This document shows, one piece after another, positions 1 to 64,000 of a DNA stretch of 64,000 bases. The notes beneath the pieces were generated by a model that did no database searches, was not told the DNA's origin, and saw only the letters and a program-made list of their open reading frames with translations. Positions within the stretch are counted from its first letter, which is position 1. The number at the start of each line of letters is the position of its first letter. This DNA comes from Leucocoprinus leucothites (taxonomy: Eukaryota > Basidiomycota > Agaricomycetes > Agaricales > Agaricaceae): the NCBI GenBank assembly GCA_013368445.1, contig JAACJO010000053.1:1-64000 (forward strand), read 5' to 3'. Position numbers and translations under genes: made by a program.

Positions 1-605
1 TTTCGGTTTATATCCTTCTCCATGTAAGTACGACAACTCACCTTTGTATTTAACACTGAGTATTTCGGTTCTGATATTGGTATAGATAATTATCCAGAAC
101 CGGGCAAGATGCCAGTATCGTCAACATCGCCGGTCATTCTAGAGAACTCCGATGGCTCATTTTACGCTAGTATCGGGGCGTCCGGCGGATTGCGGATATT
201 TCCCTCTGTGGTTCAGGTATTGTTGAACCTCGGTTGGGGGCTTCATCCTAGTGAGGCAATTGAATTCGGTCGCGTTTTCCATCAGCTCTACCCGACGAAG
301 CTAGAGGTGGATGAGACTTATCCTTCGGATGCGCTTGATTATCTGCGACAGGCGGGCCACAATATTTCGTGTGAGTAATCTCGGTCTTCAACTGACAAAT
401 GGATCAGTCAGTCACGCTTTATCGCGGCTCTAGTTGTTGACATAAATCGAGTGGAAGGCGTAGGCGTGGTTCAAGTGGTTAGGCAGAAAGACGGAATTTT
501 CTATGGTTCGTCATAGCGTTAAGCTCAAGGATAACCACTCTCAGTCAAAATTTTCCTATAGCTGCGAGTGATTCTCGGAAGAATGGGATCGCATTGGGCT
601 ACTAG
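1..605 (+). CDS. Gamma-glutamyltranspeptidase, C-terminal part (5' end outside window)
   Basis: This enzyme cleaves the gamma-glutamyl bond of glutathione and transfers the glutamyl group. Only the end of the small catalytic subunit is present. Exons read as about 1-23, 86-370, 434-505 and 562-605, with GT-AG introns at 24-85, 371-433 and 506-561. The spliced protein has the family signatures NYPEPGK, PVSSTSPVI, the oxyanion-type GASGG, RIFPSVVQVLLNLGWGL, DETYPSDAL, and the usual end ASDSRKNGIALGY before TAG. The introns are inferred from reading frame and splice consensus. No defect is visible. The catalytic Thr and the large subunit lie upstream of base 1. I am confident of the family but not of the secreted or vacuolar subtype. 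Confidence 0.88.
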
Positions 606-1017
606 TTTTGGTCAAGAGGCAAACCTCTTCTAGTTCATGATAATGGCGACTCTAGCGTGCGTGCATGTGGCACTAGCTATGCACACAATCTATTATTGAC
701 AGCAACGAGATCCGGAGGCAAAATGCTGTGGCTTCGGAGCGCCCGACGATCCCCATTGAGATTTTCGCTTCGCTGGTAAGGAAAAGAGCATGTTGGGCTC
801 GGAAAGACATAAATGACATAAAGTGCATTATTTAGAAGGTCCCCATTGCCGAATGACCGGCTGGATCAATTGTATGAACTCTAAAAATGGACTAAGTCTT
901 GCTCGCTTCAGTTTTGTTTGGTGTTTGCTGGGGCAAAAAGGTGCTAATTATTCCTGTCAAATAAGTACACGAGGTTGCCCAAGCGAAGTGCTTAGCTTCT
1001 TCTCTTCCACCTATCTC
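606..1017. other. Intergenic spacer between GGT and MFS genes
   Basis: Both neighbours run on the + strand, so this stretch must hold the GGT 3' UTR and the MFS promoter. I see no convincing ORF, RNA gene or repeat in it. Confidence 0.5.
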
Positions 1018-3062
1018 ATGGCTACTGAGGAGACTCCTTTGCTCTCTGGTGCACTACCCTACAAGAATGAGCTCATTTATGAGCGATTTTCTCCGGCGTA
1101 TAAGAAATTTATACTGGCCATAGTAGCTTGGTCCGGTTTGATGCCATGCAAGTCATTTCATTTTCCCTTCAACTCCCACGATTCTGACGTCAATTCCAGT
1201 GTTCTTGACCGGAACCTTCAGCCCTTCGATCCCTCAGATTGCCAGGACTTGAACACTACAGGAGAACGTGTTGGGTGAGTAACAAACCACTGTCTATCCC
1301 TGACCTTTCAGCTCAGCTATACGTATTATGTAGTTTTTGCGGTCAGCCTTTCCATATTGCGACTTGCATCGGGTCCTTGGTTTCTGCTAGCTATGCTACC
1401 TTTTGTGAGCAGTGGTCGGCCTATAATAATTGTGGTTACAGCTGACAAGCTCCGACAGACGGCAGACGTCCGACATACCTCATCTCTCTTCCCTTGTGCA
1501 TTATTGCTCGATAGGTGTCTCGACCTCGCGAAATATGTATGAGCTCCTGCTCTGGAGGTTTTGGCAGTGTATGGGAGCCTCCCCAGGGCTAGTTGTCGGA
1601 GCAGCTGTCGTTGGTGATATCTACAAGTTGGAAGAACGAGGGACAGGAATGGGCATTTTTTTTTGCCGTGAGATTTAGACATTTATTAGAGAGAACCAGG
1701 GTTGACTTACGTCACGAACTTAGGGATGCGTGTTGGGTACAACTTTGGCTCCTCCGGTCGGAGGTTTGGCGTCTCTTTACATGTTTCCTCACACAATTAG
1801 CTGACAAATAATGGATAGGTGCTGTCTCGCACTTCTGGGATGGAGAGCAACTCAGTGGTGCATGGGTGCCTTAGCTCTCGCCGTATTTGTGATCTTCTTT
1901 ACTGCTTTTCCCGAGACAAGCCATCCTGGCACTCGCGGAATCGACAGTATCAGTGGGGGACGTAAGTTTTCATTTAGAGCTGTGAATCCTCTCCGCCCTT
2001 TTACGATTACTACGGAGTCCGAATGTTATCTTTGTGGTACGTTCTGATTGTCCCCCGCATAACGTTGATCGATGATCCCTGATAAATACTTCTTTAGTCT
2101 GCCGCGGGCTTTCTCCTGGTGCTAACGGACTATGGTATTTATCGCCTTTTTCCCCCTTCGCTAGCTAACGATGCTCTCAAGTTCTCCTGGTCCCTCTTGC
2201 TTACACTCTGGTAACTAAATCTCTCGAGCTGAAAGAGTAGTCGACTGATTTCGGTACTCAGGGTAAGCGCTATAGTCTCAACAACGAACTCTTAGTAGGA
2301 GTATGTTTCCTTCCTTGTGGGCTGGGTAACATGAGTGAGTAGCAGTAGAAATCAATGCCGTTCAATCTCTGATTCTAGGTTTCAGTCGGAGCACCTATCG
2401 CGGGGCGTATATCAGATAAAATCATCGTTAAATGGAAGAAAGAGAGAGGGGGTGTATGGTACCCCGAAGATCGCCTTCGAGCCACGTTCTTCGGTGGCCT
2501 CGTCCTTGTCCCGGTATCCGTCCTTGGTTGCGGATTAGTGACTGAATACATTGAAGGTCATCTCGGGCTGGTGCTCAATCTCATTCTGCTCTTCGTGAAT
2601 GGCCTTGGTGTATGTTCTGAGTGTGCTCGGTGGCCTGCTAATTTTTTGCTGAACTTACTTTAGGTTGATATTGCCCTGGGCCCGAGCGCAGCTTATATTG
2701 TAGATATCATGCACTCTCATAGTGCGGAGGCCATGGCCTGCAATGCGTATGGCCGTATCATTTCACATGCAATTGTTTGATGCTGACTTTGGAACAGTGG
2801 TTTTAGGTCTTTCCTTCTGGCGTTCGGGATATCGGGTGTGATGCCTCTGATTGACACATACGGGATGCTCGTTACGAACACTATTTCAGCGTGCTTGGCC
2901 TGGGTTGGGTTTGCGTAAGCCCCCTTTATTTGCTCCTTAGCAGGATTTAACTGTGTTGGATTTTTTTTTTCCTCCTACAGGCTCATTTCTCTAACTGTGC
3001 GCTACGGCGATAAAATGAGAGCATGGGCTGATATCGGTTATTCGACGGCCACTGACCACTGA
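1018..3062 (+). CDS. MFS transporter, DHA1 drug:H+ antiporter-like, multi-intron
   Basis: A 12-helix major facilitator of the fungal multidrug-resistance type is expected in the plasma membrane. The start at 1018 gives MATEETPLL and the stop is TGA at 3060-3062. Recognisable blocks are GASPGLVVGAAVVGDIYK with LEERGTGMGIFF (about 1570-1665, the motif-C region), FPETSHPGTRGID (about 1905-1945), APIAGRISDKIIVKWKKERG with GVWYPEDRLRATFFG (about 2385-2500), LGPSAAYIVDIMHSHSAEAM (about 2675-2735) and RYGDKMRAWADIGYSTATDH at the end. Clear introns lie at about 2336-2376, 2611-2664, 2744-2799 and 2917-2980. The stretch 1320-1560 (helices 1-4) does not splice cleanly by eye, so either short introns are misread there or the gene is damaged. 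The substrate is unknown. Confidence 0.75.
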
Positions 3063-3289
3063 ATTAAAGTCTCTTTTCCATCATTTAGATAGTTAGGTAT
3101 TTATTTCGCTCAACACTGCTGTACAATCCATTCTCTATGTCTACTCCATGAATCTAGATCCATCTGGACAAGTTCCACGAGTTTATCTAGCTTATACTCT
3201 AGCCCAGAGTCATTCTGTAGAGCTGCAATAATATACGAGCTATATCAAAGTCAAAAAAGTGCTGAATTCCGCGTTTTAAAAAGAGTAGC
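3063..3289. other. Convergent intergenic region
   Basis: This lies between the 3' ends of the MFS gene (+) and the exonuclease gene (-). It is AT-richer than the genes, and I see no ORF or structure I can support. Confidence 0.4.
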
Positions 3290-5018
3290 TCACATCACGG
3301 TTCCAGGCTTTAGAGCCAGATCATCTCCTTCCACGATTGGTCCGTAAGAACCTTGGCTCTTGAGGCTGAGCTTGAGGCACATTTCCTCCAGGGAAAGTCC
3401 TCTCTGGTGCCAGCTTTCATATGCTCGGAGATATCGTGGTTGCATGCCTTCTTGAGTTTGGGTGGATTGGCTCCCAGTTGACAGGATGCCACTTCCGATG
3501 GACCACCCCACTTCGCTTGTGTATTGAGCTGAAACGTCCTCCAGAGTACAGGAGTACAGCTCTCCAAGTTTGAGAAGCTCATTGTAGACCATCAGCGATG
3601 AATGTACATCATTCGCAGCATCTACATGCCATGAGTAAGTATATTTGATTTCACGGACTCATGATTGGTTCGCGTACATTCTCTCTGGCTGACGCTCAGA
3701 GGCTTCTCCCAATCACTTATCCGCACGGGACCTTTGTCCAGAATTTTGCCGCAATAACGTTCCACGAGCTTATGGCACAACGTCAGCAGTAGTTGAAAGT
3801 AAAGGTGAAAAGAACTCACTTTTGCTAGACTCACGATCTTGCGCTTTGCAATAGGCTTAGGATCGACCACCAGCGCAACTGAGCCGAGTTCCACGAGATT
3901 TTTGGCCATGATGCCATAATCCCTGAATAACTTCTTACCGTCATCTGTGATATGCAGGTGAATTCGGGGTAGTTAAATTGAGTCGGTTAACTCACTCAGA
4001 ATGTTGACTCCAACTTTGGCAATCTTCGGGTTTTCTATCAATGCCTATACACGTCTCATGTATCAGAAAGGAGATCATTGTCCCTTGGGTTCACCCGCAC
4101 CTGAAGACGCTCAGGGAATCCTACGTTGATAGTTCAATGTCCAGCCACCGCCTTAATTGTTGGGTAACAACTCACTGCGCATTCCGTTCACCTGTATTAT
4201 GAGAATGAGACCAGCTCCATCAGCAATCTGGACAACCGCTGCCTTGCCCTCGCTCTTTGTGTTGCGCTCAGCAGTCCTATAGAAAGTTACACGCCATTCG
4301 AGATCCATAGCGACGGGACTAGAGCGGAGGAAAGGATGTCTTCAGTCAGAAGGTGATGGCAACCAGCCGGGAACGAGACGAACCCAGTGAAGAGGCCATT
4401 GATCATTTCGTTAGTTTCTTCCTCGTTTTTTATGTAGATGATGGAGGGCTTCGGCTCGTAATCCTTGCACGAGTAGAAGGGTAGTGGGTCCTTAACCGGC
4501 TGGTCCTGTTCTGCTTCAATCGAGATGATGGGTACTGCCTTTTGGACCTCTGCGGGTTTGCTTGTGCTTCCAGTGGGCATGATTCTACTCTCCTCGCTGG
4601 TCTTCTTGACTTGTGGCTTTGAAGTGATCTTCTTGACTTGTGACCTTGATATGGTCTTCTTGGCTTGTGGCCTCGACGTGGTTTTCCTGGTCCGTGGCTT
4701 TGAGGACGTTCTTGGGTGAGGGATCTGAGCACTATCCAGGTGCCGGTAAGTGCTAGTTTTTTTCCCTTGCCCGGGAGATGCGACGTACAGGACCTCGAGC
4801 CTACTTGCTGGGTTGATCCTTTCAATAGAGTTCATCTTTGGTTCTGCAATTTCTACCTCTTCTTTGGCGTCTGCTAGGGTTAGCAGTCGACCAACTTGCT
4901 CGGTTCCCAAGATTTCGCCTGCTTGGAGGTTAAGAGAGTCAAGAGCCATGAGAAGACTGGCAGTACGACTGGGTGCTAACGAGAGGGACGGGGTAACGAA
5001 GCGGCGGGAAACAGACAT
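3290..5018 (-). CDS. DEDDy 3'-5' exonuclease-domain protein (WRN-exo/RNase D-like)
   Basis: This is a 3'-5' exonuclease fold of the DEDD superfamily. After removal of short introns the domain reads FTGPVAMDLEWRVTFYR (Exo I, D-x-E), KVGVNILNDGKKLFRDYG (Exo II, N-x3-D) and SQREYAANDVHSSLMVY (Exo III, Y-x3-D), so all acidic residues are present. One intron lies at about 4323-4384 and others at about 4130-4200, 4035-4080, 3940-4005, 3770-3815 and 3626-3672. The N-terminal ~150 residues form a basic low-complexity linker of repeated KKTTS/KPQ-type units. The start at 5018 gives MSVSRRFVTPSLSLAPSR, Arg/Ser-rich without acidic residues, like a mitochondrial presequence. Upstream ATGs exist, so the start is uncertain. 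No helicase domain follows; the protein ends with TGA at 3290-3292. Confidence 0.75.
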
Positions 5019-5199
5019 GATAGATCCCCCAGGCATAGGCAGTGCTGAGAAACCTGACAGTGACAAGTGATTTATTGATAGATGGCATAGGTGCCAGAGT
5101 CTCACGAGCTTGACGCGACGCGACAAGGGTCATCATTCATAACCACGTGATGCCTAATTAACTCTAATGTAGATAAATGTATCGAGTGCCTTCAGTCTC

Positions 5200-6722
5200 T
5201 CAAGCACCTCCTTCAGCTGCTCTCGCGGCTCTCCTAGCCTTCTTGGCGGCATTGGCAGCGGCAGCTTTTGCCTTTTTGGCTTCAGCTTTGGCAACCTGTA
5301 AAATGTCGTCTTCAGAAACGTGGACCAAAAGAGATTAATCGCCAAACCATACCTTGTCTTCCTCTTCTTTCTTGCGAGCCTCTTCTTCAGCCTTCTTTTT
5401 TTCCTCCTCCTCCTGTTGCTTCGTTTTCTTCACAGTTCCACCTGGAGTACTACCACGTTTCTTTGCCTCCCTTGCCTCTTTCTCTTCTTGTTTAATGCGC
5501 TTAATGCGAGGATCAAGACCAAGAGTCAAGTCGACAAGACCGCGAAGTTTTGCGGTGTCTTCCTTCTTTCGGCGCGCGCGCTCGGACTTGTTCTTTTTCT
5601 CTGTGTAACGTTTGTCGTCGCGACTATGTCCGAGTCAGACGTCTGTAGCTTGGAAGTGGCGTGATGCTTACTTGTCACTACCCTCGTTTACTTCCTTGTC
5701 CCACCATTCGAAGCTCCTCCAGCTATCAAAGTTGTACCAGAAATCGTAGAAGCCTTCAACCTCTGCCTTGGTCGCATCCACCTTACCAAGTCCAGGTACG
5801 GGTTGTACACGTGAGAAGCGAGAGTATTCCGCGAAAATCGGTGTAAAGGTTTTGAAGAAGTCAACTTCTTTCTTGCTCTAGTCGCCCCTTAAGCACAGGG
5901 GTACATCGAAGATAGTTCAAAAACGCTTACTTTGATTGAGGTCGAAGGTAGGTCCTCCTCCCATTCAATGAACTGGGGATCCACAGAGTCAAATTGACGA
6001 CGCTTTTCGGGGTGACTCAGGACCTCATGAGCCTTTGAGATACACTTGAAGAATGCATCATCGTTGGTGTTGGTGCCAGTAAACTGGAGAAGGTTATTGG
6101 TGGACGAGGGCGCTGAAGACACTTTTTTGTCCGGGTGGTGCTTAAGGACCTTTTTACGATCTAGTCCCAAGCTGATCAGATTACTCGAAGATAAATCAAT
6201 ATAAATGCACATACGCGCGATTTTGATCTGTTCGGGTGTGGCTCTCCATCGAAGATCTGAGAGACCGAGAACGGCGTAGTAGTCATGTTTCTACATGGCA
6301 GGATAAGGGCGAGGGTACCATCATAATAAGCTGAGGCGCTCACCTTCCACTCCTTGGGATCGAGATTCAAGAGCTCATCAGACTCTGGCTCATCACCAAC
6401 ACCAAGATCGTCCTCAGCGCTCGTGCCATTAGCCTCCAGCGCCAATTTCTTCTGCTGCTCCTCTTCAAGGTGCTTATCTAGCGCATCGAAATCGTGTGCA
6501 TGTTTCAATGAGAGCTTTAGATGATTCAGATAGGCAGGTCCAACGGGGAGCAAGGTTCTATGTCCAGCTGGGTGAGGCGCTAAATTCCATCGATCATTAG
6601 AACAAGTAAAAATCATCGATGTGGGTATACTTACGTGACAGACGAGAACCTGAGGCAGTTGGGGGTGTGTAGTCTGGGTGGAGGGGAGGGGCGAGGAGAT
6701 TGAGGGTTTGCACTGTGGCCAT
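5200..6722 (-). CDS. Zuotin-type J-domain protein (ribosome-associated complex)
   Basis: Zuotin is the J-protein of the ribosome-associated complex and stimulates the Ssb-type Hsp70 on nascent chains. The start at 6722 gives MATVQTLNLLAPPLHPDY. An intron at about 6572-6633 leads into PPHPAGHRTLLPVGPAYL. The J domain is split by further introns: LSDLRWRATPEQIKIA, then KKVLKHHPDKK with the HPD motif near 6140, then the helix with FKCISKAHEVLSHPEKRR. FDSVDPQFIEWEEDLP, RVQPVPGLGKVDATKAEVEG and FYDFWYNFDSWRSFEW are typical zuotin-homology blocks. The charged helical tail (5210-5530, Lys/Glu/Ala-rich) matches the ribosome-binding region. The stop is TGA at 5200-5202. Fungal zuotins lack the animal SANT domains, and none is seen here. 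Confidence 0.9.
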
Positions 6723-7037
6723 GGCGGTGTTGAGAGATCAAACACTTTGAAAAACACTTTTTTTTGATCTTCTGTACTTCTGTCACACTTCGTCACAGTG
6801 ATTTGATGGGGATCTCTTGAGCGGCCCAGGGACATCATACGACTTGGTGGGGTACTGAGCAGGTTATTCGTATGCCTCTGAAGGTTGTAGATTTGACACC
6901 CTAAAGTCCTTGCATCAACCTTCACCTGCCGTTGGAATTAAAGGTCATGTAGTCCTATGTATTGCGTTTCATATCCATTGTTTGAGTCCCTATTTGTGTA
7001 CCCGAGCCGTATCCATGAGAGTCCCGACAGAAAGCTA
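6723..7037. other. Intergenic region upstream of the zuotin gene
   Basis: This is about 315 bp between the zuotin start codon and the stop of the next minus-strand gene. It should hold the zuotin promoter and the 3' UTR of the F-box gene. I see no distinct element. Confidence 0.4.
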
Positions 7038-10000
7038 TCAACATATCACACAATCCTCTTTAAAACTCAAGTTATACATCGTCTTATCCACGATCTTTTC
7101 GATTTTCTTCCAATCAGAGCGGCGCTGAATGAACTCGTATATATCCTATCAGACCAATAGTCAGCACCGTTCAAATTCGGCGGCAAGAACGACAAAGAAC
7201 TCACCTCGGGTCGATAAGCACCGCCATATCTCGTCACGTCTCTCACAATCTGAGCTAGATCCTTCGCGTCTTCTACGACGTAGACGTGGCCCAGCATTTT
7301 GAGGTGCGAAAAGTCGCTGGCGATAGATTGGACCTAGACGACATGTCGTTGATCAGTCGTGTGATCACCAGCTGAATGAACAATACGCACCTTCAACGAT
7401 GAAATGAATGTATGATACGTATTCAGATCCGCAATTACTTGAAATCCCCCGTTCAATGAGATAATCTGCCTCTTGATGTGTTTTTGCAATATCCTATTAC
7501 ACCACAAATCATTCCCTCAGCACGGTCACGTACTCATGAAGGAGAGACAATACTCACACAATCAACCGAATACCGATCTCCTGATAAAATACCTCCAGCA
7601 CCTCCTTGCTCGTGCTACCCTTTAACAATTTACAGTGTTTATCTAAACAGTTGATCGCTTCTGTGCATGCTTTTGTGGGTCCGAGATCCAATGGTGCGTC
7701 TTCGGGAGGATAATATTCTCTTGGTTCTGTCAGCGTTAGAATGATATGTTCAACCTATAAGGCCGAGACACTGGTTAGTAAGTCAGGCCGATAGAAAGGT
7801 GGAGAAAATGTACCTGGTTCATCAGCACATCGGTCCCGGCGTTCAGTCCACCTGCCACACTCTCGTCCAAGGCATTCTCGAACCTCTTTTTTTCTCTCAC
7901 GACTGCGTTCAGAAAATCCGTCTTGTCTATATGTGGGGCCTGTACTTCATTCAGTCGCACGTCGAGAAAGAGACAGGGAATACTCACCAGCTCCTTGTCG
8001 AAATACACTTGGACCATGGATTGTATCATATCCCCAATGTGTACCAACTCAAAGAATTGAACCAACGGAGCAACGCTCGTCGTTTCCTGATGTTCAGAAG
8101 GTTTGTACTCTGTCATTCTCTCGGTCGCTCTACACATCCACATCAGCAATACATCGAAGTCTCGCAGAGCCTAGGAACTCACTGCGAAAACCCCTTAGTG
8201 ACATGCCGCTCTCCCAGGGTCTGCAACATCAAGATGAACAACTCCTCAATCGTATCTCGTACTCGGTGTCCGTAGTGTCCTGGGTATCCAGCAAAAGCTT
8301 CCACGCGTTTTAGAGCCTCTCGATCGGCATGGATCAGCTCTAGTGCTACGTCCAGCGAGAGCAATAGTTCCAGTTGATTCGTCGTAGCCTCTGCTATCAT
8401 CTTCCCATTTTTTGCCATAGTTTCACTTGATTGAGTGGTAGATGTCGCTAGTGTCGAGGCTACAAAAGCCCCGAAATGTGGATGAGCATCGGCGAACGTC
8501 GGGGGTTGGAGAAAGTTGGCCACTTACTATCCGATGTAAATGTTGCGATCGTCTTATTGTCGGTCTCTTCGTCATCATCATTCACATCAGCCTCAAACAA
8601 CATCTCACCACCATCCCTCCCCAAATTCCTCGAATAAGCACCATTACCCGCTGCCTCAGCTCCTCCACCCGCCCATCTTTGAGGGTTCAACATCGCTATC
8701 CCCTGAACTGCGGCTGATCCACCTGTCATGAGTGCTCCTCCTACAGCGTTAACGGTTCGTGGGACGATTGTGACGGGGAGTAAGAGGACGTTTGTGAATG
8801 AGGTTAGGACGTTTCGTTTTACTTGGGCTGGGTTGTGAGAGGATAGGAAACGGGCGGTTGAGTTTGTGGTTGGGTCGGATGATTTGGCGGATGTCTGTGG
8901 GATTGAATTAGTGAGAAGTGTGAAGATTGAGGGGAGGGGTTGTGGGGGTGTTTGCGTACCTGGTGGTCCCAGTTTTTGCAGATGGTTTCGAAGACGAGTT
9001 TGAGGTATTCGACTTCTTCGTCGAGGTATTCGTCCATGTTGACTTCGAACATGCGGTAGCTGTAGAATGTTAGTTGTAGTATGGTGAGGAAGGTGAGTGG
9101 GACGTACATGACGTCTTCTGCTTTGGTCCTAGTGATCTCCGAGTCTTCTCTTTGCTCGGCGGCTAGCATCATTGCGTCTACCATCTTCCATGATACCCTG
9201 AAACATGCTGCGGTAGCTTGGAGGAACATTGCTGTTGATACTTCTCTCGCTCTTTCTAGTAATGAAGTGATGTATTCTCCGACCTGTGAGTGATGTTTAG
9301 CTTTATGCGTCGAATGTGAGACTGCTATGGCGGAACTTACCACTTCGTTTGCGATTCGGTCTGCAAAGGCGATCAAGACTTGAGCGGGGGGAGGAAAAAT
9401 TCGTACGGCGCGAGATCCATGTTCACTGATAGCTTCCAAGATCTGTGACATGAACTCGTCCATGGGAGTGAAATCTAGCCGGTCATTCCTGATGAGAAGC
9501 GGAGAGGTGAGTATATGTTTTCCACAGGATGCGAGAAGACGCACGCACGTAATGTTATCCAGTGGCTTCCAGCCATGCTGATAAAAAATCTCTCTCTTCT
9601 CCGCCCACACCTTTCCCATCTCCCAGTCACCGGTACCATCCCACAACTCCCAACTCGACTCTGCTGCCTCTTTCATCGCTGCTTCGTCCCCCTTTCCGTC
9701 AGCGACGTCAAAGGCTGACAATAAACTTGCGTCGAACCGATCCATCGCGGAACGGAGTGACAGCGCCAATGCATCGTAATTGTTCACGGGCTGGATTGTA
9801 GGTGAAAGGAATAGGGAAAGGAGATGGAAGAGCTTGGCTTGTGATCTCAGCGATGGTGATGCGACTGAGCTGAATTCAGAGAGAATGTGATGAGGTGGTG
9901 ATGAGAGATATCGAAAGAGTGGTTTGAGTAGAGTGTGCGCGCGGATGAATTTGTTTCTGAATGTATCCTTGGTCGGAGCAAGTGTCATCGGCGGCGGGAG

Positions 10001-10441
10001 TGGCTTTGCGCTTGCTGCGAGTGCATCGAAAGCTCCTACGAAATCTCCCAGTTCGTCTGGTTTGGGTTCAAGAACATCAACCGTCGCGAAATCGCCGAAT
10101 TCATCGTCTACCGGGATGGTCGGAGGCGCGGCAGCTCTTGAAGCAGCTACCTGGCCCTTTTGGTGTGTCTCAATATCGTCAAGCGTAGCAGAAAGTCCCT
10201 GCTTCTCAGCGCCGAGGGCATTCCACCGCTTTTGCCATAGCGAGTCGTCAAAGGCTAGCGCCGAGGTTGCATGCGAACAGCGCGCATATGCAGGGAAGTC
10301 ATGGACGGGGAGATGTGAGAGGATAATGAGATGGAGGTCAGATGGTAAACGACCGACAAGATTTGTGGGAGTGATGAGGTGTTTCTGAGATTTGTGGCCA
10401 GGCTGGAGGCGGACTGGTTCGAGAGCTTTAAACTTGTGCAT
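7038..10441 (-). CDS. F-box protein with Sec10-like body (Rcy1/Pof6 family)
   Basis: Rcy1/Pof6 proteins act in endosome recycling and vesicle delivery and recruit Skp1 through the F-box. The start at 10441 gives MHKFKALEPVRLQPGHK. The F-box follows at about residues 30-75: LPSDLHLIILSHLPVHDFPA, then DSLWQKRWNALG. Acidic DEFGDF repeats come next, then a long helical Sec10-like region: PMDEFMSQILEAISEHGSRA, then GEYITSLLERAREVSTAMFL, VNMDEYLDEEVEYLKLVFET, AGYPGHYGHRVRDTIEELF and FFELVHIGDMIQSMVQVYFD. The last exon ends NLSFKEDCVIC before TGA at 7038-7040. About a dozen introns of 50-60 bp interrupt it, for example near 9490-9540, 9292-9340, 9061-9106, 8896-8959 and 8145-8185. No break is visible. 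I recognise the family by architecture and did not do a search. Confidence 0.82.
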
Positions 10442-10506
10442 GGTAGAAAACAAACATGGTTGTACATTAACAATTTATTTACACTTGATTGTGATGGCAT
10501 TCGAAA

Positions 10507-10819
10507 TTATAGGCAGGGGCATGGAATGATGAAGCAGCATCCACCACCCTACAAGCACTTAGTTCTGTCTTTTCTGTTGGACATTACGCTGTACTCACTG
10601 GACATGGGAACCGCCACGCATACGTGCAGCTGGGCCCTCTTCCTCAGTCTGCAGGTGTTGTTCGTGTTTGGCCTCTGGAGAGACCTTCATGGTTTGCGCT
10701 GGCGAGGGCTGCTTGGCAGCTGGGCGGGTATTGTGGTTATCGCTGGATGTTGGCTTGGATGGCATAACTGAGGGCTGTGTGAGTGTAAATGTTCCCTCGT
10801 TCTCTGTTTTATCTTCCAT
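10507..10819 (-). CDS. Small protein with ARMRGG motif and Cys-rich tail (tentative)
   Basis: From ATG at 10819 the frame gives a Pro/Thr/Gln-rich, acidic segment (MEDKTENEGTFTLTQPSV) ending AARMRGGSH. The unspliced frame stops soon after. A possible intron (GTCCAG donor at about 10600, acceptor TAG before 10548) would add GGGCCFIIPCPCL and stop TAA at 10507. ARMRGG followed by a short cysteine-rich end resembles small fungal Cys-rich-tail proteins as I remember them, but the donor site is not a good consensus. The function is unknown. Orientation is opposite to the next gene, with a shared promoter region at 10820-10923. Confidence 0.38.
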
Positions 10820-10923
10820 ACTCAATGACGTAGTAACCCTAACCAGTCTCCACGCAGTGATCTAATCACAATGTACATAAACAGAAGTCCATATCCATCC
10901 ATCTCTCCTATCCGCTCTCCACC

Positions 10924-11416
10924 ATGGCTCCGTCCGAGTACTCGCTAAGACTCCAGAAAGGTACGCGATCCTCTCATCTCGCCATCCGACCTTGGATTCA
11001 ACTCTACACTAGGTATTGTTGGAGGCTTTGCACCACCTACACCCGACGCTATCTACACCATCACCCGTCCCAAAGACCACGCCGATATCAATATCGCTGG
11101 TGGTGAACGTCCCACGGGGACGCCGTCTCTCCAGGAGTTTGCTCCCAAGAGCATTCCCCACTCGGATGCTGTCACTCTCATTGACGAGCTACACGGCATT
11201 TTGAAGGATCTCCCCACCGAACAGCCTCCCGGGAGCGAGGATATTTACGGGCTTAATACTAGTATCGCTTGGGGAAGCGATGACTTGGAGTGGTTTAATG
11301 GGGGTCCCGCAGGTTGTGGTGGAGGTGAGAGCTCCGTGAAAGCCACGGCTCAGCAAAAGGAAAAGTTTAAGCGTGCCGTTGAAATTGTGGAACATCTAGT
11401 GAAGAAGGATAAATAA
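10924..11416 (+). CDS. Conserved-looking hypothetical protein, 147 aa, one intron
   Basis: The start at 10924 gives MAPSEYSLRLQKG. One intron (about 10962-11013, GTACGC to CACTAG) joins to IVGGFAPPTPDAIYTITR. The rest includes FAPKSIPHSDAVTLIDELH, EDIYGLNTSIAWGSDDLEWF and NGGPAGCGGGESS, and ends EIVEHLVKKDK before TAA at 11414-11416. The splice is strongly supported because it restores one continuous frame. There is no signal peptide or membrane segment, and I do not recognise the family. This is the last host gene before the transposon island. Confidence 0.6.
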
Positions 11417-12090
11417 TTTGATACCTTGTAAAGCTTGATCTGCCAATTTTTTTGGATTTAAGATTGGCTGGCTATCCATGATGGCATCTCCAGTGCAGTA
11501 ACTAAGTTAGCATGCTGACCTCCCTCTTGCATCGGTAAAAACTCCAATTCAGTACATGCACAGGCACAGTGGTTACTGAGGCTATGGGACCATTCGGAAG
11601 TGTTTGAAACTGATACGTTCATGTGAAAATAGACCACACGTTCGGTTGTATCAATCATGCATGCTTTGTTGATGTGAGATAGGGGATGGTACAGGTGTAC
11701 TCAATGCTTGTTAAGTGTTTGAGGCAATAGTTCCACAGAACTATTAGTCTAGTAAGGTGTGTGCATAGTATTCAATGAATGAGAGAAAGGGTAGAGGGGT
11801 ACTATACCAATAAATGGGTCAATAGTGCCATAATACTATTCACATCAGACAACATCAGTAACTTCAGTTTTTTACTTTAGTATGCCATAGGAAGTGAATA
11901 AATATATATAGAGTGCTATAGTAAATGAATATTACAACATGGGGTATATGGGGAGGTTATATAGTCATGTAGTCCTATAGTGTCTTATAGAATGGAGAGG
12001 CTATTCCAAATTGAATATAGCCCCATACACAGTTGGTTCCACAGGGTCTCTATTATATCATATGGGGTCGCACTTGGTTGAACCCTGACT
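11417..12090. other. AT-rich start of the transposon island
   Basis: No credible ORF is present. CpG becomes scarce and TA-rich words (ctatagtgt, tatatggg) recur. I see no terminal repeat that defines an element. Confidence 0.4.
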
Positions 12091-12138
12091 TCTGTATGGA
12101 AGATTGAGTGCTGAATGTGGTGATATCACTGATCTCAT

Positions 12139-12192
12139 GCCATAAGACACCTAATTGTCCATACAGAAAATTAGGTGCCTTATGGCATGACT
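12139..12192. repeat. Short palindrome
   Basis: The arm catgccataagacacctaat is followed after a short loop by attaggtgccttatggcatg, its near-perfect reverse complement. The same words recur in the loop of the larger inverted repeat at 12317-12897, so both probably belong to one foldback family. Confidence 0.7.
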
Positions 12193-12316
12193 TGAAATTT
12201 ATTGATGAGATATCTAATGTTATAGGAAGACCCTAGCTTCAACTGTGCATATCTTTGATGTGGAACTACCTGCAGTAAGAATCCCTAAAGCAGATGTCTC
12301 GAATAAGCCCAAAACT

Positions 12317-12897
12317 GTTGTGCTGAGCATGTGCAGTCTGCCTGTATCTCCCTCTTTCTCTCTCCCTCTTACCAGACACTCTAGTTTCTCTACAGTTCAA
12401 AGCACTGCATGGGCAACCAAGGGTGCTCTGGATTCAGATTTACCAACCTTGAACATTCCCAGGTGCACCAAAAATGTGTCCACTATGGCCAGAAACATGT
12501 TTAACTCAGTTTTATCTAGCATCACCTTATAGTGATGTATAGAAATGATTGTATTGGGTGGCTAATTTTCCATACCAAGAATTAGGTGCCTTATGGCACA
12601 AGATCAGTGACATCACTATATTCAGCACTTAATTCTTCAGATGGAAAATTAGTTGCTCAGACCAATCATTTCTATACATCATTAGAAGGTAATACTAGAT
12701 AAAGCTGAGTTAGACATGTTTCTGGCCATAGTGGACACATTTTTGTTGCACCTGGGGGTGTTCAAGGTTGGAAAATCTGAATCCAGAGCACCCTTGGTTG
12801 CCTATGCAGTACTTTGAACTGTAGAGAAACTAGAGTGTCTGGTAAGAGGGAGAGAGAAAGAGGGAGATACAGGTAGACTGCACATACTCAGCACAAC
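12317..12897. repeat. Large foldback (MITE-like) inverted repeat
   Basis: The left arm (12317-about 12577) and right arm (about 12640-12897) pair about a centre near 12607. Outer ends are gttgtgctgagcatg and catactcagcacaac. Both arms carry the same markers, such as cagacactctagtttctc and gagaaactagagtgtctg. Pairing is imperfect by eye, with several point differences and a small indel, so the copy is old. It has no coding capacity. Confidence 0.75.
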
Positions 12898-13615
12898 ATC
12901 AGCAATCTTTGGTCTGCTACCCCATTGTTAGGTAACACTAGGTAATACAGTAGTGCACTAATGTACCCCCCCTATATACAGCACTCTGCTAATATTATGT
13001 AGTATTAGTGTAGTGCTATATAGCTTAACTGAAGTGCTAGTGAGTGTTACCTAGCTTAGCCAGGGTGTTAGTGAGTACTACCTGGTGAAGCCAAAATGAT
13101 AGTGAGTGCTAATGAGTGCTATTCAGGTAAGCTAAATTGCTAGGGATATATAACAAAATGCTGGTCCAGCCTGGTCCTGGCTACCTTGTAGGGTCTGGTA
13201 TATGGTGGCTACTGCTGGAGTCTGGTATTTGTAATCCACAAACTGGAAATAGAAATATATATATATATATATATAGTATGGTATATATATAGGAAATTTA
13301 CATATAATATATATAAAGCCAAAAGGTCCCAGAATATCTATAATATACTACACCCCCATATTCCTATAGTCTTACTTTGCTAAATACTATAATCTTGCAA
13401 GATAATCTTATCTAAAGATAAGACATCCCTCTTGAATTCTACTGACACTCAGCCTATAAAAATACACCTGATCATATGTTAGTAAATCAAGATTAGCTGA
13501 AAAGATAATAACTCACTATTATTCCTCTTAGAAGGAAATAATACCAAGAAGACTCAAATGAGCATCAAGAATAACTAAAGGCCATAAGTACTCACCAACT
13601 AGTGTATTCCTCAGA
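12898..13615. other. AT-rich non-coding stretch with a TA microsatellite
   Basis: A run of TA dinucleotides lies at about 13255-13275. Words of the type gctagtgagtgctac recur at 13010-13130. I see no gene. Confidence 0.5.
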
Positions 13616-13852
13616 CAACCTCACTCTCTTGTCCTCTCAACCTTATTCTCTTGCTTGCCCAACCTCACTCTCCTCCCAACCTAGCTCTTCTCCCAACCTC
13701 ACTCTCCTCCCAACTGCTCCTCCCAACATGGCTATTCTTCCAACCTCACTCTCCTCTCAACCTGTCCTTCCAACCTGTCCTCCCAACCTCACTCTCCTTC
13801 CAACCTCTCCTTCCAACCTCACTCTTTTACCTTCCCAACCTACCTGGTTGAC
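13616..13852. repeat. Pyrimidine minisatellite
   Basis: Imperfect tandem units of about 17 bp of the form ccaacctcactctcctc fill the interval. The apparent ORF through it (repeats of LPTSL) is only the translation of the repeat. Confidence 0.8.
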
Positions 13853-13970
13853 CTCCTACATGATATATATATATAAGTGGCTCTTGATGATAGAAGAGTA
13901 GAATATACCTCTGCTACAAGTTACTTGAGTGAGATAAAAGTTTAAAGGCAAGGAGAAGTGTTGAGTGCAT

Positions 13971-14371
13971 AGAAAGCAAACTCTGGTTTTGAAGTTCAAC
14001 ATATTCACATGATCATGTGATGTCTCTGCTTGTGCCAACATGCCCTAACCCTAAATTGGTGGAAGTCATGTGCTTGAGTACTGCCTGGGCACTGCTTGGG
14101 CAGTTAATTTCTGAACTATATATGTTATAAACAAGCTTCTCAGGTAAATTCAATAAGCTAAACATATTTCCTGGAGCTCAAAGAATTCAAACAATAGGCT
14201 CTGAAGAAGAGTGGCTGAGTCACATGATCAAATAAGTACCTGTTAGCTCCTGCCCAGGCAGTACTCAAGCACATGACTTCTATCAATTTAGGGTTAGGGT
14301 ATGTTGGCTCAAGCAGAGGTATCACATGATTATGTGAATATGTTGAACTTCAAAACCAGAGTTTGCTTTCT
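13971..14371. repeat. Foldback element with telomere-like words
   Basis: Arms of about 123 bp (13971-14093 and 14249-14371) are reverse complements around a 155-bp loop; coordinates pair to a constant sum of 28342 at the points I checked. Each arm contains two telomere-type units: ccctaaccctaa at 14043-14054 and its complement ttagggttaggg at 14288-14299. It is non-coding and MITE-like. Confidence 0.75.
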
Positions 14372-14375
14372 ACTC

Positions 14376-14510
14376 TACCCTCTCTCTCCTCCCTTCTCTG
14401 TCCTTTTGCCCTCTCTCTTCTTCCCTCCCTCTTCTCCCTCTCCTCCACCCTCTCTAGATGTCCCCTCCTTTTCCTTTCCCTCACTTTCATCTTTATTCTC
14501 TCTAATTGTA
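14376..14510. repeat. Pyrimidine-rich low-complexity tract
   Basis: An almost uninterrupted C/T run (ctctctcctcccttctctg and similar) without a fixed unit. It is not coding. Confidence 0.7.
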
Positions 14511-14529
14511 ATATTGGTTAAATTAGATA

Positions 14530-16772
14530 AGGTATGGGACATCAGGAACACACATATGTCATATAAGTAGTCCAGCACCAAAATGTCAAGGGGAATTATG
14601 ATGACAACATGGATTTCTGAGGTAAAGTAGCTCCTAGAGAAGTTTCAGACAGGGCTAGTGAACATATCCTAGGAACTAAAATGTTGAAAAAATCATTGTA
14701 TAATATTTAATTACAAGTTTTTTATTTTTTTGACAAAAGTTGCTCAAAATGTCATATTAAACCATTTGGCAAAGGTCAAGAGGCAGTGAGGCTCTGCAAA
14801 GTGCGATATTTTGCCACTTACATAATACAATCATGTGATATCTAGAGTGTCAGAAAGGCAAAAGAAAATGGGAAAGAAATATCCAAAAATTGCAAAAAAC
14901 CACTCAAGTTACATGGGAAATCATTCAAAGGCAAATTGGGCATGACTAAGGAACCTAGTCAGGGCAAACCAGCAGAAAAGTCCACCCCAAAACTCAATTT
15001 CTAGTCCTTTAGATCATAGAATGGACTCCTACTCTCCTTCTGTAGTGGATCTTCAGCCTTCTGTTGTTCTAGAGCCAGCTTCTGAGTCATCTAGCTGTGA
15101 TGGAGGTGTCTACAGTGGTGCTGATGGGTCAGAGGGTGACAGAGATGAGGAGGAATGTGAAGAGATACCAACAGAAAGTGAAGTTCAGAAGTTTGCAGCC
15201 ACCATGCAGGCAGTGTTTCAGGTCACATTTTGAGCAGAAATGGAGGCCCCGGGGAATAAACCAAAATGCCCTCAACATTATACTGGAAACTCTGCAAGAA
15301 CAAAGCAACATTATGCTACAAAACAATGAAAATTAGCCAAGAAAGGTCAAGAGATGATTGATCAATTCCTTACCTCTCCTGAAGCTCAAAGCAAAGCTCA
15401 GGGCAGCCAGATCGTCAAAGACAATGTTCCAGACAGTAAAGAAGAGTATATTGAAAAGATTGAGGTTGAGGACGAGATGGAGGAGTATCTAGAACACATT
15501 TTTGGTCTGGAGGAGAATGATGTGAGTTACAATGAGTTTTCTACCCATATTGAACTCACCACTGTCTAGGAACCCAAGAATGCGATGGATACCATTGAAA
15601 CAATCCTTTAGCAATGGGATAAGCATGTCCTAGAGGCTAGAAACACTGTTAGAAATCTTTTACAAGACATAAAAAATCGAAACATACCTCTTGATGACAG
15701 CCCAAAGTCACAGGCAGACTAGTCCTTGAACCAGATGTTCTACAAGGACTTTCCAGCACTCCAGCAAGCAAAGAGCAAGCTTACCTCCCTATCTAAGGAC
15801 AAAAGGCTTGCCCCTCTCACCCAAACTTGCCTCCTATCCATGACTGCCACCCTCAACTTCTATCTTGATGTAGAGCTCAGCTATAGCTAGCATGAGATAT
15901 CAGTTCTTGCTACTAAAGCTGCATGCCAAAGTATCAGTCATGCACAAACCATAAGAACATGGAGATACAATTACCTGCGCAATGGAGAACTTCCACTCTA
16001 TAATCATGGTGCTCCAACAACCCCATCAATTATTGATGATGAGGACTTCTCATTGGAACTTCAGTTATATCATATCAAGAAGGAAAATGGTGGACACATA
16101 CAAGCTGAAGACATTGTTGATTATGTCTCATTACTGGAGGTGTGAAGTCAATTTGGATCAAGAATTTCAAAAACCATCACCATCTGGACTATACAACAAT
16201 AGCTTCATTGACTAAGCTGGTGATATACCTGAAAGTGGAACAGAATGTACATTGATGGTCATGAGCAAGAGGATGTAGTTGAATACCAGGAGGGGTTTGT
16301 TGTCTGCTGGAAGACTGAATATGAGCCTCAAATGTTCATCTATGACAATAATAGTTACTTGAAAACAAAACCTAATGGTTTTCCAGTTCCACAAAGAGAC
16401 CATTTCTGTATTGTCCCCTTAACACATGATGAATCAACCTTCTACCAAAACAATCAGAGAAAGACCAAGTGGTCACATCCAGGAGAGAAAACATCAACAG
16501 AGAGAAAGGGAGAAGGACCATTGGTGATAGTTTTAGAGTTTCTGTCACCTGATTGGGGCTGGTTGACACATGAGGGAGAGTGCATACTATTTTTAGTCTT
16601 TTAATCTCAGAGGTTTCTGACAGCTTCTGAGTAGAGAAGCTTGAATTTTCTTTCAGGAAGGGAAGAACAGAGATGGGTATTTCGGTGGAGATGACCTCTT
16701 GGCTCAAGTTGATCATGCCATTGATATTTTTGAAGGCAAAACAAATGGCTTTATGACAGGACTTTGGCTTTT
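14530..16772 (+). mobile_element. Transposon A, truncated copy of the 3.12-kb TA-inserting family
   Basis: The left end aggtatgggacatcagg follows a TA at 14528-14529 and matches the ends of B and C. The body matches B in reverse orientation up to base 16772, where an LTR begins. The 3' third of the element, including the second and third catalytic motifs, is missing here, so A cannot encode a full transposase. Confidence 0.8.
15021..16600 (+). pseudogene. Transposase fragment of transposon A
   Basis: The frame begins MDSYSPSVVDLQPSVV and is broken by several stops (for example TAG near 15720 and 15886). Conserved pieces include KDFPALQQAKSKLTSLSKDK, TATLNFYLDVELSYS, FIYDNNSYLKTKPNGFPVPQ and PLTHDESTFYQNNQRKTKW, which holds the likely first catalytic Asp. 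The opening exon is identical to that of B. The pieces lie in one plausible order, so this is a decayed gene rather than several small ones. Confidence 0.72.
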
Positions 16773-17314
16773 TGTTACAATCTGTGATTGTGACCTCTTC
16801 AATTTGATCTCTGACTATTCTTTCAACTTCTGATTTCTGTGATTTTCATTATCTACTATTTCTATGAATATTTCACAGCCTGTTTCTGCTTATCATTCTA
16901 TCCTTTTTCATTTGTGCTCATATTCATTTCTGCAATTCCATTTCTGTTTGTTGTTCTCCATTGTATTGTGTCTATCATTGTCTATTTATCTTTCATTTAT
17001 CTGTTTATTCCCTTATCATCATGTTGTGAGTTTTGTAATATTTATGTGTTATTTGTCTGATCTTATGTTATCTTAAATATGTTGCTACTAGCTCATGTAT
17101 TATCCATTCTGAATATCAACTAAGATTCCACTCTGACTCTCTGTCCATTATTCCTTCAGTGTTGAATTCCAATTCACACTGCTTGTTATCTTCCTCATAG
17201 ACCAAATTGGTCAATGCAATATTGGAAGGGCATAGCACATATGCTGAAGCCAATGACTGATCTCTCCATAACTTTTATGTGCTTAGTAGGCACTGGTAAT
17301 TGGCATATCTTGAT
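16773..17314 (+). repeat. LTR of Ty3/gypsy family IV
   Basis: It starts TGTTACAATCTG and is colinear with the solo LTR at 54728-55274 over its whole length; the match ends near tcttgata at 17314. It begins exactly where homology of A to B stops. A gag remnant follows in the same orientation, so this is probably a 5' LTR. Confidence 0.75.
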
Positions 17315-18933
17315 AGTATATTCAGAATCCCAACTTTTAGTATCATTCTCTTAATATGTCTACAACTCTTACTTGCAATACTGCTCATACTCATGGTATT
17401 TCTGTCCAGAATCATCCACTTCCCTCTTGATGCATACCTTCTACTTGTGGTAGAGGTGGTGCTCCTTCTACTCCTTGGTTTTCAGGTCCACCTCAAAATA
17501 GATATGAAGCTTTGTGTAGGACTATTCATGAGTCTAAAGAAGATGAACCCTAGGCTGAGCATGATCAGGTCAGTGTTGACCACAATGAAGACAACAAGGA
17601 AGAAGAGGAGAATAATGCACAAGAACTAGAGGGCAATACCCAAATTTTCAAACCTGAAGACTTGGGTCAGGATGATAAACATTTGGATAATGATGGTGCT
17701 GATGCAGAAGGTGGAGATGGTGATGGAGGTCCTCCTGATGATGATCCTGATGATGAAGGTGACCCAGAGGATGAGCCTGACAAGCCTCCTTATCACTGCC
17801 ATCATTAAAACCCAGACCCTAAAGAATGATTCCTGAATATTATAGATTGTTTTGCAACTAACCTCAAAAATCACAATCATGCTCCCCAGCCTGTTGTTAA
17901 GACAGAACACATTAAGGCTAAAGAGCCCAATACATTTGATGGCTCCAAGCCTCAGAAACTAGATGAGTTCCTCTTTCAATGCTGCTTATATTTCAATACT
18001 AATCCATTGCAATTTACTACAGAACATGCGAAGGTTAGCTTTGCAATGACCTTTCTCAAGGGACCTGCTCAGCAGCACTTTCAAACAGTTCTTCAAGTGG
18101 AGTATGACTAGGACATCATCTCCTGGTTTTAGGAATTTCAATTATTTGCAGATGAGTTGCATGAGAATTTTGGGGCTCTTGATCATGACACAAAGGCAGT
18201 GGAGGAGTTGGAACACCTTCACATGGGTCATAATTGGACCATCACAAAGTATAATGTTGAGTTCTCACAACCTGCTAGTATCTTGGGATGGCCCAACAAC
18301 ATCCTAGTCTACTACTATTATCAAGGCCTTCTGGATCACATTTCCAACATCATCTCCAGCTCTCCTACTGGCAAATCCTCTTCTCTTGCTGATATGCGAT
18401 GTCTCACTATGAAAATCAACAACAACTACTGGTCTCATGTCCATGAAAAGAAGCATACTGGTGAAAAACCAGATCAGTCTTTGACATGTCCTGATATGCA
18501 GAATCAGCAGAATCAGCAGAACAAAAACAAGGGGAAGAACAACAACAATCACTAGCAGAATTCATTGCAGCAGTCCAACACACCTTCCAATCATCCTTCC
18601 AACAATCCTAAACTATCCCAGAAATCATCAAATCCTTCTTCCTCATCACAACCTTCCAACCCTCTTGCTGGAAAACTCAACAAGGACAGTAAGCTGACTG
18701 CTCAAGAGTGTCAGCATCACATTGGAAATGGGCAATGCTTATACTGTGGTGGAAATCACATGATTTGTGACTGTCCTTGCAAGAACAAGTCTGGTAATAC
18801 CAGTAATAATTCCAATTCTGCTTCTTCTTCTTCTAATGTGAACAAGTATAAAGGTCAAAAAGCCAAGGCCAACACAGACTCCAAGGATGCTCCACAACCT
18901 TTGGGCTCTCAATCTGAGAGTTCAAAAAAATAG
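17315..18933 (+). pseudogene. Ty3/gypsy family IV gag remnant
   Basis: Fragments in order are an acidic stretch (GPPDDDPDDEGDPEDEPD near 17730), the capsid-like core NTFDGSKPQKLDEFLFQC with FAMTFLKGPAQQHF (about 17930-18080), EELEHLHMGHNWTITKYNVE (about 18195), a Gln/Asn-rich hinge and a degenerate zinc knuckle QCLYCGGNHMICDC (about 18735). At least three stops (TAA near 17808, TAG near 18110 and 18130) break it. Protease and polymerase are absent: the element is cut off near 18950 by the R2 leader. Confidence 0.72.
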
Positions 18934-18959
18934 TGAGGCAATCCTCAGAACTCTGTGCA

Positions 18960-19432
18960 GGCTGAGGATTGCATTGAACTCTTGATTCTGCTGTGATTAG
19001 AAAATTAGTTTATCATCACCTTGGACTCACCTTTATAGTCACTAGGACTGTGTATTTGTAGTCTCTTAAGATTGCATAGATAACACTGTCTTCCAAGTAT
19101 TTACCCTTAGGTCTGGTATTCTTCAGAGATATGTCTATTCTTCTGGCAAATTTCTCTCTTCCATGCATCTACCCTCAGGTCTGGTATCTTGTTTGAGATT
19201 CAGGTTCAATGACCTTAGCTCTCACAAGTCTCCAAATGTTTTAAGAGCATGGGTAATTGTTCAGATTAATAGGAGTGATCCACAACTATTCCACTAGTTG
19301 GCAACATGTGTCAACCCTCTCTTTGTTGTTATGCACAATAGTTTTGAGACAGCTTGTGCAATAACCACAATAACCCAAATTGACAGTGTTTGAAGCATTG
19401 TTGGGTTCCTGGGAAAAGTAACAGCTCTGTGC
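18960..19432 (-). other. 5' leader of element R2 (family I relative), first part
   Basis: This is colinear with the untranslated leader of element I (39460-39918), for example gaaaattagtttat, acccttaggtctggtattc and taacagctctgtgcta. It ends at the TA (19433-19434) where transposon B inserted; the leader resumes at 25105. The gag expected below 18960 is missing. Confidence 0.75.
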
Positions 19433-21084
19433 TAAGATAGGAGACACCAGGATCTAGCACCTTATGTAAGCTGAAATGATAGATGCCAAAAGTGGCAAAA
19501 TATTTGATTTCATGATTTTGATGAGTGCCAAATATGACAAGAGCCTAATAGCATCTGCATACTTCTCTATATACTCTTTTTGGAGCTTCTTGACAAGCTC
19601 TGGAGGTAGCATGTAGTGGCCATGATATTTTTTATTTGCCCACACAGCTCCAGGACCTGTCAGATTCTAAGAATAAGCATTAAAGAAATAGGCAGCACAG
19701 TTTGCATAGCTACACAGAAGCGTCAGTGAATAACCAGTATGATCTGATTGTCATTCATACCATCAGATTTGAAGTAGAGGAATATTATCAAGGTACTCTT
19801 TCATCACAGCTTCTATTTCATCAATGTTTTCAGTCTTGGGTAAATTCCTATAGTGGAGTTTGGCTGCCCCCCAATACTGCTCAATAAAGTTGAGCTTGCA
19901 ATGATACTTGGCATAAAAGTCACATATCTGACCACAAAAAATAATGAGCTCCTTGAGATGGGATTTTTGATTGACAAAATCTGGTGGATTGAAGAGGAGC
20001 TGGCAGTAACAACAACCAGTATGGCCTTTTTCACATTTAAATCCTTCACATTGGGCTTGAAGATCTCCAGAGGATGGCCAAAGCCCTTGCTCTTTAATAA
20101 TGAGAGCTATACCCTTAAACCAGCCAGGCATTGTTGGGTAATCATCATCAAAATAAAGATCCTGATGCATTATCACACCACTCTTCTTGAATGACATTGA
20201 GCACATCTTTGGGCCATCTTTGTGGTGCTACCAAGACTCATGTGGGTTCTTTGGCATCTGTTGTGCTGAAAGGGCATCAGGTGCATGACATTGATGACTT
20301 GGGGCATTATCAAAAAGCCAAAGTCCTGTCATAAAGCCATTTGTTTTGCCTTCAAAAATATCAGTGGCATGATCAACTTGAGCCAAGAGGTCATCTCCAC
20401 TGAAATACCCATCTCTGTTCTTCCCTGCCCAAAAGAAAATTCAAGCTTCTCTGTTCAGAAGCTGTCAGAAACCTCTGAGATTAAAAGACTAAAAATAGTA
20501 TGCACTCTCCCTCATGTATCAACCAGCCCCATTCAGGTGACAGAAACTCTGAAATCATCACTGATGGTCCCTCTCCCTTTCTCTCCATCAAAGTTTTCTC
20601 TCTTGGATGTGACCACTTGGTCTTTCTCTGATCATTTTGGTAGAAGGTTGATTCATCATGTATTAAGGGGACAATGCAGAAACAGCCTCTTTGTGGAACT
20701 GGAAAACCATTAGGTTTTGTTTTCAAGTCACCATTGTTGTCATAGATGAACATTCAAGGCTCATATTCAGTCTTCTAGTGGGCAACAAACCCCTTCTTGT
20801 ATTCAACTATGGCCTCTTGCTCATGACTGTTGATGTACATTCCATTCTGCTTTTAGGTGTATTGCCAGCTTAGTCAATGAAGCCATCATTGCATGGTCTG
20901 GATGGTGATGTTTTTTGAAATTCTTGATCCAAATTGACTTCACACCTCCAGTAATGAGACATAATCAACAATTCCTTCAGCTTGTATGTGTCCACCATTT
21001 GCCTTCTCAATAAGATATAACTGAAGTTCCAATGAGAAGTCCTTATCATCAATGATTGATGGAGTTATTGGAGTACTGTAATTA

Positions 21085-23629
21085 CAGTTGACTTTTTCAT
21101 AATACATACAACTATATTACATAATTTTCATAATGCATCAGTTTCACCCCTTCACCATGCTGGAGAGTATAAAAATTGAATATTGCATAATGCATAGCAT
21201 TTTTGGGGGTTGTGCAGTATCATATGAAGGGAGTTTGAGGCTCATTGGGAATAAAATATGAAGAATCAAGGGTCAGTGTTTCCCCAACAACCACAGGGAG
21301 GGTGGTTCAATGCCTTTGTGAGGTTGTTAGGGTGTTTTCACCACCAATGAGACCTCACCAGCCAACTTGAAAACCTTGACCTCTTCCCAGGCCATACAAA
21401 CTATGTGTCAAAAAGGCCAAACCTAATCCAAATACACCCAAAACTCCAGTACAGTCTTCTCAGGCAAAGAAGAGATGCATCAATCTTATATTACATGACT
21501 GGATGATGGTCCTTGTATTTGTCAATGAACACCCAGATATGACACAGCAACAAGTGGCAAATCATTTTGCTACATTGTATGAAGATGCCTTGACCTTCAG
21601 TCAAGAAACCCTCTCTTGTAGATAAAACAATGTCCTAGTTTGATTGCACACATCAACAAAACCCCAAATGCCCTGTCATCAAAGCGACCTCATATTGTCA
21701 CATGCCTAGATGTGGAAAGAGCCCTATTTTTGTGGGTCAAGCATATGGAGGAGAAGGAAGAGCATGTTTCTAGGCCAATGCTTGTCACAAAGCAGCAGAG
21801 GATTGAGGACCAATTTGATGTCCCACAAGCTGAGTGACTGCAAAGTGACTCATGGGTCAGCTCATTCTATGCAAATTACAAGATCAAAGAATATCAATGT
21901 CATGGAGAAGCAGGATCAGTTGACCTCCTTGCCATTGAGAAGGAGCAATGGGGGGTCCAGAAGATTACAGACTGCTATAAACCCCAGGATCAATTCAATT
22001 TCAATGAGACTGGCTTCTTTCCTTAGTAAGTCTTGTGTCTTTAATAGAATTTGAATTTTGGAGAATTTTAACAATCTCCTTAGTGCTCCTCCTGAGCATG
22101 GGCTTGCAACACAACAAATGAGTGGAAAGAAGAAGGACAAGTTCCATATCTCAGTTGGAGTTACATATAATGCAGATAGCAGTGAGAAGCTTCCTCTATT
22201 CATTATAGGAAAGTCAAGGTGGCCTAAGGCTTTCTGTAGAAAGACACCAGGTGAACAAGGATCCTATTATTAGAATAATTCAAAGGCTTAGATGACCAAG
22301 AAAATATTCGAGGAGTAAGCTTTTGAAACTTGTTTCTTCTTCATTTACTGAGCACTGAGTTTTTATTCAGATGGATAAAGCAGCTTGATATCCAAATGAG
22401 AAGATTAAACCACCACATCCTCCTTCTCATTGATGGGTTTAGTGCTCATTACATTAATTATAAGCCTCAGCACATCCAAATAGAATATTTTGGGCCAAAT
22501 ATAACCTCTCATGTTCAGCCATGTGATGCTGGAATTATTTGGTATCTCAAGACCCACTATCAATAAGCATTTTTCAAATGAGCTATTGATATAAATGAAG
22601 CTGATGAATGTGACATTCATAAAATCAATATCTATGAGGCAATGCTTATGATACAGGAGGCATGGAATGAAATCACAGCTGAGACAATTGAGCACTACTG
22701 GATACACACTCATATCCAGCCTACTTTAGGCTCACAATCCACTACTCCAAGTCCATGATCTATCACTACTGTGCAGTCCAATGAGCTCTCAGCCATGGCT
22801 TAGTCTCTACTATCTCTGTGTGCTTGGGATATCATCTGAGGGTTTGCAGTGTCATCCTTGACCATGCTGGAAGCCCAGGAGAAGTTGTAAGAGATGCTAG
22901 GGAATGCATACAAGGAGGAAGAGTGGACACCTGCATTCAATCTTGTGTTTCATGCTGAAGAGAACATTAACCAAGCCCTAGAAGAGATCAATGTAATAGC
23001 CAACTCTTTGGAGTGCTTGAGCACCAAAGAACCCAAATGCCAGATCCTTAAAGATGTACCAAAGTCACAACAGCTCAAAGAGCTTGAGAACGACCCCCTT
23101 GCACAAGTTGATGAACTCAAAACACAATGTTGTTGCATTGGAGCTCCTTTTACACTTGAAGAGATGTTGAATCCTGTAGAGGAGAGAGAAGTTGGGGAAT
23201 TAGAGTATGTTTTTGAGGGAGGTAATGCAGAGATAGTGCAGAAGATCAAGGATGAGTTTGCTGGAGTGTCAGAGAATGCTGTGGAGGTGGAGGAGTTAGA
23301 TGATGAGAGTGGAGATGATGATCAAGCTCACAAAGTTTCAAGGGCACAAGTAGTGTAGATGTGCCATCAGATGGAGAGCCTTTGTCTCAGCCATAGCAGC
23401 ACATACACAAATTCCCTTGGTCTTCTTTGATATCTCCACAAGTATAGGGCTCATTTGACAAAGGATATGCTGCAAAGTGCAAAGCAGATGACACTTGATA
23501 GATTCTTTTGATCATGTGTTATTTTTGTCACATAGTAACACACCGGTGCTTATATATGGTCTTACATAAATGTCATTATGCATTTGAATTTCTGCTCTCT
23601 GATATTATGCATTATGAAAAAGTCAACTG
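21085..23629 (+). mobile_element. Pogo-like transposon P1 inserted in B
   Basis: It has terminal inverted repeats CAGTTGACTTTTTCATAAT at both ends (21085 and, reversed, up to 23629). The left TA (21083-21084) is intact; the right copy reads CA, a one-base change. Length 2545 bp plus TSD exactly accounts for the offset in the A/B palindrome. It encodes a pogo/Tigger-type transposase, now broken. Confidence 0.88.
21640..23358 (+). pseudogene. Pogo/CENP-B-type transposase of P1 (broken)
   Basis: A CENP-B-type helix-turn-helix lies at 21640-21837 (SKRPHIVTCLDVERALFLWV). The first catalytic block reads NFNETGFF near 21995, where family members have D, so the first Asp is lost. Then come KKKDKFHISVGVTYNADSSE, LPLFIIGKSRWPKAFCRKTP, the second block LLIDGFSAHYINYKP (22435) and ITSHVQPCDAGIIWYLKTHY. 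A C-terminal tail continues at 22894-23358. Frameshifts and stops occur near 21838, 22024, 22271 and 22567. The element is dead in trans as well as in cis for protein supply. Confidence 0.75.
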
Positions 23630-25168
23630 CATAGAGTGGAAGTTCTCCATTGTGTAGGTAATTGTATCTCCATGTTCTTATGGTTTGTGCATGACTGATA
23701 CTTTGGCATGCAGCTTTAGTAGCAAGAACTGATATCTCATGCTAGCTATAGCTGAGCTCTACATCAAGATAGAAGTTGAGGGTGGCAGTCATGGATAGGA
23801 GGCAAGTTTGGGTGAGAGGGGCAAGCCTTTTGTCCTTAGATAGGGAGGTAAGCTTGCTCTTTGCTTGCTGGAGTGCTGGAAAGTCCTTGTAGAACATCTG
23901 GTTCAAGGACTAGTCTGCCTGTGACTTTGGGCTGTCATCAAGAGGTATGTTTCGATTTTTTATGTCTTGTAAAAGATTTCTAACAGTGTTTCTAGCCTCT
24001 AGGACATGCTTATCCCATTGCTAAAGGATTGTTTCAATGGTATCCATCGCATTCTTGGGTTCCTAGACAGTGGTGAGTTCAATATGGGTAGAAAACTCAT
24101 TGTAACTCACATCATTCTCCTCCAGACCAAAAATGTGTTCTAGATACTCCTCCATCTCGTCCTCAACCTCAATCTTTTCAATATACTCTTCTTTACTGTC
24201 TGGAACATTGTCTTTGACGATCTGGCTGCCCTGAGCTTTGCTTTGAGCTTCAGGAGAGGTAAGGAATTGATCAATCATCTCTTGACCTTTCTTGGCTAAT
24301 TTTCATTGTTTTGTAGCATAATGTTGCTTTGTTCTTGCAGAGTTTCCAGTATAATGTTGAGGGCATTTTGGTTTATTCCCCGGGGCCTCCATTTCTGCTC
24401 AAAATGTGACCTGAAACACTGCCTGCATGGTGGCTGCAAACTTCTGAACTTCACTTTCTGTTGGTATCTCTTCACATTCCTCCTCATCTCTGTCACCCTC
24501 TGACCCATCAGCACCACTGTAGACACCTCCATCACAGCTAGATGACTCAGAAGCTGGCTCTAGAACAACAGAAGGCTGAAGATCCACTACAGAAGGAGAG
24601 TAGGAGTCCATTCTATGATCTAAAGGACTAGAAATTGAGTTTTGGGGTGGACTTTTCTGCTGGTTTGCCCTGACTAGGTTCCTTAGTCATGCCCAATTTG
24701 CCTTTGAATGATTTCCCATGTAACTTGAGTGGTTTTTTGCAATTTTTGGATATTTCTTTCCCATTTTCTTTTGCCTTTCTGACACTCTAGATATCACATG
24801 ATTGTATTATGTAAGTGGCAAAATATCGCACTTTGCAGAGCCTCACTGCCTCTTGACCTTTGCCAAATGGTTTAATATGACATTTTGAGCAACTTTTGTC
24901 AAAAAAATAAAAAACTTGTAATTAAATATTATACAATGATTTTTTCAACATTTTAGTTCCTAGGATATGTTCACTAGCCCTGTCTGAAACTTCTCTAGGA
25001 GCTACTTTACCTCAGAAATCCATGTTGTCATCATAATTCCCCTTGACATTTTGGTGCTGGACTACTTATATAACACATGCATATTCCTAATGCTCCATAC
25101 CTTAACAGAGAAGGATTGTTTTTACTTAATGTTATAGTGATGCCAGCCTGGTCATAAGCTGTATGATA

Positions 25169-26762
25169 CAGTGGCTCAAAAAACCATCCTGATGTTTTCG
25201 CATTTTGGACATATTTGCTGATACCACAGCAGATATATGGCCTAGCATCCTGAAAATATTCACACAGGTACCTTGACATATTGGGGATATATACTCCCAT
25301 GATCACATGACCTTGTATATCAATGAATTATTAATGAATTATCGAAAATATCTACTCATTAGGACAGTTTTTTGACCCCCTGTTAACCTCCTAGTATTTA
25401 CCTTGTAACATGCCAGGGGAGCATCAGGGCAGGTGTGGGAGTACTAAACAAGATCATGTGACCTTGGTTGACATGTTGAGATGGTTACAACTGTCTTTCT
25501 TCCTACCACTACATTATGAAAGCTATCTCCTCTACCCAATACTCTCAAGTCACTTCTCTTCTCAAAGATGGCTACTCCTTGTGCCAGATTGAACATAAAA
25601 CTGGTCTAGGCAAGTCTACTATTGGGAGGATCAAGAAAGAAGCTGATGGAGACAAGGAAAACAACAAGGGAGGACATCCTTCCAAGCTTTCTCCTTGTGA
25701 TAAAAAAGCAATAATTCACCAAATAACCTCTGGAAAGCTAGACAATGCTGTCCAGGCTACAAATTTCATTAACTCTACTCTGTCTGACCCTGTCACACCC
25801 CAAACTGTCAGAAATACCCTTCAGGACAATGGATTTCACTCTGTAACTAAGATCAAACAACCTCTACTCAAAAAGTGACATCATGAGAAACACCTTGACT
25901 TTGTACATGAACATAGGAATTGGACAGTGGAGGACTGGAAGAGGGTGTTGTGGACAGATGAAACAAAGATCAACAGGATTGGGTCAGATGGAAAGGTGTA
26001 TACCTGGAAGGAGAGGGGGGAACCACTGTCAGATAGGACCACTCTCCCTACTGTTAAACATGGAGGAGGTGGTAACATGATGGTGTGGGGGTGTATGGGG
26101 TGGAATGGGGTAGGAAAGCTAATAGAAGTTCAAGGAAATATGGATGCAGTGCAATACTACGAGATTTTGGACAATGGGGTGGTGGAAAGCTTTGAAAAGT
26201 TGGAGATGGAGGAGGAGGAGAGGATATTCCAGCAGGATAATGACCCAAAACACACCTCAAAACTGGGACAACAATGGTTTGTGGACAACAACATTCAAGT
26301 TCTATCACGGCCTGCACAGTCCCCTGACCTAAATCCCATTGAACACCTCTGGACCTACCTGAAGGACCAGCTAAAGGCATATGAAAGACCACCAAAGGGA
26401 GTATTTGAATTGTGGGAGAGACTAGTGGAGGAGTGGAATAATATTCCAGCAGAAAGGTGCCAAAAGCTGATAGAAAGCATGCCCAGAAGGATTGAAGCAG
26501 TTATCAGGGCAAGAGGAGGTCATACAAAGTATTGAGTAGGTAGATAACAGGGAGTCAAAAAACTGTCCCAAATGAGTAGATATTTTTGATAATTCATTAA
26601 TAATTCATTGATGTACAAGGTCATGTGATCATGGGAATATATATTCCCAATATGTCAAGGTACCTGTGTGAATATTTTCAGGATGCTAGGCCATATATCT
26701 GCTGTGGTATTAGCAAATATGTCCAAAATGCGAAAACATTGGGACAGTTTTTTGAGCCACTG
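25169..26762 (+). mobile_element. Tc1-type transposon, copy 1
   Basis: 1594 bp flanked by TA at 25167-25168 and 26763-26764. Long terminal inverted repeats begin CAGTGGCTCAAAAAAC. The insertion interrupts the R2 LTR: removing it joins gtatgaTA to ggtaatgg, colinear with the uninterrupted LTR at 31741-32401. Confidence 0.9.
25516..26535 (+). pseudogene. Tc1 transposase, inactivated by one nonsense codon
   Basis: It is colinear with the intact 339-aa transposase at 45363-46382. The only in-frame stop I see is TGA at 25876-25878, where the intact copy has CGA (Arg, in LLKKRHREE). Other differences within the next 20 bases (CATCATGAGAAAC against CATCGTGAGGAATG) include lost CpGs. The three catalytic blocks VLWTDETKIN, IFQQDNDPKHT and SPDLNPIEHLW remain. 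It is inactive as written. Confidence 0.88.
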
Positions 26763-27374
26763 TAGGTAATGGATTGATCCAATTAAAGGGGACTTCTTCC
26801 CAGTAAGTGACAAAGTTGTTACTATGTCAGAGTTATAATACAGTGATTATAAGAGTTATAGACTTCAGTAATTGAGGCCTAAGTAGCTTAAGTTCAATTT
26901 GACTTTGTTTAGATAAAGGCTTGTATTGAGTCTCCACCTAACCAAGGAGATATAATATTTCTCCTTAGTAGATGTTGATGGCTTATATACAATACAAGTC
27001 TGTATCTGAGTATAACTAGGGCTAAGGGCTTCTAATGAAAGAAGAGAAGTGTACAGCTTCCTTAACTCTAATTAGACTATATAAGATGTGATCTGTCAAA
27101 GAAGCTTTAGAAGTTCTTCTTTGATCATCTTACTAGATCACAAGATAAGTCCAAATAGCATAGCTGTATTTAACAATCACATGTTATTAAAACACAAACA
27201 AATCCAAATAAGTTATAATGAGTTATAGCAAGACAAAGTAAACAAGTCAAATCAAACTAAGAAAATACAAAGACAAATAAAGAGAAATATAATTGTGATA
27301 TTACTTTAATAAAGCTAATATCAACTTTGTATTATAAAGGAAACAAATACTAGATATAATCAATATACATAACA

Positions 27375-27494
27375 ATTGCCATATTATAACTAACTTAGTG
27401 AACAACTTTTGTTACTTACTGAGGAGTTCCCTTTGATAGGATCAATCTGATACCTATCACACCAGCTTAGGACCAGGCTGGCATCACTATAACA
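27375..27494 (+). repeat. Inverted copy of the R2 LTR end, abutting the LTR start
   Basis: These 120 bp read, on the + strand, like the last 120 bp of the family I LTR (attgccatattataact to gcatcactataaca). They sit head-to-tail against the outer edge of a minus-strand LTR, so the LTR is extended by an inverted copy of its own end. The P2 transposase sequence starts directly after. Confidence 0.75.
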
Positions 27495-28519
27495 GATTGA
27501 GCAACATATCAAGACTCATTTGATTACTTGCCTGCAAGACTCCCCAAACCCGAAGTTTATCAAGGGCTAACTTCAATTCTCTCTGAACACATGCAATGGG
27601 ATCATTAGTAGTGGTGTGACCATAGGTTTTCTAGGGGTTAAGGAGTGTGGAAATGGGGATTATCAAGTTGGTAGGGGGCCCAGGGTTGCAAGCTGGGAGA
27701 ATACTTGCTTTCTTCCAATAGTTCCAGATAGTAGTCACATCAACATCTTCCCAGGTGGAGCAGCCAAGCTGAATAGCTTTAAGTATATTGATAGAGTAGA
27801 TATCAGATAGAGTGTGATCAGCATTATAATGGGCAATAGCTCATGCAATGAAATCTGTTTGGTAATAAGCTTTGAAACTTTGAATAATTCCTTGATTAAA
27901 TGGCTAGATATGTTAGAATAAGCATGGTCTATGGTGACATCCTGTCAGCGCTAGGGAATTAGCCTGCAGGCCTAGAGGATCCTGGGTAAGGGATGATGTA
28001 TTTGAGGTGGAACATGACAAGGTGATAACCTTGCTGTGTTCATAACTATATACAAGATGCACAGACCAACTGTACAGTACCAAAACAAATACAAACAAAT
28101 ATAGGAACAAACATGTACAAAGGTATATACATAGAATGATACTAACAATAGTCAATAGCCAAGGAGGCTGAGATCACTGAGGACCCCAAGACCCCTAAGA
28201 AGACTGAACATGGCCAAGATGGCCAACTTACCTGAGATGACTGAGTCTGGTTGGATTACCCTCCTCTAATAAGATGTGCAATGTGAGATTCTGTGCAAAA
28301 TTAATGATCCAGATATTGGTAAGGCTAGGGAAAACAATGTGACCAGAGAAATTGTCCTGTAGAAGGACAATGTGGTGTTGTTGAGCATGAAACACATTAT
28401 TCTAGTGTAAAAGCCACTCCTGGTAAATGACCCAGGCCATCCACACTTTGGCATTGAACTAATAATTAAATCCAAGTTGCTCTCTAGTCTTGTTTCAGAA
28501 GGGGCATGGCTTGCTGAAT
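27495..28519 (-). pseudogene. Pogo-like transposase P2, 3' half
   Basis: Reading the minus strand in shifting frames gives IVLLQDNFSGHIVFPSLTNI (second catalytic Asp, near 28360), IINFAQNLTLHILL, then after a ~330-bp non-homologous insert (about 27935-28250) GIIQSFKAYYQTDFIA and VDVTTIWNYWKKASILPA. This is the order of a pogo/Fot-type DDE domain. The 5' half lies at 62635-62898, on the far side of element III: joining the flanks restores GKFSKPCPF. Confidence 0.7.
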
Positions 28520-28745
28520 TGTGATGCAAGAGTGAGAACAGTTGTGACACATGGAAAGAAACTCAAGAATACCAAGACTCAACAGAAGTAAAGTTTGATA
28601 TTCAAGAGTCCAAAGAGTATCTAGTACAGGGAATATTCATATATATACTATCTACTCTTCATTAGCTTAGGTAACAGATGATATAGGAAAACATATAACA
28701 ACATAAGCATAAGTCATAGAGTGACCAAGTCACAAAATAGCTACA
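28520..28745 (-). repeat. 3' LTR of element III
   Basis: On the minus strand it starts TGTAGCTATTTTGTGACTTG and ends TTGCATCACA. It has the same length as the 5' LTR, with scattered differences by eye. A purine-rich stretch (ggagtgcttggaggatgta) directly precedes it on the minus strand and may be the polypurine tract. Confidence 0.85.
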
Positions 28746-30011
28746 TACATCCTCCAAGCACTCCTAGGAATGGTTGACTGGGAAAGGGATGAGAACATAA
28801 ACTTATCAATTAAGATCTGAGAGTTCTTCTGCAGGATTCAGAGAACTAGACTGGTGGATCATGGCTATGTCCTTGTCAGCCTGATGGTTATCCTCCATTC
28901 TAGTGGAAGAATTAGCATCATTGTTCAGGAACTGATGAGCAACATGCTCCAGATGGTCATGATCAAGAAGAGCAGAAGAGATGGTAGTGGGTTGTTGAAT
29001 GACTTGGGCCCCAATTGCTTGAGTAGAACTGGAGGTGATGGAGTTGTCAGGGTTGTGGAAGGAGGGGAGTTTGTCACCAGTTATTAAAGGCAATTTAGCA
29101 GTTGGGCTGGAGATTGAAGGAGTGAAGCTCAAGAAAGGTCCAAGCAGGACTGATGCATCATGATTAATGCAAGAGAGGTTACATAATTGATGCTGATTCC
29201 CCTTCTTTCCTTTGTATGGTTTTCTGCTATTGATGTTGGACTGAGATCCATGAGGTTTGGATTGATCAGGTCTGGAATTGATCTCTATCTTTGCCTCTTT
29301 GATAGATTTGTAAATCAAGGTGCAGGTGACATCTTCAAAGTGATCCTCAGAGACCATGCCATGGTCATCAAGCATGCCCAAGGTGCATAGGAGGGATTTA
29401 TTGGAAGGTGGAGCAGTGTGCTCAAACACCTCTAGGTTGAGGACCTTTTTGCCAATGTGACAAGAGCCTTCTGGGATAACCCAAGGGCTGGAAGTTTCAG
29501 TTCAATAACACATGTGGAATAGAGTTTTGTGTTGGTTGAAAATTCTGACAAAGTCATCATATCTGATAGGCACAGAACACCTGAGAGGAATCCCATCAGA
29601 GCTTTGGATGGATCCATCAGTGATTATCCAGAGTCACCAAGTGACTGGAGGAAATGGGAAGATGTCACTGGTGGTAGGGTCAATGATGGTCCATATAGTG
29701 GGTTTTTGATAATGGACAAAGAGGAAGTAGTGGTCAAGGACAAATTCAAGTCCAGTGGGTGGCTTCCAGAGCACATTCTTGAATCTTCCCATGGTCAGGA
29801 TGATGATGGAGGGGAAGGAGATGAAGATGGGATAAAGAGGGAATAATTTGGCTAGAATGTGAGGAGAGACAGTCTGGGAAAGAGGGAATGAACAGAAGGT
29901 TAGTATATCTACAATTTCTACTGAGTCTACATCAAATGAGATAGCAGTGAATTGTACCTGTTCATCACTATCCAGAGGGATTTGAGATTCATTACTGACC
30001 AAATGCAGAGA
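28746..30011 (-). pseudogene. Element III post-pol coding region (unknown product)
   Basis: Three open stretches on the minus strand follow the pol end: 30002-29634 (MVSNESQIPLDSDEQV), 29617-29432 and 29429-28806 (MFEHTAPPSNKSLLCTLG). They are Ser/Asn/His-rich and I recognise no domain. Their position between the chromodomain and the 3' LTR suggests an extra ORF, as in elements I and II, but I see no zinc knuckles. Non-coding filler is possible. Confidence 0.4.
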
Positions 30012-30189
30012 CCTCAGTAATCTGGATTAATCCTCAACAATTATAGTTATGGATTTGGGCAGGCTAATTTTGGATTAATTCAGATTATTTCTATATAAAG
30101 AGGTCCAGAGCACATGATTAGAATCACATGACTAGAGTCATTAATGAAGACCGGTAATAGATGGTAAAATAAGTGCCCAAATTTTGCTA

Positions 30190-30262
30190 CCAACAAGACT
30201 TGAACTAAGGACCTACTAGTTATATATAGTTAATATCACAATTAAGACTACTACACTATAGA
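30190..30262 (-). repeat. tRNA-like sequence in left arm of F
   Basis: On the minus strand tagtgtagtagtc resembles a Pol III A box and agttcaagtcttg a B box, about 35 bp apart. It could be a decayed tRNA-derived repeat. It is not proposed as a working tRNA. Confidence 0.4.
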
Positions 30263-30529
30263 TCTATATGACTATTTACAGCACATTTAATATATATATC
30301 ATTTTCTGATCCTAATTACTTTAAAATTTGACTAAGTCATTATCCACCTTAATTGCACTGCTATATACAAGGGCTATAATAGGTATATTAGGCTCTGGCC
30401 AATGCTAATATGTTATATGAGTATGATATACTCTCCTTTGACCTCTTATATAGCTGAACTTAGTGATTGGGTATAGTTTGAAGAGAGTTGAAAACTATAT
30501 ATATATTGATCAACTTGTTAGTTATCTTT

Positions 30530-30608
30530 AAGGCATATAGTGTAGTGGTCTTAAACACTTATTAGTTATACTTTACTAGCTGTATGTTCAATTCCCATTG
30601 AACGCATA
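30530..30608 (+). repeat. tRNA-like sequence in right arm of F
   Basis: The A-box-like tagtgtagtggtc (30537-30549) and B-box-like tgttcaattccc (30585-30596) are closer to consensus than in the left arm. It is inverted relative to the left copy. Confidence 0.45.
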
Positions 30609-30705
30609 ATTTTGGCGCTTAAATAATTTATATTTTATCCAGATTTTCTAGAGATTAATCCACAATCAAGGATTAATCCAGATTAATCTGGAATTTTTAA
30701 GTTCA

Positions 30706-31371
30706 TGTTATATATATTGATTATATCTAGCATTTGTTTCCTATACAATACAAAGTCAATATTAGCTTTACTTAAGTAATATCGCAATTATGTTTTCATC
30801 TTATTTGTTCTTATATTTTCCTAGTTTGTTTTGACTTGTTTACTTTGTCCTGTTATAACTTATTATAACTCATTTGGTTTTATTTATGTTTTGATGACAT
30901 GTGATTATTAAATATAGCTGAGCTAATTTGGACTTACCTTGTAATCTAGTCAAATGATCAAAGAAGAACTCCTTTAGAAGAACTTCTAAAGCTTCTTTGA
31001 CAAATCATGTCTTATATAGTTTAATTAGAGTTAAGGAAGCTGTACACTTCTCTTCTTTCATTACAAGCCCTTGACCCTAGTTATACTTAGATACAGACTT
31101 GTATCATATATAAGTTGTCAACATCTACTAAGGAGAAACATCATTTCTACTTGGTTAGGTGGAGACTCAATATGAGCCTTTATCTATACAAAGTCAAATT
31201 GAACTTAAGCTTTAAGATCTCAGTTACTAAAGTCTTTACTCTTATAATTGCCATATTATAACTCTGACTTTGTAAGCAACTTTGTTGCCTACCAAGAAGG
31301 AGTCCCCTTTGATAAGATCAACTTGATACTTATCATGCCAGCTTAGGACTGGGCTAGTGTCACTATAACAG
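30706..31371 (+). repeat. Solo LTR of family I inside F
   Basis: 666 bp from TGTTATATATATTG to CACTATAACA, flanked by the 5-bp duplication GTTCA (30701-30705 and 31372-31376). No internal sequence is present, so it is a recombined solo LTR. It is CpG-depleted relative to the element I LTR. Confidence 0.92.
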
Positions 31372-31539
31372 TTCATCTAGGATTATCAGAGAAGATATAT
31401 GGGGTCTAGGATTTAAATACATATAAACTGAGATGAGATTCCTTATATGGAAATAATCCGGATTAATCCAAATTTAGCCTATCCAAATGCACAACTATAG
31501 TCATTGAGGATTAATCTAGATTGTTGAGGTCAATGCCAA

Positions 31540-31735
31540 ATGATCTATGTTATCAATCCCAATTGTCTCAAAGTATTGTTCTAAAGCAGTCAGGTGGTCT
31601 ATCTTGTCATATGGTAGCCAGGTTACATCACTGGATTTCCAAAGAATTTCAAACAGGGTGTTTTGTTTGGAGCCTGAGTGGGCACAAATTCAGTTAACTG
31701 TCCATTCTTGATCAGATTCCTCAAAGTCCCACACT
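31540..31735 (-). pseudogene. Element III chromodomain-like end of pol
   Basis: The minus strand reads VWDFEESDQEWTVN, then TLFEILWKSSDVTWLPYDKI and DHLTALEQYFETIG, the W-x-D-x-T-W pattern of gypsy chromodomain-type C termini. It is cut from the integrase by element I. Joining 40059 to 31735 gives a continuous LAKWIHK region around the TSD TGTGA. Confidence 0.6.
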
Positions 31736-31740
31736 TGTGA

Positions 31741-32401
31741 TGTTATCGTGACACCGGCCCGGTCCTAAGCTGGCGCGATAAGTATCAAGTTGATCTTATC
31801 AAAGGGGACTCCTTCTCGGTAAGCGACAAAGTCGTTTACTAAGTCAGAGTTATAATACGGCGATTATAGAGTTAAGACTTTAGTAATTGAGATCTTAGGG
31901 CTTAAGTTCAATTCGACTTTGTATAGATAAAGGCTCGTATTGAGTCTCCACCTAACCAAGTAGAAACGATGTTTCTCCTTGGTAGATGTCAATGACTTAT
32001 ATATGATACAAGTCTGTATCTATTATTAACTAGGGCTAAGGGCTTCTAATGAAAGAAGAGAAGCATACAGCTTCCTTAACGCTAATTAAACTATAAGACC
32101 TGATCTGTCAAAGAAGCTTTAGAAGTTCTTCTAAAGAAGTTCTTCTTTGATCATCTGATTGATCACAAGGTAAGTCCAAATATAGCGCAGCTATATTTAA
32201 CAATCACATGTCATCAAAATACAAACAAAACCAAACAAGTCATAACAAGTTATAACCAGACAAAGTAAATGAGTCAAAACAAATGAGAAAATATAATCAC
32301 AAATAAGAGGAAAACATAATTGCGGTATTACTTAAGTAAAGCTAATATCGACTTCGTATTATAGATGGAACAAATGCTAGATATAATCAATATACATAAC
32401 A
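31741..32401 (-). repeat. 3' LTR of element I
   Basis: 661 bp, TGTTATGTATATTG to GTCACGATAACA on the minus strand. The last ~50 bp are strikingly GC-rich (accgggccggtgtcacg) in an AT-rich region. Confidence 0.92.
31996..32005 (-). promoter_or_regulatory. TATA box in element I LTR
   Basis: CATATATAAG on the minus strand lies about 26-35 nt upstream of ATCGTTTCTACTT (31970-31958), the sequence complementary to the primer-binding site. This places the likely RNA start at the self-priming sequence. Confidence 0.6.
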
Positions 32402-32414
32402 TTATCCCTTTCCT
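32402..32414 (-). promoter_or_regulatory. Polypurine tract of element I
   Basis: AGGAAAGGGATAA on the minus strand directly abuts the 3' LTR start TGTTAT. Element II has the closely similar AAAAGGGATAA in the same place. Confidence 0.8.
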
Positions 32415-32451
32415 AGCTAAGATGTCCACATCTTAGTAACTATCTAAGTTA

Positions 32452-33801
32452 CTAATTTAAATTACCTTCACCATCTATGTTGAAGTTGGCTTCATCATCG
32501 TAATGAGATTCGTAATTGCCATCTTCGTATGGGGGTGTAAGGGGGCGTTCTCCTTCATAGATGTGAGAAGTTTGACCGTGATGGGGACGTCCACTTGGAC
32601 TGCGTCCTCGATGGTTTGGATGGGAGGAACGGACTGAGGTCTGGAGACGACCATACTGTCTTCCTTGTGGTGCGGGTTTACAACCTCGTCGCAGCGTAAA
32701 AGTAGGGTTGTAGGTTGGGCTGAGGGAGGTGGTGTTAACGGCTGTGGATGTTGGATTATGTTGTTCGGATCGAAGTCTGATGGCATCGGTGATGGGGGTG
32801 CCATGATTGCCGGTTGGTACACCGGACTGTTGGGGCTGTATTCTGGCAGATCCAGAGATGGACTGCAGAGCAAGAGCCTTGGCGGCATTGACTCCTTTGG
32901 TAATTGAAAGTGCTGCCAGGGCGACTGGGGGTAGATCCCGTTGAGCAATTCCTTTATAAGGATTTCGGGAACAATACTTGGTGAAATGGCCAGGGGCAAA
33001 AGTGTCGCACCAGGTGCAATGATATCCCAGGCAAAGCGTCTTGATATGACCCATTCTGTGACATATGTCGCAGGTTCGACTAGTATGTCCAGGGCAAGTC
33101 ACATCTCGATTGGTATTTCGAGGAGGCTTGTTAGTAGGTGTTGGAGGGGGTGTACTCAGTAATATGGCATTGTGTGTAGCCACATCATGACGTTGTTGAG
33201 GTTTGACACTAGGTGGGGAAGTTTTTCCCTCATCATCAGCTGAGGCATGCTCAGAATTCTGTGCACATCGCTCTGGAGCTTGTTGACGCTTGAGTGTAGT
33301 GAAGTAATCTCTGTCCGGGTTGGTGCGTTGGATGCGTTGGACAATGTTCTGAGTATAAGGACCCCTAGGGATATGGCATGCCAGGTTACTAAGATGGAAG
33401 TCCATTTCTTCCTGGAGACGCTTGTATTCACTTCTTGCAGAAGCAAGAGCATCAATCCAATTCCCGATGTTGTAGACATATGAAGTGAGTCTAGGATTGC
33501 TGCCGTAGGCAGACAGAAAGTCAACAGCTGTCTGTTCTCGAAGAAATGCTCATTGTAGGGTGGCATTCTCTTTATAGGGTGAAGAGTTTTCACCGCTAGT
33601 GTCTCTGCCTGCACTATCTCTGGCAGGGGATTTGGTGCCTTGTTCTTGCGATGAGGCAAGACCAGGACTTTCTTTGACCTTGTTCGCATCGTCAATGGTG
33701 TTGGTCAGTATAGTAGGAGGGGTAATAGGTGAGGGTGATTCGCAAATAATAGTTCTAAAGACTGGTACTGTTGGTTGTTCACTGACTTCTGAAGTAGTCA
33801 T
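32452..33801 (-). pseudogene. ORF3 of element I: tandem CCHC zinc-knuckle protein (one TGA)
   Basis: ATG at 33801 lies 15 nt after the pol stop and in the pol frame. The frame runs 450 codons to 32452 with a single TGA at 33550-33552. The N-terminal part is Ser/Thr/Pro-rich (MTTSEVSEQPTVPVFRTI), followed by helical NWIDALASARSEYKRLQEE. The zinc region is C-x2-C-x3-G-H-x4-C directly followed by C-x2-C-x4-P-G-H-x4-C (about 33080-32970). The C-terminal part is basic, then acidic and aromatic. It is a homolog of element II ORF3. Nucleic-acid binding is inferred from the knuckles; its role in the element's life cycle is unknown. Confidence 0.75.
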
Positions 33802-33816
33802 TGAAGCTGGGGAATG

Positions 33817-36800
33817 TTAAGAGAGATTGTGCTGGCTTTTATACTCTTGAATTATTTCTTTTGAATTTTCAAGATTTAACTCTGGTTCCCATGAGTCTTC
33901 AGTAGGTCCGTATCCTTTCCAACGAATCAGGTATTCTATTTTTGTTCCAGAACATAGTCTGCGGGTTCTATGATTTAGGACTGCTTCGACTTCGTATTGT
34001 TCTTCTCCTGAGACTAGAACAGGTGGTGGTTTAGGGTTGTGTTTACCATAAATGTCATTCTCAGTTACTGGCATGAGAAGTGAAGCATGGAACTTGTTGT
34101 GAATCTTCCATTTTTGTGGTAGTTTGAGTTTGTAGTTGACTGGAGAGGTTTTTCTAATAATAGTAAATGGACCTTCTCTTCTTTGATTAAGCTTCTTAGA
34201 AGCATAGGGTAAAGGGAGATTTCGGTTATCTAACCAAACTCGGTCTCCTACTTTGAATGGTGTCCATGGTTGGTTCTTTCTTTGAGCCATCATGAGACGT
34301 GTTTGTTCATGTGCCTCTAAAGCTGCTTCTCAGACTTGTTCCAAGAATAGAGACTTCTCATTGATAGAAGGTGTGTCTGTCTCTATGTCTGAGATAAACA
34401 CTTGTGGGTTATATCCTAGGATTAATTCGTATGGTGAGTGTTTTCTTCCAGAATGGGGTTTCGTATTGTGTACGAATTCAATCATTGGAAGTGCTCGTTT
34501 CCATATGGTTGGGTTTTGTGATGTGTAAACTGCTAAATAGAACTCAATTTCTTGGTTGTACCTTTCAGTAGTTCCATCTGTCTGTGGATGATATGCTGTA
34601 GACAGGGCTGGTGTAATATTGAGTTTTTCGTATAGTTTTTGCATTGATTTAGCAGCAAATCGTGGATCTCGATCTGAGATTATTTTGTTGGGTGTTCCAT
34701 ATTTCGAAAATACTTTGTCAATAAGAATTTCAGCAATGCCATCAGCATTTACTGTCTTCTTTGTTGGAGTTAGGATTATCCCTTTTGTAAGTCCATGGTC
34801 CACTATGGACAATATACAATCATATCCATCATCAGGTGGTAGTTCTGTGATAAGATCCATGGATATTTGGGAAAAGGGCCTTGTGGAAGAAGGGCCTTTA
34901 ATCGGTTGCATTGGTGGTTTAACCGGATGACGGTTGATTTTGTACTGTTGACAAATAGGGCATCCTTTCACGTAGTTCTGAACATATGTGTTCATTCCAG
35001 GCCAGTAAACTAATTTAGATAGTTTACGGAACGTTTTGGCTGTTCCTGGGTGTCCTGATGTCTCGTGATCATGTACACATTGTAGAAGTCTTCTTTTTAG
35101 TTTGGCATCTTCAGGTATCACATGTCTTCCCTGATATTTATAAATGCCATCCTCTTCTGTGAATCTTTCAGATGGGTTGATCTTCTCTTGTTTATTTTTA
35201 ATTTCTTCTTTAATTTCCTCAGAAAGGAAATTAATGAATTTTTCTGATGGTATCACAACTAGATCTTCGTTATCCTTTCCATCTGGGACTAGGTCTGGTC
35301 TTCTACTCAATGCATCAGCAAGAGTATTTTTGTTGCCAGCCAAGTGCTTTATGGAGTAATGGAAGCGCGTCATGTATAGCATCCATCTCGCTTGTCTTCG
35401 ATTTAATTGTTGTGGTTCTCGCCATCTGGTGAGATTCTCATGATCAGACCATATGATGATAGGGTGTGCTGATCCTTCGAGGTAGTGTCGCCATTCCTTT
35501 AGTGCTCTAATAATAGCAAGGAATTCTTGGTCGGACACATGATAGTTTTGTTCCGCAGGGTTGAGGGTTTGTGAATAATAAGCCACAGGGTGCTTATCTC
35601 CATTTGAATCTCTTTGGAGTAGTACTGCACCGGTAGCAAATGCGGAAGTATCGCATTCGATTTCGAACGGCTTTGATTCATCAACTATTTGAAGTATAGG
35701 TTGCTTAAGGAATTGTTCCTTGAGCTTCTCAAAGCTTTTCTGTGCTTCTGGGTTCCATTCGAATTTTGTTGTTTTACGAAGTAATGCATTAAGTGGTTGT
35801 GCGATAGCTGAGAAGTTGTGAATGAATTTGCGATAGAAGTTGCAAAATCCAATAAATTGTCGGATATTTCGGACAGACTTGGGTACAGGCCAATCCTGTA
35901 TTCCCTTAAGATTAATGGGGTCCATCTCAATAGAGTCAGGAGTTATGATAACTCTGAGGTATTCTAGGCATTGCTTCTCAAATTCGCATTTCTCAGTTTT
36001 TAAATACAACTCGTTCTGTTGTAGAATCTTCAAGACTTGTTTAGTAAGTTTTTCGAGTTGTTCCTTTGTTTTCGCATGGATAAGGATGTCATCCATGTAA
36101 ATAATAACTCCGCCTTTCTCTGTAAGGTCTTTAAAGATGTGATCCATCATGGATTGGAAGGTAGCAGGGGAATTTGTCATTCCAAAGAACATGACTGTGG
36201 GTTCATATAACCCATTTGGAGTGTGGAATGCCGCTTTCCATTCATGTCCTTCATGGATTTGGACATTATTATATCCTAGTTGGACATCTAACTTGGTAAA
36301 CCAATTAGATCCTTTGAGTTTATCCATGATTCATGATATGCTCGGTATTGGGTGAGCATTCTTTATCGTATTCTTGTTAAGGAATCGATAATCTTGGCAT
36401 GGACATAAGTCTCCTCCTTTCTTTCCTATAAAGAAGAAAGAAGAGGCCATTGGTGATTTGGATTTCCGAATATATCCTTTTCGTAGATTTTCGGAAATAA
36501 ACTTGTCGAGTTCAGTTCTTTCCTGAGGTGTCAGGTGATAAACTGGCATTCATTTGGGTTCAAATTCAGGTATAGTCTCGATTTTGTGATCCCAAGGACG
36601 TCTGGGTGGTAATTTCTCAGATTCGTCTTTGTTGAAGACTTTGAGAAACTGATGAAATTTCTTTGGTACGGCTTTCACAGGGTCTGATTCCCTTTTTGGT
36701 TTAGTAGCCGAGTTGTGAAGTTGTTGTGATGTGTTAGATTTCACATTGATTTCATAATACAACTGATTGATAGAATCAGTTTTCGCTTTGGTTAATTTGA

Positions 36801-37227
36801 TTGTATGAGAATTTTCATCTCACCAACATAATGATAGTTTCTGCCAATCAATGTCGGGATTGAATCTCTTTAACCATGTGATTCCTAAGAATAGTTGGTT
36901 TGATCCAAGTTTGACTATTCTTGGTGAGATCGTCATAATTTTGTTGTTCACTTCTATTTTTAATTTTGTATAGTGAGTACAACTTCCTGATAGGTTTTGT
37001 GTTCCATCAGCATTACGGATTTTGATTGCCTTTTTCATTTTGAATTTCAGCAAGTTGTAGGTATCGACTAGTTGTGGGTCAATAAATTCTCCACTAGCTC
37101 CTGAGTCGAGTAGTGCTTGTAGGTTGTGTTTTGCTCTAGTTGTATGGAGCAATATTGGTACATGTATTGTTAATCCTTTGTTTGATTGAAGATCGATGAT
37201 GTCTATCTGATCTTCATGAGTACTCAA
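33817..37227 (-). pseudogene. Pol of element I: protease, RT, RNase H, integrase, chromodomain
   Basis: In frame from 37227: protease LLDSGASGEF (about 37110), RT with FTKLDVQLGYNNVQI and IIYMDDILIH (about 36085), RNase H with IIWSDHENLT and NTLADALSRRPD, integrase zinc finger H-x-H...GCPICQQYK (about 34950), catalytic MDLITELPPD, IISDRDPRF and AYHPQTDGTTERYNQ, chromodomain KIEYLIRWKGYGPTEDSWEP (about 33930). Stops lie at 36820-36822, 36550-36552, 36331-36333 and 34330-34332; all are TGA. Otherwise the frame is continuous. It would make a standard chromovirus Pol if the TGA codons were CGA, which is the likely ancestral state. Confidence 0.9.
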
Positions 37228-39376
37228 AAATTTTCATTTGAGTATTCTTGAAATGGGTCGTCTTCATCGCTAGCTTGTTCTATTTCGTAAACCATGGCGT
37301 CTGGATCTTTCCTTTTAGGCTTGAAAGGTCTATGATTCCCTTGTTTCGGCTTGGACTGGGACTTCTGCGTCTGCTTCAATCCCATGTTTGTCTTTCCTCT
37401 TGACTTAAACCAAACCTTCCTTGCTGGACAAGATTTAGTGAAATGTCCTTTCTTGTGGCAGAAGAAGCATTCTCCTCTCTTGAGTGCAATTCTTTGTTTG
37501 TCGGTGAGAACATTATTGATGATGTGGGAGTATAGTGAACCATAGACATCTCTGTCTGTGTTGCTTGGTCCTTCATTGTACGTTTGGTTGATGTCTTCTC
37601 CTTCACTCTCCTCTTCTTCAGGATTATCATCATCCTCTGCACCAAGTTCATATATACCTCCATTGTCTGCTTCCCGATCATCTTTGATTGATAATCGGTA
37701 TATTCCTCTTGATATTCTGTCGATATCCATGTCCCACTCAGATCGTCTGGGTCTAGATAGGGGTTGACTATAGACGTCATTATATCGTGGTTGGGATCCG
37801 TGTTGTCTACTATTCTTTTTGGTCTTTCTTGGTCTATTTGAAGATCCTGGATTAGAATTTCCAATGCAGTATCTCCTTTGCTCTTGGACAACTTTGTATG
37901 CCTGCCTTGCAGCAGTTTTCCATTCTGCGAGGGTTTGGGGGTCAGCTCGGATTGCTTCGAATCTGACATCATTGTCGAGTCCTTCGGCAAAGTAGGATCG
38001 GAGAGAAGTGCTGTCAGTAAGTCCTGCACGTGAGGCGAGGACAGAAAAATTGGCGATGTATTCTTCGATGTATTTGTTTTGTTGTCTATAATAGCGGAGC
38101 TCTCTCTCAGCCTCAAAGCTCTGTTGTGTTGGAGTGAATGATTGCTCGAGCACATTCTTGAACTGGTCAAAGGTGTGTGGGATGTGTCCTGCTTGGGTAG
38201 CTGCAGCTGCTCAACTAAGTCTGTAATCCTGTTGCCATAACTTGGCAGCTCCATCAAGTAATCCAAGGGTGTAGTTGATTCTTGATTGGTCATCTGTGAC
38301 ACCATATGAGTCGAAGTAGAGTTTGACTTCTGCCATCCATGGTCTGTAGTAGCTTGGGTTGCCATCAAACCTGTTGGGTTTTGGGTACTTAAGCTGGAAT
38401 CCTGCTTGAGGTTGTGCCATTGGGTTTGGCGGGGGGTTTGGATTAGGATTTGGTGGTCCTCCTTGTGGATTTGGTGGTGGCAGTGTGGGGCTTCTCCGAT
38501 TTGAAGAACCTCCTGTGTTGGTGACAACTGCCTTTGCTTTCCCTTTTGTTTGGGTGTTAGTGGTACGGTGATGGTGGTACTGGCTGTAGTAATGTTGGGA
38601 TTGGTTGTTAGTAAGGTACTGGTACTGGCAATACCGGTGGGGGAATTGGTAAAGCTAAAGGGGATAGGGTTCGTAATGGGACTGAGGAACCTTGGGCTAT
38701 GTCCAAGGGCTGGGCTTGAGGAGTAAGAAGGGGGTCTATCGAGTCTGGGTTTCTCTGGGGATTTAAGTTTGAGATTGTCAATTGCCCTTGTGAGTGCTTC
38801 TGCTTCCTCTTCTGTTCGATTTCCTTCAGATTCCTGTTGGCTTCTTTCTCCACTATCTGTTCCTTCTTCGTCTTCTTCTTCATCTTCTTCATCAAATTCA
38901 GATTCTTCTGAACTTGGAGTGTTAACTCTGGGCTCTGAATGATTGTCTTGTGGGATGTCTTCAGTTCTTGGGGTGATGTCAAGGACTGGTTCTGGTTCGA
39001 TGGTCCTGCTAGATTCTGCGGGGGTTTCTGGAAACGGGGTTTGTCTTCTTCCTGCTTTTTCAGTGTACTGTTCTTGGGTAACATCTCGAAGTTCTTCAAG
39101 ACCAGCTCCTTTTTCGATTTGTTGTTTGACAGTTCTGTGAAGTTGCTTGTGACCAAGTTCTGCATATTCGGCTTCAAGGACTCCTTCTTGTTCTTTCTTG
39201 ATTGGGATGTAGGCAACTTTCCCTTCATGTTCTTTGATGTAGTAGAATCTTCCTGATCCTTTACTTCTGTAGAACCTTGTTCTTCGGGTTTCACTGTAGT
39301 AGGTACTATAGGATTCCTCTGGGAATTCTCTTCTTGCGAAGATTTCGACCTGTCTTGCAAACTCTGCTGGGTCCAT
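37224..39376 (-). pseudogene. Gag of element I
   Basis: ATG at 39376 gives MDPAEFARQVEIFARREF, a long N-terminal extension rich in Glu/Ser, then after a frameshift near 38490 the capsid core MAQPQAGFQLKYPKPNRFDG, LGLLDGAAKLWQQDYRL, QSFEAERELRYYRQQNKYIE and the zinc knuckle CFFCHKKGHFTKSC (about 37465). A TGA at 38211-38213 breaks it. The gag stop TGA at 37224-37226 directly follows a possible -1 slippery heptamer. Gag is unusually long (about 715 codons). Confidence 0.85.
37227..37233 (-). promoter_or_regulatory. Possible -1 frameshift site between gag and pol
   Basis: On the minus strand the gag-frame sequence A-AAT-TTT precedes TGA. It fits the X-XXY-YYZ pattern, and pol continues in the -1 frame (TTG AGT ACT CAT). 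A pol ATG is not present nearby. I did not find the downstream RNA structure by eye. Confidence 0.4.
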
Positions 39377-39942
39377 TGTGGACTATGTTTATGGGTGCCT
39401 ATAGAGACACCTGGTATGGTCTTAAATGGTAAATTGTCCTTAAGACAATTATCACACTTGCAGTTTGATTCTGCCGTGGTTGGAAAATTAGTTTATAGTC
39501 GCTATGGACTCACCTTTATAGTCCCTAGGACTGTGTATTTATAGTCTCTTAAGACTTTCAACAGATAAACTGTCTTCCAAGTATTTACCCTCGGGTCTGG
39601 TATTCTTCAGAGATATGCCAAACTTTCTGGCAAATTTCTCTCTTCCGAGTATCTACCCTCAGGTCTGGTATCTTATTTGAGATTCAGGTACAATGACCTT
39701 AGCTCTCACAAGCCTCCAAATGTTTTAAGAGCGTGGGTATTCGCTCAGATCAATAAGAGTGATCCTCAACTAATCCACTAGTTGGCAATGTGTGTCGACC
39801 CTCTCTTTGTTGTATGCACAATAGTTTTGGGACAGCTTGTGCTATAACCGCGATAACCCAAATCAACAGTGTTTGCAACATTGTTGGGTTACTGGGCAAA
39901 GTAACGGCTCTGTGCTAACAGAGAAGGATCGTTTCTACTTAA
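39377..39942 (-). other. Untranslated leader of element I
   Basis: 566 bp between gag ATG and the 5' LTR remnant. A diverged copy lies at 18960-19432 in R2. No ORF of note. Confidence 0.75.
39928..39940 (-). promoter_or_regulatory. Primer-binding site of element I (self-priming type)
   Basis: AAGTAGAAACGAT on the minus strand starts 2 nt after the LTR end. It is perfectly complementary to ATCGTTTCTACTT in the LTR at 31958-31970, just downstream of the TATA box. This is the arrangement of Tf1/sushi self-primed elements. Confidence 0.7.
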
Positions 39943-40053
39943 TGTTATCATGATGCCGGCCCGGTCCTAAGCTGGCACGATAAGTATCGAGTTGATAAGA
40001 TCAACTCGATACTTATCGTGCCAGCTTAGGACCGGGCCGGCATCATGATAACA
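39943..40053. repeat. 111-bp palindrome replacing the 5' LTR of element I
   Basis: Left half (39943-39996) and right half (40000-40053) are perfect reverse complements by eye around a 3-bp centre. Each is the GC-rich 54-bp end of the LTR. The outer edge is followed by the TSD TGTGA, so the palindrome is the true element terminus. Confidence 0.9.
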
Positions 40054-40058
40054 TGTGA

Positions 40059-40653
40059 ATCCATTTGGCCAGGGAAAAGACAGTCATTGTTAGGCATGTG
40101 GATCTACAATAATGATGCATGGAAAACTTCATGTACACTATGTCACTGCAAATTTTGAGATAACTCAATTTTGTAGGAGTTATTGCTGAAGTCTCATATA
40201 ATGGGGTAAGGGCCAATGAATTTGGTGATGAGTCTGCAGGTGAGTCCACAAGGAAACAAGATGTTTCTCATGGAGATGTAGACTAGGTCACCTGTTCAGA
40301 AGGGTGAGGGGATTTGCTTGCAGTTGGCTGTTCTAACCTCCTTGATTCAGTGGGTGAGTATGCTATCATGTGCTTGAATAATAGCATTTTTCATGTTCTG
40401 AGCAAAGGTGCAGATGCCATGGTATTCAGTTGTTGAAGGAGAATTCCAGATAAAGAAGCAAGGCATGCAGCCATGATTGAGGAAGAAGGGAGCATACCCA
40501 GTGACTTCTGATTGAGCAGAGTTGACAGTGAACTCTATGGCTGGTAACTTAGAGACCCAGTTTTTTTGATCTTGCAAGATGCATTGCCTTAGCATCTGAA
40601 TGATCATTCAGTTGGCTCACTTGGTTGAGCTATTGGATTTAGGGTGATATGTG
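40059..40653 (-). pseudogene. Element III integrase, C-terminal catalytic part
   Basis: The minus strand reads TYHPKSNSSTK (the usual HPQTDG block), then DQKNWVSKLPAIEFTVNSAQ (about 40540) and SEVTGYAPFFLNHGCMP. It joins across L4 to KLQMSS at 51955: removing L4 gives KLQMSSTYHPKSN without a gap. Confidence 0.8.
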
Positions 40654-40729
40654 CTGGTGAAGGGAATGTGGGATAGGTGAGTGCGGATGTGTTTGTGAGC
40701 ACGACAGTGTCTGTCTGTCGTTGGTTCTG

Positions 40730-41426
40730 TGTTAATATTTACAGTCAGAGCACCTAGTAACGTCACATGTCACAACATGTGATTGGGTTACGTAAGACAG
40801 CGGCTAACTGGTCTTTAACCTACTTCAATTAATAAGCTTGAGTATTCTCGAAAGCCTAGTAAGAGAAGGCCAAGAAGACTTGAGGTAAGTCTAAGGTAGT
40901 GCGAGGTTCGAGACAACAACAATGATACAAGTGAATTCAAGGCAGGGCAAGTAAACACAAGTAGTCCGGGAAACAAAGGAAAGATTAAACTTGCGTTTAA
41001 TCTTCCAAATACAAGTCTTTAAATACTAACTAGACGAAACGATATCAAACTATGAAACTACAACTACAAGTCCGAAAATCACTATCATGATTCTGATAAA
41101 TACGTATCTGTCCGCCGATGTAACAGCTATCATAGTTAGATATCTAATAGTTCAAATCCAAACACAATGTCCATGAAACCATCATTGTCTGTTAATCAGT
41201 CCTGTTAATCCATAGCAATCAAACAGCGAAACCGTTCCTCCTGATCCTTCTAATAACATCCATCCAATTATACTCGTCCCAATCAACATCGAATCGTTCT
41301 TCTTCCACATCAAACTTTCCAACGTATTCTTCCCAATCTAGAACCGCAGTCTCAGTCCTGGTGGCTGTGTCGGCGTCTAGGATGATTAAGTCACAATGAG
41401 CGTCAATCAGATCGACGTTTATAACA
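40730..41426 (-). repeat. 3' LTR of element II (partly protein-coding)
   Basis: TGTTATAAACGTCG to GTAAATATTAACA on the minus strand. Bases 41426-41219 carry the last ~70 codons of ORF3. TATA-like TATTTAAA is at 41025-41018, followed about 26 nt later by AAGTTTAATCTT. Confidence 0.95.
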
Positions 41427-42856
41427 TTATCCCTTTTGTAGGACTTGATGTCCTCATCAACATCCTTATCCAAATTGGACTCAGTAATCTCCATAGGGCT
41501 CTCCTGTGATGTTGGCAATTGTGACATTGTCGTAGGGGTCGTCATACTCTTCTCCATAAGTGTCCCTATGATCATAACCTTCATCTGAGACTCATCAAGG
41601 TCTGAGGTGGCATTGGGTACGAGGTCGACGGTGATATGTCTGGTGTCAGGAGTCAGGCGAGTTGGAGAACGCAGTGGTAGAACTCGTGTTCTACTTGCGT
41701 CTGTTGAGTCGAGTCCCACGCGGAGGAAGACTTCGTTTTTCCTTTGTTGTTGACATCGAACAGGTTGGATCGGGCAGACTTCTTGAGTTGGAGTGCTTCG
41801 GGAAGAAGGTAAGGGGAGGTCTCCGGGTCTAAATACTTGGGATGGATGTTTGCGGGTAAGGATAGGTTTGAGCCATCGTTGTTCTTGATCAGAGACTCCA
41901 CTGATGAATGAGGAGAGGGGAAAGAGGTGTAATTGTGGGAACTTTGCGACGGCTCGTCGTTGTAAGACCTGTGCGAATTCTCGGGTGGTACATGCTCATT
42001 GTTTGTTGAGGAAGCAGTATCTTCCGAGATGTCCAGGGGCAGAGTGTCGGCAGTAGTGGCAGGTATAATGTTCGCATTGGTCCACGAAATGACCATTGAC
42101 CCTACAGATTGCGCAGTATTCTCTCTGTGTAGTACTTTTGGGGGTGGGAATAGAGTCGGGTTTCGTTTGTGGCAATCATAGTCTGCGATCATTTGTTCCA
42201 GTCTGTTCTGTTCTCTGAGGGGCATCAGGTCGATCCACATCAGGAAGTTCATTGGGAACTCCATTGGTTCCATCATCAGGTCCATCCGGGTACTGGAGAG
42301 TAGGAAGTTCAGATCCTTGTCGAGTCTCGCTAGGCTCACTTGGATCTGGAGCCTTTGGGAAAGCGTGAAGGGCTTGTTCAGCCACTGACACGATTTTCCT
42401 AATGACAGGCGATTTGACAGTTCGGCAAAGTGAGTTAACGTGACACTTGAAGAAATATGAGTGGTGGAGCAACGTGTGTTTAAGAAATAAGAGAGTAGTC
42501 CAGTCCTCCCTGAATAGGTCGAATTGGACAGTGTCGAGTGAATCTTTGCAGAGAGTGGCCCTAGCTTCAGTGAAGGGGGCATCGTAGAGTTGGAAGGTTC
42601 GAATGGCTCTAGTGGGGTCGGTGTAGGTTTCCTCTGGTGGGGAATCTTCCGAAATTGAGGAAGGGGACTGTGTGATGGTCGTGACTGGAGGGGCAATGAC
42701 ATAGCTTGTTCCTGTTCCAGGCGAGGTATATGTTGGAGGGCATGGAGATAAATGACCAGAGTTAGACATGATGTCTGATTTGCGAAGTGGTACTAGGGGT
42801 GTGTTGGATTGGTAGGTGTATGGTTCTGGGATGGTGTTTGGAATGAGATGTTGCAT
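41219..42856 (-). pseudogene. ORF3 of element II: tandem CCHC protein ending inside the LTR
   Basis: ATG at 42856 lies 12 nt after the pol stop and in the pol frame. The frame runs 546 codons to TGA at 41219 with two internal TGAs (42176-42178 and just after the zinc region near 42002). The zinc region (about 42105-42010) is C-x2-C-x3-G-H-x4-C then C-x2-C-x4-P-G-H-x4-C, matching ORF3 of element I residue for residue in spacing. The end crosses the PPT (SYKRDN) and enters the LTR at 41426, giving an acidic, Trp-rich tail (FDVDWDEYNWMDVIRRIRRN). The role is unknown; nucleic-acid binding is inferred. Confidence 0.72.
41427..41437 (-). promoter_or_regulatory. Polypurine tract of element II
   Basis: AAAAGGGATAA on the minus strand abuts the 3' LTR and also codes for part of ORF3. 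Confidence 0.8.
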
Positions 42857-45136
42857 GATTCTGGTTTTTCAACGAAGTTTGTGATGCTGTTTATATGTGT
42901 CTAGCATCTCCTGTGCATTCTTTAGGGTGTCTGCAGGCTGCCATGTCCGTTCTGAATTAGGGTATCCTTTCCAATGTATCAGATATTCGATCTTTCCGCG
43001 GCGTGTTTTGCGATGGCAAACAACGTCTTCGACTTCCCATTCTTCTTCTCCTTCTATTAGATCAGGTGGTGGGTTCTCGAAATGATTTCCGTATTCATCA
43101 TTCTCAGTTACTGGCCATAGGAGTCCTACGTGGAAGCGGGGATGAACTTTCCATGATTTGGGTAATTTTAGTTCATAGTTCACAGGTCCAAGCTTCTTTG
43201 TGATTTCGAAAGGTCCTACGCATTTCCCTGATAGTTTCCTTGATGGTGCTCGAATAGGGAGGTTGCGTGAATCCAGCCAGACCTTTTGTCCTACTTCTAG
43301 TTTTGGAAGTGGACCTTTGATACATTCGGTCATAGTTTGTCTTGCTTTCTCATGCGAATCTTGTGCAGCAATGCGGATATTCTTTATCCAGTCGATGCGG
43401 TCTTCAGTCACTGGATTATTCGTTGGTTCTTGATCAGTTGGGAAAGCTTTGAGGGGGTGGCCGTACATCAGTTCAAAGGGTGTTTGTGATCGATTTGAAT
43501 GGGTTCTGGAGTTGTGTGCGAATTCGACGAGGGGTAGTTTCTTTGGCCAGTTAAGTGCATTCTTGGAGCAGTAAGCAGAAAGGTACATTTCGATTTCTTG
43601 GTTGAAGCATTCAGTGGTACCGTCGGATTGAGGGTGGTATGCAGTAGATTGTGCGTGTTCTATTCCTAGCTTCTTGAACAGAGCTTGGACAGATTTAGCA
43701 ACAAATCTAGGGTCTCGATCTGAGATAATTTTGTCTGGGGTTCCAAAACGTGAGAAGATGTTTTTAATTAACAGATCAGAGATGTGATCTGCAGTGGCTT
43801 CTTTTCGTGTTGGTACTATAATTATCCCTTTTGTGAGTCCATGGTCCACTACGGACAAAATAGAGTCGAATCCATCGACTTCTGGAAGATTGGTGATGAG
43901 ATCTATAGCTATTTGTGCAAACAGTCGAAGAGAGTGTGGTCCTTTAATGGGTTGGAGTGGGGGCTTGAAAGGCCGTCTGTTGATCTTGTGTTGTTGACAG
44001 ATGGGGCATCCTTTCATGTAGTTCTTGACAAAAGCTCTCATTCCAGGCCATGTAACGTATTCTTCTAGTTTGCATATGGTTTCGGTTGTACCAGGGTGTC
44101 CTGCTGCTGGGGCATTGTGTACTCGTTGGAGTAAATGCTTCTTGAATGTGTTGTTGGCGGGGAGCATGAAACGTCCTTTTTCGTTGATGTGGGGTGAGCC
44201 ATTGGGTTTCGTTGGGAGTGATTCTTCGATTTCCGGATTGAGGATATCAACGTCTATTGCTGGGAAAGATGATGTATCAAACATATGGGCAGGAATGGCC
44301 GCTTGCAGTTTTTCCTCTTCTTTGGTGACGTGGTCGGGTCGGCGTGAGAGTGCATCAGCTGCGACATTTTTGATGCCGGCAATATGGCAAATCTTGACTT
44401 TATGGGCACTGATGAGGGCGGACCATCGAATTGTCCATCGGGATAACTTTGATGGTTTAGCCCAATGGATGATATTGTCATGATCTGTCCATACGACGGT
44501 TTCGTGTGGTGAGCCATCAATATAGTGTCGCCATTCTTGCAGTGCATGGATGATTGCTAGGAATTCTTGTTCGGAAGTGTGGTAACGTTTTTCGGTAGGG
44601 GAAAATCCTTTGAGTGGAAGAAACACAGGTGCATGATACCATTCAAATCCTTTTGAAGTAAAACTGCGCCTGATGCGTGATTTGAGGCATTGGTTTGTAT
44701 TTCAAAGGGTTTGGTCGGGTCAGGGGTTATAAGAACGGGTTCTTGTAGAAATTTCTTTTTGAGAGTGTCGAAAGATGATTGAGCTTCTGAATTCCATTGA
44801 AATGGTTGATTTTTGCGAAGGAGGGCGTTGAGAGGGCTGTGTAGTGGGCATAATTTCGTATGAATTTTCGGTAGAAGTTGCAAAAACCAATGAATTTGTG
44901 AATATCTCGTGGGTTCTTGGGTATTGGCCAATCTGCTATTCCTTTGAGTTTTATTGGGTCCATGTGTACTTCGTCCGGTGAAATTATGAATCCTAGGTAT
45001 GCCAATTTTTCTTTTTCGAAATCACATTTCTCTGCTTTGAGATAGAGATCATGTTTTCAGAAAATATCAAATACTTGGTGGGTGATTTCTCGTAGTTCCT
45101 GTTTTGTTTTTTGCGTGAATCAACACATCGTCCATA

Positions 45137-46729
45137 CAGTGGCTCAAAAAACTGTCCCAATGTTTTCGCATTTTGGACATATTTGCTAATACCAGGGCAG
45201 ATATATGGCCTAGCATCCTGAAAATATTCACACAGGTACCTTGACATATTGGGCGCATATATTCCCATGATCACATGACCTTGTCCATCAATGAATTAAT
45301 AATGAATTATCGAAAATATCTACTCATTGGGACAGTTTTTTGACCCTCTGTTATCTACCTACTCAATACTTTGTATGACCTCCTCTTGCCCTGATAACTG
45401 CCTCAATCCTTCTGGGCATGCTTTCTATCAGCCTTTGGCACCTTTCTGCTGGAATCTTATTCCACTCCTCTACTAGCCTCTCCCACAATTCAAATACTCC
45501 CTTGGGTGGTCTTTCATATGCCTTCAGCTGGTCCTTCAGGTAGGTCCAGAGGTGTTCAATGGGATTTAGGTCAGGGGATTGTGCAGGCCATGGTAGAACT
45601 TGAATGTTGTTGTCCACAAACCATTGTTGTCCCAGTTTTGAGGTGTGTTTTGGGTCATTATCCTGCTGGAATATCCTCTCCTCCTCCTCCATCTCCAACT
45701 TTTCAAAGCTTTCCACCACCCCATTGTCCAAAATCTCGCAGTATTGCACTGCATCCATATTCCCTTGAACCTCTATCAGCTTTCCTACCCCATTCCACCC
45801 CATACACCCCCACACCATCATGTTACCACCTCCTCCATGTTTGACAGTAGGGAGAGTGGTCCTATCTGACAGTGGTTCCCCCCTCTCCTTCCAGGTATAC
45901 ACCTTTCCATCTGACCCAATCCTGTTGATCTTTGTTTCATCTGTCCACAACACCCTCTTCCAGTCCTCCACTGTCCAATTCCTATGTTCATGTGCAAAGT
46001 CAAGGCATTCCTCACGATGTCGCTTTTTGAGTAGAGGTCGTTTGATCTTGGTTACAGAGCGAAATCCATTATCCTGAAGGGTATTTCTGACAGTTTGGGG
46101 TGTGACAGGGTCAGACAGAGTAGAGTTAATGAAAGTTGTAGCCTGGACAGCATTGTCTAGCTTTCCAGAGGTTATTTGGTGAATTATTGCTTTTTTATCA
46201 TGAGGAGAAAGCTTGGAAGGACGTCCTCCCTTGTTGTTTTCCTTGTCCCCATCAACTTCTTTCTTGATCCTCCCAACGATAGACTTTCCTAGACCAGTTT
46301 TATGTTCAATCTGGCGCAAGGAATAGCCATCTTTGAGAAGAGAAGTGACTTGGGAGTATTGGGTAGAGGAGATAGCTTTCATGATGTAGTGGCAGGAAGA
46401 AAGACAGTTGTAGCCATCTCAACATGTCAACCAAGGTCACATGATCTTGTTTATTACTCCCACGCCTGCCCTGATGCTCCCCTGGCATGTTACAAGGTAG
46501 ATACTGGGAGGCTGACAGGGGGTCAAAAAACTGTCCCAATGAGTAGATATTTTTGATAATTCATTATTAATTCATTGATGGACAAGGTCATGTGATCATG
46601 GGAATATATGCGCCCAATATGTCAAGGTACCTGTGTGAATATTTTCAGGATGCTAGGCCATATATCTGCCCTGGTATTAGCAAATATGTCCAAAATGCGA
46701 AAACATTGGGACAGTTTTTTGAGCCACTG
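45137..46729 (-). mobile_element. Tc1-type transposon, copy 2 (potentially active)
   Basis: 1593 bp flanked by TA (45135-45136 and 46730-46731). Terminal inverted repeats of 210 bp (45137-45346, 46520-46729) look nearly perfect. The empty site matches related RT sequence at 63944-63960. The intact transposase and clean ends suggest recent activity. Confidence 0.95.
45363..46382 (-). CDS. Tc1/mariner transposase, DD34E, 339 aa, intact
   Basis: It cuts and pastes its element at TA sites. The start at 46382 gives MKAISSTQYSQVTSLLKDG. Two helix-turn-helix segments follow (YSLRQIEHKTGLGKSIVG; GGRPSKLSPHDKKAI). Catalytic blocks are VLWTDETKIN (D1), IFQQDNDPKHT (D2) and SPDLNPIEHLW (E). By count 34 residues lie between D2 and E, the Tc1 spacing. 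GGGGNMMVWGCM is the usual Gly-rich strand. It ends RARGGHTKY before TGA. No stop or frameshift is present, in contrast to copy 1. No intron is needed. Confidence 0.93.
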   Translation of the reverse strand: MKAISSTQYSQVTSLLKDGYSLRQIEHKTGLGKSIVGRIKKEVDGDKENNKGGRPSKLSPHDKKAIIHQITSGKLDNAVQATTFINSTLSDPVTPQTVRNTLQDNGFRSVTKIKRPLLKKRHREECLDFAHEHRNWTVEDWKRVLWTDETKINRIGSDGKVYTWKERGEPLSDRTTLPTVKHGGGGNMMVWGCMGWNGVGKLIEVQGNMDAVQYCEILDNGVVESFEKLEMEEEERIFQQDNDPKHTSKLGQQWFVDNNIQVLPWPAQSPDLNPIEHLWTYLKDQLKAYERPPKGVFELWERLVEEWNKIPAERCQRLIESMPRRIEAVIRARGGHTKY

Positions 46730-48021
46730 TATATATGATAACTTATTTTGATGAATGAGAGGAGCGAGGATGGTGTCCATCATGTTTTGGAATGTTGCTG
46801 GCTATTGCACATTCAAAGAACATAACAGTGGTTTGAATAACCTTTATGTGTACGGAAGGCTCCTTTCCATTGATCTCCGTCAAAATGCGAATGTTGTTGT
46901 ATCCTAATCATACGTTGAGTGCTGTGAAATATTTCAATCCTTGAAGTCGGTTGAGTATTGATTGGATACTGGATTGGATAGCATTTTTGATGGTATGTTC
47001 ATTGAGGTATCAATAGTCTTGACATGGTCTCAAAGATCCGTTTTTCTTGGATACGAAGAAGAAAGGAGAAGCCATCGGTGACTTCAACGGTCGAATGTAT
47101 CCTTTTTGTAGATTTTCTTCTAAGAATTTATTGAGTTCAAGGGTTTCTCCATATGATAACTTGTATGAGGGAAAAGCTTTGGGTTGAAAAGATGGTTTCA
47201 TCTTGATTTTGTGGTCATAGGTTCGAGATGGTGGGAATCATTCGCTTTTCTTTTCACTGAAGAGGTTGAGGAATTCGTGAAGATAATTGGGTATGATTTT
47301 TGTGGGATCGGTTTCTTTCTTTTCTCCGTGTTGTTGGGCGAATGTCTGAGAGTGTGATGTTTTGGCATTGAATTCGATGAAGTCTTTGTTTGACAGGTTG
47401 AATTCATCCAGTCCGATTGTGTCGGGAAATGCTGAATCTAGTAAGGTAGTGAATTCTTGGTTCTCAAGGTAGGATCGCCAAGAAAGGGTCTTCTTGGTCC
47501 AATCTATGTCAGGGTTGTGTTTTGAAAACCATGGGATTCCATAGATTATTCGTGGTCATCCTAGGTTTGCGACAATCACATTGGTTTTGATTCGTTTTCC
47601 ATAAACGGTAGTTTCGATTACTACATAATCGGTGATGGATGTGTTTTCTACAACTGATCTGTCTCCATTCCTGATGGCGAGTGGTTTTGGAAGTTTTCTT
47701 CTTGGAAGTTTCCATTTGTTTGCGAGATCTTGGTCAATAAGATCGGTTCCTGCTCCTGAATCAAGGAGTGCTAAGGTATCCACGGTTCTCTTGGGTAGGT
47801 GCACTTTGAGGGGAAGATAAAGAGTGTTGGATTGCATGGGGGTAAGGGAAACTTCATTTAAATAAGAGAGTCCAGTTGGGGTCTTTGGTCTGGGTAACTA
47901 TCGTTCTGTAGTCCATTTGAGAAATAAATAGGTCCATTTGAATCTGGGGTTGATGATCGAGAGGATAAATAAGAGGGTGTGCACTGTCCGGTAGAGGGTT
48001 TTGACGAATTAGACATGGATG

Positions 48022-50097
48022 CTAATCGTCTGAGACAAAATCCTGGATTTCTTGATGGACGAATCCGGGTTGATCTGCATGCTCGTTGTAGACGTTTACA
48101 ACTTCTTCATCGTCGGGGATGCTTTGGACAATTTCATTGAGTTGCATGCTTTGGAAGCGTCTCTGGTTCTTCTTGTCATTATTGCGTGGTTTCCTAGGCG
48201 ATACGGGTCGCTTATGTTTGGCATTCTTGGATTGGGAGTTTCGTGGGATTTTTGAAAGGCGTGCTTTACACTTGGGACAGTCTCGAGCAAAGTGTCCTGT
48301 TTGCTCACATTCGAAGCACATTCCTTTTCTGAGGTTTTCCTTCTGACGGGAAGAAAGGATCATATCGAATGCTTGTAAGATTGACTGCTTAACGTTTTCT
48401 TGATGATCTTCATCGTCATCTTCGCTTTCATCAGACAATGAATCATCGTTTTGTTGGTAGCCTTGAGAAATCGCGAAGTTCTGAAGTAATGCTTCCATAG
48501 CATCGACGTCCATCGCATTCAGGTCTCTACTAGGTTGGGGCGGGATGTAGCCTTGACTTTGGTAATGATTACGCCTTTTCGGTTTTGCCATCTTTCTTCA
48601 GGAGTATATCTGGGGGTGTCTTCGATAATAGTCTGCCTCCATTCTTTCAGTTTCTTCTGCTGCACGTGCCGCTGTGAACCATTCCTCCAAGTTGTTTCCT
48701 GGATGTTTTGAAATTGCTCGGATTGCAATGCTCGGTCGAGACCTTCTCGGAATTGATGAATGAGTTGTTGGGTTTCTCTGACTCCGGCTCGGTTAGCCAG
48801 GATTCTGAACTCCATGATATAGGTTTCGATGGGTCTTTGCAATTGTTTAAGTGCGAGCCACTTTCTGAGGAAGCTTTCGCTTTTGTTGAAGGGTAAGAAC
48901 GATTGATCCAGGGCTTGCCAAAATGCTTTGGCGGAACCGAAGGTAGGTACTCCGTTTTGCATGTGATGGGTAAGGAAATCTCTTCGCCAGAAACTTGCTC
49001 CTTCTCCCATGTTGTAGGGTGCACAGATGATGATGTCATGATCGGATGGGAGTTGATCAAGGTTTGCCAAGAAGTAGAGCGAAAGTTGCTCTTTCCATCT
49101 TTGGTAATCCTGAGCAGTGCCGTTGAACTCTTTGGGTAGGTTGTATTTAATTCCTCTGTAGTTGTTTTGTGGGTTGTGTTGTTGTGGTTGTCCAAAGAAT
49201 CCTCCTCTACCTCCTCCTCCTCCTCCTCCTCCTCCTCCTCCTCCGCCACCTCCTCCGTCTGGATTTCCAGGCAGTCCTTTCCCTTTGGAACTTTGCATTG
49301 GTTGATAGACATTGTATTCTGGGTTGTTTGCCCTATATCCAAATGTATTTGCTGCCAAGGTTTCAGATCCTCTATAGGGTTCGTTGGATTCCATTGGTGA
49401 TCCTTCTCTTTGTGATCTGTAAGAGGTTTCGGATTCTGATTGTGACTGGGCGGTAATGGTGGAAGATCCTTGTGAAGGCATTTCTTGGGTTTCAATTGGT
49501 CTGGTTTGGATTGTAGGGGGTTCTGTTTGGTGGAAGTTTTCAAGTCTAGCAAAGGTTTTGTTGAGATTGGCTGTGTGTTCTTCTTCGTAGTGTCTGCTTC
49601 TTTGTCTTTGGATGGCTGGGAGTAAAGATCGTTTTGTTGGAGGGGTTGGAAGGTTGGGGAGTTGTTGTGAGATTCTCGGGATTTGGTTGGTTGTTCGGGT
49701 TCACTTTCTGGTTGAAAATGACTTCAGAATTGTTTAGAGAGGCGCACTGCGAGGTGTGGGGGGTTTGCTCTTCTACGATTGTTGGAAGATGAGCTATCAG
49801 ACATTCACGAACAACAATTGACGGGTGTCGTTCGAGTATTAATTCGATTATACGTTGTTGTGTATTAGGGGTGATATTAGTTCTAAAAATAGAATCGATA
49901 GAATTAGATGAATTTGGATTTTTGTCAGATTCGTAATCTGAGTAGTTTTCTGTTTGATTGTTGATCTCGCTGATCCATGATGGTGATTTGGGTTCTTCGG
50001 ATGACGTTAGTCTACTAGTCAGACTCTCGTGGTCGGACTCTTCTGATTGGCTGCCTTCGTAGTTTGTACACAAGGAATCAGGTCGGTTCTTTGGCAT
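48022..50097 (-). pseudogene. Gag of element II
   Basis: ATG at 50097 (MPKNRPDSLCTNYEG). A frameshift between about 49750 and 49600 leads to QRQRSRHYEEEHTANL and then ETQEMPSQGSSTIT. A poly-Gly run lies at 49201-49257, followed by the capsid core REFNGTAQDYQRW-type block (YNLPKEFNGTAQDYQRWKEQ) and RKWLALKQLQRPIETYIMEF. A second frameshift near 48690 and a TGA near 48600 precede the zinc knuckle CFECEQTGHFARDC (about 48310). The end at 48022 is VHQEIQDFVSDD. Confidence 0.82.
49201..49257 (-). repeat. CTC/GAG-type trinucleotide repeat in gag II
   Basis: Runs of cctcctcct on the + strand encode poly-Gly in the gag frame; the neighbouring frame gives poly-Glu. Such tracts readily change length. 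Confidence 0.8.
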
Positions 50098-50335
50098 GCG
50101 CCAGGGGTGATGTATAACTCTCAGGCGTGATTCCTAATCAGAGGCTTGCCAGTTATAGATCGGTTCAGTGTTCTTCTCAGGTGTAGCACAAAGCAATACT
50201 AGCCCAAGGATTTCTTTGAGTGTAGCGCGAAGCAATACTAGCTCATAAGAGATGTTGGATGGCACAGCAACTAGGCAATGAGAACCAAACACAATGGGTT
50301 TGTTGTGGGGATACTACTGGAATCGGCACAGTAGG

Positions 50336-50347
50336 AAGTTTAATCTT
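50336..50347 (-). promoter_or_regulatory. Primer-binding site of element II (self-priming type)
   Basis: AAGATTAAACTT on the minus strand starts 2 nt after the LTR end. It is perfectly complementary to AAGTTTAATCTT in the LTR (40981-40992), about 26 nt downstream of the TATA box. Confidence 0.65.
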
Positions 50348-50349
50348 AT

Positions 50350-51046
50350 TGTTAAGATTTACAGTCAGAGCGCCTAGTAACGTCACATGTCACAACACGT
50401 GATTGGGTTATGTAAGACAGTGGCTAACTGGTCTTTAACCTACTTCAATTAATAAGCTTGAGTATTCTCGAAAGCCTAGTAAGAGAAGGCCAAGAAGACT
50501 TGAGGTAAGTCTAAGGTAGCGCGAGGTTCGAGACAACAACAATGATACAAGTGAATTCAAGGCAGGGCAAGTAAACACAAGTAGTCCAGGAAACAAAGGA
50601 AAGATTAAACTTGCGTTTAATCTTCCAAATACAAGTCTTTAAATACTAACTAGATGAAACAATATCGAACTATGAAACTACAACTACAAGTCCGAAAATC
50701 ACTATCATGATTCTGATAAATACGTATCTGTCCGCCGATGTAACAGCTATCATAGTTAGATATCTAATAGTTCAAATCCAAACACAATGTCCATGAAACC
50801 ATCATTGTCTGTTAATCAGTCCTGTTAATCCATAGCAATCAAACAGCGAAACCGTTCCTCCTGATCCTTCTAATAACATCCATCCAATTATACTCGTCCC
50901 AATCAACATCGAATCGTTCTTCTTCCACATCAAACTTTCCAACGTATTCTTCCCAATCTAGAACCGCAGTCTCGGTCCTGGTGGCTGTGTCGGCGTCTAG
51001 GATGATTAAGTCACAATGAGCATCAATCAGATCGACGTTTATAACA
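50350..51046 (-). repeat. 5' LTR of element II
   Basis: 697 bp, the same length as the 3' LTR. Aligning the two by eye shows 12 differences, 11 of them CpG in one copy and TpG or CpA in the other. Confidence 0.95.
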
Positions 51047-51950
51047 TTCTGACCCAAGTAGATAGCTTGATTATTGATTGTTTTTAATGAGATTTTAATT
51101 GAAATGATAACTCAGCGCTAGTGCGACGATATGAGATGTTGCTGAGGAGTGAAACTATGATGAGGGCGGCCGGTTTGAGTGAGAACGACGTTTAAGAAGC
51201 TCCAACTTAGAGCTAAACTGAGTTAGAGAGATGGGTGTCAATTTCACTCAAGAAAAAGGAGATACATTGCAGTATTTAAAGTTACGGTTCTATGACTATC
51301 TACAATGCTGCAGGTGACTATAGAGAGCAGGAAGGAGCAGTTTATGAGACGATTTGTCGAGATTTTGTAAGGGAAAGGGAATTCGAAGGAATATTAGTGG
51401 TGGAAAAGTAGGCAGAGAGAAGGGTCCATGTGGTTGTTTAGACCCACACTATTAGACTAGACGATGAAGCGGAGCAGTAGCGATTGTACCGGAGTATGAG
51501 CGAGTATTTTATCGAGATTTTAGGATGAAGGAGGGAGGAGGAACAATAAAAAAAGATAAAATATAATTTAAATGTTCGGACTTCTGTCAGTTGGATGACA
51601 GGTCCTAACTCGGTTGCGTTGAAGCGGGGATGCCAAGTGCGAAATGTATGTAGCGAGTAGTAAAAGGAAAGTGTAGAATGGAGAGAGGAAAGGGGCATCT
51701 GGAATTGAGAGAGGAAATGGGAAAGCTGAGGGGGATAGTGGTGGTAAGCGGTGGCTACTGGGCGAGGACTGTGCAGGGGCATCTTGATACAGTAGTCGGC
51801 TATGATTGATGATTGGTGCGTTGCCAGGGTAGTAGGGTGTCGGTTAGTACACAGAGAGTTGTCGAAGAAGGAGGGGACTTAATCAGTAGTAGAGAGAGGA
51901 TGCATGACGGCAGTGATATGACGTCACATGACATCCGATCTCTACACTGG

Positions 51951-54279
51951 ACATCTGGAGTTTGGTGTCTATAAGTTCATTCAGCCATGTCCAGAATGTG
52001 CTAGTAAACAATGCATCACAGTCACTCACTATGGATGTTGGGAGACTGTGAAGATGATAGACTCCCAGAAAATGAGCTCTGCTACCTGACAAGCTTTGTA
52101 GTTTATTCTGCTCAGTATAAGGTGAATCATACTGGTTAAGCAATCAATGAGGACTGTGATGGAATTGTAAGTGGTGTCTCAGTCTTTGGATTCTGGAAAT
52201 GGTCCTACAAAATCAATGCCAATGTTCTCCAACTGAGTAGAGAGTACTGGTAGAGGTTGTAATAAACTATAAGGCTTGTGGTTCATGGGTTTACTGTGTT
52301 TGCAGGTAATGCATGACTCACAGAAGGCACTTACATCCTTTACTAGGTCTTTCCACCAAACCTGATCTCTCAGGTAATCAACTGTTCTCTTGGCTCCCAG
52401 ATGAGCCAGAATAGAATGAGCCTCAGAGATGAGGATTTCATGAACATTTCAGAAGTTGGTAGTGGAGTTTGGGATGCATAATTACTTGGAGCCTTGGATG
52501 TTGATGTACAGCAAGCCATTATCTAGCCAAAAGTTCTTGTACTCCTTGGGGGAATCAATGATGGGCCTGAACTGTGGGTCCTTGTGGTATTCATTCTATA
52601 TGGCATCAACAATGTTGATTCCAGAAGGTGCATTCTGCAGGAGATCAATGAGAGAATAAGGTTATGAGCTGGAATGTTGTGGGCTTAGAGTTGGGTGTGT
52701 GATGTTCACATCACCTGACTTGTTTACCACAGTGGGTGTCTGTGTACTTGCAGTGCCCTCTGCAGCTTTTTCATAGTTTACCACATTGGCTCATGGTCTA
52801 GTGGGTATGTGAATGGTGAGTCTTCCCTTTTCTACTAAAATCTTACTGACTTGTGATTGTGTTTCCTAGCAGGTTTCATGGTTGGTGTACCACTCCCACC
52901 CTCCATCCATTCCTTTTGGGAAATGGATATTGGGATCTGTTCTGTTGCAATGTCTACTTCCATGCAATGTTTGGTCCATCCCCTTGTTATTGCCATAATG
53001 GTAGCCATGCCCTCCATACCAATGACAACAGGCATGGTCACTGTGTGAGATGGCATGTGGTCATTGTTGATTATGTCATGGTAAGTGTATTCACTTCTAG
53101 CCCTCATGGTGCCTGGCTGATTGTTTTAGTAGATCCTAGACAAGGCATCTAAGAGTATGTTATCACTGCCAGGCACATACACTACCTCAAAGTCAAACTG
53201 TGCCAGTTTTTCCATTCATTGAGCTTGCCTACCTGACAAGTCCTTCTGTCTTAGAAGGTTTGTGAGACCCTTGTGGTTGGTGAACCAGTGGAATTTGGCC
53301 CCTTGAAGTATGTCCCTGTGTCTCATCATAGTTTCTACTCCAGCTAACATTTCTATTTCATGTACAGGATAGTTCTGTTGCACCAAATTCAATTTCACCA
53401 AGAAGAAGGCTGCTATTTTAGCATCCTTCCAGTTAGTGCCCTGACTTATGATACCAGCAATCCTGGTCACACATCTGTCAGTTACAACATTAATTGGGGG
53501 AGCATTTGGGCCATACTGAAGGGGTTTTCAATGGTGGTCCCTACAGACAGCTGTAGCATTTTTGACATCATTGAATATATGCTAGTGAGTGTATTCCCAT
53601 CAAAATGGTACAGTATCACTAGTTAACTCAGATAATATCCCCATAGGAACTCACATGTTGTTAATATCATTGGCCAGGTATCCCACTGAGCCAAGAAATT
53701 CTCTTAGCAAGTCACAGTTAGTGGGTACCTTCCATCAACACAGAGTGTCAACCTTATTGGGGTCCATCCAGATCCCCTCATCACTGACCAGACAACCAAG
53801 TATGCATAGTTCCTTTTCCAGGAAGTGGAGCTTGTGTTCACTGACATAGAATATCTCCTTCTCTAGGATATCAATGATGAGACATATGTGGTGAATGTGA
53901 TCCTCAAGTGAGTTCAAGTAAATTATAATATCATTGAGGTAGACATCCAAGAAATCTCCAAGGTATGGTGCAAATATCCTTGTCATTACCATCTGGAATG
54001 TGGCAGAGGCATTGCAGTCATCCTGCTGCATTACCAGACTGATCATGGTTCCACTAGGAGTGGTCATAGCAGTGCAGTTGACATGTTCTGGTGTGACTCA
54101 GATCTGCTCATATGCATCCACCAAGTCAATGGTGGATCTATACCTAGCAGAAGCAACTCTGCATAATATGCCCTCAATGTCAGTAAGGAGGAAGAGAGTT
54201 TTTGTGTATTTAAGTTTTGCTGATGGACATCACACACAGTCCTCAGCTTTATTGGTTTGCCAGGTTTTCTAAGTTTTGG
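51951..54279 (-). pseudogene. Element III RT, RNase H and integrase (middle part)
   Basis: Minus strand in order: RKPGKPIKLRTVCDVHQQNL (RT start, about 54270), VMTRIFAPYLGDFLDVYLND (about 53990; YLND stands where YVDD is expected, so the first catalytic Asp is lost), KFHWFTNHKGLTNLLRQKDL (RNase H, about 53290), DILLDALSR-type block near 53150, integrase SLPTSIVSDCDALFTSTFW (about 52040) and KLQMSS (51955). Many stops are present. Confidence 0.8.
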
Positions 54280-54377
54280 TAAGGTAGATGACATCAAGAT
54301 TTAGCACCTTATGTAAGCATGTTGATAGGTGCCCAAAGTGGCAAAATATCACATTCTAGATACACTTGGAAGGATGC

Positions 54378-57300
54378 TTATGTTGACAGTACTTGACTGC
54401 TATCTGAGAACCTCTCTACATACTCCTGGTGAAGCTCCTTTGTAATTTCTGGAGGAAGTATGTGATAACCATAATACTTCCTATTTGCCCACACTGCTTC
54501 TGGGCCTGTTAAGCCTTGAGAATAAGTATCAATAAATTGTGCCACCCTATTTGTGTATCTTATCAATAATCACATTATCAGTAATTATATTCAATGCCAT
54601 TGTCATGAAGGAAGCTTACCGCTGTATCTGGAGTAAAGGGACATCATCAAGGCAGCTCTTGACAAGTGCCTCCATCCCCTCTAAATCATCAGTCTTCAGA
54701 GAATTTCTGTCCTGCAGCTTAGCTGCATGTCAAGATTTGCAAATTACTGGCACTTACTAAGCACGTGAAAGTTATGGAGAGGTCAGTCATTGGCTTCAGC
54801 ATATGTGCTGTGCCCTTTCAATATCACATTGACTGATTTGGTCTATGAGAAAGATGACAGGCAGTGCAAATTGGAATTCAACACTGAAGGAATAATCAGA
54901 CAGAGAGTAAGAGTGGAATCTTAGTTGATCTTCAGAATGGGTAATACATGAGCTAGTAGCGACATATTTAGGATAACACGAAATTGGACAAATAACACAT
55001 AAATATCACAAAGCTCACAATGTGATGATAAACAAATAAACAGATAAATGAAAGGTAAATAGACAACAAGAGATATGACACAACAGAGAATGACAAACAT
55101 AAATGGAATAGCGGAAATGAATATGAGCGCAAATGAAAAGATGATAGAATGATGAGTGGAAACAGGCTGCAAAGTATTTATAGAAATGGTAGATAATGAA
55201 AAATCATGGGAATCAGAAATCGAAAAAAATGGTCAGAGATCAAATTGGAGAGGTTGTGATTGCAGATCATGACACTGCACCCCAATACTGCTCAATTAAA
55301 TTGAGCTCACAATGATATTTTGGGTAAAAGTCACAGATGTGGCCTCAAGACATGATAAGTTCTTCAAGCTGGGACTTCTGATTGACAAAATTAGGCTGGC
55401 AAAACAGTAACCAACAGCAGCAGCAGTTAGTGTGGCCCAGCTCACACTTGAATCCCTCATACTGGGCAAGCAGCTCTCCATTAGCTGGCCAGAGTCCCTA
55501 CTCTTTGATGATGAGCTCCATTCCCTTGAACCACCCTGGCATAGTTGGATGATCATCTGGAAAATACAAGCCTTGGTAGATAGGAACACCATCTTTCTCA
55601 AAAGAGGTTGATTGCATTTTTGGGCTGTCTTTACAGTGATGCCATGTTCCATGAGGAAATTTTGGCATCTGTCAAGCTGAAAGAGCATCTGCAGCTCAGT
55701 GTTGGTGACTTGGAGCATTATCAAAAAGAAAAAGGCCAGTCACAAACCCATTTGTTTTTTCCTCAAAAATGTCAATTGCCTTGTCAGCCTGAGCCAGCAG
55801 ATCTTCACCAGTAAAATACCCATCCCAGTTTTTCCCTGCTTTGAAAAAAATGAATGCTTCCCTGCAAAGTCAGGAGTCAGAAGTGTTCTGTTGAGATGTC
55901 CAAAAATAAAACTCCTCACTCTCCCACATGCATCAAGCATCCTCAATCAGGTGTCAGGAATTCTGAAACCATGATTGATGGTCCTTCTCCCTTTTTCTCA
56001 GTTGATGACTGCTCTCCTTTGTGCCCCCATTTCAACCTCCTGCAATCATTCTCATAAAAATTGGGTGAGGGGAATCAACCAGAACTGACCCACTTGTTTG
56101 ACTGGAAAGCCTTTTGGTGGTGGTGGTGCATTGCCATTGTTATCATAGAGAAACATCTGCAGTTCATACTCCTCCTTCCATCACTTAATAAAACCTTTCC
56201 TATACTCAACAATATCCTCACACTTGTGTCTTTCAACATACATCCAGTTTTGCTTTCAGGTATACTGCCAATTGAGCCAATGGAACCATCACTGAGCTGT
56301 GTGGAGTGTGATGCTTTTGGGAACCTTTGAGCCAAACCACTGCTGAACTTTAGATGTTGAGACATATTCAACAATGTTTTCAGCCCATATGTATCCATTT
56401 TTTGCATTTGTGATCAGGTATAACTGCAGTTCACATGAGAAGTCTTTGTCATTGATGACTGACAGGAGAAGTGCAGTGCCACAATTGTAAAGTAGGAGAT
56501 TTTGTTCATGAAGGTATTCATATATCCATATCTGTATAGTGTGTACATGACTGACACTCTTTCCTGAAGCCTTTGCCATAAGAATGGATGCTTCCCACCA
56601 AGTGTAGCTCAGCTCAATATCAAGATAGAAGTTCAGGGCTGAGATCATGGTCATGAGACAAGTTCAGATGAGCTGTGTAAGCTTCTTGTCCTTAGACAGC
56701 AAGGTAAGCTTGATTCTAACTTGCTGGAGTCTAGGAAAGTCCTTGTAACATATCTGGTTCAAGGACTTGTCCATCTCTGTCTCTGGACTGTCATCAATGG
56801 GTATGTTTCAATTTTTCAGGTCATTAAGGATGGTTTTGACACATTCTTTCACCTCTAGGACTCGTTTATCACCCTCATGAAGAGAATTTTGAATGTAAAC
56901 CATCTTTGGTTGGAGTTTCTGGAATAATGTGAGCCAAAAACACTGTAGAAACACCTCTCTTACTCACATCTACCTTTTCTTCTCCAAAAGTCTGCTCCAC
57001 ATGTTCCTCAATACTCTCTTCATCCACTTCTGCTGTGGTTTTGTCATCTCCATCACTCTAGACCTCCTCCTGGTCCTTTGGCTCATCCGATTGAGGGCTT
57101 TTTTGCTCTGGAAGGATGAGATATTCATTGATGAGCTTGAGCCCTCTTTCCACTAATTTTGAGGTTTTGTGGCCCAATCTCACTTTGCTCTATCGGAGTT
57201 TCCAGTATAATGTCGAGGTCTCTTTGGCCCTTGTGCCTGCAGGTCTTTTTCTGCCTTTTGTGCCACTTGGAATGCTGCTTGCAAGGTTGATGCAAAACTC

Positions 57301-57578
57301 CGGACTTCATCCTCTGTTTTCTCCTCTCCAGCCTCCAACTCTTCACCATCTTCGTCATCAAGATCTATAGTACCACTAGGACTTCCTCCAACATCCATTT
57401 GTGGTTCGAAGACTGTTTCTAAGGTGTTGAAGATTTGGTTATCTGCTGGAGAGGGGGAAGACAAGAGAGTTGGAGCATCTTGGGAAGGAGGAGCTGCATT
57501 CTCTATGCATTTCCATCCATATTTGGCCTTAGAAAGGTTGTTTATGCATGCTCTATGAGCTTTGGAATGATTTCCCAT
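54378..57578 (-). pseudogene. Transposase of transposon C (broken)
   Basis: It starts MGNHSKAHRACINNLSKAKY at 57578. Conserved blocks are ALNFYLDIELSYTWWEASIL (about 56630), FLFDNAPSHQ (about 55720), MPGWFKGMELIIKE, EGFKCELGHTNCCCC (about 55455), CELNLIEQYWG (about 55290) and, beyond the solo LTR, TGPEAVWANRKYYGYHILPP (about 54500). The Cys/His insertion between second Asp and Glu is conserved with B in position. There are many stops. Confidence 0.7.
54728..55274 (-). repeat. Solo LTR of family IV inside transposon C
   Basis: 547 bp, TGTCATGATCTGC to ATCTTGACA on the minus strand, flanked by CTGCA (54723-54727 and 55275-55279). Confidence 0.92.
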
Positions 57579-57958
57579 TACTCTGTAGGCAGAAATGCAA
57601 AATATATTCTGTTTTTTGTCAGTGCCCTTGCTCTTCCCCCAGCCACAAAGTGGTCATGTGAAGGATTATATAAGTGGCAAAATATCATGGATCTCAAACC
57701 CTTGCTGGCCTCAGCCTTCATCAAACAAATGATTAAGGTAGACTGTGCACTTTTGGTTTTAAAGAAAAAAATTAAACAATAGTTTATATACAGCATTATC
57801 TTAGAAACCAGCTCCTAGGAACTATTACTATAAACTCTATCTGTCATCCCCAGGGATTATTTTGTCTCAAACTTGGTTTGTGTTGCACAATTACACTTTT
57901 CATTGAGAGTAAAAGTTGCTTACATAACATGTGTGTGTTCCTGATGTTGTCTACCTTA

Positions 57959-58931
57959 TCTGTAGCATTGGGCATACATTGGGGACAGGTTTTGGGACCC
58001 ATCATCCAGACTTAATGTATACTTCTTTCTTGCTTACCCACTAATTTAACAGTGCATCTGGGCAGCAAGAGGGTCTCTATGAGTATTTGACATTGGAGTC
58101 TATTAAAGGTATTTTGTAGTTGATGTCTTGTAAAGGAGGAAGCAGCATTTCTGAAGCATTTCTACAGACTTTCTTTGCATGTTCCAGTAGAATATTTCGG
58201 ACCTCCTCAATCCTATCCTCATACATCATCATGGCATGAGAAGATAACTTGGCGATATGAGGTCCCTTTATAGGAATTGGATCTTCACTCCCTATGACCA
58301 CTGCAGGAGGTTCCATACAGATACTGACTTTGTGTTGATACAGGAACAGTGTTCCCAGTACAACATCATAATTTGCCAAGTTCATGACATCAAATTCCCA
58401 TCTGTAATTCAGTTTCTGTTAACTAAACTGCACACTGGTGCAGTAGTTGATGTTTGATGGGGATCCTTGACAGGCCATTTGCACAGATATAGCTTTTTCA
58501 AGTTCAACCTTAGGAACACTAAGTTGTTGTGCAATTGTTGTGGAGATAAAGTCTCCCATAGATCCAGTGTCTATTAGTGCCCTGCAGGGGTGACTATTTA
58601 TCTTTAATACTACAACTAGAGGATGAGGGATCACTCTAGAGATGTTGTGTGGGATAGTTGAGTTTCATTGAATAGAAGGGTAAGTCCCTGCTTTGATTTG
58701 TTGACCATCAACTTCAAGATTCACATTAATTACATTGATAGAATCACATACCTTGAGAGGCAAGTCTTTTGTGATGATATTATTGAAGAGAGAGCTAATA
58801 CTTTCAATGACAGTTTCAGGATCTGTTGAAGTAGCAGGGTAAAGATGATTGTGCACTGGGTGTTTCCTAACCCAGTCAACTATGTTGAATTCTTTGTTCA
58901 ACAGGTGCCACTGACTAATTTCAAGGTCCAT
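57959..58931 (-). pseudogene. Element III protease and linker to RT
   Basis: CRALIDTGSMGDFISTTIAQ (about 58580) is an aspartic protease D-T-G block. It is followed by MNLANYDVVLGTLFLYQHKV (58385) and GPKTCPQCMPNA up to the C insertion (57960). Stops lie near 58663 and 58417. Confidence 0.75.
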
Positions 58932-61900
58932 ATCCCAGTCAAGGTCTCAGATGGTCACCCAAGAGCCAATTCCAATAGCTTGGATGAAAAACCTAGGTGG
59001 TCAAACAATATGAATGTAATCATCCATGTACTTGATGATTTTGTGACAATATGCTATGTTAAGGATGTTTTCCACATTGGTGAGTATTGGGTCATCAAAG
59101 TACATGAGATTGTGACTGAGCTTATCAATTTTGTTTATTAGCTTCCTCAGTGGTTGTTGATGCACTGATTGATATATTTTTTAAGTGATGTACTTTGCCA
59201 AAGACTGTGGTGTCCATCTAAATATGTATGACTCTTTGACCAAGATCACACCTTTTAGAATTTCATTGTAGATTGGAGCTGCTTTGCTCTCAGTGGAGTG
59301 ATGAGATACTTGAAGTCCCCAGCTACTAGGTAAGAGTTTCTGCATCACTTGTTCAAGCCAAAATCATTGAGCTGAACTGATGTTATCCCATTTCTTGTCA
59401 AGCAGATTATTCACATATTTAGATGCCTTGACATCTGACTCAGAGTGATTGAATGTGATTGGGGAGAGTTCCTCAGTATTGAAGTAGTCTCCTTCAGAGT
59501 AGTAAGGACCACTCAGGTAACATTCATCCTCTGTTAACCAAGCTTTTACCTTTTCAAAGGATCCCATTGGGGGTTCAATTCAGAGATCTTCCATCACAAG
59601 AAGATCATAAACTTCAACACAAGGATCTGATGGTCATAGTGCTTTCAGGTTGTCAGACTGGGTGCTGTGAAATTCATCATCAGTGATTAGCTCTGTTTGT
59701 TCTAGTAGCACAATGTTGTTGTAGAGGTGAGTGTAAAATCCAGCATTACTATCATAATCACTGAAGTCTATCATTGATAATTCTATCAGCTCAGTGCACT
59801 CAGTAGTTTTGGCTAGCTGACAAAGTTCTTCAGCTTGCTGAATGGCAGAAATCTCAATGTTATTGATAGACCTTTGACTGGGAGGTCCATTTCAACTAGA
59901 GGATGCAACATTGTTTCTGGTGGGGTAGTGGCATGAGGTATGACTGGTTTCCTTACATCTAAAGCAGTAATTCTCTGCATGAAGTCTTTCTATCTCCTGC
60001 TCAGTCAAGTTATATCTATTATATCCTGAGGATTTATTATCTGAACAATTGGATTTGCAACTATAGTGGCAGTTTTGCTGGTCTTCCCTGTTGCTTCACT
60101 GAGTATGTGAGGAGTTGTTAAGCAGGTAAGAGCTTCTCCTGACAGTGGTGTCTTCAAAGTAGACTTGTCTGTCATTACTGGAGGCATTGTGATGGGTTCA
60201 GGGATGACTTTATGAACAATTTTTGTGGCCCTTTTGGTCATCATGATGATGTTTGCGATCTTGGTTGTCATGTCCAGAGTCCCATATGGTGTGTCAAGCA
60301 GCAAGATTTGACATTTCAATAGTCTCAGCCATTCTGAGTACCTCATTATAGGGTGATTGTTCAGGGTTTAATCTCTCCAACCAGAGTTGTTGTTGGATAT
60401 TGATGTTAAGACCATACCATAACTTGGTCACCATGTCAGTCTCATTACATGAGTTATCATAACCAAGTATAGAGAAATATTCATTCAACTGGGAAGCATA
60501 GTCTCTAATGGAAAATTTGTTTTGAAAGAAACGAGCCAGTTTCCAATGTTGTTGGGCTCTGAAATCCAGTGGAAAGCAGTAGTCAAACAATGCTTCAAAG
60601 AACTCATCAAGATTCCAATGAGTGGGATCTAGAGATGCCTCATGAGTGTAGAATTCATATGCCTTCCCAGTTAGGAAGTTAGATATTATAGAGACCTGAT
60701 GTTCAGCTGGAGCCCTCCCATCATTGACATAGTCCAATGATTGTCTGACAAACTAGAAGTAAGTTTGTGGGATTGGATTGCCATCATATTTGTTAGGTGG
60801 GATTGGCTTGAGCAGAGACCTTCTGCCCCTGTTACAATGCCTAATGTGATGTTTTGGGATTGATTCATCAGAGTTGGAGCAGTCAGTGTCACTCAACTCA
60901 TCAGATTGAGTGCTCAAAGGTGATGAGTGGTCTGAGCAACTACAGGAGTTATCTGAGCTTGAGTGATGGTCAGAAGAAGATGGCTTGTCTGAATCTTCAC
61001 CACTGCTGGATGTATCATCATCCAAATTCCCTGAAGTGTCTGAGTCACTGTCAGAGTCCAATGGTGAAGGGCTACATTTGCTACAGTGATGTTTGCTCTT
61101 TCCTTTTCCTTTGTGTTTCCTGGAAGGCTTCTTTGAATGATGTTTTTTGCATTTGTTAGAGTGACTAGTATTTGGTTTAGATGATGATTGTCACAAGTTG
61201 GCTCTTGCATTGGTGAAGGCTCTACCTAGGTAACTCTGAGGGTTGATCTGTTGAGAAGGATGCAGATAATCATCAATTCTATGAGTGTTGCCATATCTTG
61301 GAGCAGCATTGCCAATGCTTGCATCAGCAATGTGGTGGATGTGGTTTGCAACACCATCAGATATGTAGGAGAGGTTAGATGTCTCTTGTTCTTTGACTGC
61401 ATATTTAGGTTCTTTTCAAATTTTTGACCTCTTTTGAGCTTTTTGTTTCTTACAATGTTCATGTTCTTTGTCTTTGGAACACTTCTTATATTTGGGTTTG
61501 GGTTTGTCTTAGTCAATAGTCTCATATCCAGGATTTTCCAAAAGGACTTGTTGGGTGTCCATGTCAAGCTCATATTTGGGGATTCCAGCCAAGCCCCAAT
61601 AGTGAGGATCTGCACCTTTGCCCTTGTCTCTTGATCCACTAGCTTGGTCAGTGGTGATATTAGCACCTGCCATCCAGCAGTTGTAGGCATCTCATTGTTC
61701 TTCTGAGAGGACAGCAGTGGCTTGGTTGATAGCTTCTAATTGCTCAGGGGACAGATGTTTATTTGGCTCATCAAGAGGGTTGATTGCAAAGATGATTTGT
61801 TCAACTATTCCAGTGTCATTGCCAATGTGTATATTGCCAACTGATTTGTTATCTGTAAGGGCAGACAATGGCTCAAAGTGGTTTTGGGACTGCAGGACAC

Positions 61901-62222
61901 TACTAATATCACTACCTGCATTCATGTCCAAATGCTGATTACTACTGGGGGTCTCACAAGTGCAACTTGGGACTTGTTCCTATGACCCTGGAGAACTGGG
62001 GGTCAACAGTGATGAGCATAAGCTCACATTGGCTATGGAGTTCACTACAGATTCCACAGACTGACTAGGAACAACTGAAATTGTCCCATACCTAGTACTG
62101 TTACCTGTATGCATGGAATCAGAACCAGAATTTGTAGTCAGAAACTTACCTCCAGCTTCCTTGTTGGGAGGACTTTCTTCAACAACCTTGTGGTTGCACA
62201 AATTGTACCTGCCAGTGGCCAT
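58932..62222 (-). pseudogene. Element III gag
   Basis: MATGRYNLCNHKVVEESPPN at 62222, an acidic Ser/Asp/His-rich stretch at about 60750-61060, then the capsid core LTGKAYEFYTHEASLDPTHW, LDEFFEALFDYCFPLDFRAQ (60690-60560) and NYCFRCKETSHTCHY, a degenerate zinc knuckle (about 59960). Several stops. The 58932-59570 part is a spacer I cannot assign. Confidence 0.7.
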
Positions 62223-62408
62223 CTAGAGAGTACAACTATAGATTGGAAACTAGGTTTGGGAGAGGGACATGTGTCAATAGTTGTAGATAGCAGATTTCCA
62301 GGTTGATCAGACCAGGGTGTCCAGAGGTCGGTGAAGTCAACAAGAGAGAGAGAGAATATGCCTTGTTAGGGCATAGTAAAATTCAAAGCTTTTAGACTGT
62401 TGAAAATA

Positions 62409-62634
62409 TGTGATGCAAGAGTGAGAATGGCTGTGTCACATGGAAAGAAACTCAAGAACACCAAGACTCAACAGGAGTAAAGTTTGATATTTGAGAGTCC
62501 AAAGAGTATCTAGTACAAGGAATATTCATAAATATACTATCTACTCTTCATCAGCTTAGGTAACAGATGACATAGGAAAATATATAACAACATAAGCATA
62601 AGTCATAGAGTGACCAAGTCACAAAACAGCTACA
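62409..62634 (-). repeat. 5' LTR of element III
   Basis: 226 bp, TGTAGCTGTTTTGTGACTTG to TTGCATCACA on the minus strand. Sequence TATTTTCAACAGTC follows it; I could not assign a PBS type. Confidence 0.85.
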
Positions 62635-62898
62635 GGAATTTACCTATAATTAATGGTAGAAGCTTGTCACTGCCATCTACATTCATTGTGATTGCAAATG
62701 TAAGTCAGACTTTTCTTCCTGTGACTCCAGGGACATACTTGTCAGATAATCCATGATCAGGCCACATACTGAAGAAAGTTCTCTATGATTAGTGCATGCT
62801 TCTATTCTGATTATATTCAATACTCACACATATAAGAGACTAGTCTTATCTGTATTGTAAATGTCCTTCAGCTCATGAACCCTCCTGAAGAAGGGACT
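62635..62898 (-). pseudogene. Pogo-like transposase P2, 5' part
   Basis: KDIYNTDKTSLLY (first catalytic Asp, near 62850), a probable intron (about 62775-62828), then WPDHGLSDKYVPGVTGRKVR and ITMNVDGSDKL, ending IIGKF at the element III junction. It continues at 28519. Confidence 0.68.
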
Positions 62899-63166
62899 TG
62901 TTATGACCTAAGCTAGACCTTAGGCTGCGACAAGTGTGTAAAGACTTGAGAGTGATGCGAGAGCAAAGGGAAGAAGAAAGAGTTGGTAAAGTGTGAGGTA
63001 CTATAGTATAGCTACATGGTTTATATACTAAGGAAATGAGTTATAAGAGTCTAAGAATAGAAACAGGTGAGTAAGCAAGGAGTTATTGTGACTAAGGGGA
63101 TGATGAAGAGTATGACAATGGCTGAGTAATGTTATGTGAGGCTGTGCACCTAGGCTGTACAAGACA
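62899..63166 (+). other. LTR-like segment, unassigned
   Basis: It starts TGTTATGACCTAAGC and ends TGTACAAGACA, between the P2 fragment and an RT fragment. Flanking 5-mers (ggact, ttacc) do not match, so a solo insertion is not supported. Edges are uncertain. Confidence 0.3.
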
Positions 63167-64000
63167 TTACCTCCCATTCAAATGTGCAATAGTCCAGCAA
63201 TATTTCAGAACATGATTGTTAAGATTTACAGTCAGAGTGCCTAGTAACATCATGTGTCACAACACATGATTGGGTTATGTAAGACAGCAGCTAACTGGTC
63301 TTTAACCTACTTCAATTAATGAGCTTGAGTATTCTCAAAAGCCCAGTAAGAGAAGGCCAAGAAGACTTGTGGTAAGTCTAAGGTAGTGCAAGGTTTGAGA
63401 CAACAACAATGATACAAGTGAATTCAAGTCAGGGCAAGTAAACACAAGTAGTCTGGGAAACAAAGGACAGATTAAACTTGTGTTTAATCTTCCTAATACA
63501 AGGTCCTTAAATACTAACTAACCAAAACAGTATCAAACTACAACTACAAGTCTGATATCACAATCACAATACTGATAAATACTAATCTATCTGCTGATGT
63601 AACAGCTATCATAGTTAGATATCATAGTGTTCAAATCCAAATGTGATGTCCATGAAACTATCATTGTCTGTTCATCAGTCTGTTAGTCCATTCCTATCAA
63701 ACAGTGAAACTATTCCTCCTGATCCTAGTAATGACATTCTCCCAATTGTACTCATCCCAATCAATATCAAACCTTTCTTCCTTGATATCAAATTTCCCAA
63801 TGTACTCCTCCCACTCTAATAAAGCTGCTTCAGACTGGGTAGCTGTGTCAGTATCTAGAATAATCAAGTCACAGTGGGTGTCAATCAAGTCAATATTTAT
63901 AACAATGATGGACACCATCCTTGCTCCCCTCATCCATCAAAATAAGGTCATCATATACATGGATGATGTGTTGATTCATGTGAAAACAAACAAGAACTAC
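63167..64000 (+). pseudogene. Reverse transcriptase fragment of an element II relative
   Basis: FKMCNSPAIFQNM, then after the solo LTR MDTILAPLIHQNKVIIYMDD and VLIHVKTNKN to the window end. It is colinear with the RT of element II around the Tc1 site and CpG-poor. It continues outside the window. Confidence 0.75.
63217..63904 (-). repeat. Solo LTR of family II with open C-terminal ORF3 frame
   Basis: 688 bp flanked by ATGAT (63212-63216 and 63905-63909). Bases 63904-63697 keep the ORF3 tail open (IKEERFDIDWDEYNWENVIT) although many bases differ from the element II LTR. CpG is strongly reduced. Confidence 0.92.

What the first reader, a model, noticed from the sequence alone, without database searches (positions are those of the whole stretch)
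32452..42856. Third ORF after pol in two distinct chromovirus families, with conserved tandem zinc knuckles
Elements I and II differ in LTR, leader and gag, yet both have an ORF of 450-546 codons directly after pol (33801-32452 and 42856-41219). Both encode C-x2-C-x3-G-H-x4-C followed at once by C-x2-C-x4-P-G-H-x4-C, with an A-P-G-H core. Typical chromoviruses end at the integrase chromodomain, and nucleocapsid-type knuckles normally sit in gag. An accessory zinc-knuckle protein kept across families suggests a real function such as RNA chaperoning, targeting or host-defence evasion; the function is inference.
Basis: partly seen in the sequence, partly recalled or inferred. Interest (0 to 1): 0.88.

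Follow-up and report, generated by a model that had tools for sequence, protein, structure and literature searches.

The report
Overlapping gene pair after retrotransposon pol
In two families of fungal jumping genes, the stretch after the enzyme gene carries a conserved zinc-knuckle protein and, read one base further along over almost its whole length, what looks like a second protein that natural selection also preserves.

Summary
The tandem knuckles are real, in frame and conserved. Element I's is cut by a stop at codon 84. Element II's 546 "codons" hold two stops, then a 16-nt deletion throws the frame. Elsewhere in the same 47 Mb genome ORF3 is 449 codons in family I (open in 20 of 30 copies read) and 463 in family II (0 of 30 stop-free). 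The two are homologues; a genome search with the knuckles found them only in these two families.

The main result is new. The +1 frame over ORF3 is itself open for 440 codons (24 of 30 family I copies), beyond codon-shuffle expectation, with an invariant start (31 of 31 and 28 of 28 rows). Non-CpG changes avoid being nonsynonymous in both frames in family I divergence, family I polymorphism and, less firmly, family II. Family II singletons and frame +2 show no such constraint. In family II the +1 frame runs through the PPT into the 3' LTR, and past the ORF3 stop it alone is constrained.

I conclude a dual-coding accessory module: ORF3 (probably RNA-binding) plus ORF4. No expression data; function is inferred. 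Extra ORFs in fungal gypsy elements are in print; ten literature searches showed no such overlap.

The parts
32452..33801 (-). ORF3 of element I (449 codons plus stop; this copy broken by a stop at codon 84)
32971..33072 (-). tandem zinc knuckles of ORF3-I (CCHC, then C-x2-C-x6-H-x4-C)
32475..33689 (-). ORF4 of element I, +1 frame over ORF3; 404 codons from its ATG in other copies; this copy has two stops in it
   Evidence: open 440 codons in 24 of 30 copies; ATG in 31 of 31 rows; constraint
33817..33819 (-). pol stop TAA, in frame with ORF3, 15 nt before the ORF3 ATG (29 of 31 rows); a conserved AG ends 5 nt before that ATG
31790..32401 (-). 3' LTR of element I as far as the repeats show it, preceded by a PPT-like GGAAAGGGATAA
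41481..42856 (-). ORF3 of element II (463 codons in other copies; here stops at 227 and 287 and a 16-nt deletion near 41634, so the low end is mapped by alignment to another copy)
42014..42115 (-). tandem zinc knuckles of ORF3-II
41219..42702 (-). ORF4 of element II, +1 frame over ORF3, continuing through the PPT and about 70 codons into the 3' LTR (stop at 41219-41221); this copy is interrupted
42869..42871 (-). pol stop TGA, in frame with ORF3, 12 nt before its ATG
40730..41428 (-). 3' LTR of element II (98.3% identical to the 5' LTR)
50350..51048 (-). 5' LTR of element II
42869..44701 (-). pol 3' part of element II (RNase H, integrase, SH3, chromodomain)
33817..36330 (-). pol of element I as two adjoining open frames (RT, RNase H, integrase; SH3 and chromodomain part ends at 33817)

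Best explanation
The interval between pol and the polypurine tract is a dual-coding accessory module, probably present before families I and II split. ORF3 (449-463 aa) is in the pol frame, starting 12-15 nt after the pol stop: a long N-terminal part with a helical segment, two zinc knuckles, an Arg-rich stretch and an acidic tail. ORF4 (404 aa in I, about 499 aa in II) is read one base further along over nearly all of ORF3; in II it runs on through the PPT into U3 of the 3' LTR, as retroviral nef and sag do (recalled). Supported by computation: both frames long and open, both under purifying selection, both starts conserved, ORF3-I and ORF3-II homologous. Inferred: ORF3 starts at the first AUG of an mRNA that begins near it (spliced at the conserved AG just upstream) or by reinitiation after pol. 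Ribosomes that skip the ORF3 AUG (T at -3 in all 31 family I rows) start ORF4 at its AUG (A or G at -3). ORF3 then binds the element's RNA through the knuckles and Arg-rich stretch and acts on export, packaging or silencing of that RNA; ORF4 is a partner or regulator.
For: Open +1 frame: family I 440 codons in 24 of 30 copies, while frame +2 has 28-31 stops. Stops against codon shuffles, in two little-decayed copies: 2 versus means 7.3-7.6 (L013, family I; 7 and 19 of 5000 shuffles as low), 1 versus 6.4-8.7 (L047, family II; 8 and 0 of 5000); the pol ends of the same copies are normal. Substitutions outside CpG sites: family I, L078 versus 29 copies, nonsynonymous in both frames 11 of 62 against 43% expected, p=2.9e-5; ORF4 given an ORF3 change 0.22, p=3e-6. 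Polymorphism among the 29 copies (37 sites): ORF4 0.10 (p=7e-5), ORF3 0.14 (p=0.002). Family II sites shared by at least 2 copies (93), four reference copies: ORF4 0.34-0.45 (p 4e-4 to 0.006), ORF3 0.33-0.42 (p 3e-4 to 0.003). Family II singletons, the neutral control: 1.03 and 1.02; both-frame changes shared 11 to 45 against singleton 67 to 99, Fisher p=0.006. The II tail beyond the ORF3 stop: ORF4-frame N 5, S 18 in shared changes versus N 42, S 17 in singletons, p=6e-5. Starts: ORF3 ATG 31 of 31 and 28 of 28 rows, ORF4 ATG 31 of 31 and 28 of 28; an ATG between them in 1 of 31 family I rows. ORF3-I versus ORF3-II E=3.2e-7, and a global alignment that pairs the acidic tails. ORF4-I versus ORF4-II E=0.007 over 172 colinear columns, better than frame +2 (0.11) or cross-frame (0.45), but see against. 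Model of an ORF3-I piece: residues 11-80 in blocks of mean pLDDT 68-86, helical.
Against: No transcript or protein evidence. The ORF4 I/II match has a hhalign probability of only 5.5%, so their homology is not established. Family II at stricter cuts (shared by at least 3 or 4) gives ORF4 0.37-0.58, p from 0.03 to 0.19, and ORF3 0.34-0.51, p from 0.014 to 0.06, by reference copy. Downstream of the ORF4 ATG only, ORF3 constraint is borderline (family I 0.43, p=0.055; family II 0.46, p=0.052). The older copy L077 points the same way but is not significant (0.59, p=0.33; 0.53, p=0.13). In family II 15 of 28 rows have some ATG before the ORF4 ATG (7 at +87, 7 at +113, 5 at +147), so leaky scanning is less clean there, though at +87 12 rows read ACG, which CpG decay turns into ATG. 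One pol control set also gave a low +1 value (0.59, on 3 changes), and frame +2 of element II pol is low in stops in the second shuffle test (27 against 34-36, 99-135 of 3000). The ORF4 model is low confidence (mean pLDDT 42), as are the knuckles of the ORF3 model. ORF3 misses every Pfam cut-off. Two families in one genome only; no ORF3 relative found in the protein collection.
Confidence: 0.62

Rival explanations
1. Only ORF3 is a gene; the +1 frame is open by composition (Pro/Ser/Thr-rich protein, few T on the coding strand), and the substitution pattern is an accident of relaxed selection.
For: The +1 expectation is low (about 5-9 stops), so an open frame is less improbable than in pol. The capsid part of gag of element I also shows a +1 deficit, 2 against 7.1-7.7 expected, so an effect shared by gag and ORF3 is conceivable.
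Against: Shuffles keep codon use and still give 0-19 of 5000 as low. The +1 frame is more constrained than ORF3 itself in family I divergence (0.22 versus 0.41). The II tail, outside ORF3, shows mostly synonymous change in the +1 frame, p=6e-5 against singletons. Relaxed selection would not produce that.
Confidence: 0.12
2. ORF4 is the functional gene and the knuckle-bearing ORF3 frame is the younger or lesser one, lightly constrained.
For: Naive ORF3 dN/dS 0.54-0.69; marginal N/S for ORF3 0.94 against 0.33 for ORF4 in family I divergence.
Against: The Cys/His pattern of ORF3 is conserved between I and II, E=3.2e-7, far more clearly than ORF4, E=0.007. ORF3 conditional constraint is significant in family I divergence, family I polymorphism and family II sites shared by at least 2 copies.
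Confidence: 0.1
3. ORF3 is made as a pol-ORF3 fusion by readthrough of the pol stop, and ORF4 by a +1 frameshift, as an extension of pol rather than as free proteins.
For: The pol stop is in frame with ORF3 in both families, 4-5 codons before its ATG: 15 nt in 29 of 31 family I rows, 12 nt in the 28 family II rows as projected on L047. Ty3 uses +1 shifting for gag-pol (recalled).
Against: Both ATGs are invariant in 31 and 28 rows. TAA-CAT and TGA-AAA are not strong readthrough contexts (recalled). In-frame placement in both has a 1 in 9 chance. L028, whose ORF3 and ORF4 are both open, has a 1-nt deletion between pol stop and ORF3 ATG, and L033 a 1-nt insertion.
Confidence: 0.2
4. Env-like gene in the usual env position.
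For: Position after pol; one lineage of bdelloid LTR elements has an env-like ORF3 (PMC5408684, abstract).
Against: Highest 19-residue hydropathy is 1.01-1.27 in all four proteins, with no transmembrane-like segment; zinc knuckles present.
Confidence: 0.02

Closest known systems
Additional ORF of unknown function in fungal Gypsy elements (Novikova et al. 2010, PMC2864245; passages and section 5 with the Figure 3 legend read; figure not held)
   Same: Fungal chromodomain Gypsy elements drawn with an extra ORF; the survey includes Agaricomycetes and basidiomycete clades such as MarY1, Laccy1 and Laccy2
   Different: The text I read names no position, zinc knuckle, selection or overlap for it; I could not tell which elements carry it or whether it is this gene
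CERV of Cer1, a C. elegans Gypsy/Ty3 element (PMC10309623; abstract, background section and passages read)
   Same: [quoted passage not shown] needed for nuclear export of genomic RNA
   Different: Five-exon spliced protein sharing gag peptides, potential leucine zipper; no tandem knuckles in what I read, and the alternative frame overlaps gag, not another accessory gene
Umbravirus ORF3/ORF4 (PMC13098196; abstract read)
   Same: Two proteins in embedded ORFs, one unstructured
   Different: Plant RNA viruses; movement proteins; sequences not compared here
+1 frame overlapping genes reached by leaky scanning in RNA viruses (PMC2832772; abstract and background read)
   Same: Proposed expression route; detection by modelling substitutions in two frames
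   Different: RNA viruses, not an LTR retrotransposon
Retroviral nef and MMTV sag (recalled)
   Same: Accessory frame that runs through the PPT into the 3' LTR, as ORF4 of family II does
   Different: No sequence relation claimed
Antisense additional ORFs between pol and 3' LTR in plant Retand elements (PMC11963269; passages read)
   Same: Conserved extra coding region between pol and 3' LTR with suspected nucleic-acid binding
   Different: Antisense, TRP28 domain, non-chromovirus

Membership tests
Chromovirus (Ty3/Gypsy with chromodomain integrase) | chromodomain after the integrase SH3 domain | tested here: met
   Element II: PF24626 E=4.8e-16 and PF00385 E=8.4e-15. Element I: PF24626 match at 34066-34248 and 53% identity to II over SH3-chromodomain; its chromodomain was not scanned on its own
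Chromovirus (Ty3/Gypsy with chromodomain integrase) | gag with capsid domain; RT, RNase H, integrase in that order | tested here: met
   Element I: Retrotrans_gag, RT, RNase H, integrase. Element II: Retrotrans_gag, RNase H and integrase; its RT is interrupted by an insertion and was not scanned
Pfam zinc knuckle (zf-CCHC and kin) | score above the curated cut-off | tested here: not met
   ORF3-I none; the ORF3-II knuckle segment reaches only CLIP1_ZNF 19.6 bits (cut-off 25) and zf-CCHC_2 13.1 (cut-off 27)
Retroviral nucleocapsid-type knuckle | at least one C-x2-C-x4-H-x4-C | tested here: met
   First knuckle fits; the second is C-x2-C-x6-H-x4-C and does not
Envelope gene | transmembrane segment | tested here: not met
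   maximum hydropathy 1.27 over 19 residues in four proteins
Overlapping gene pair (dual coding) | second frame open beyond expectation given the first | tested here: met
Overlapping gene pair (dual coding) | purifying selection in both frames | tested here: met
   weaker in family II at stricter cuts, not significant for L077
Overlapping gene pair (dual coding) | both products made | not testable with these tools
   no transcript, ribosome or protein data
CERV/Rev-like RNA export factor | needed for export of unspliced genomic RNA | not testable with these tools
   inference from knuckles, Arg-rich stretch and position only

The most novel reading that the evidence does not exclude
Two chromovirus families of an agaricomycete share a same-strand overlapping gene pair of about 400 or more codons downstream of pol, both genes under purifying selection, the second reached by leaky scanning and, in one family, extending through the PPT into the 3' LTR: a compact virus-like accessory region of a kind I found no report of for a fungal LTR retrotransposon.
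Probability: 0.72. Interest if true: 0.82.

Novelty: new variant of a known kind. Interest (0 to 1): 0.72.

Why it matters
Extra ORFs after pol in retrotransposons are often set aside as unexplained. Here the extra stretch seems to encode two proteins at once, each kept by selection, with a testable expression route and an extension across the LTR border. It would show that fungal LTR retrotransposons can carry virus-style overlapping accessory genes. It explains why a simple dN/dS test could wrongly dismiss such ORFs, and it gives a pair of proteins to test for RNA export, packaging or defence evasion.

Tried and rejected
Env-like protein: no transmembrane segment. Wider family: no ORF3 relative in the 5.8-billion-protein collection (7995 candidates scored, E<=0.01, 4 candidates, E<=1), while pol gave 2033 at E<=1e-10; the length filter and gene callers make this absence weak. 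IMG/VR scans with pol and ORF3: none. Pfam, PHROGs, NCBIfam: nothing above a cut-off for ORF3 or ORF4 where scanned; PDB sequences: three weak matches, two nucleocapsids and a Restin (CLIP) knuckle, E 0.075-0.83. Structure models are low confidence, so no fold search was made. Naive dN/dS set aside as misleading for an overlap. A third family with these knuckles in the genome: none seen, at single-sequence sensitivity. gag as an extra test of overlap: only a stop count was possible.

Limits of the controls: the 8 other chromovirus stretches were read in three forward frames only; one (L071) shows no frame of 90 codons at the pol position, and one (L074) holds a lone second-type knuckle match in an unrelated place; they are probably two or three families. 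The shuffle tests used copies chosen for being little decayed (L013, L047, L042).

Rows dropped: two of three near-identical C6 copies (L066, L067) were left out of the family II nucleotide alignment (28 of 30 used). L039, L049, L057, L058, L063 and L068 were left out of one protein alignment, and L009, L049, L057, L058, L063, L066, L067 and L068 of another. The family I nucleotide alignment has 31 rows (30 copies plus L078); the '29 copies' leave out L078 and the window copy. Two of 30 family I copies failed the pol filter. Sites at CpG in any row were excluded from the two-frame counts.
Full report
WHAT WAS CLAIMED AND WHAT IS THERE. The frames at 33801-32452 and 42856-41219 do encode the knuckles. 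Both window copies are damaged. The first has a stop at codon 84; the second has stops at 227 and 287, and a 16-nt deletion near 41634 throws the frame. The window lies in a held 47.0 Mb genome of 110 contigs, so other copies could be read. Searches there gave 114 matches to an ORF3-I piece (112 of 179 candidates scored) and 65 to an ORF3-II piece (65 of 65). I read 30 copies of each with flanks. ORF3-I is 449 codons and free of stops in 20 of 30; ORF3-II ends at codon 464 in 24 of 30 and is stop-free in 0 of 30. Family II therefore looks like an old, decayed set and family I a younger one; the pol frame of family I reaches 1138 codons in many of the copies listed.

ONE GENE IN TWO FAMILIES. 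ORF3-I and ORF3-II are homologues: hhalign probability 93%, E=3.2e-7 over 51 columns with the knuckles, blastp E=2e-6, and a global alignment that also pairs the acidic C-terminal tails. Pol of the two families is about 51% identical. Searching the genome with a II knuckle segment scored all 143 candidates: 55 are family II, and the 88 weaker ones fall by position (a sample compared by eye) in family I. Eight other chromovirus stretches downstream of the same SH3 domain had no tandem knuckles in the three forward frames (8 of 8); they are probably two or three families, and one of them has no clear pol end.

THE SECOND FRAME. The +1 frame over ORF3 is open for 440 codons in 24 of 30 family I copies; 17 of 30 have both frames open. 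Frame +2 has 28-31 stops. In family II the +1 frame opens at codon 22 and, in 2 of 30 copies, runs 529 codons, past the ORF3 stop, through the PPT and into the 3' LTR, whose bounds in the window are 40730-41428. Shuffling codon order or synonymous codons gives means of about 5-9 stops where 0-2 are seen: for the whole ORF3, 7 and 19 of 5000 shuffles are as low in family I (L013) and 8 and 0 of 5000 in family II (L047); the pol ends of the same copies are normal. In a second test the window's pol pieces were normal in the +1 frame, with one low value in frame +2 of element II (27 against 34-36, 99-135 of 3000).

SELECTION IN BOTH FRAMES. Each substitution was classed as synonymous or not in ORF3 and in the +1 frame, leaving out any site that is CpG in any row, and compared with random changes of the same kind in the same sequence. 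Family I, differences fixed between L078 and the 29 other copies (64): changes nonsynonymous in both frames are 11 of 62 against 43% expected (p=2.9e-5). Given a change in the ORF3 protein, the +1 frame is spared (0.22, p=3e-6); given a change in the +1 protein, ORF3 is spared (0.39-0.41, p about 0.02; 0.43, p=0.055 if only the part after the ORF4 ATG is used). Polymorphism among the 29 copies (37 sites): 0.10 (p=7e-5) and 0.14 (p=0.002). Family II, sites shared by at least 2 copies (93), over four reference copies: ORF4 0.34-0.45 (p 4e-4 to 0.006), ORF3 0.33-0.42 (p 3e-4 to 0.003). At stricter cuts (at least 3 or 4) ORF4 is 0.37-0.58 (p 0.03 to 0.19) and ORF3 0.34-0.51 (p 0.014 to 0.06). Family II singletons, which should be neutral, give 1.03 and 1.02. 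Pol gives 0.07-0.36 for its own frame in four of five sets and 1.14 in family II singletons; for the +1 frame it gives 0.59-1.38, the 0.59 resting on 3 changes. Frame +2 over ORF3 shows no constraint (2.4 and 5.7). In the II tail, beyond the ORF3 stop, shared changes are 5 nonsynonymous and 18 synonymous in the +1 frame against 42 and 17 in singletons (p=6e-5). A more decayed copy, L077, agrees in direction but not significantly. Naive ORF3 dN/dS is 0.54-0.69 (0.47-0.74 CpG-masked) beside 0.12-0.16 in pol, as expected when synonymous sites of one frame are constrained by another.

IS ORF4 SHARED BY DESCENT. ORF4-I and ORF4-II align over 172 colinear columns with E=0.007, better than frame +2 (0.11) or a cross-frame pairing (0.45), but with a hhalign probability of only 5.5%. 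Their same relative frame, position and start order fit a common origin; sequence alone does not establish it.

STARTS AND EXPRESSION. The ORF3 ATG is present in 31 of 31 and 28 of 28 rows, and the first ATG of the +1 frame (at +112 in I, +154 in II) in 31 of 31 and 28 of 28. The base at -3 is T for ORF3-I (poor), A in 27 of 28 for ORF3-II, A for ORF4-I and G for ORF4-II. Only 1 of 31 family I rows has another ATG between. In family II 15 of 28 rows do: 7 at +87, 7 at +113, 5 at +147; at +87 12 other rows read ACG, which CpG decay would turn into ATG. This fits leaky scanning well in family I and less well in II; the route is described for +1 overlapping genes of RNA viruses (PMC2832772, abstract and background read). 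How ribosomes reach ORF3 is open: the pol stop is in frame 15 nt upstream in 29 of 31 family I rows and 12 nt upstream in family II, and an AG ends 4-5 nt before the ATG in every row, so reinitiation, readthrough and splicing all remain. L028, with both frames open, has lost one base in the junction, which speaks against readthrough.

WHAT THE PROTEINS MAY DO. A shallow-alignment AlphaFold2 model of an ORF3-I piece has helices of fair confidence near its start and little else (mean pLDDT 48); ORF4-II is low throughout (42). ORF3 has an Arg/Lys-rich stretch and then an acidic tail in both families. None of the four proteins has a transmembrane-like segment. No library family reaches its cut-off for ORF3 or ORF4 where scanned. 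RNA binding by ORF3 is a reasonable inference from tandem knuckles plus basic stretch; what it does with RNA is not shown. [quoted passage not shown]).

NOVELTY. Novikova et al. 2010 mark an additional ORF with unknown function in some Gypsy elements of a fungal survey (PMC2864245; passages and section 5), so an extra ORF is not new. Passages of a second survey of fungal LTR elements (PMC3248453) mention no third ORF. Overlapping genes are well known in viruses. In ten searches of the paper library (listings only, apart from the papers named) I saw no report of a long same-strand overlap after pol in a fungal retrotransposon; most subscription papers are not in it. ORF3 found no relative in the protein collection although pol found 2033, some nearer to each family than the families are to each other. 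Filed as a new variant of a known kind.

Noticed in passing
37224-38654 and 37376-39382 (minus): The +1 frame over the capsid part of gag of element I is also short of stops: 2 against 7.1-7.7 in shuffles (4 and 8 of 3000 as low); gag of II is less clear (4 against 5.9-8.6; 533 and 77 of 3000). In many other copies gag is one frame of about 740 codons, so this may be a second overlap or a composition effect.
   Followed up: partly
45127-46739: A DNA transposon with about 250-bp inverted ends and a 351-codon frame that looks by eye like a Tc1/mariner transposase sits inside pol of element II, so this copy is dead.
   Followed up: no
ORF3 copies across G000: Stops in decayed copies are mostly TGA and recur at the same codons, as expected if CpG sites (CGA) decay to TGA; suggests methylated, silenced elements.
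   Followed up: partly
G000:C6:230694, 243507, 256318: Three family II copies with identical scores spaced about 12.8 kb apart: perhaps a tandem duplication of the locus.
   Followed up: no
G000:C21:211434 and 212959: Two family I ORF3 copies with the same score in opposite orientation 1.5 kb apart: perhaps an inverted duplication.
   Followed up: no
63217-63904: A third LTR of family II, 84% identical to that of element II, near the window's edge.
   Followed up: no
8819-10474: Host-like gene on the minus strand with an F-box match just above cut-off and a Sec10-like helical-bundle match.
   Followed up: no
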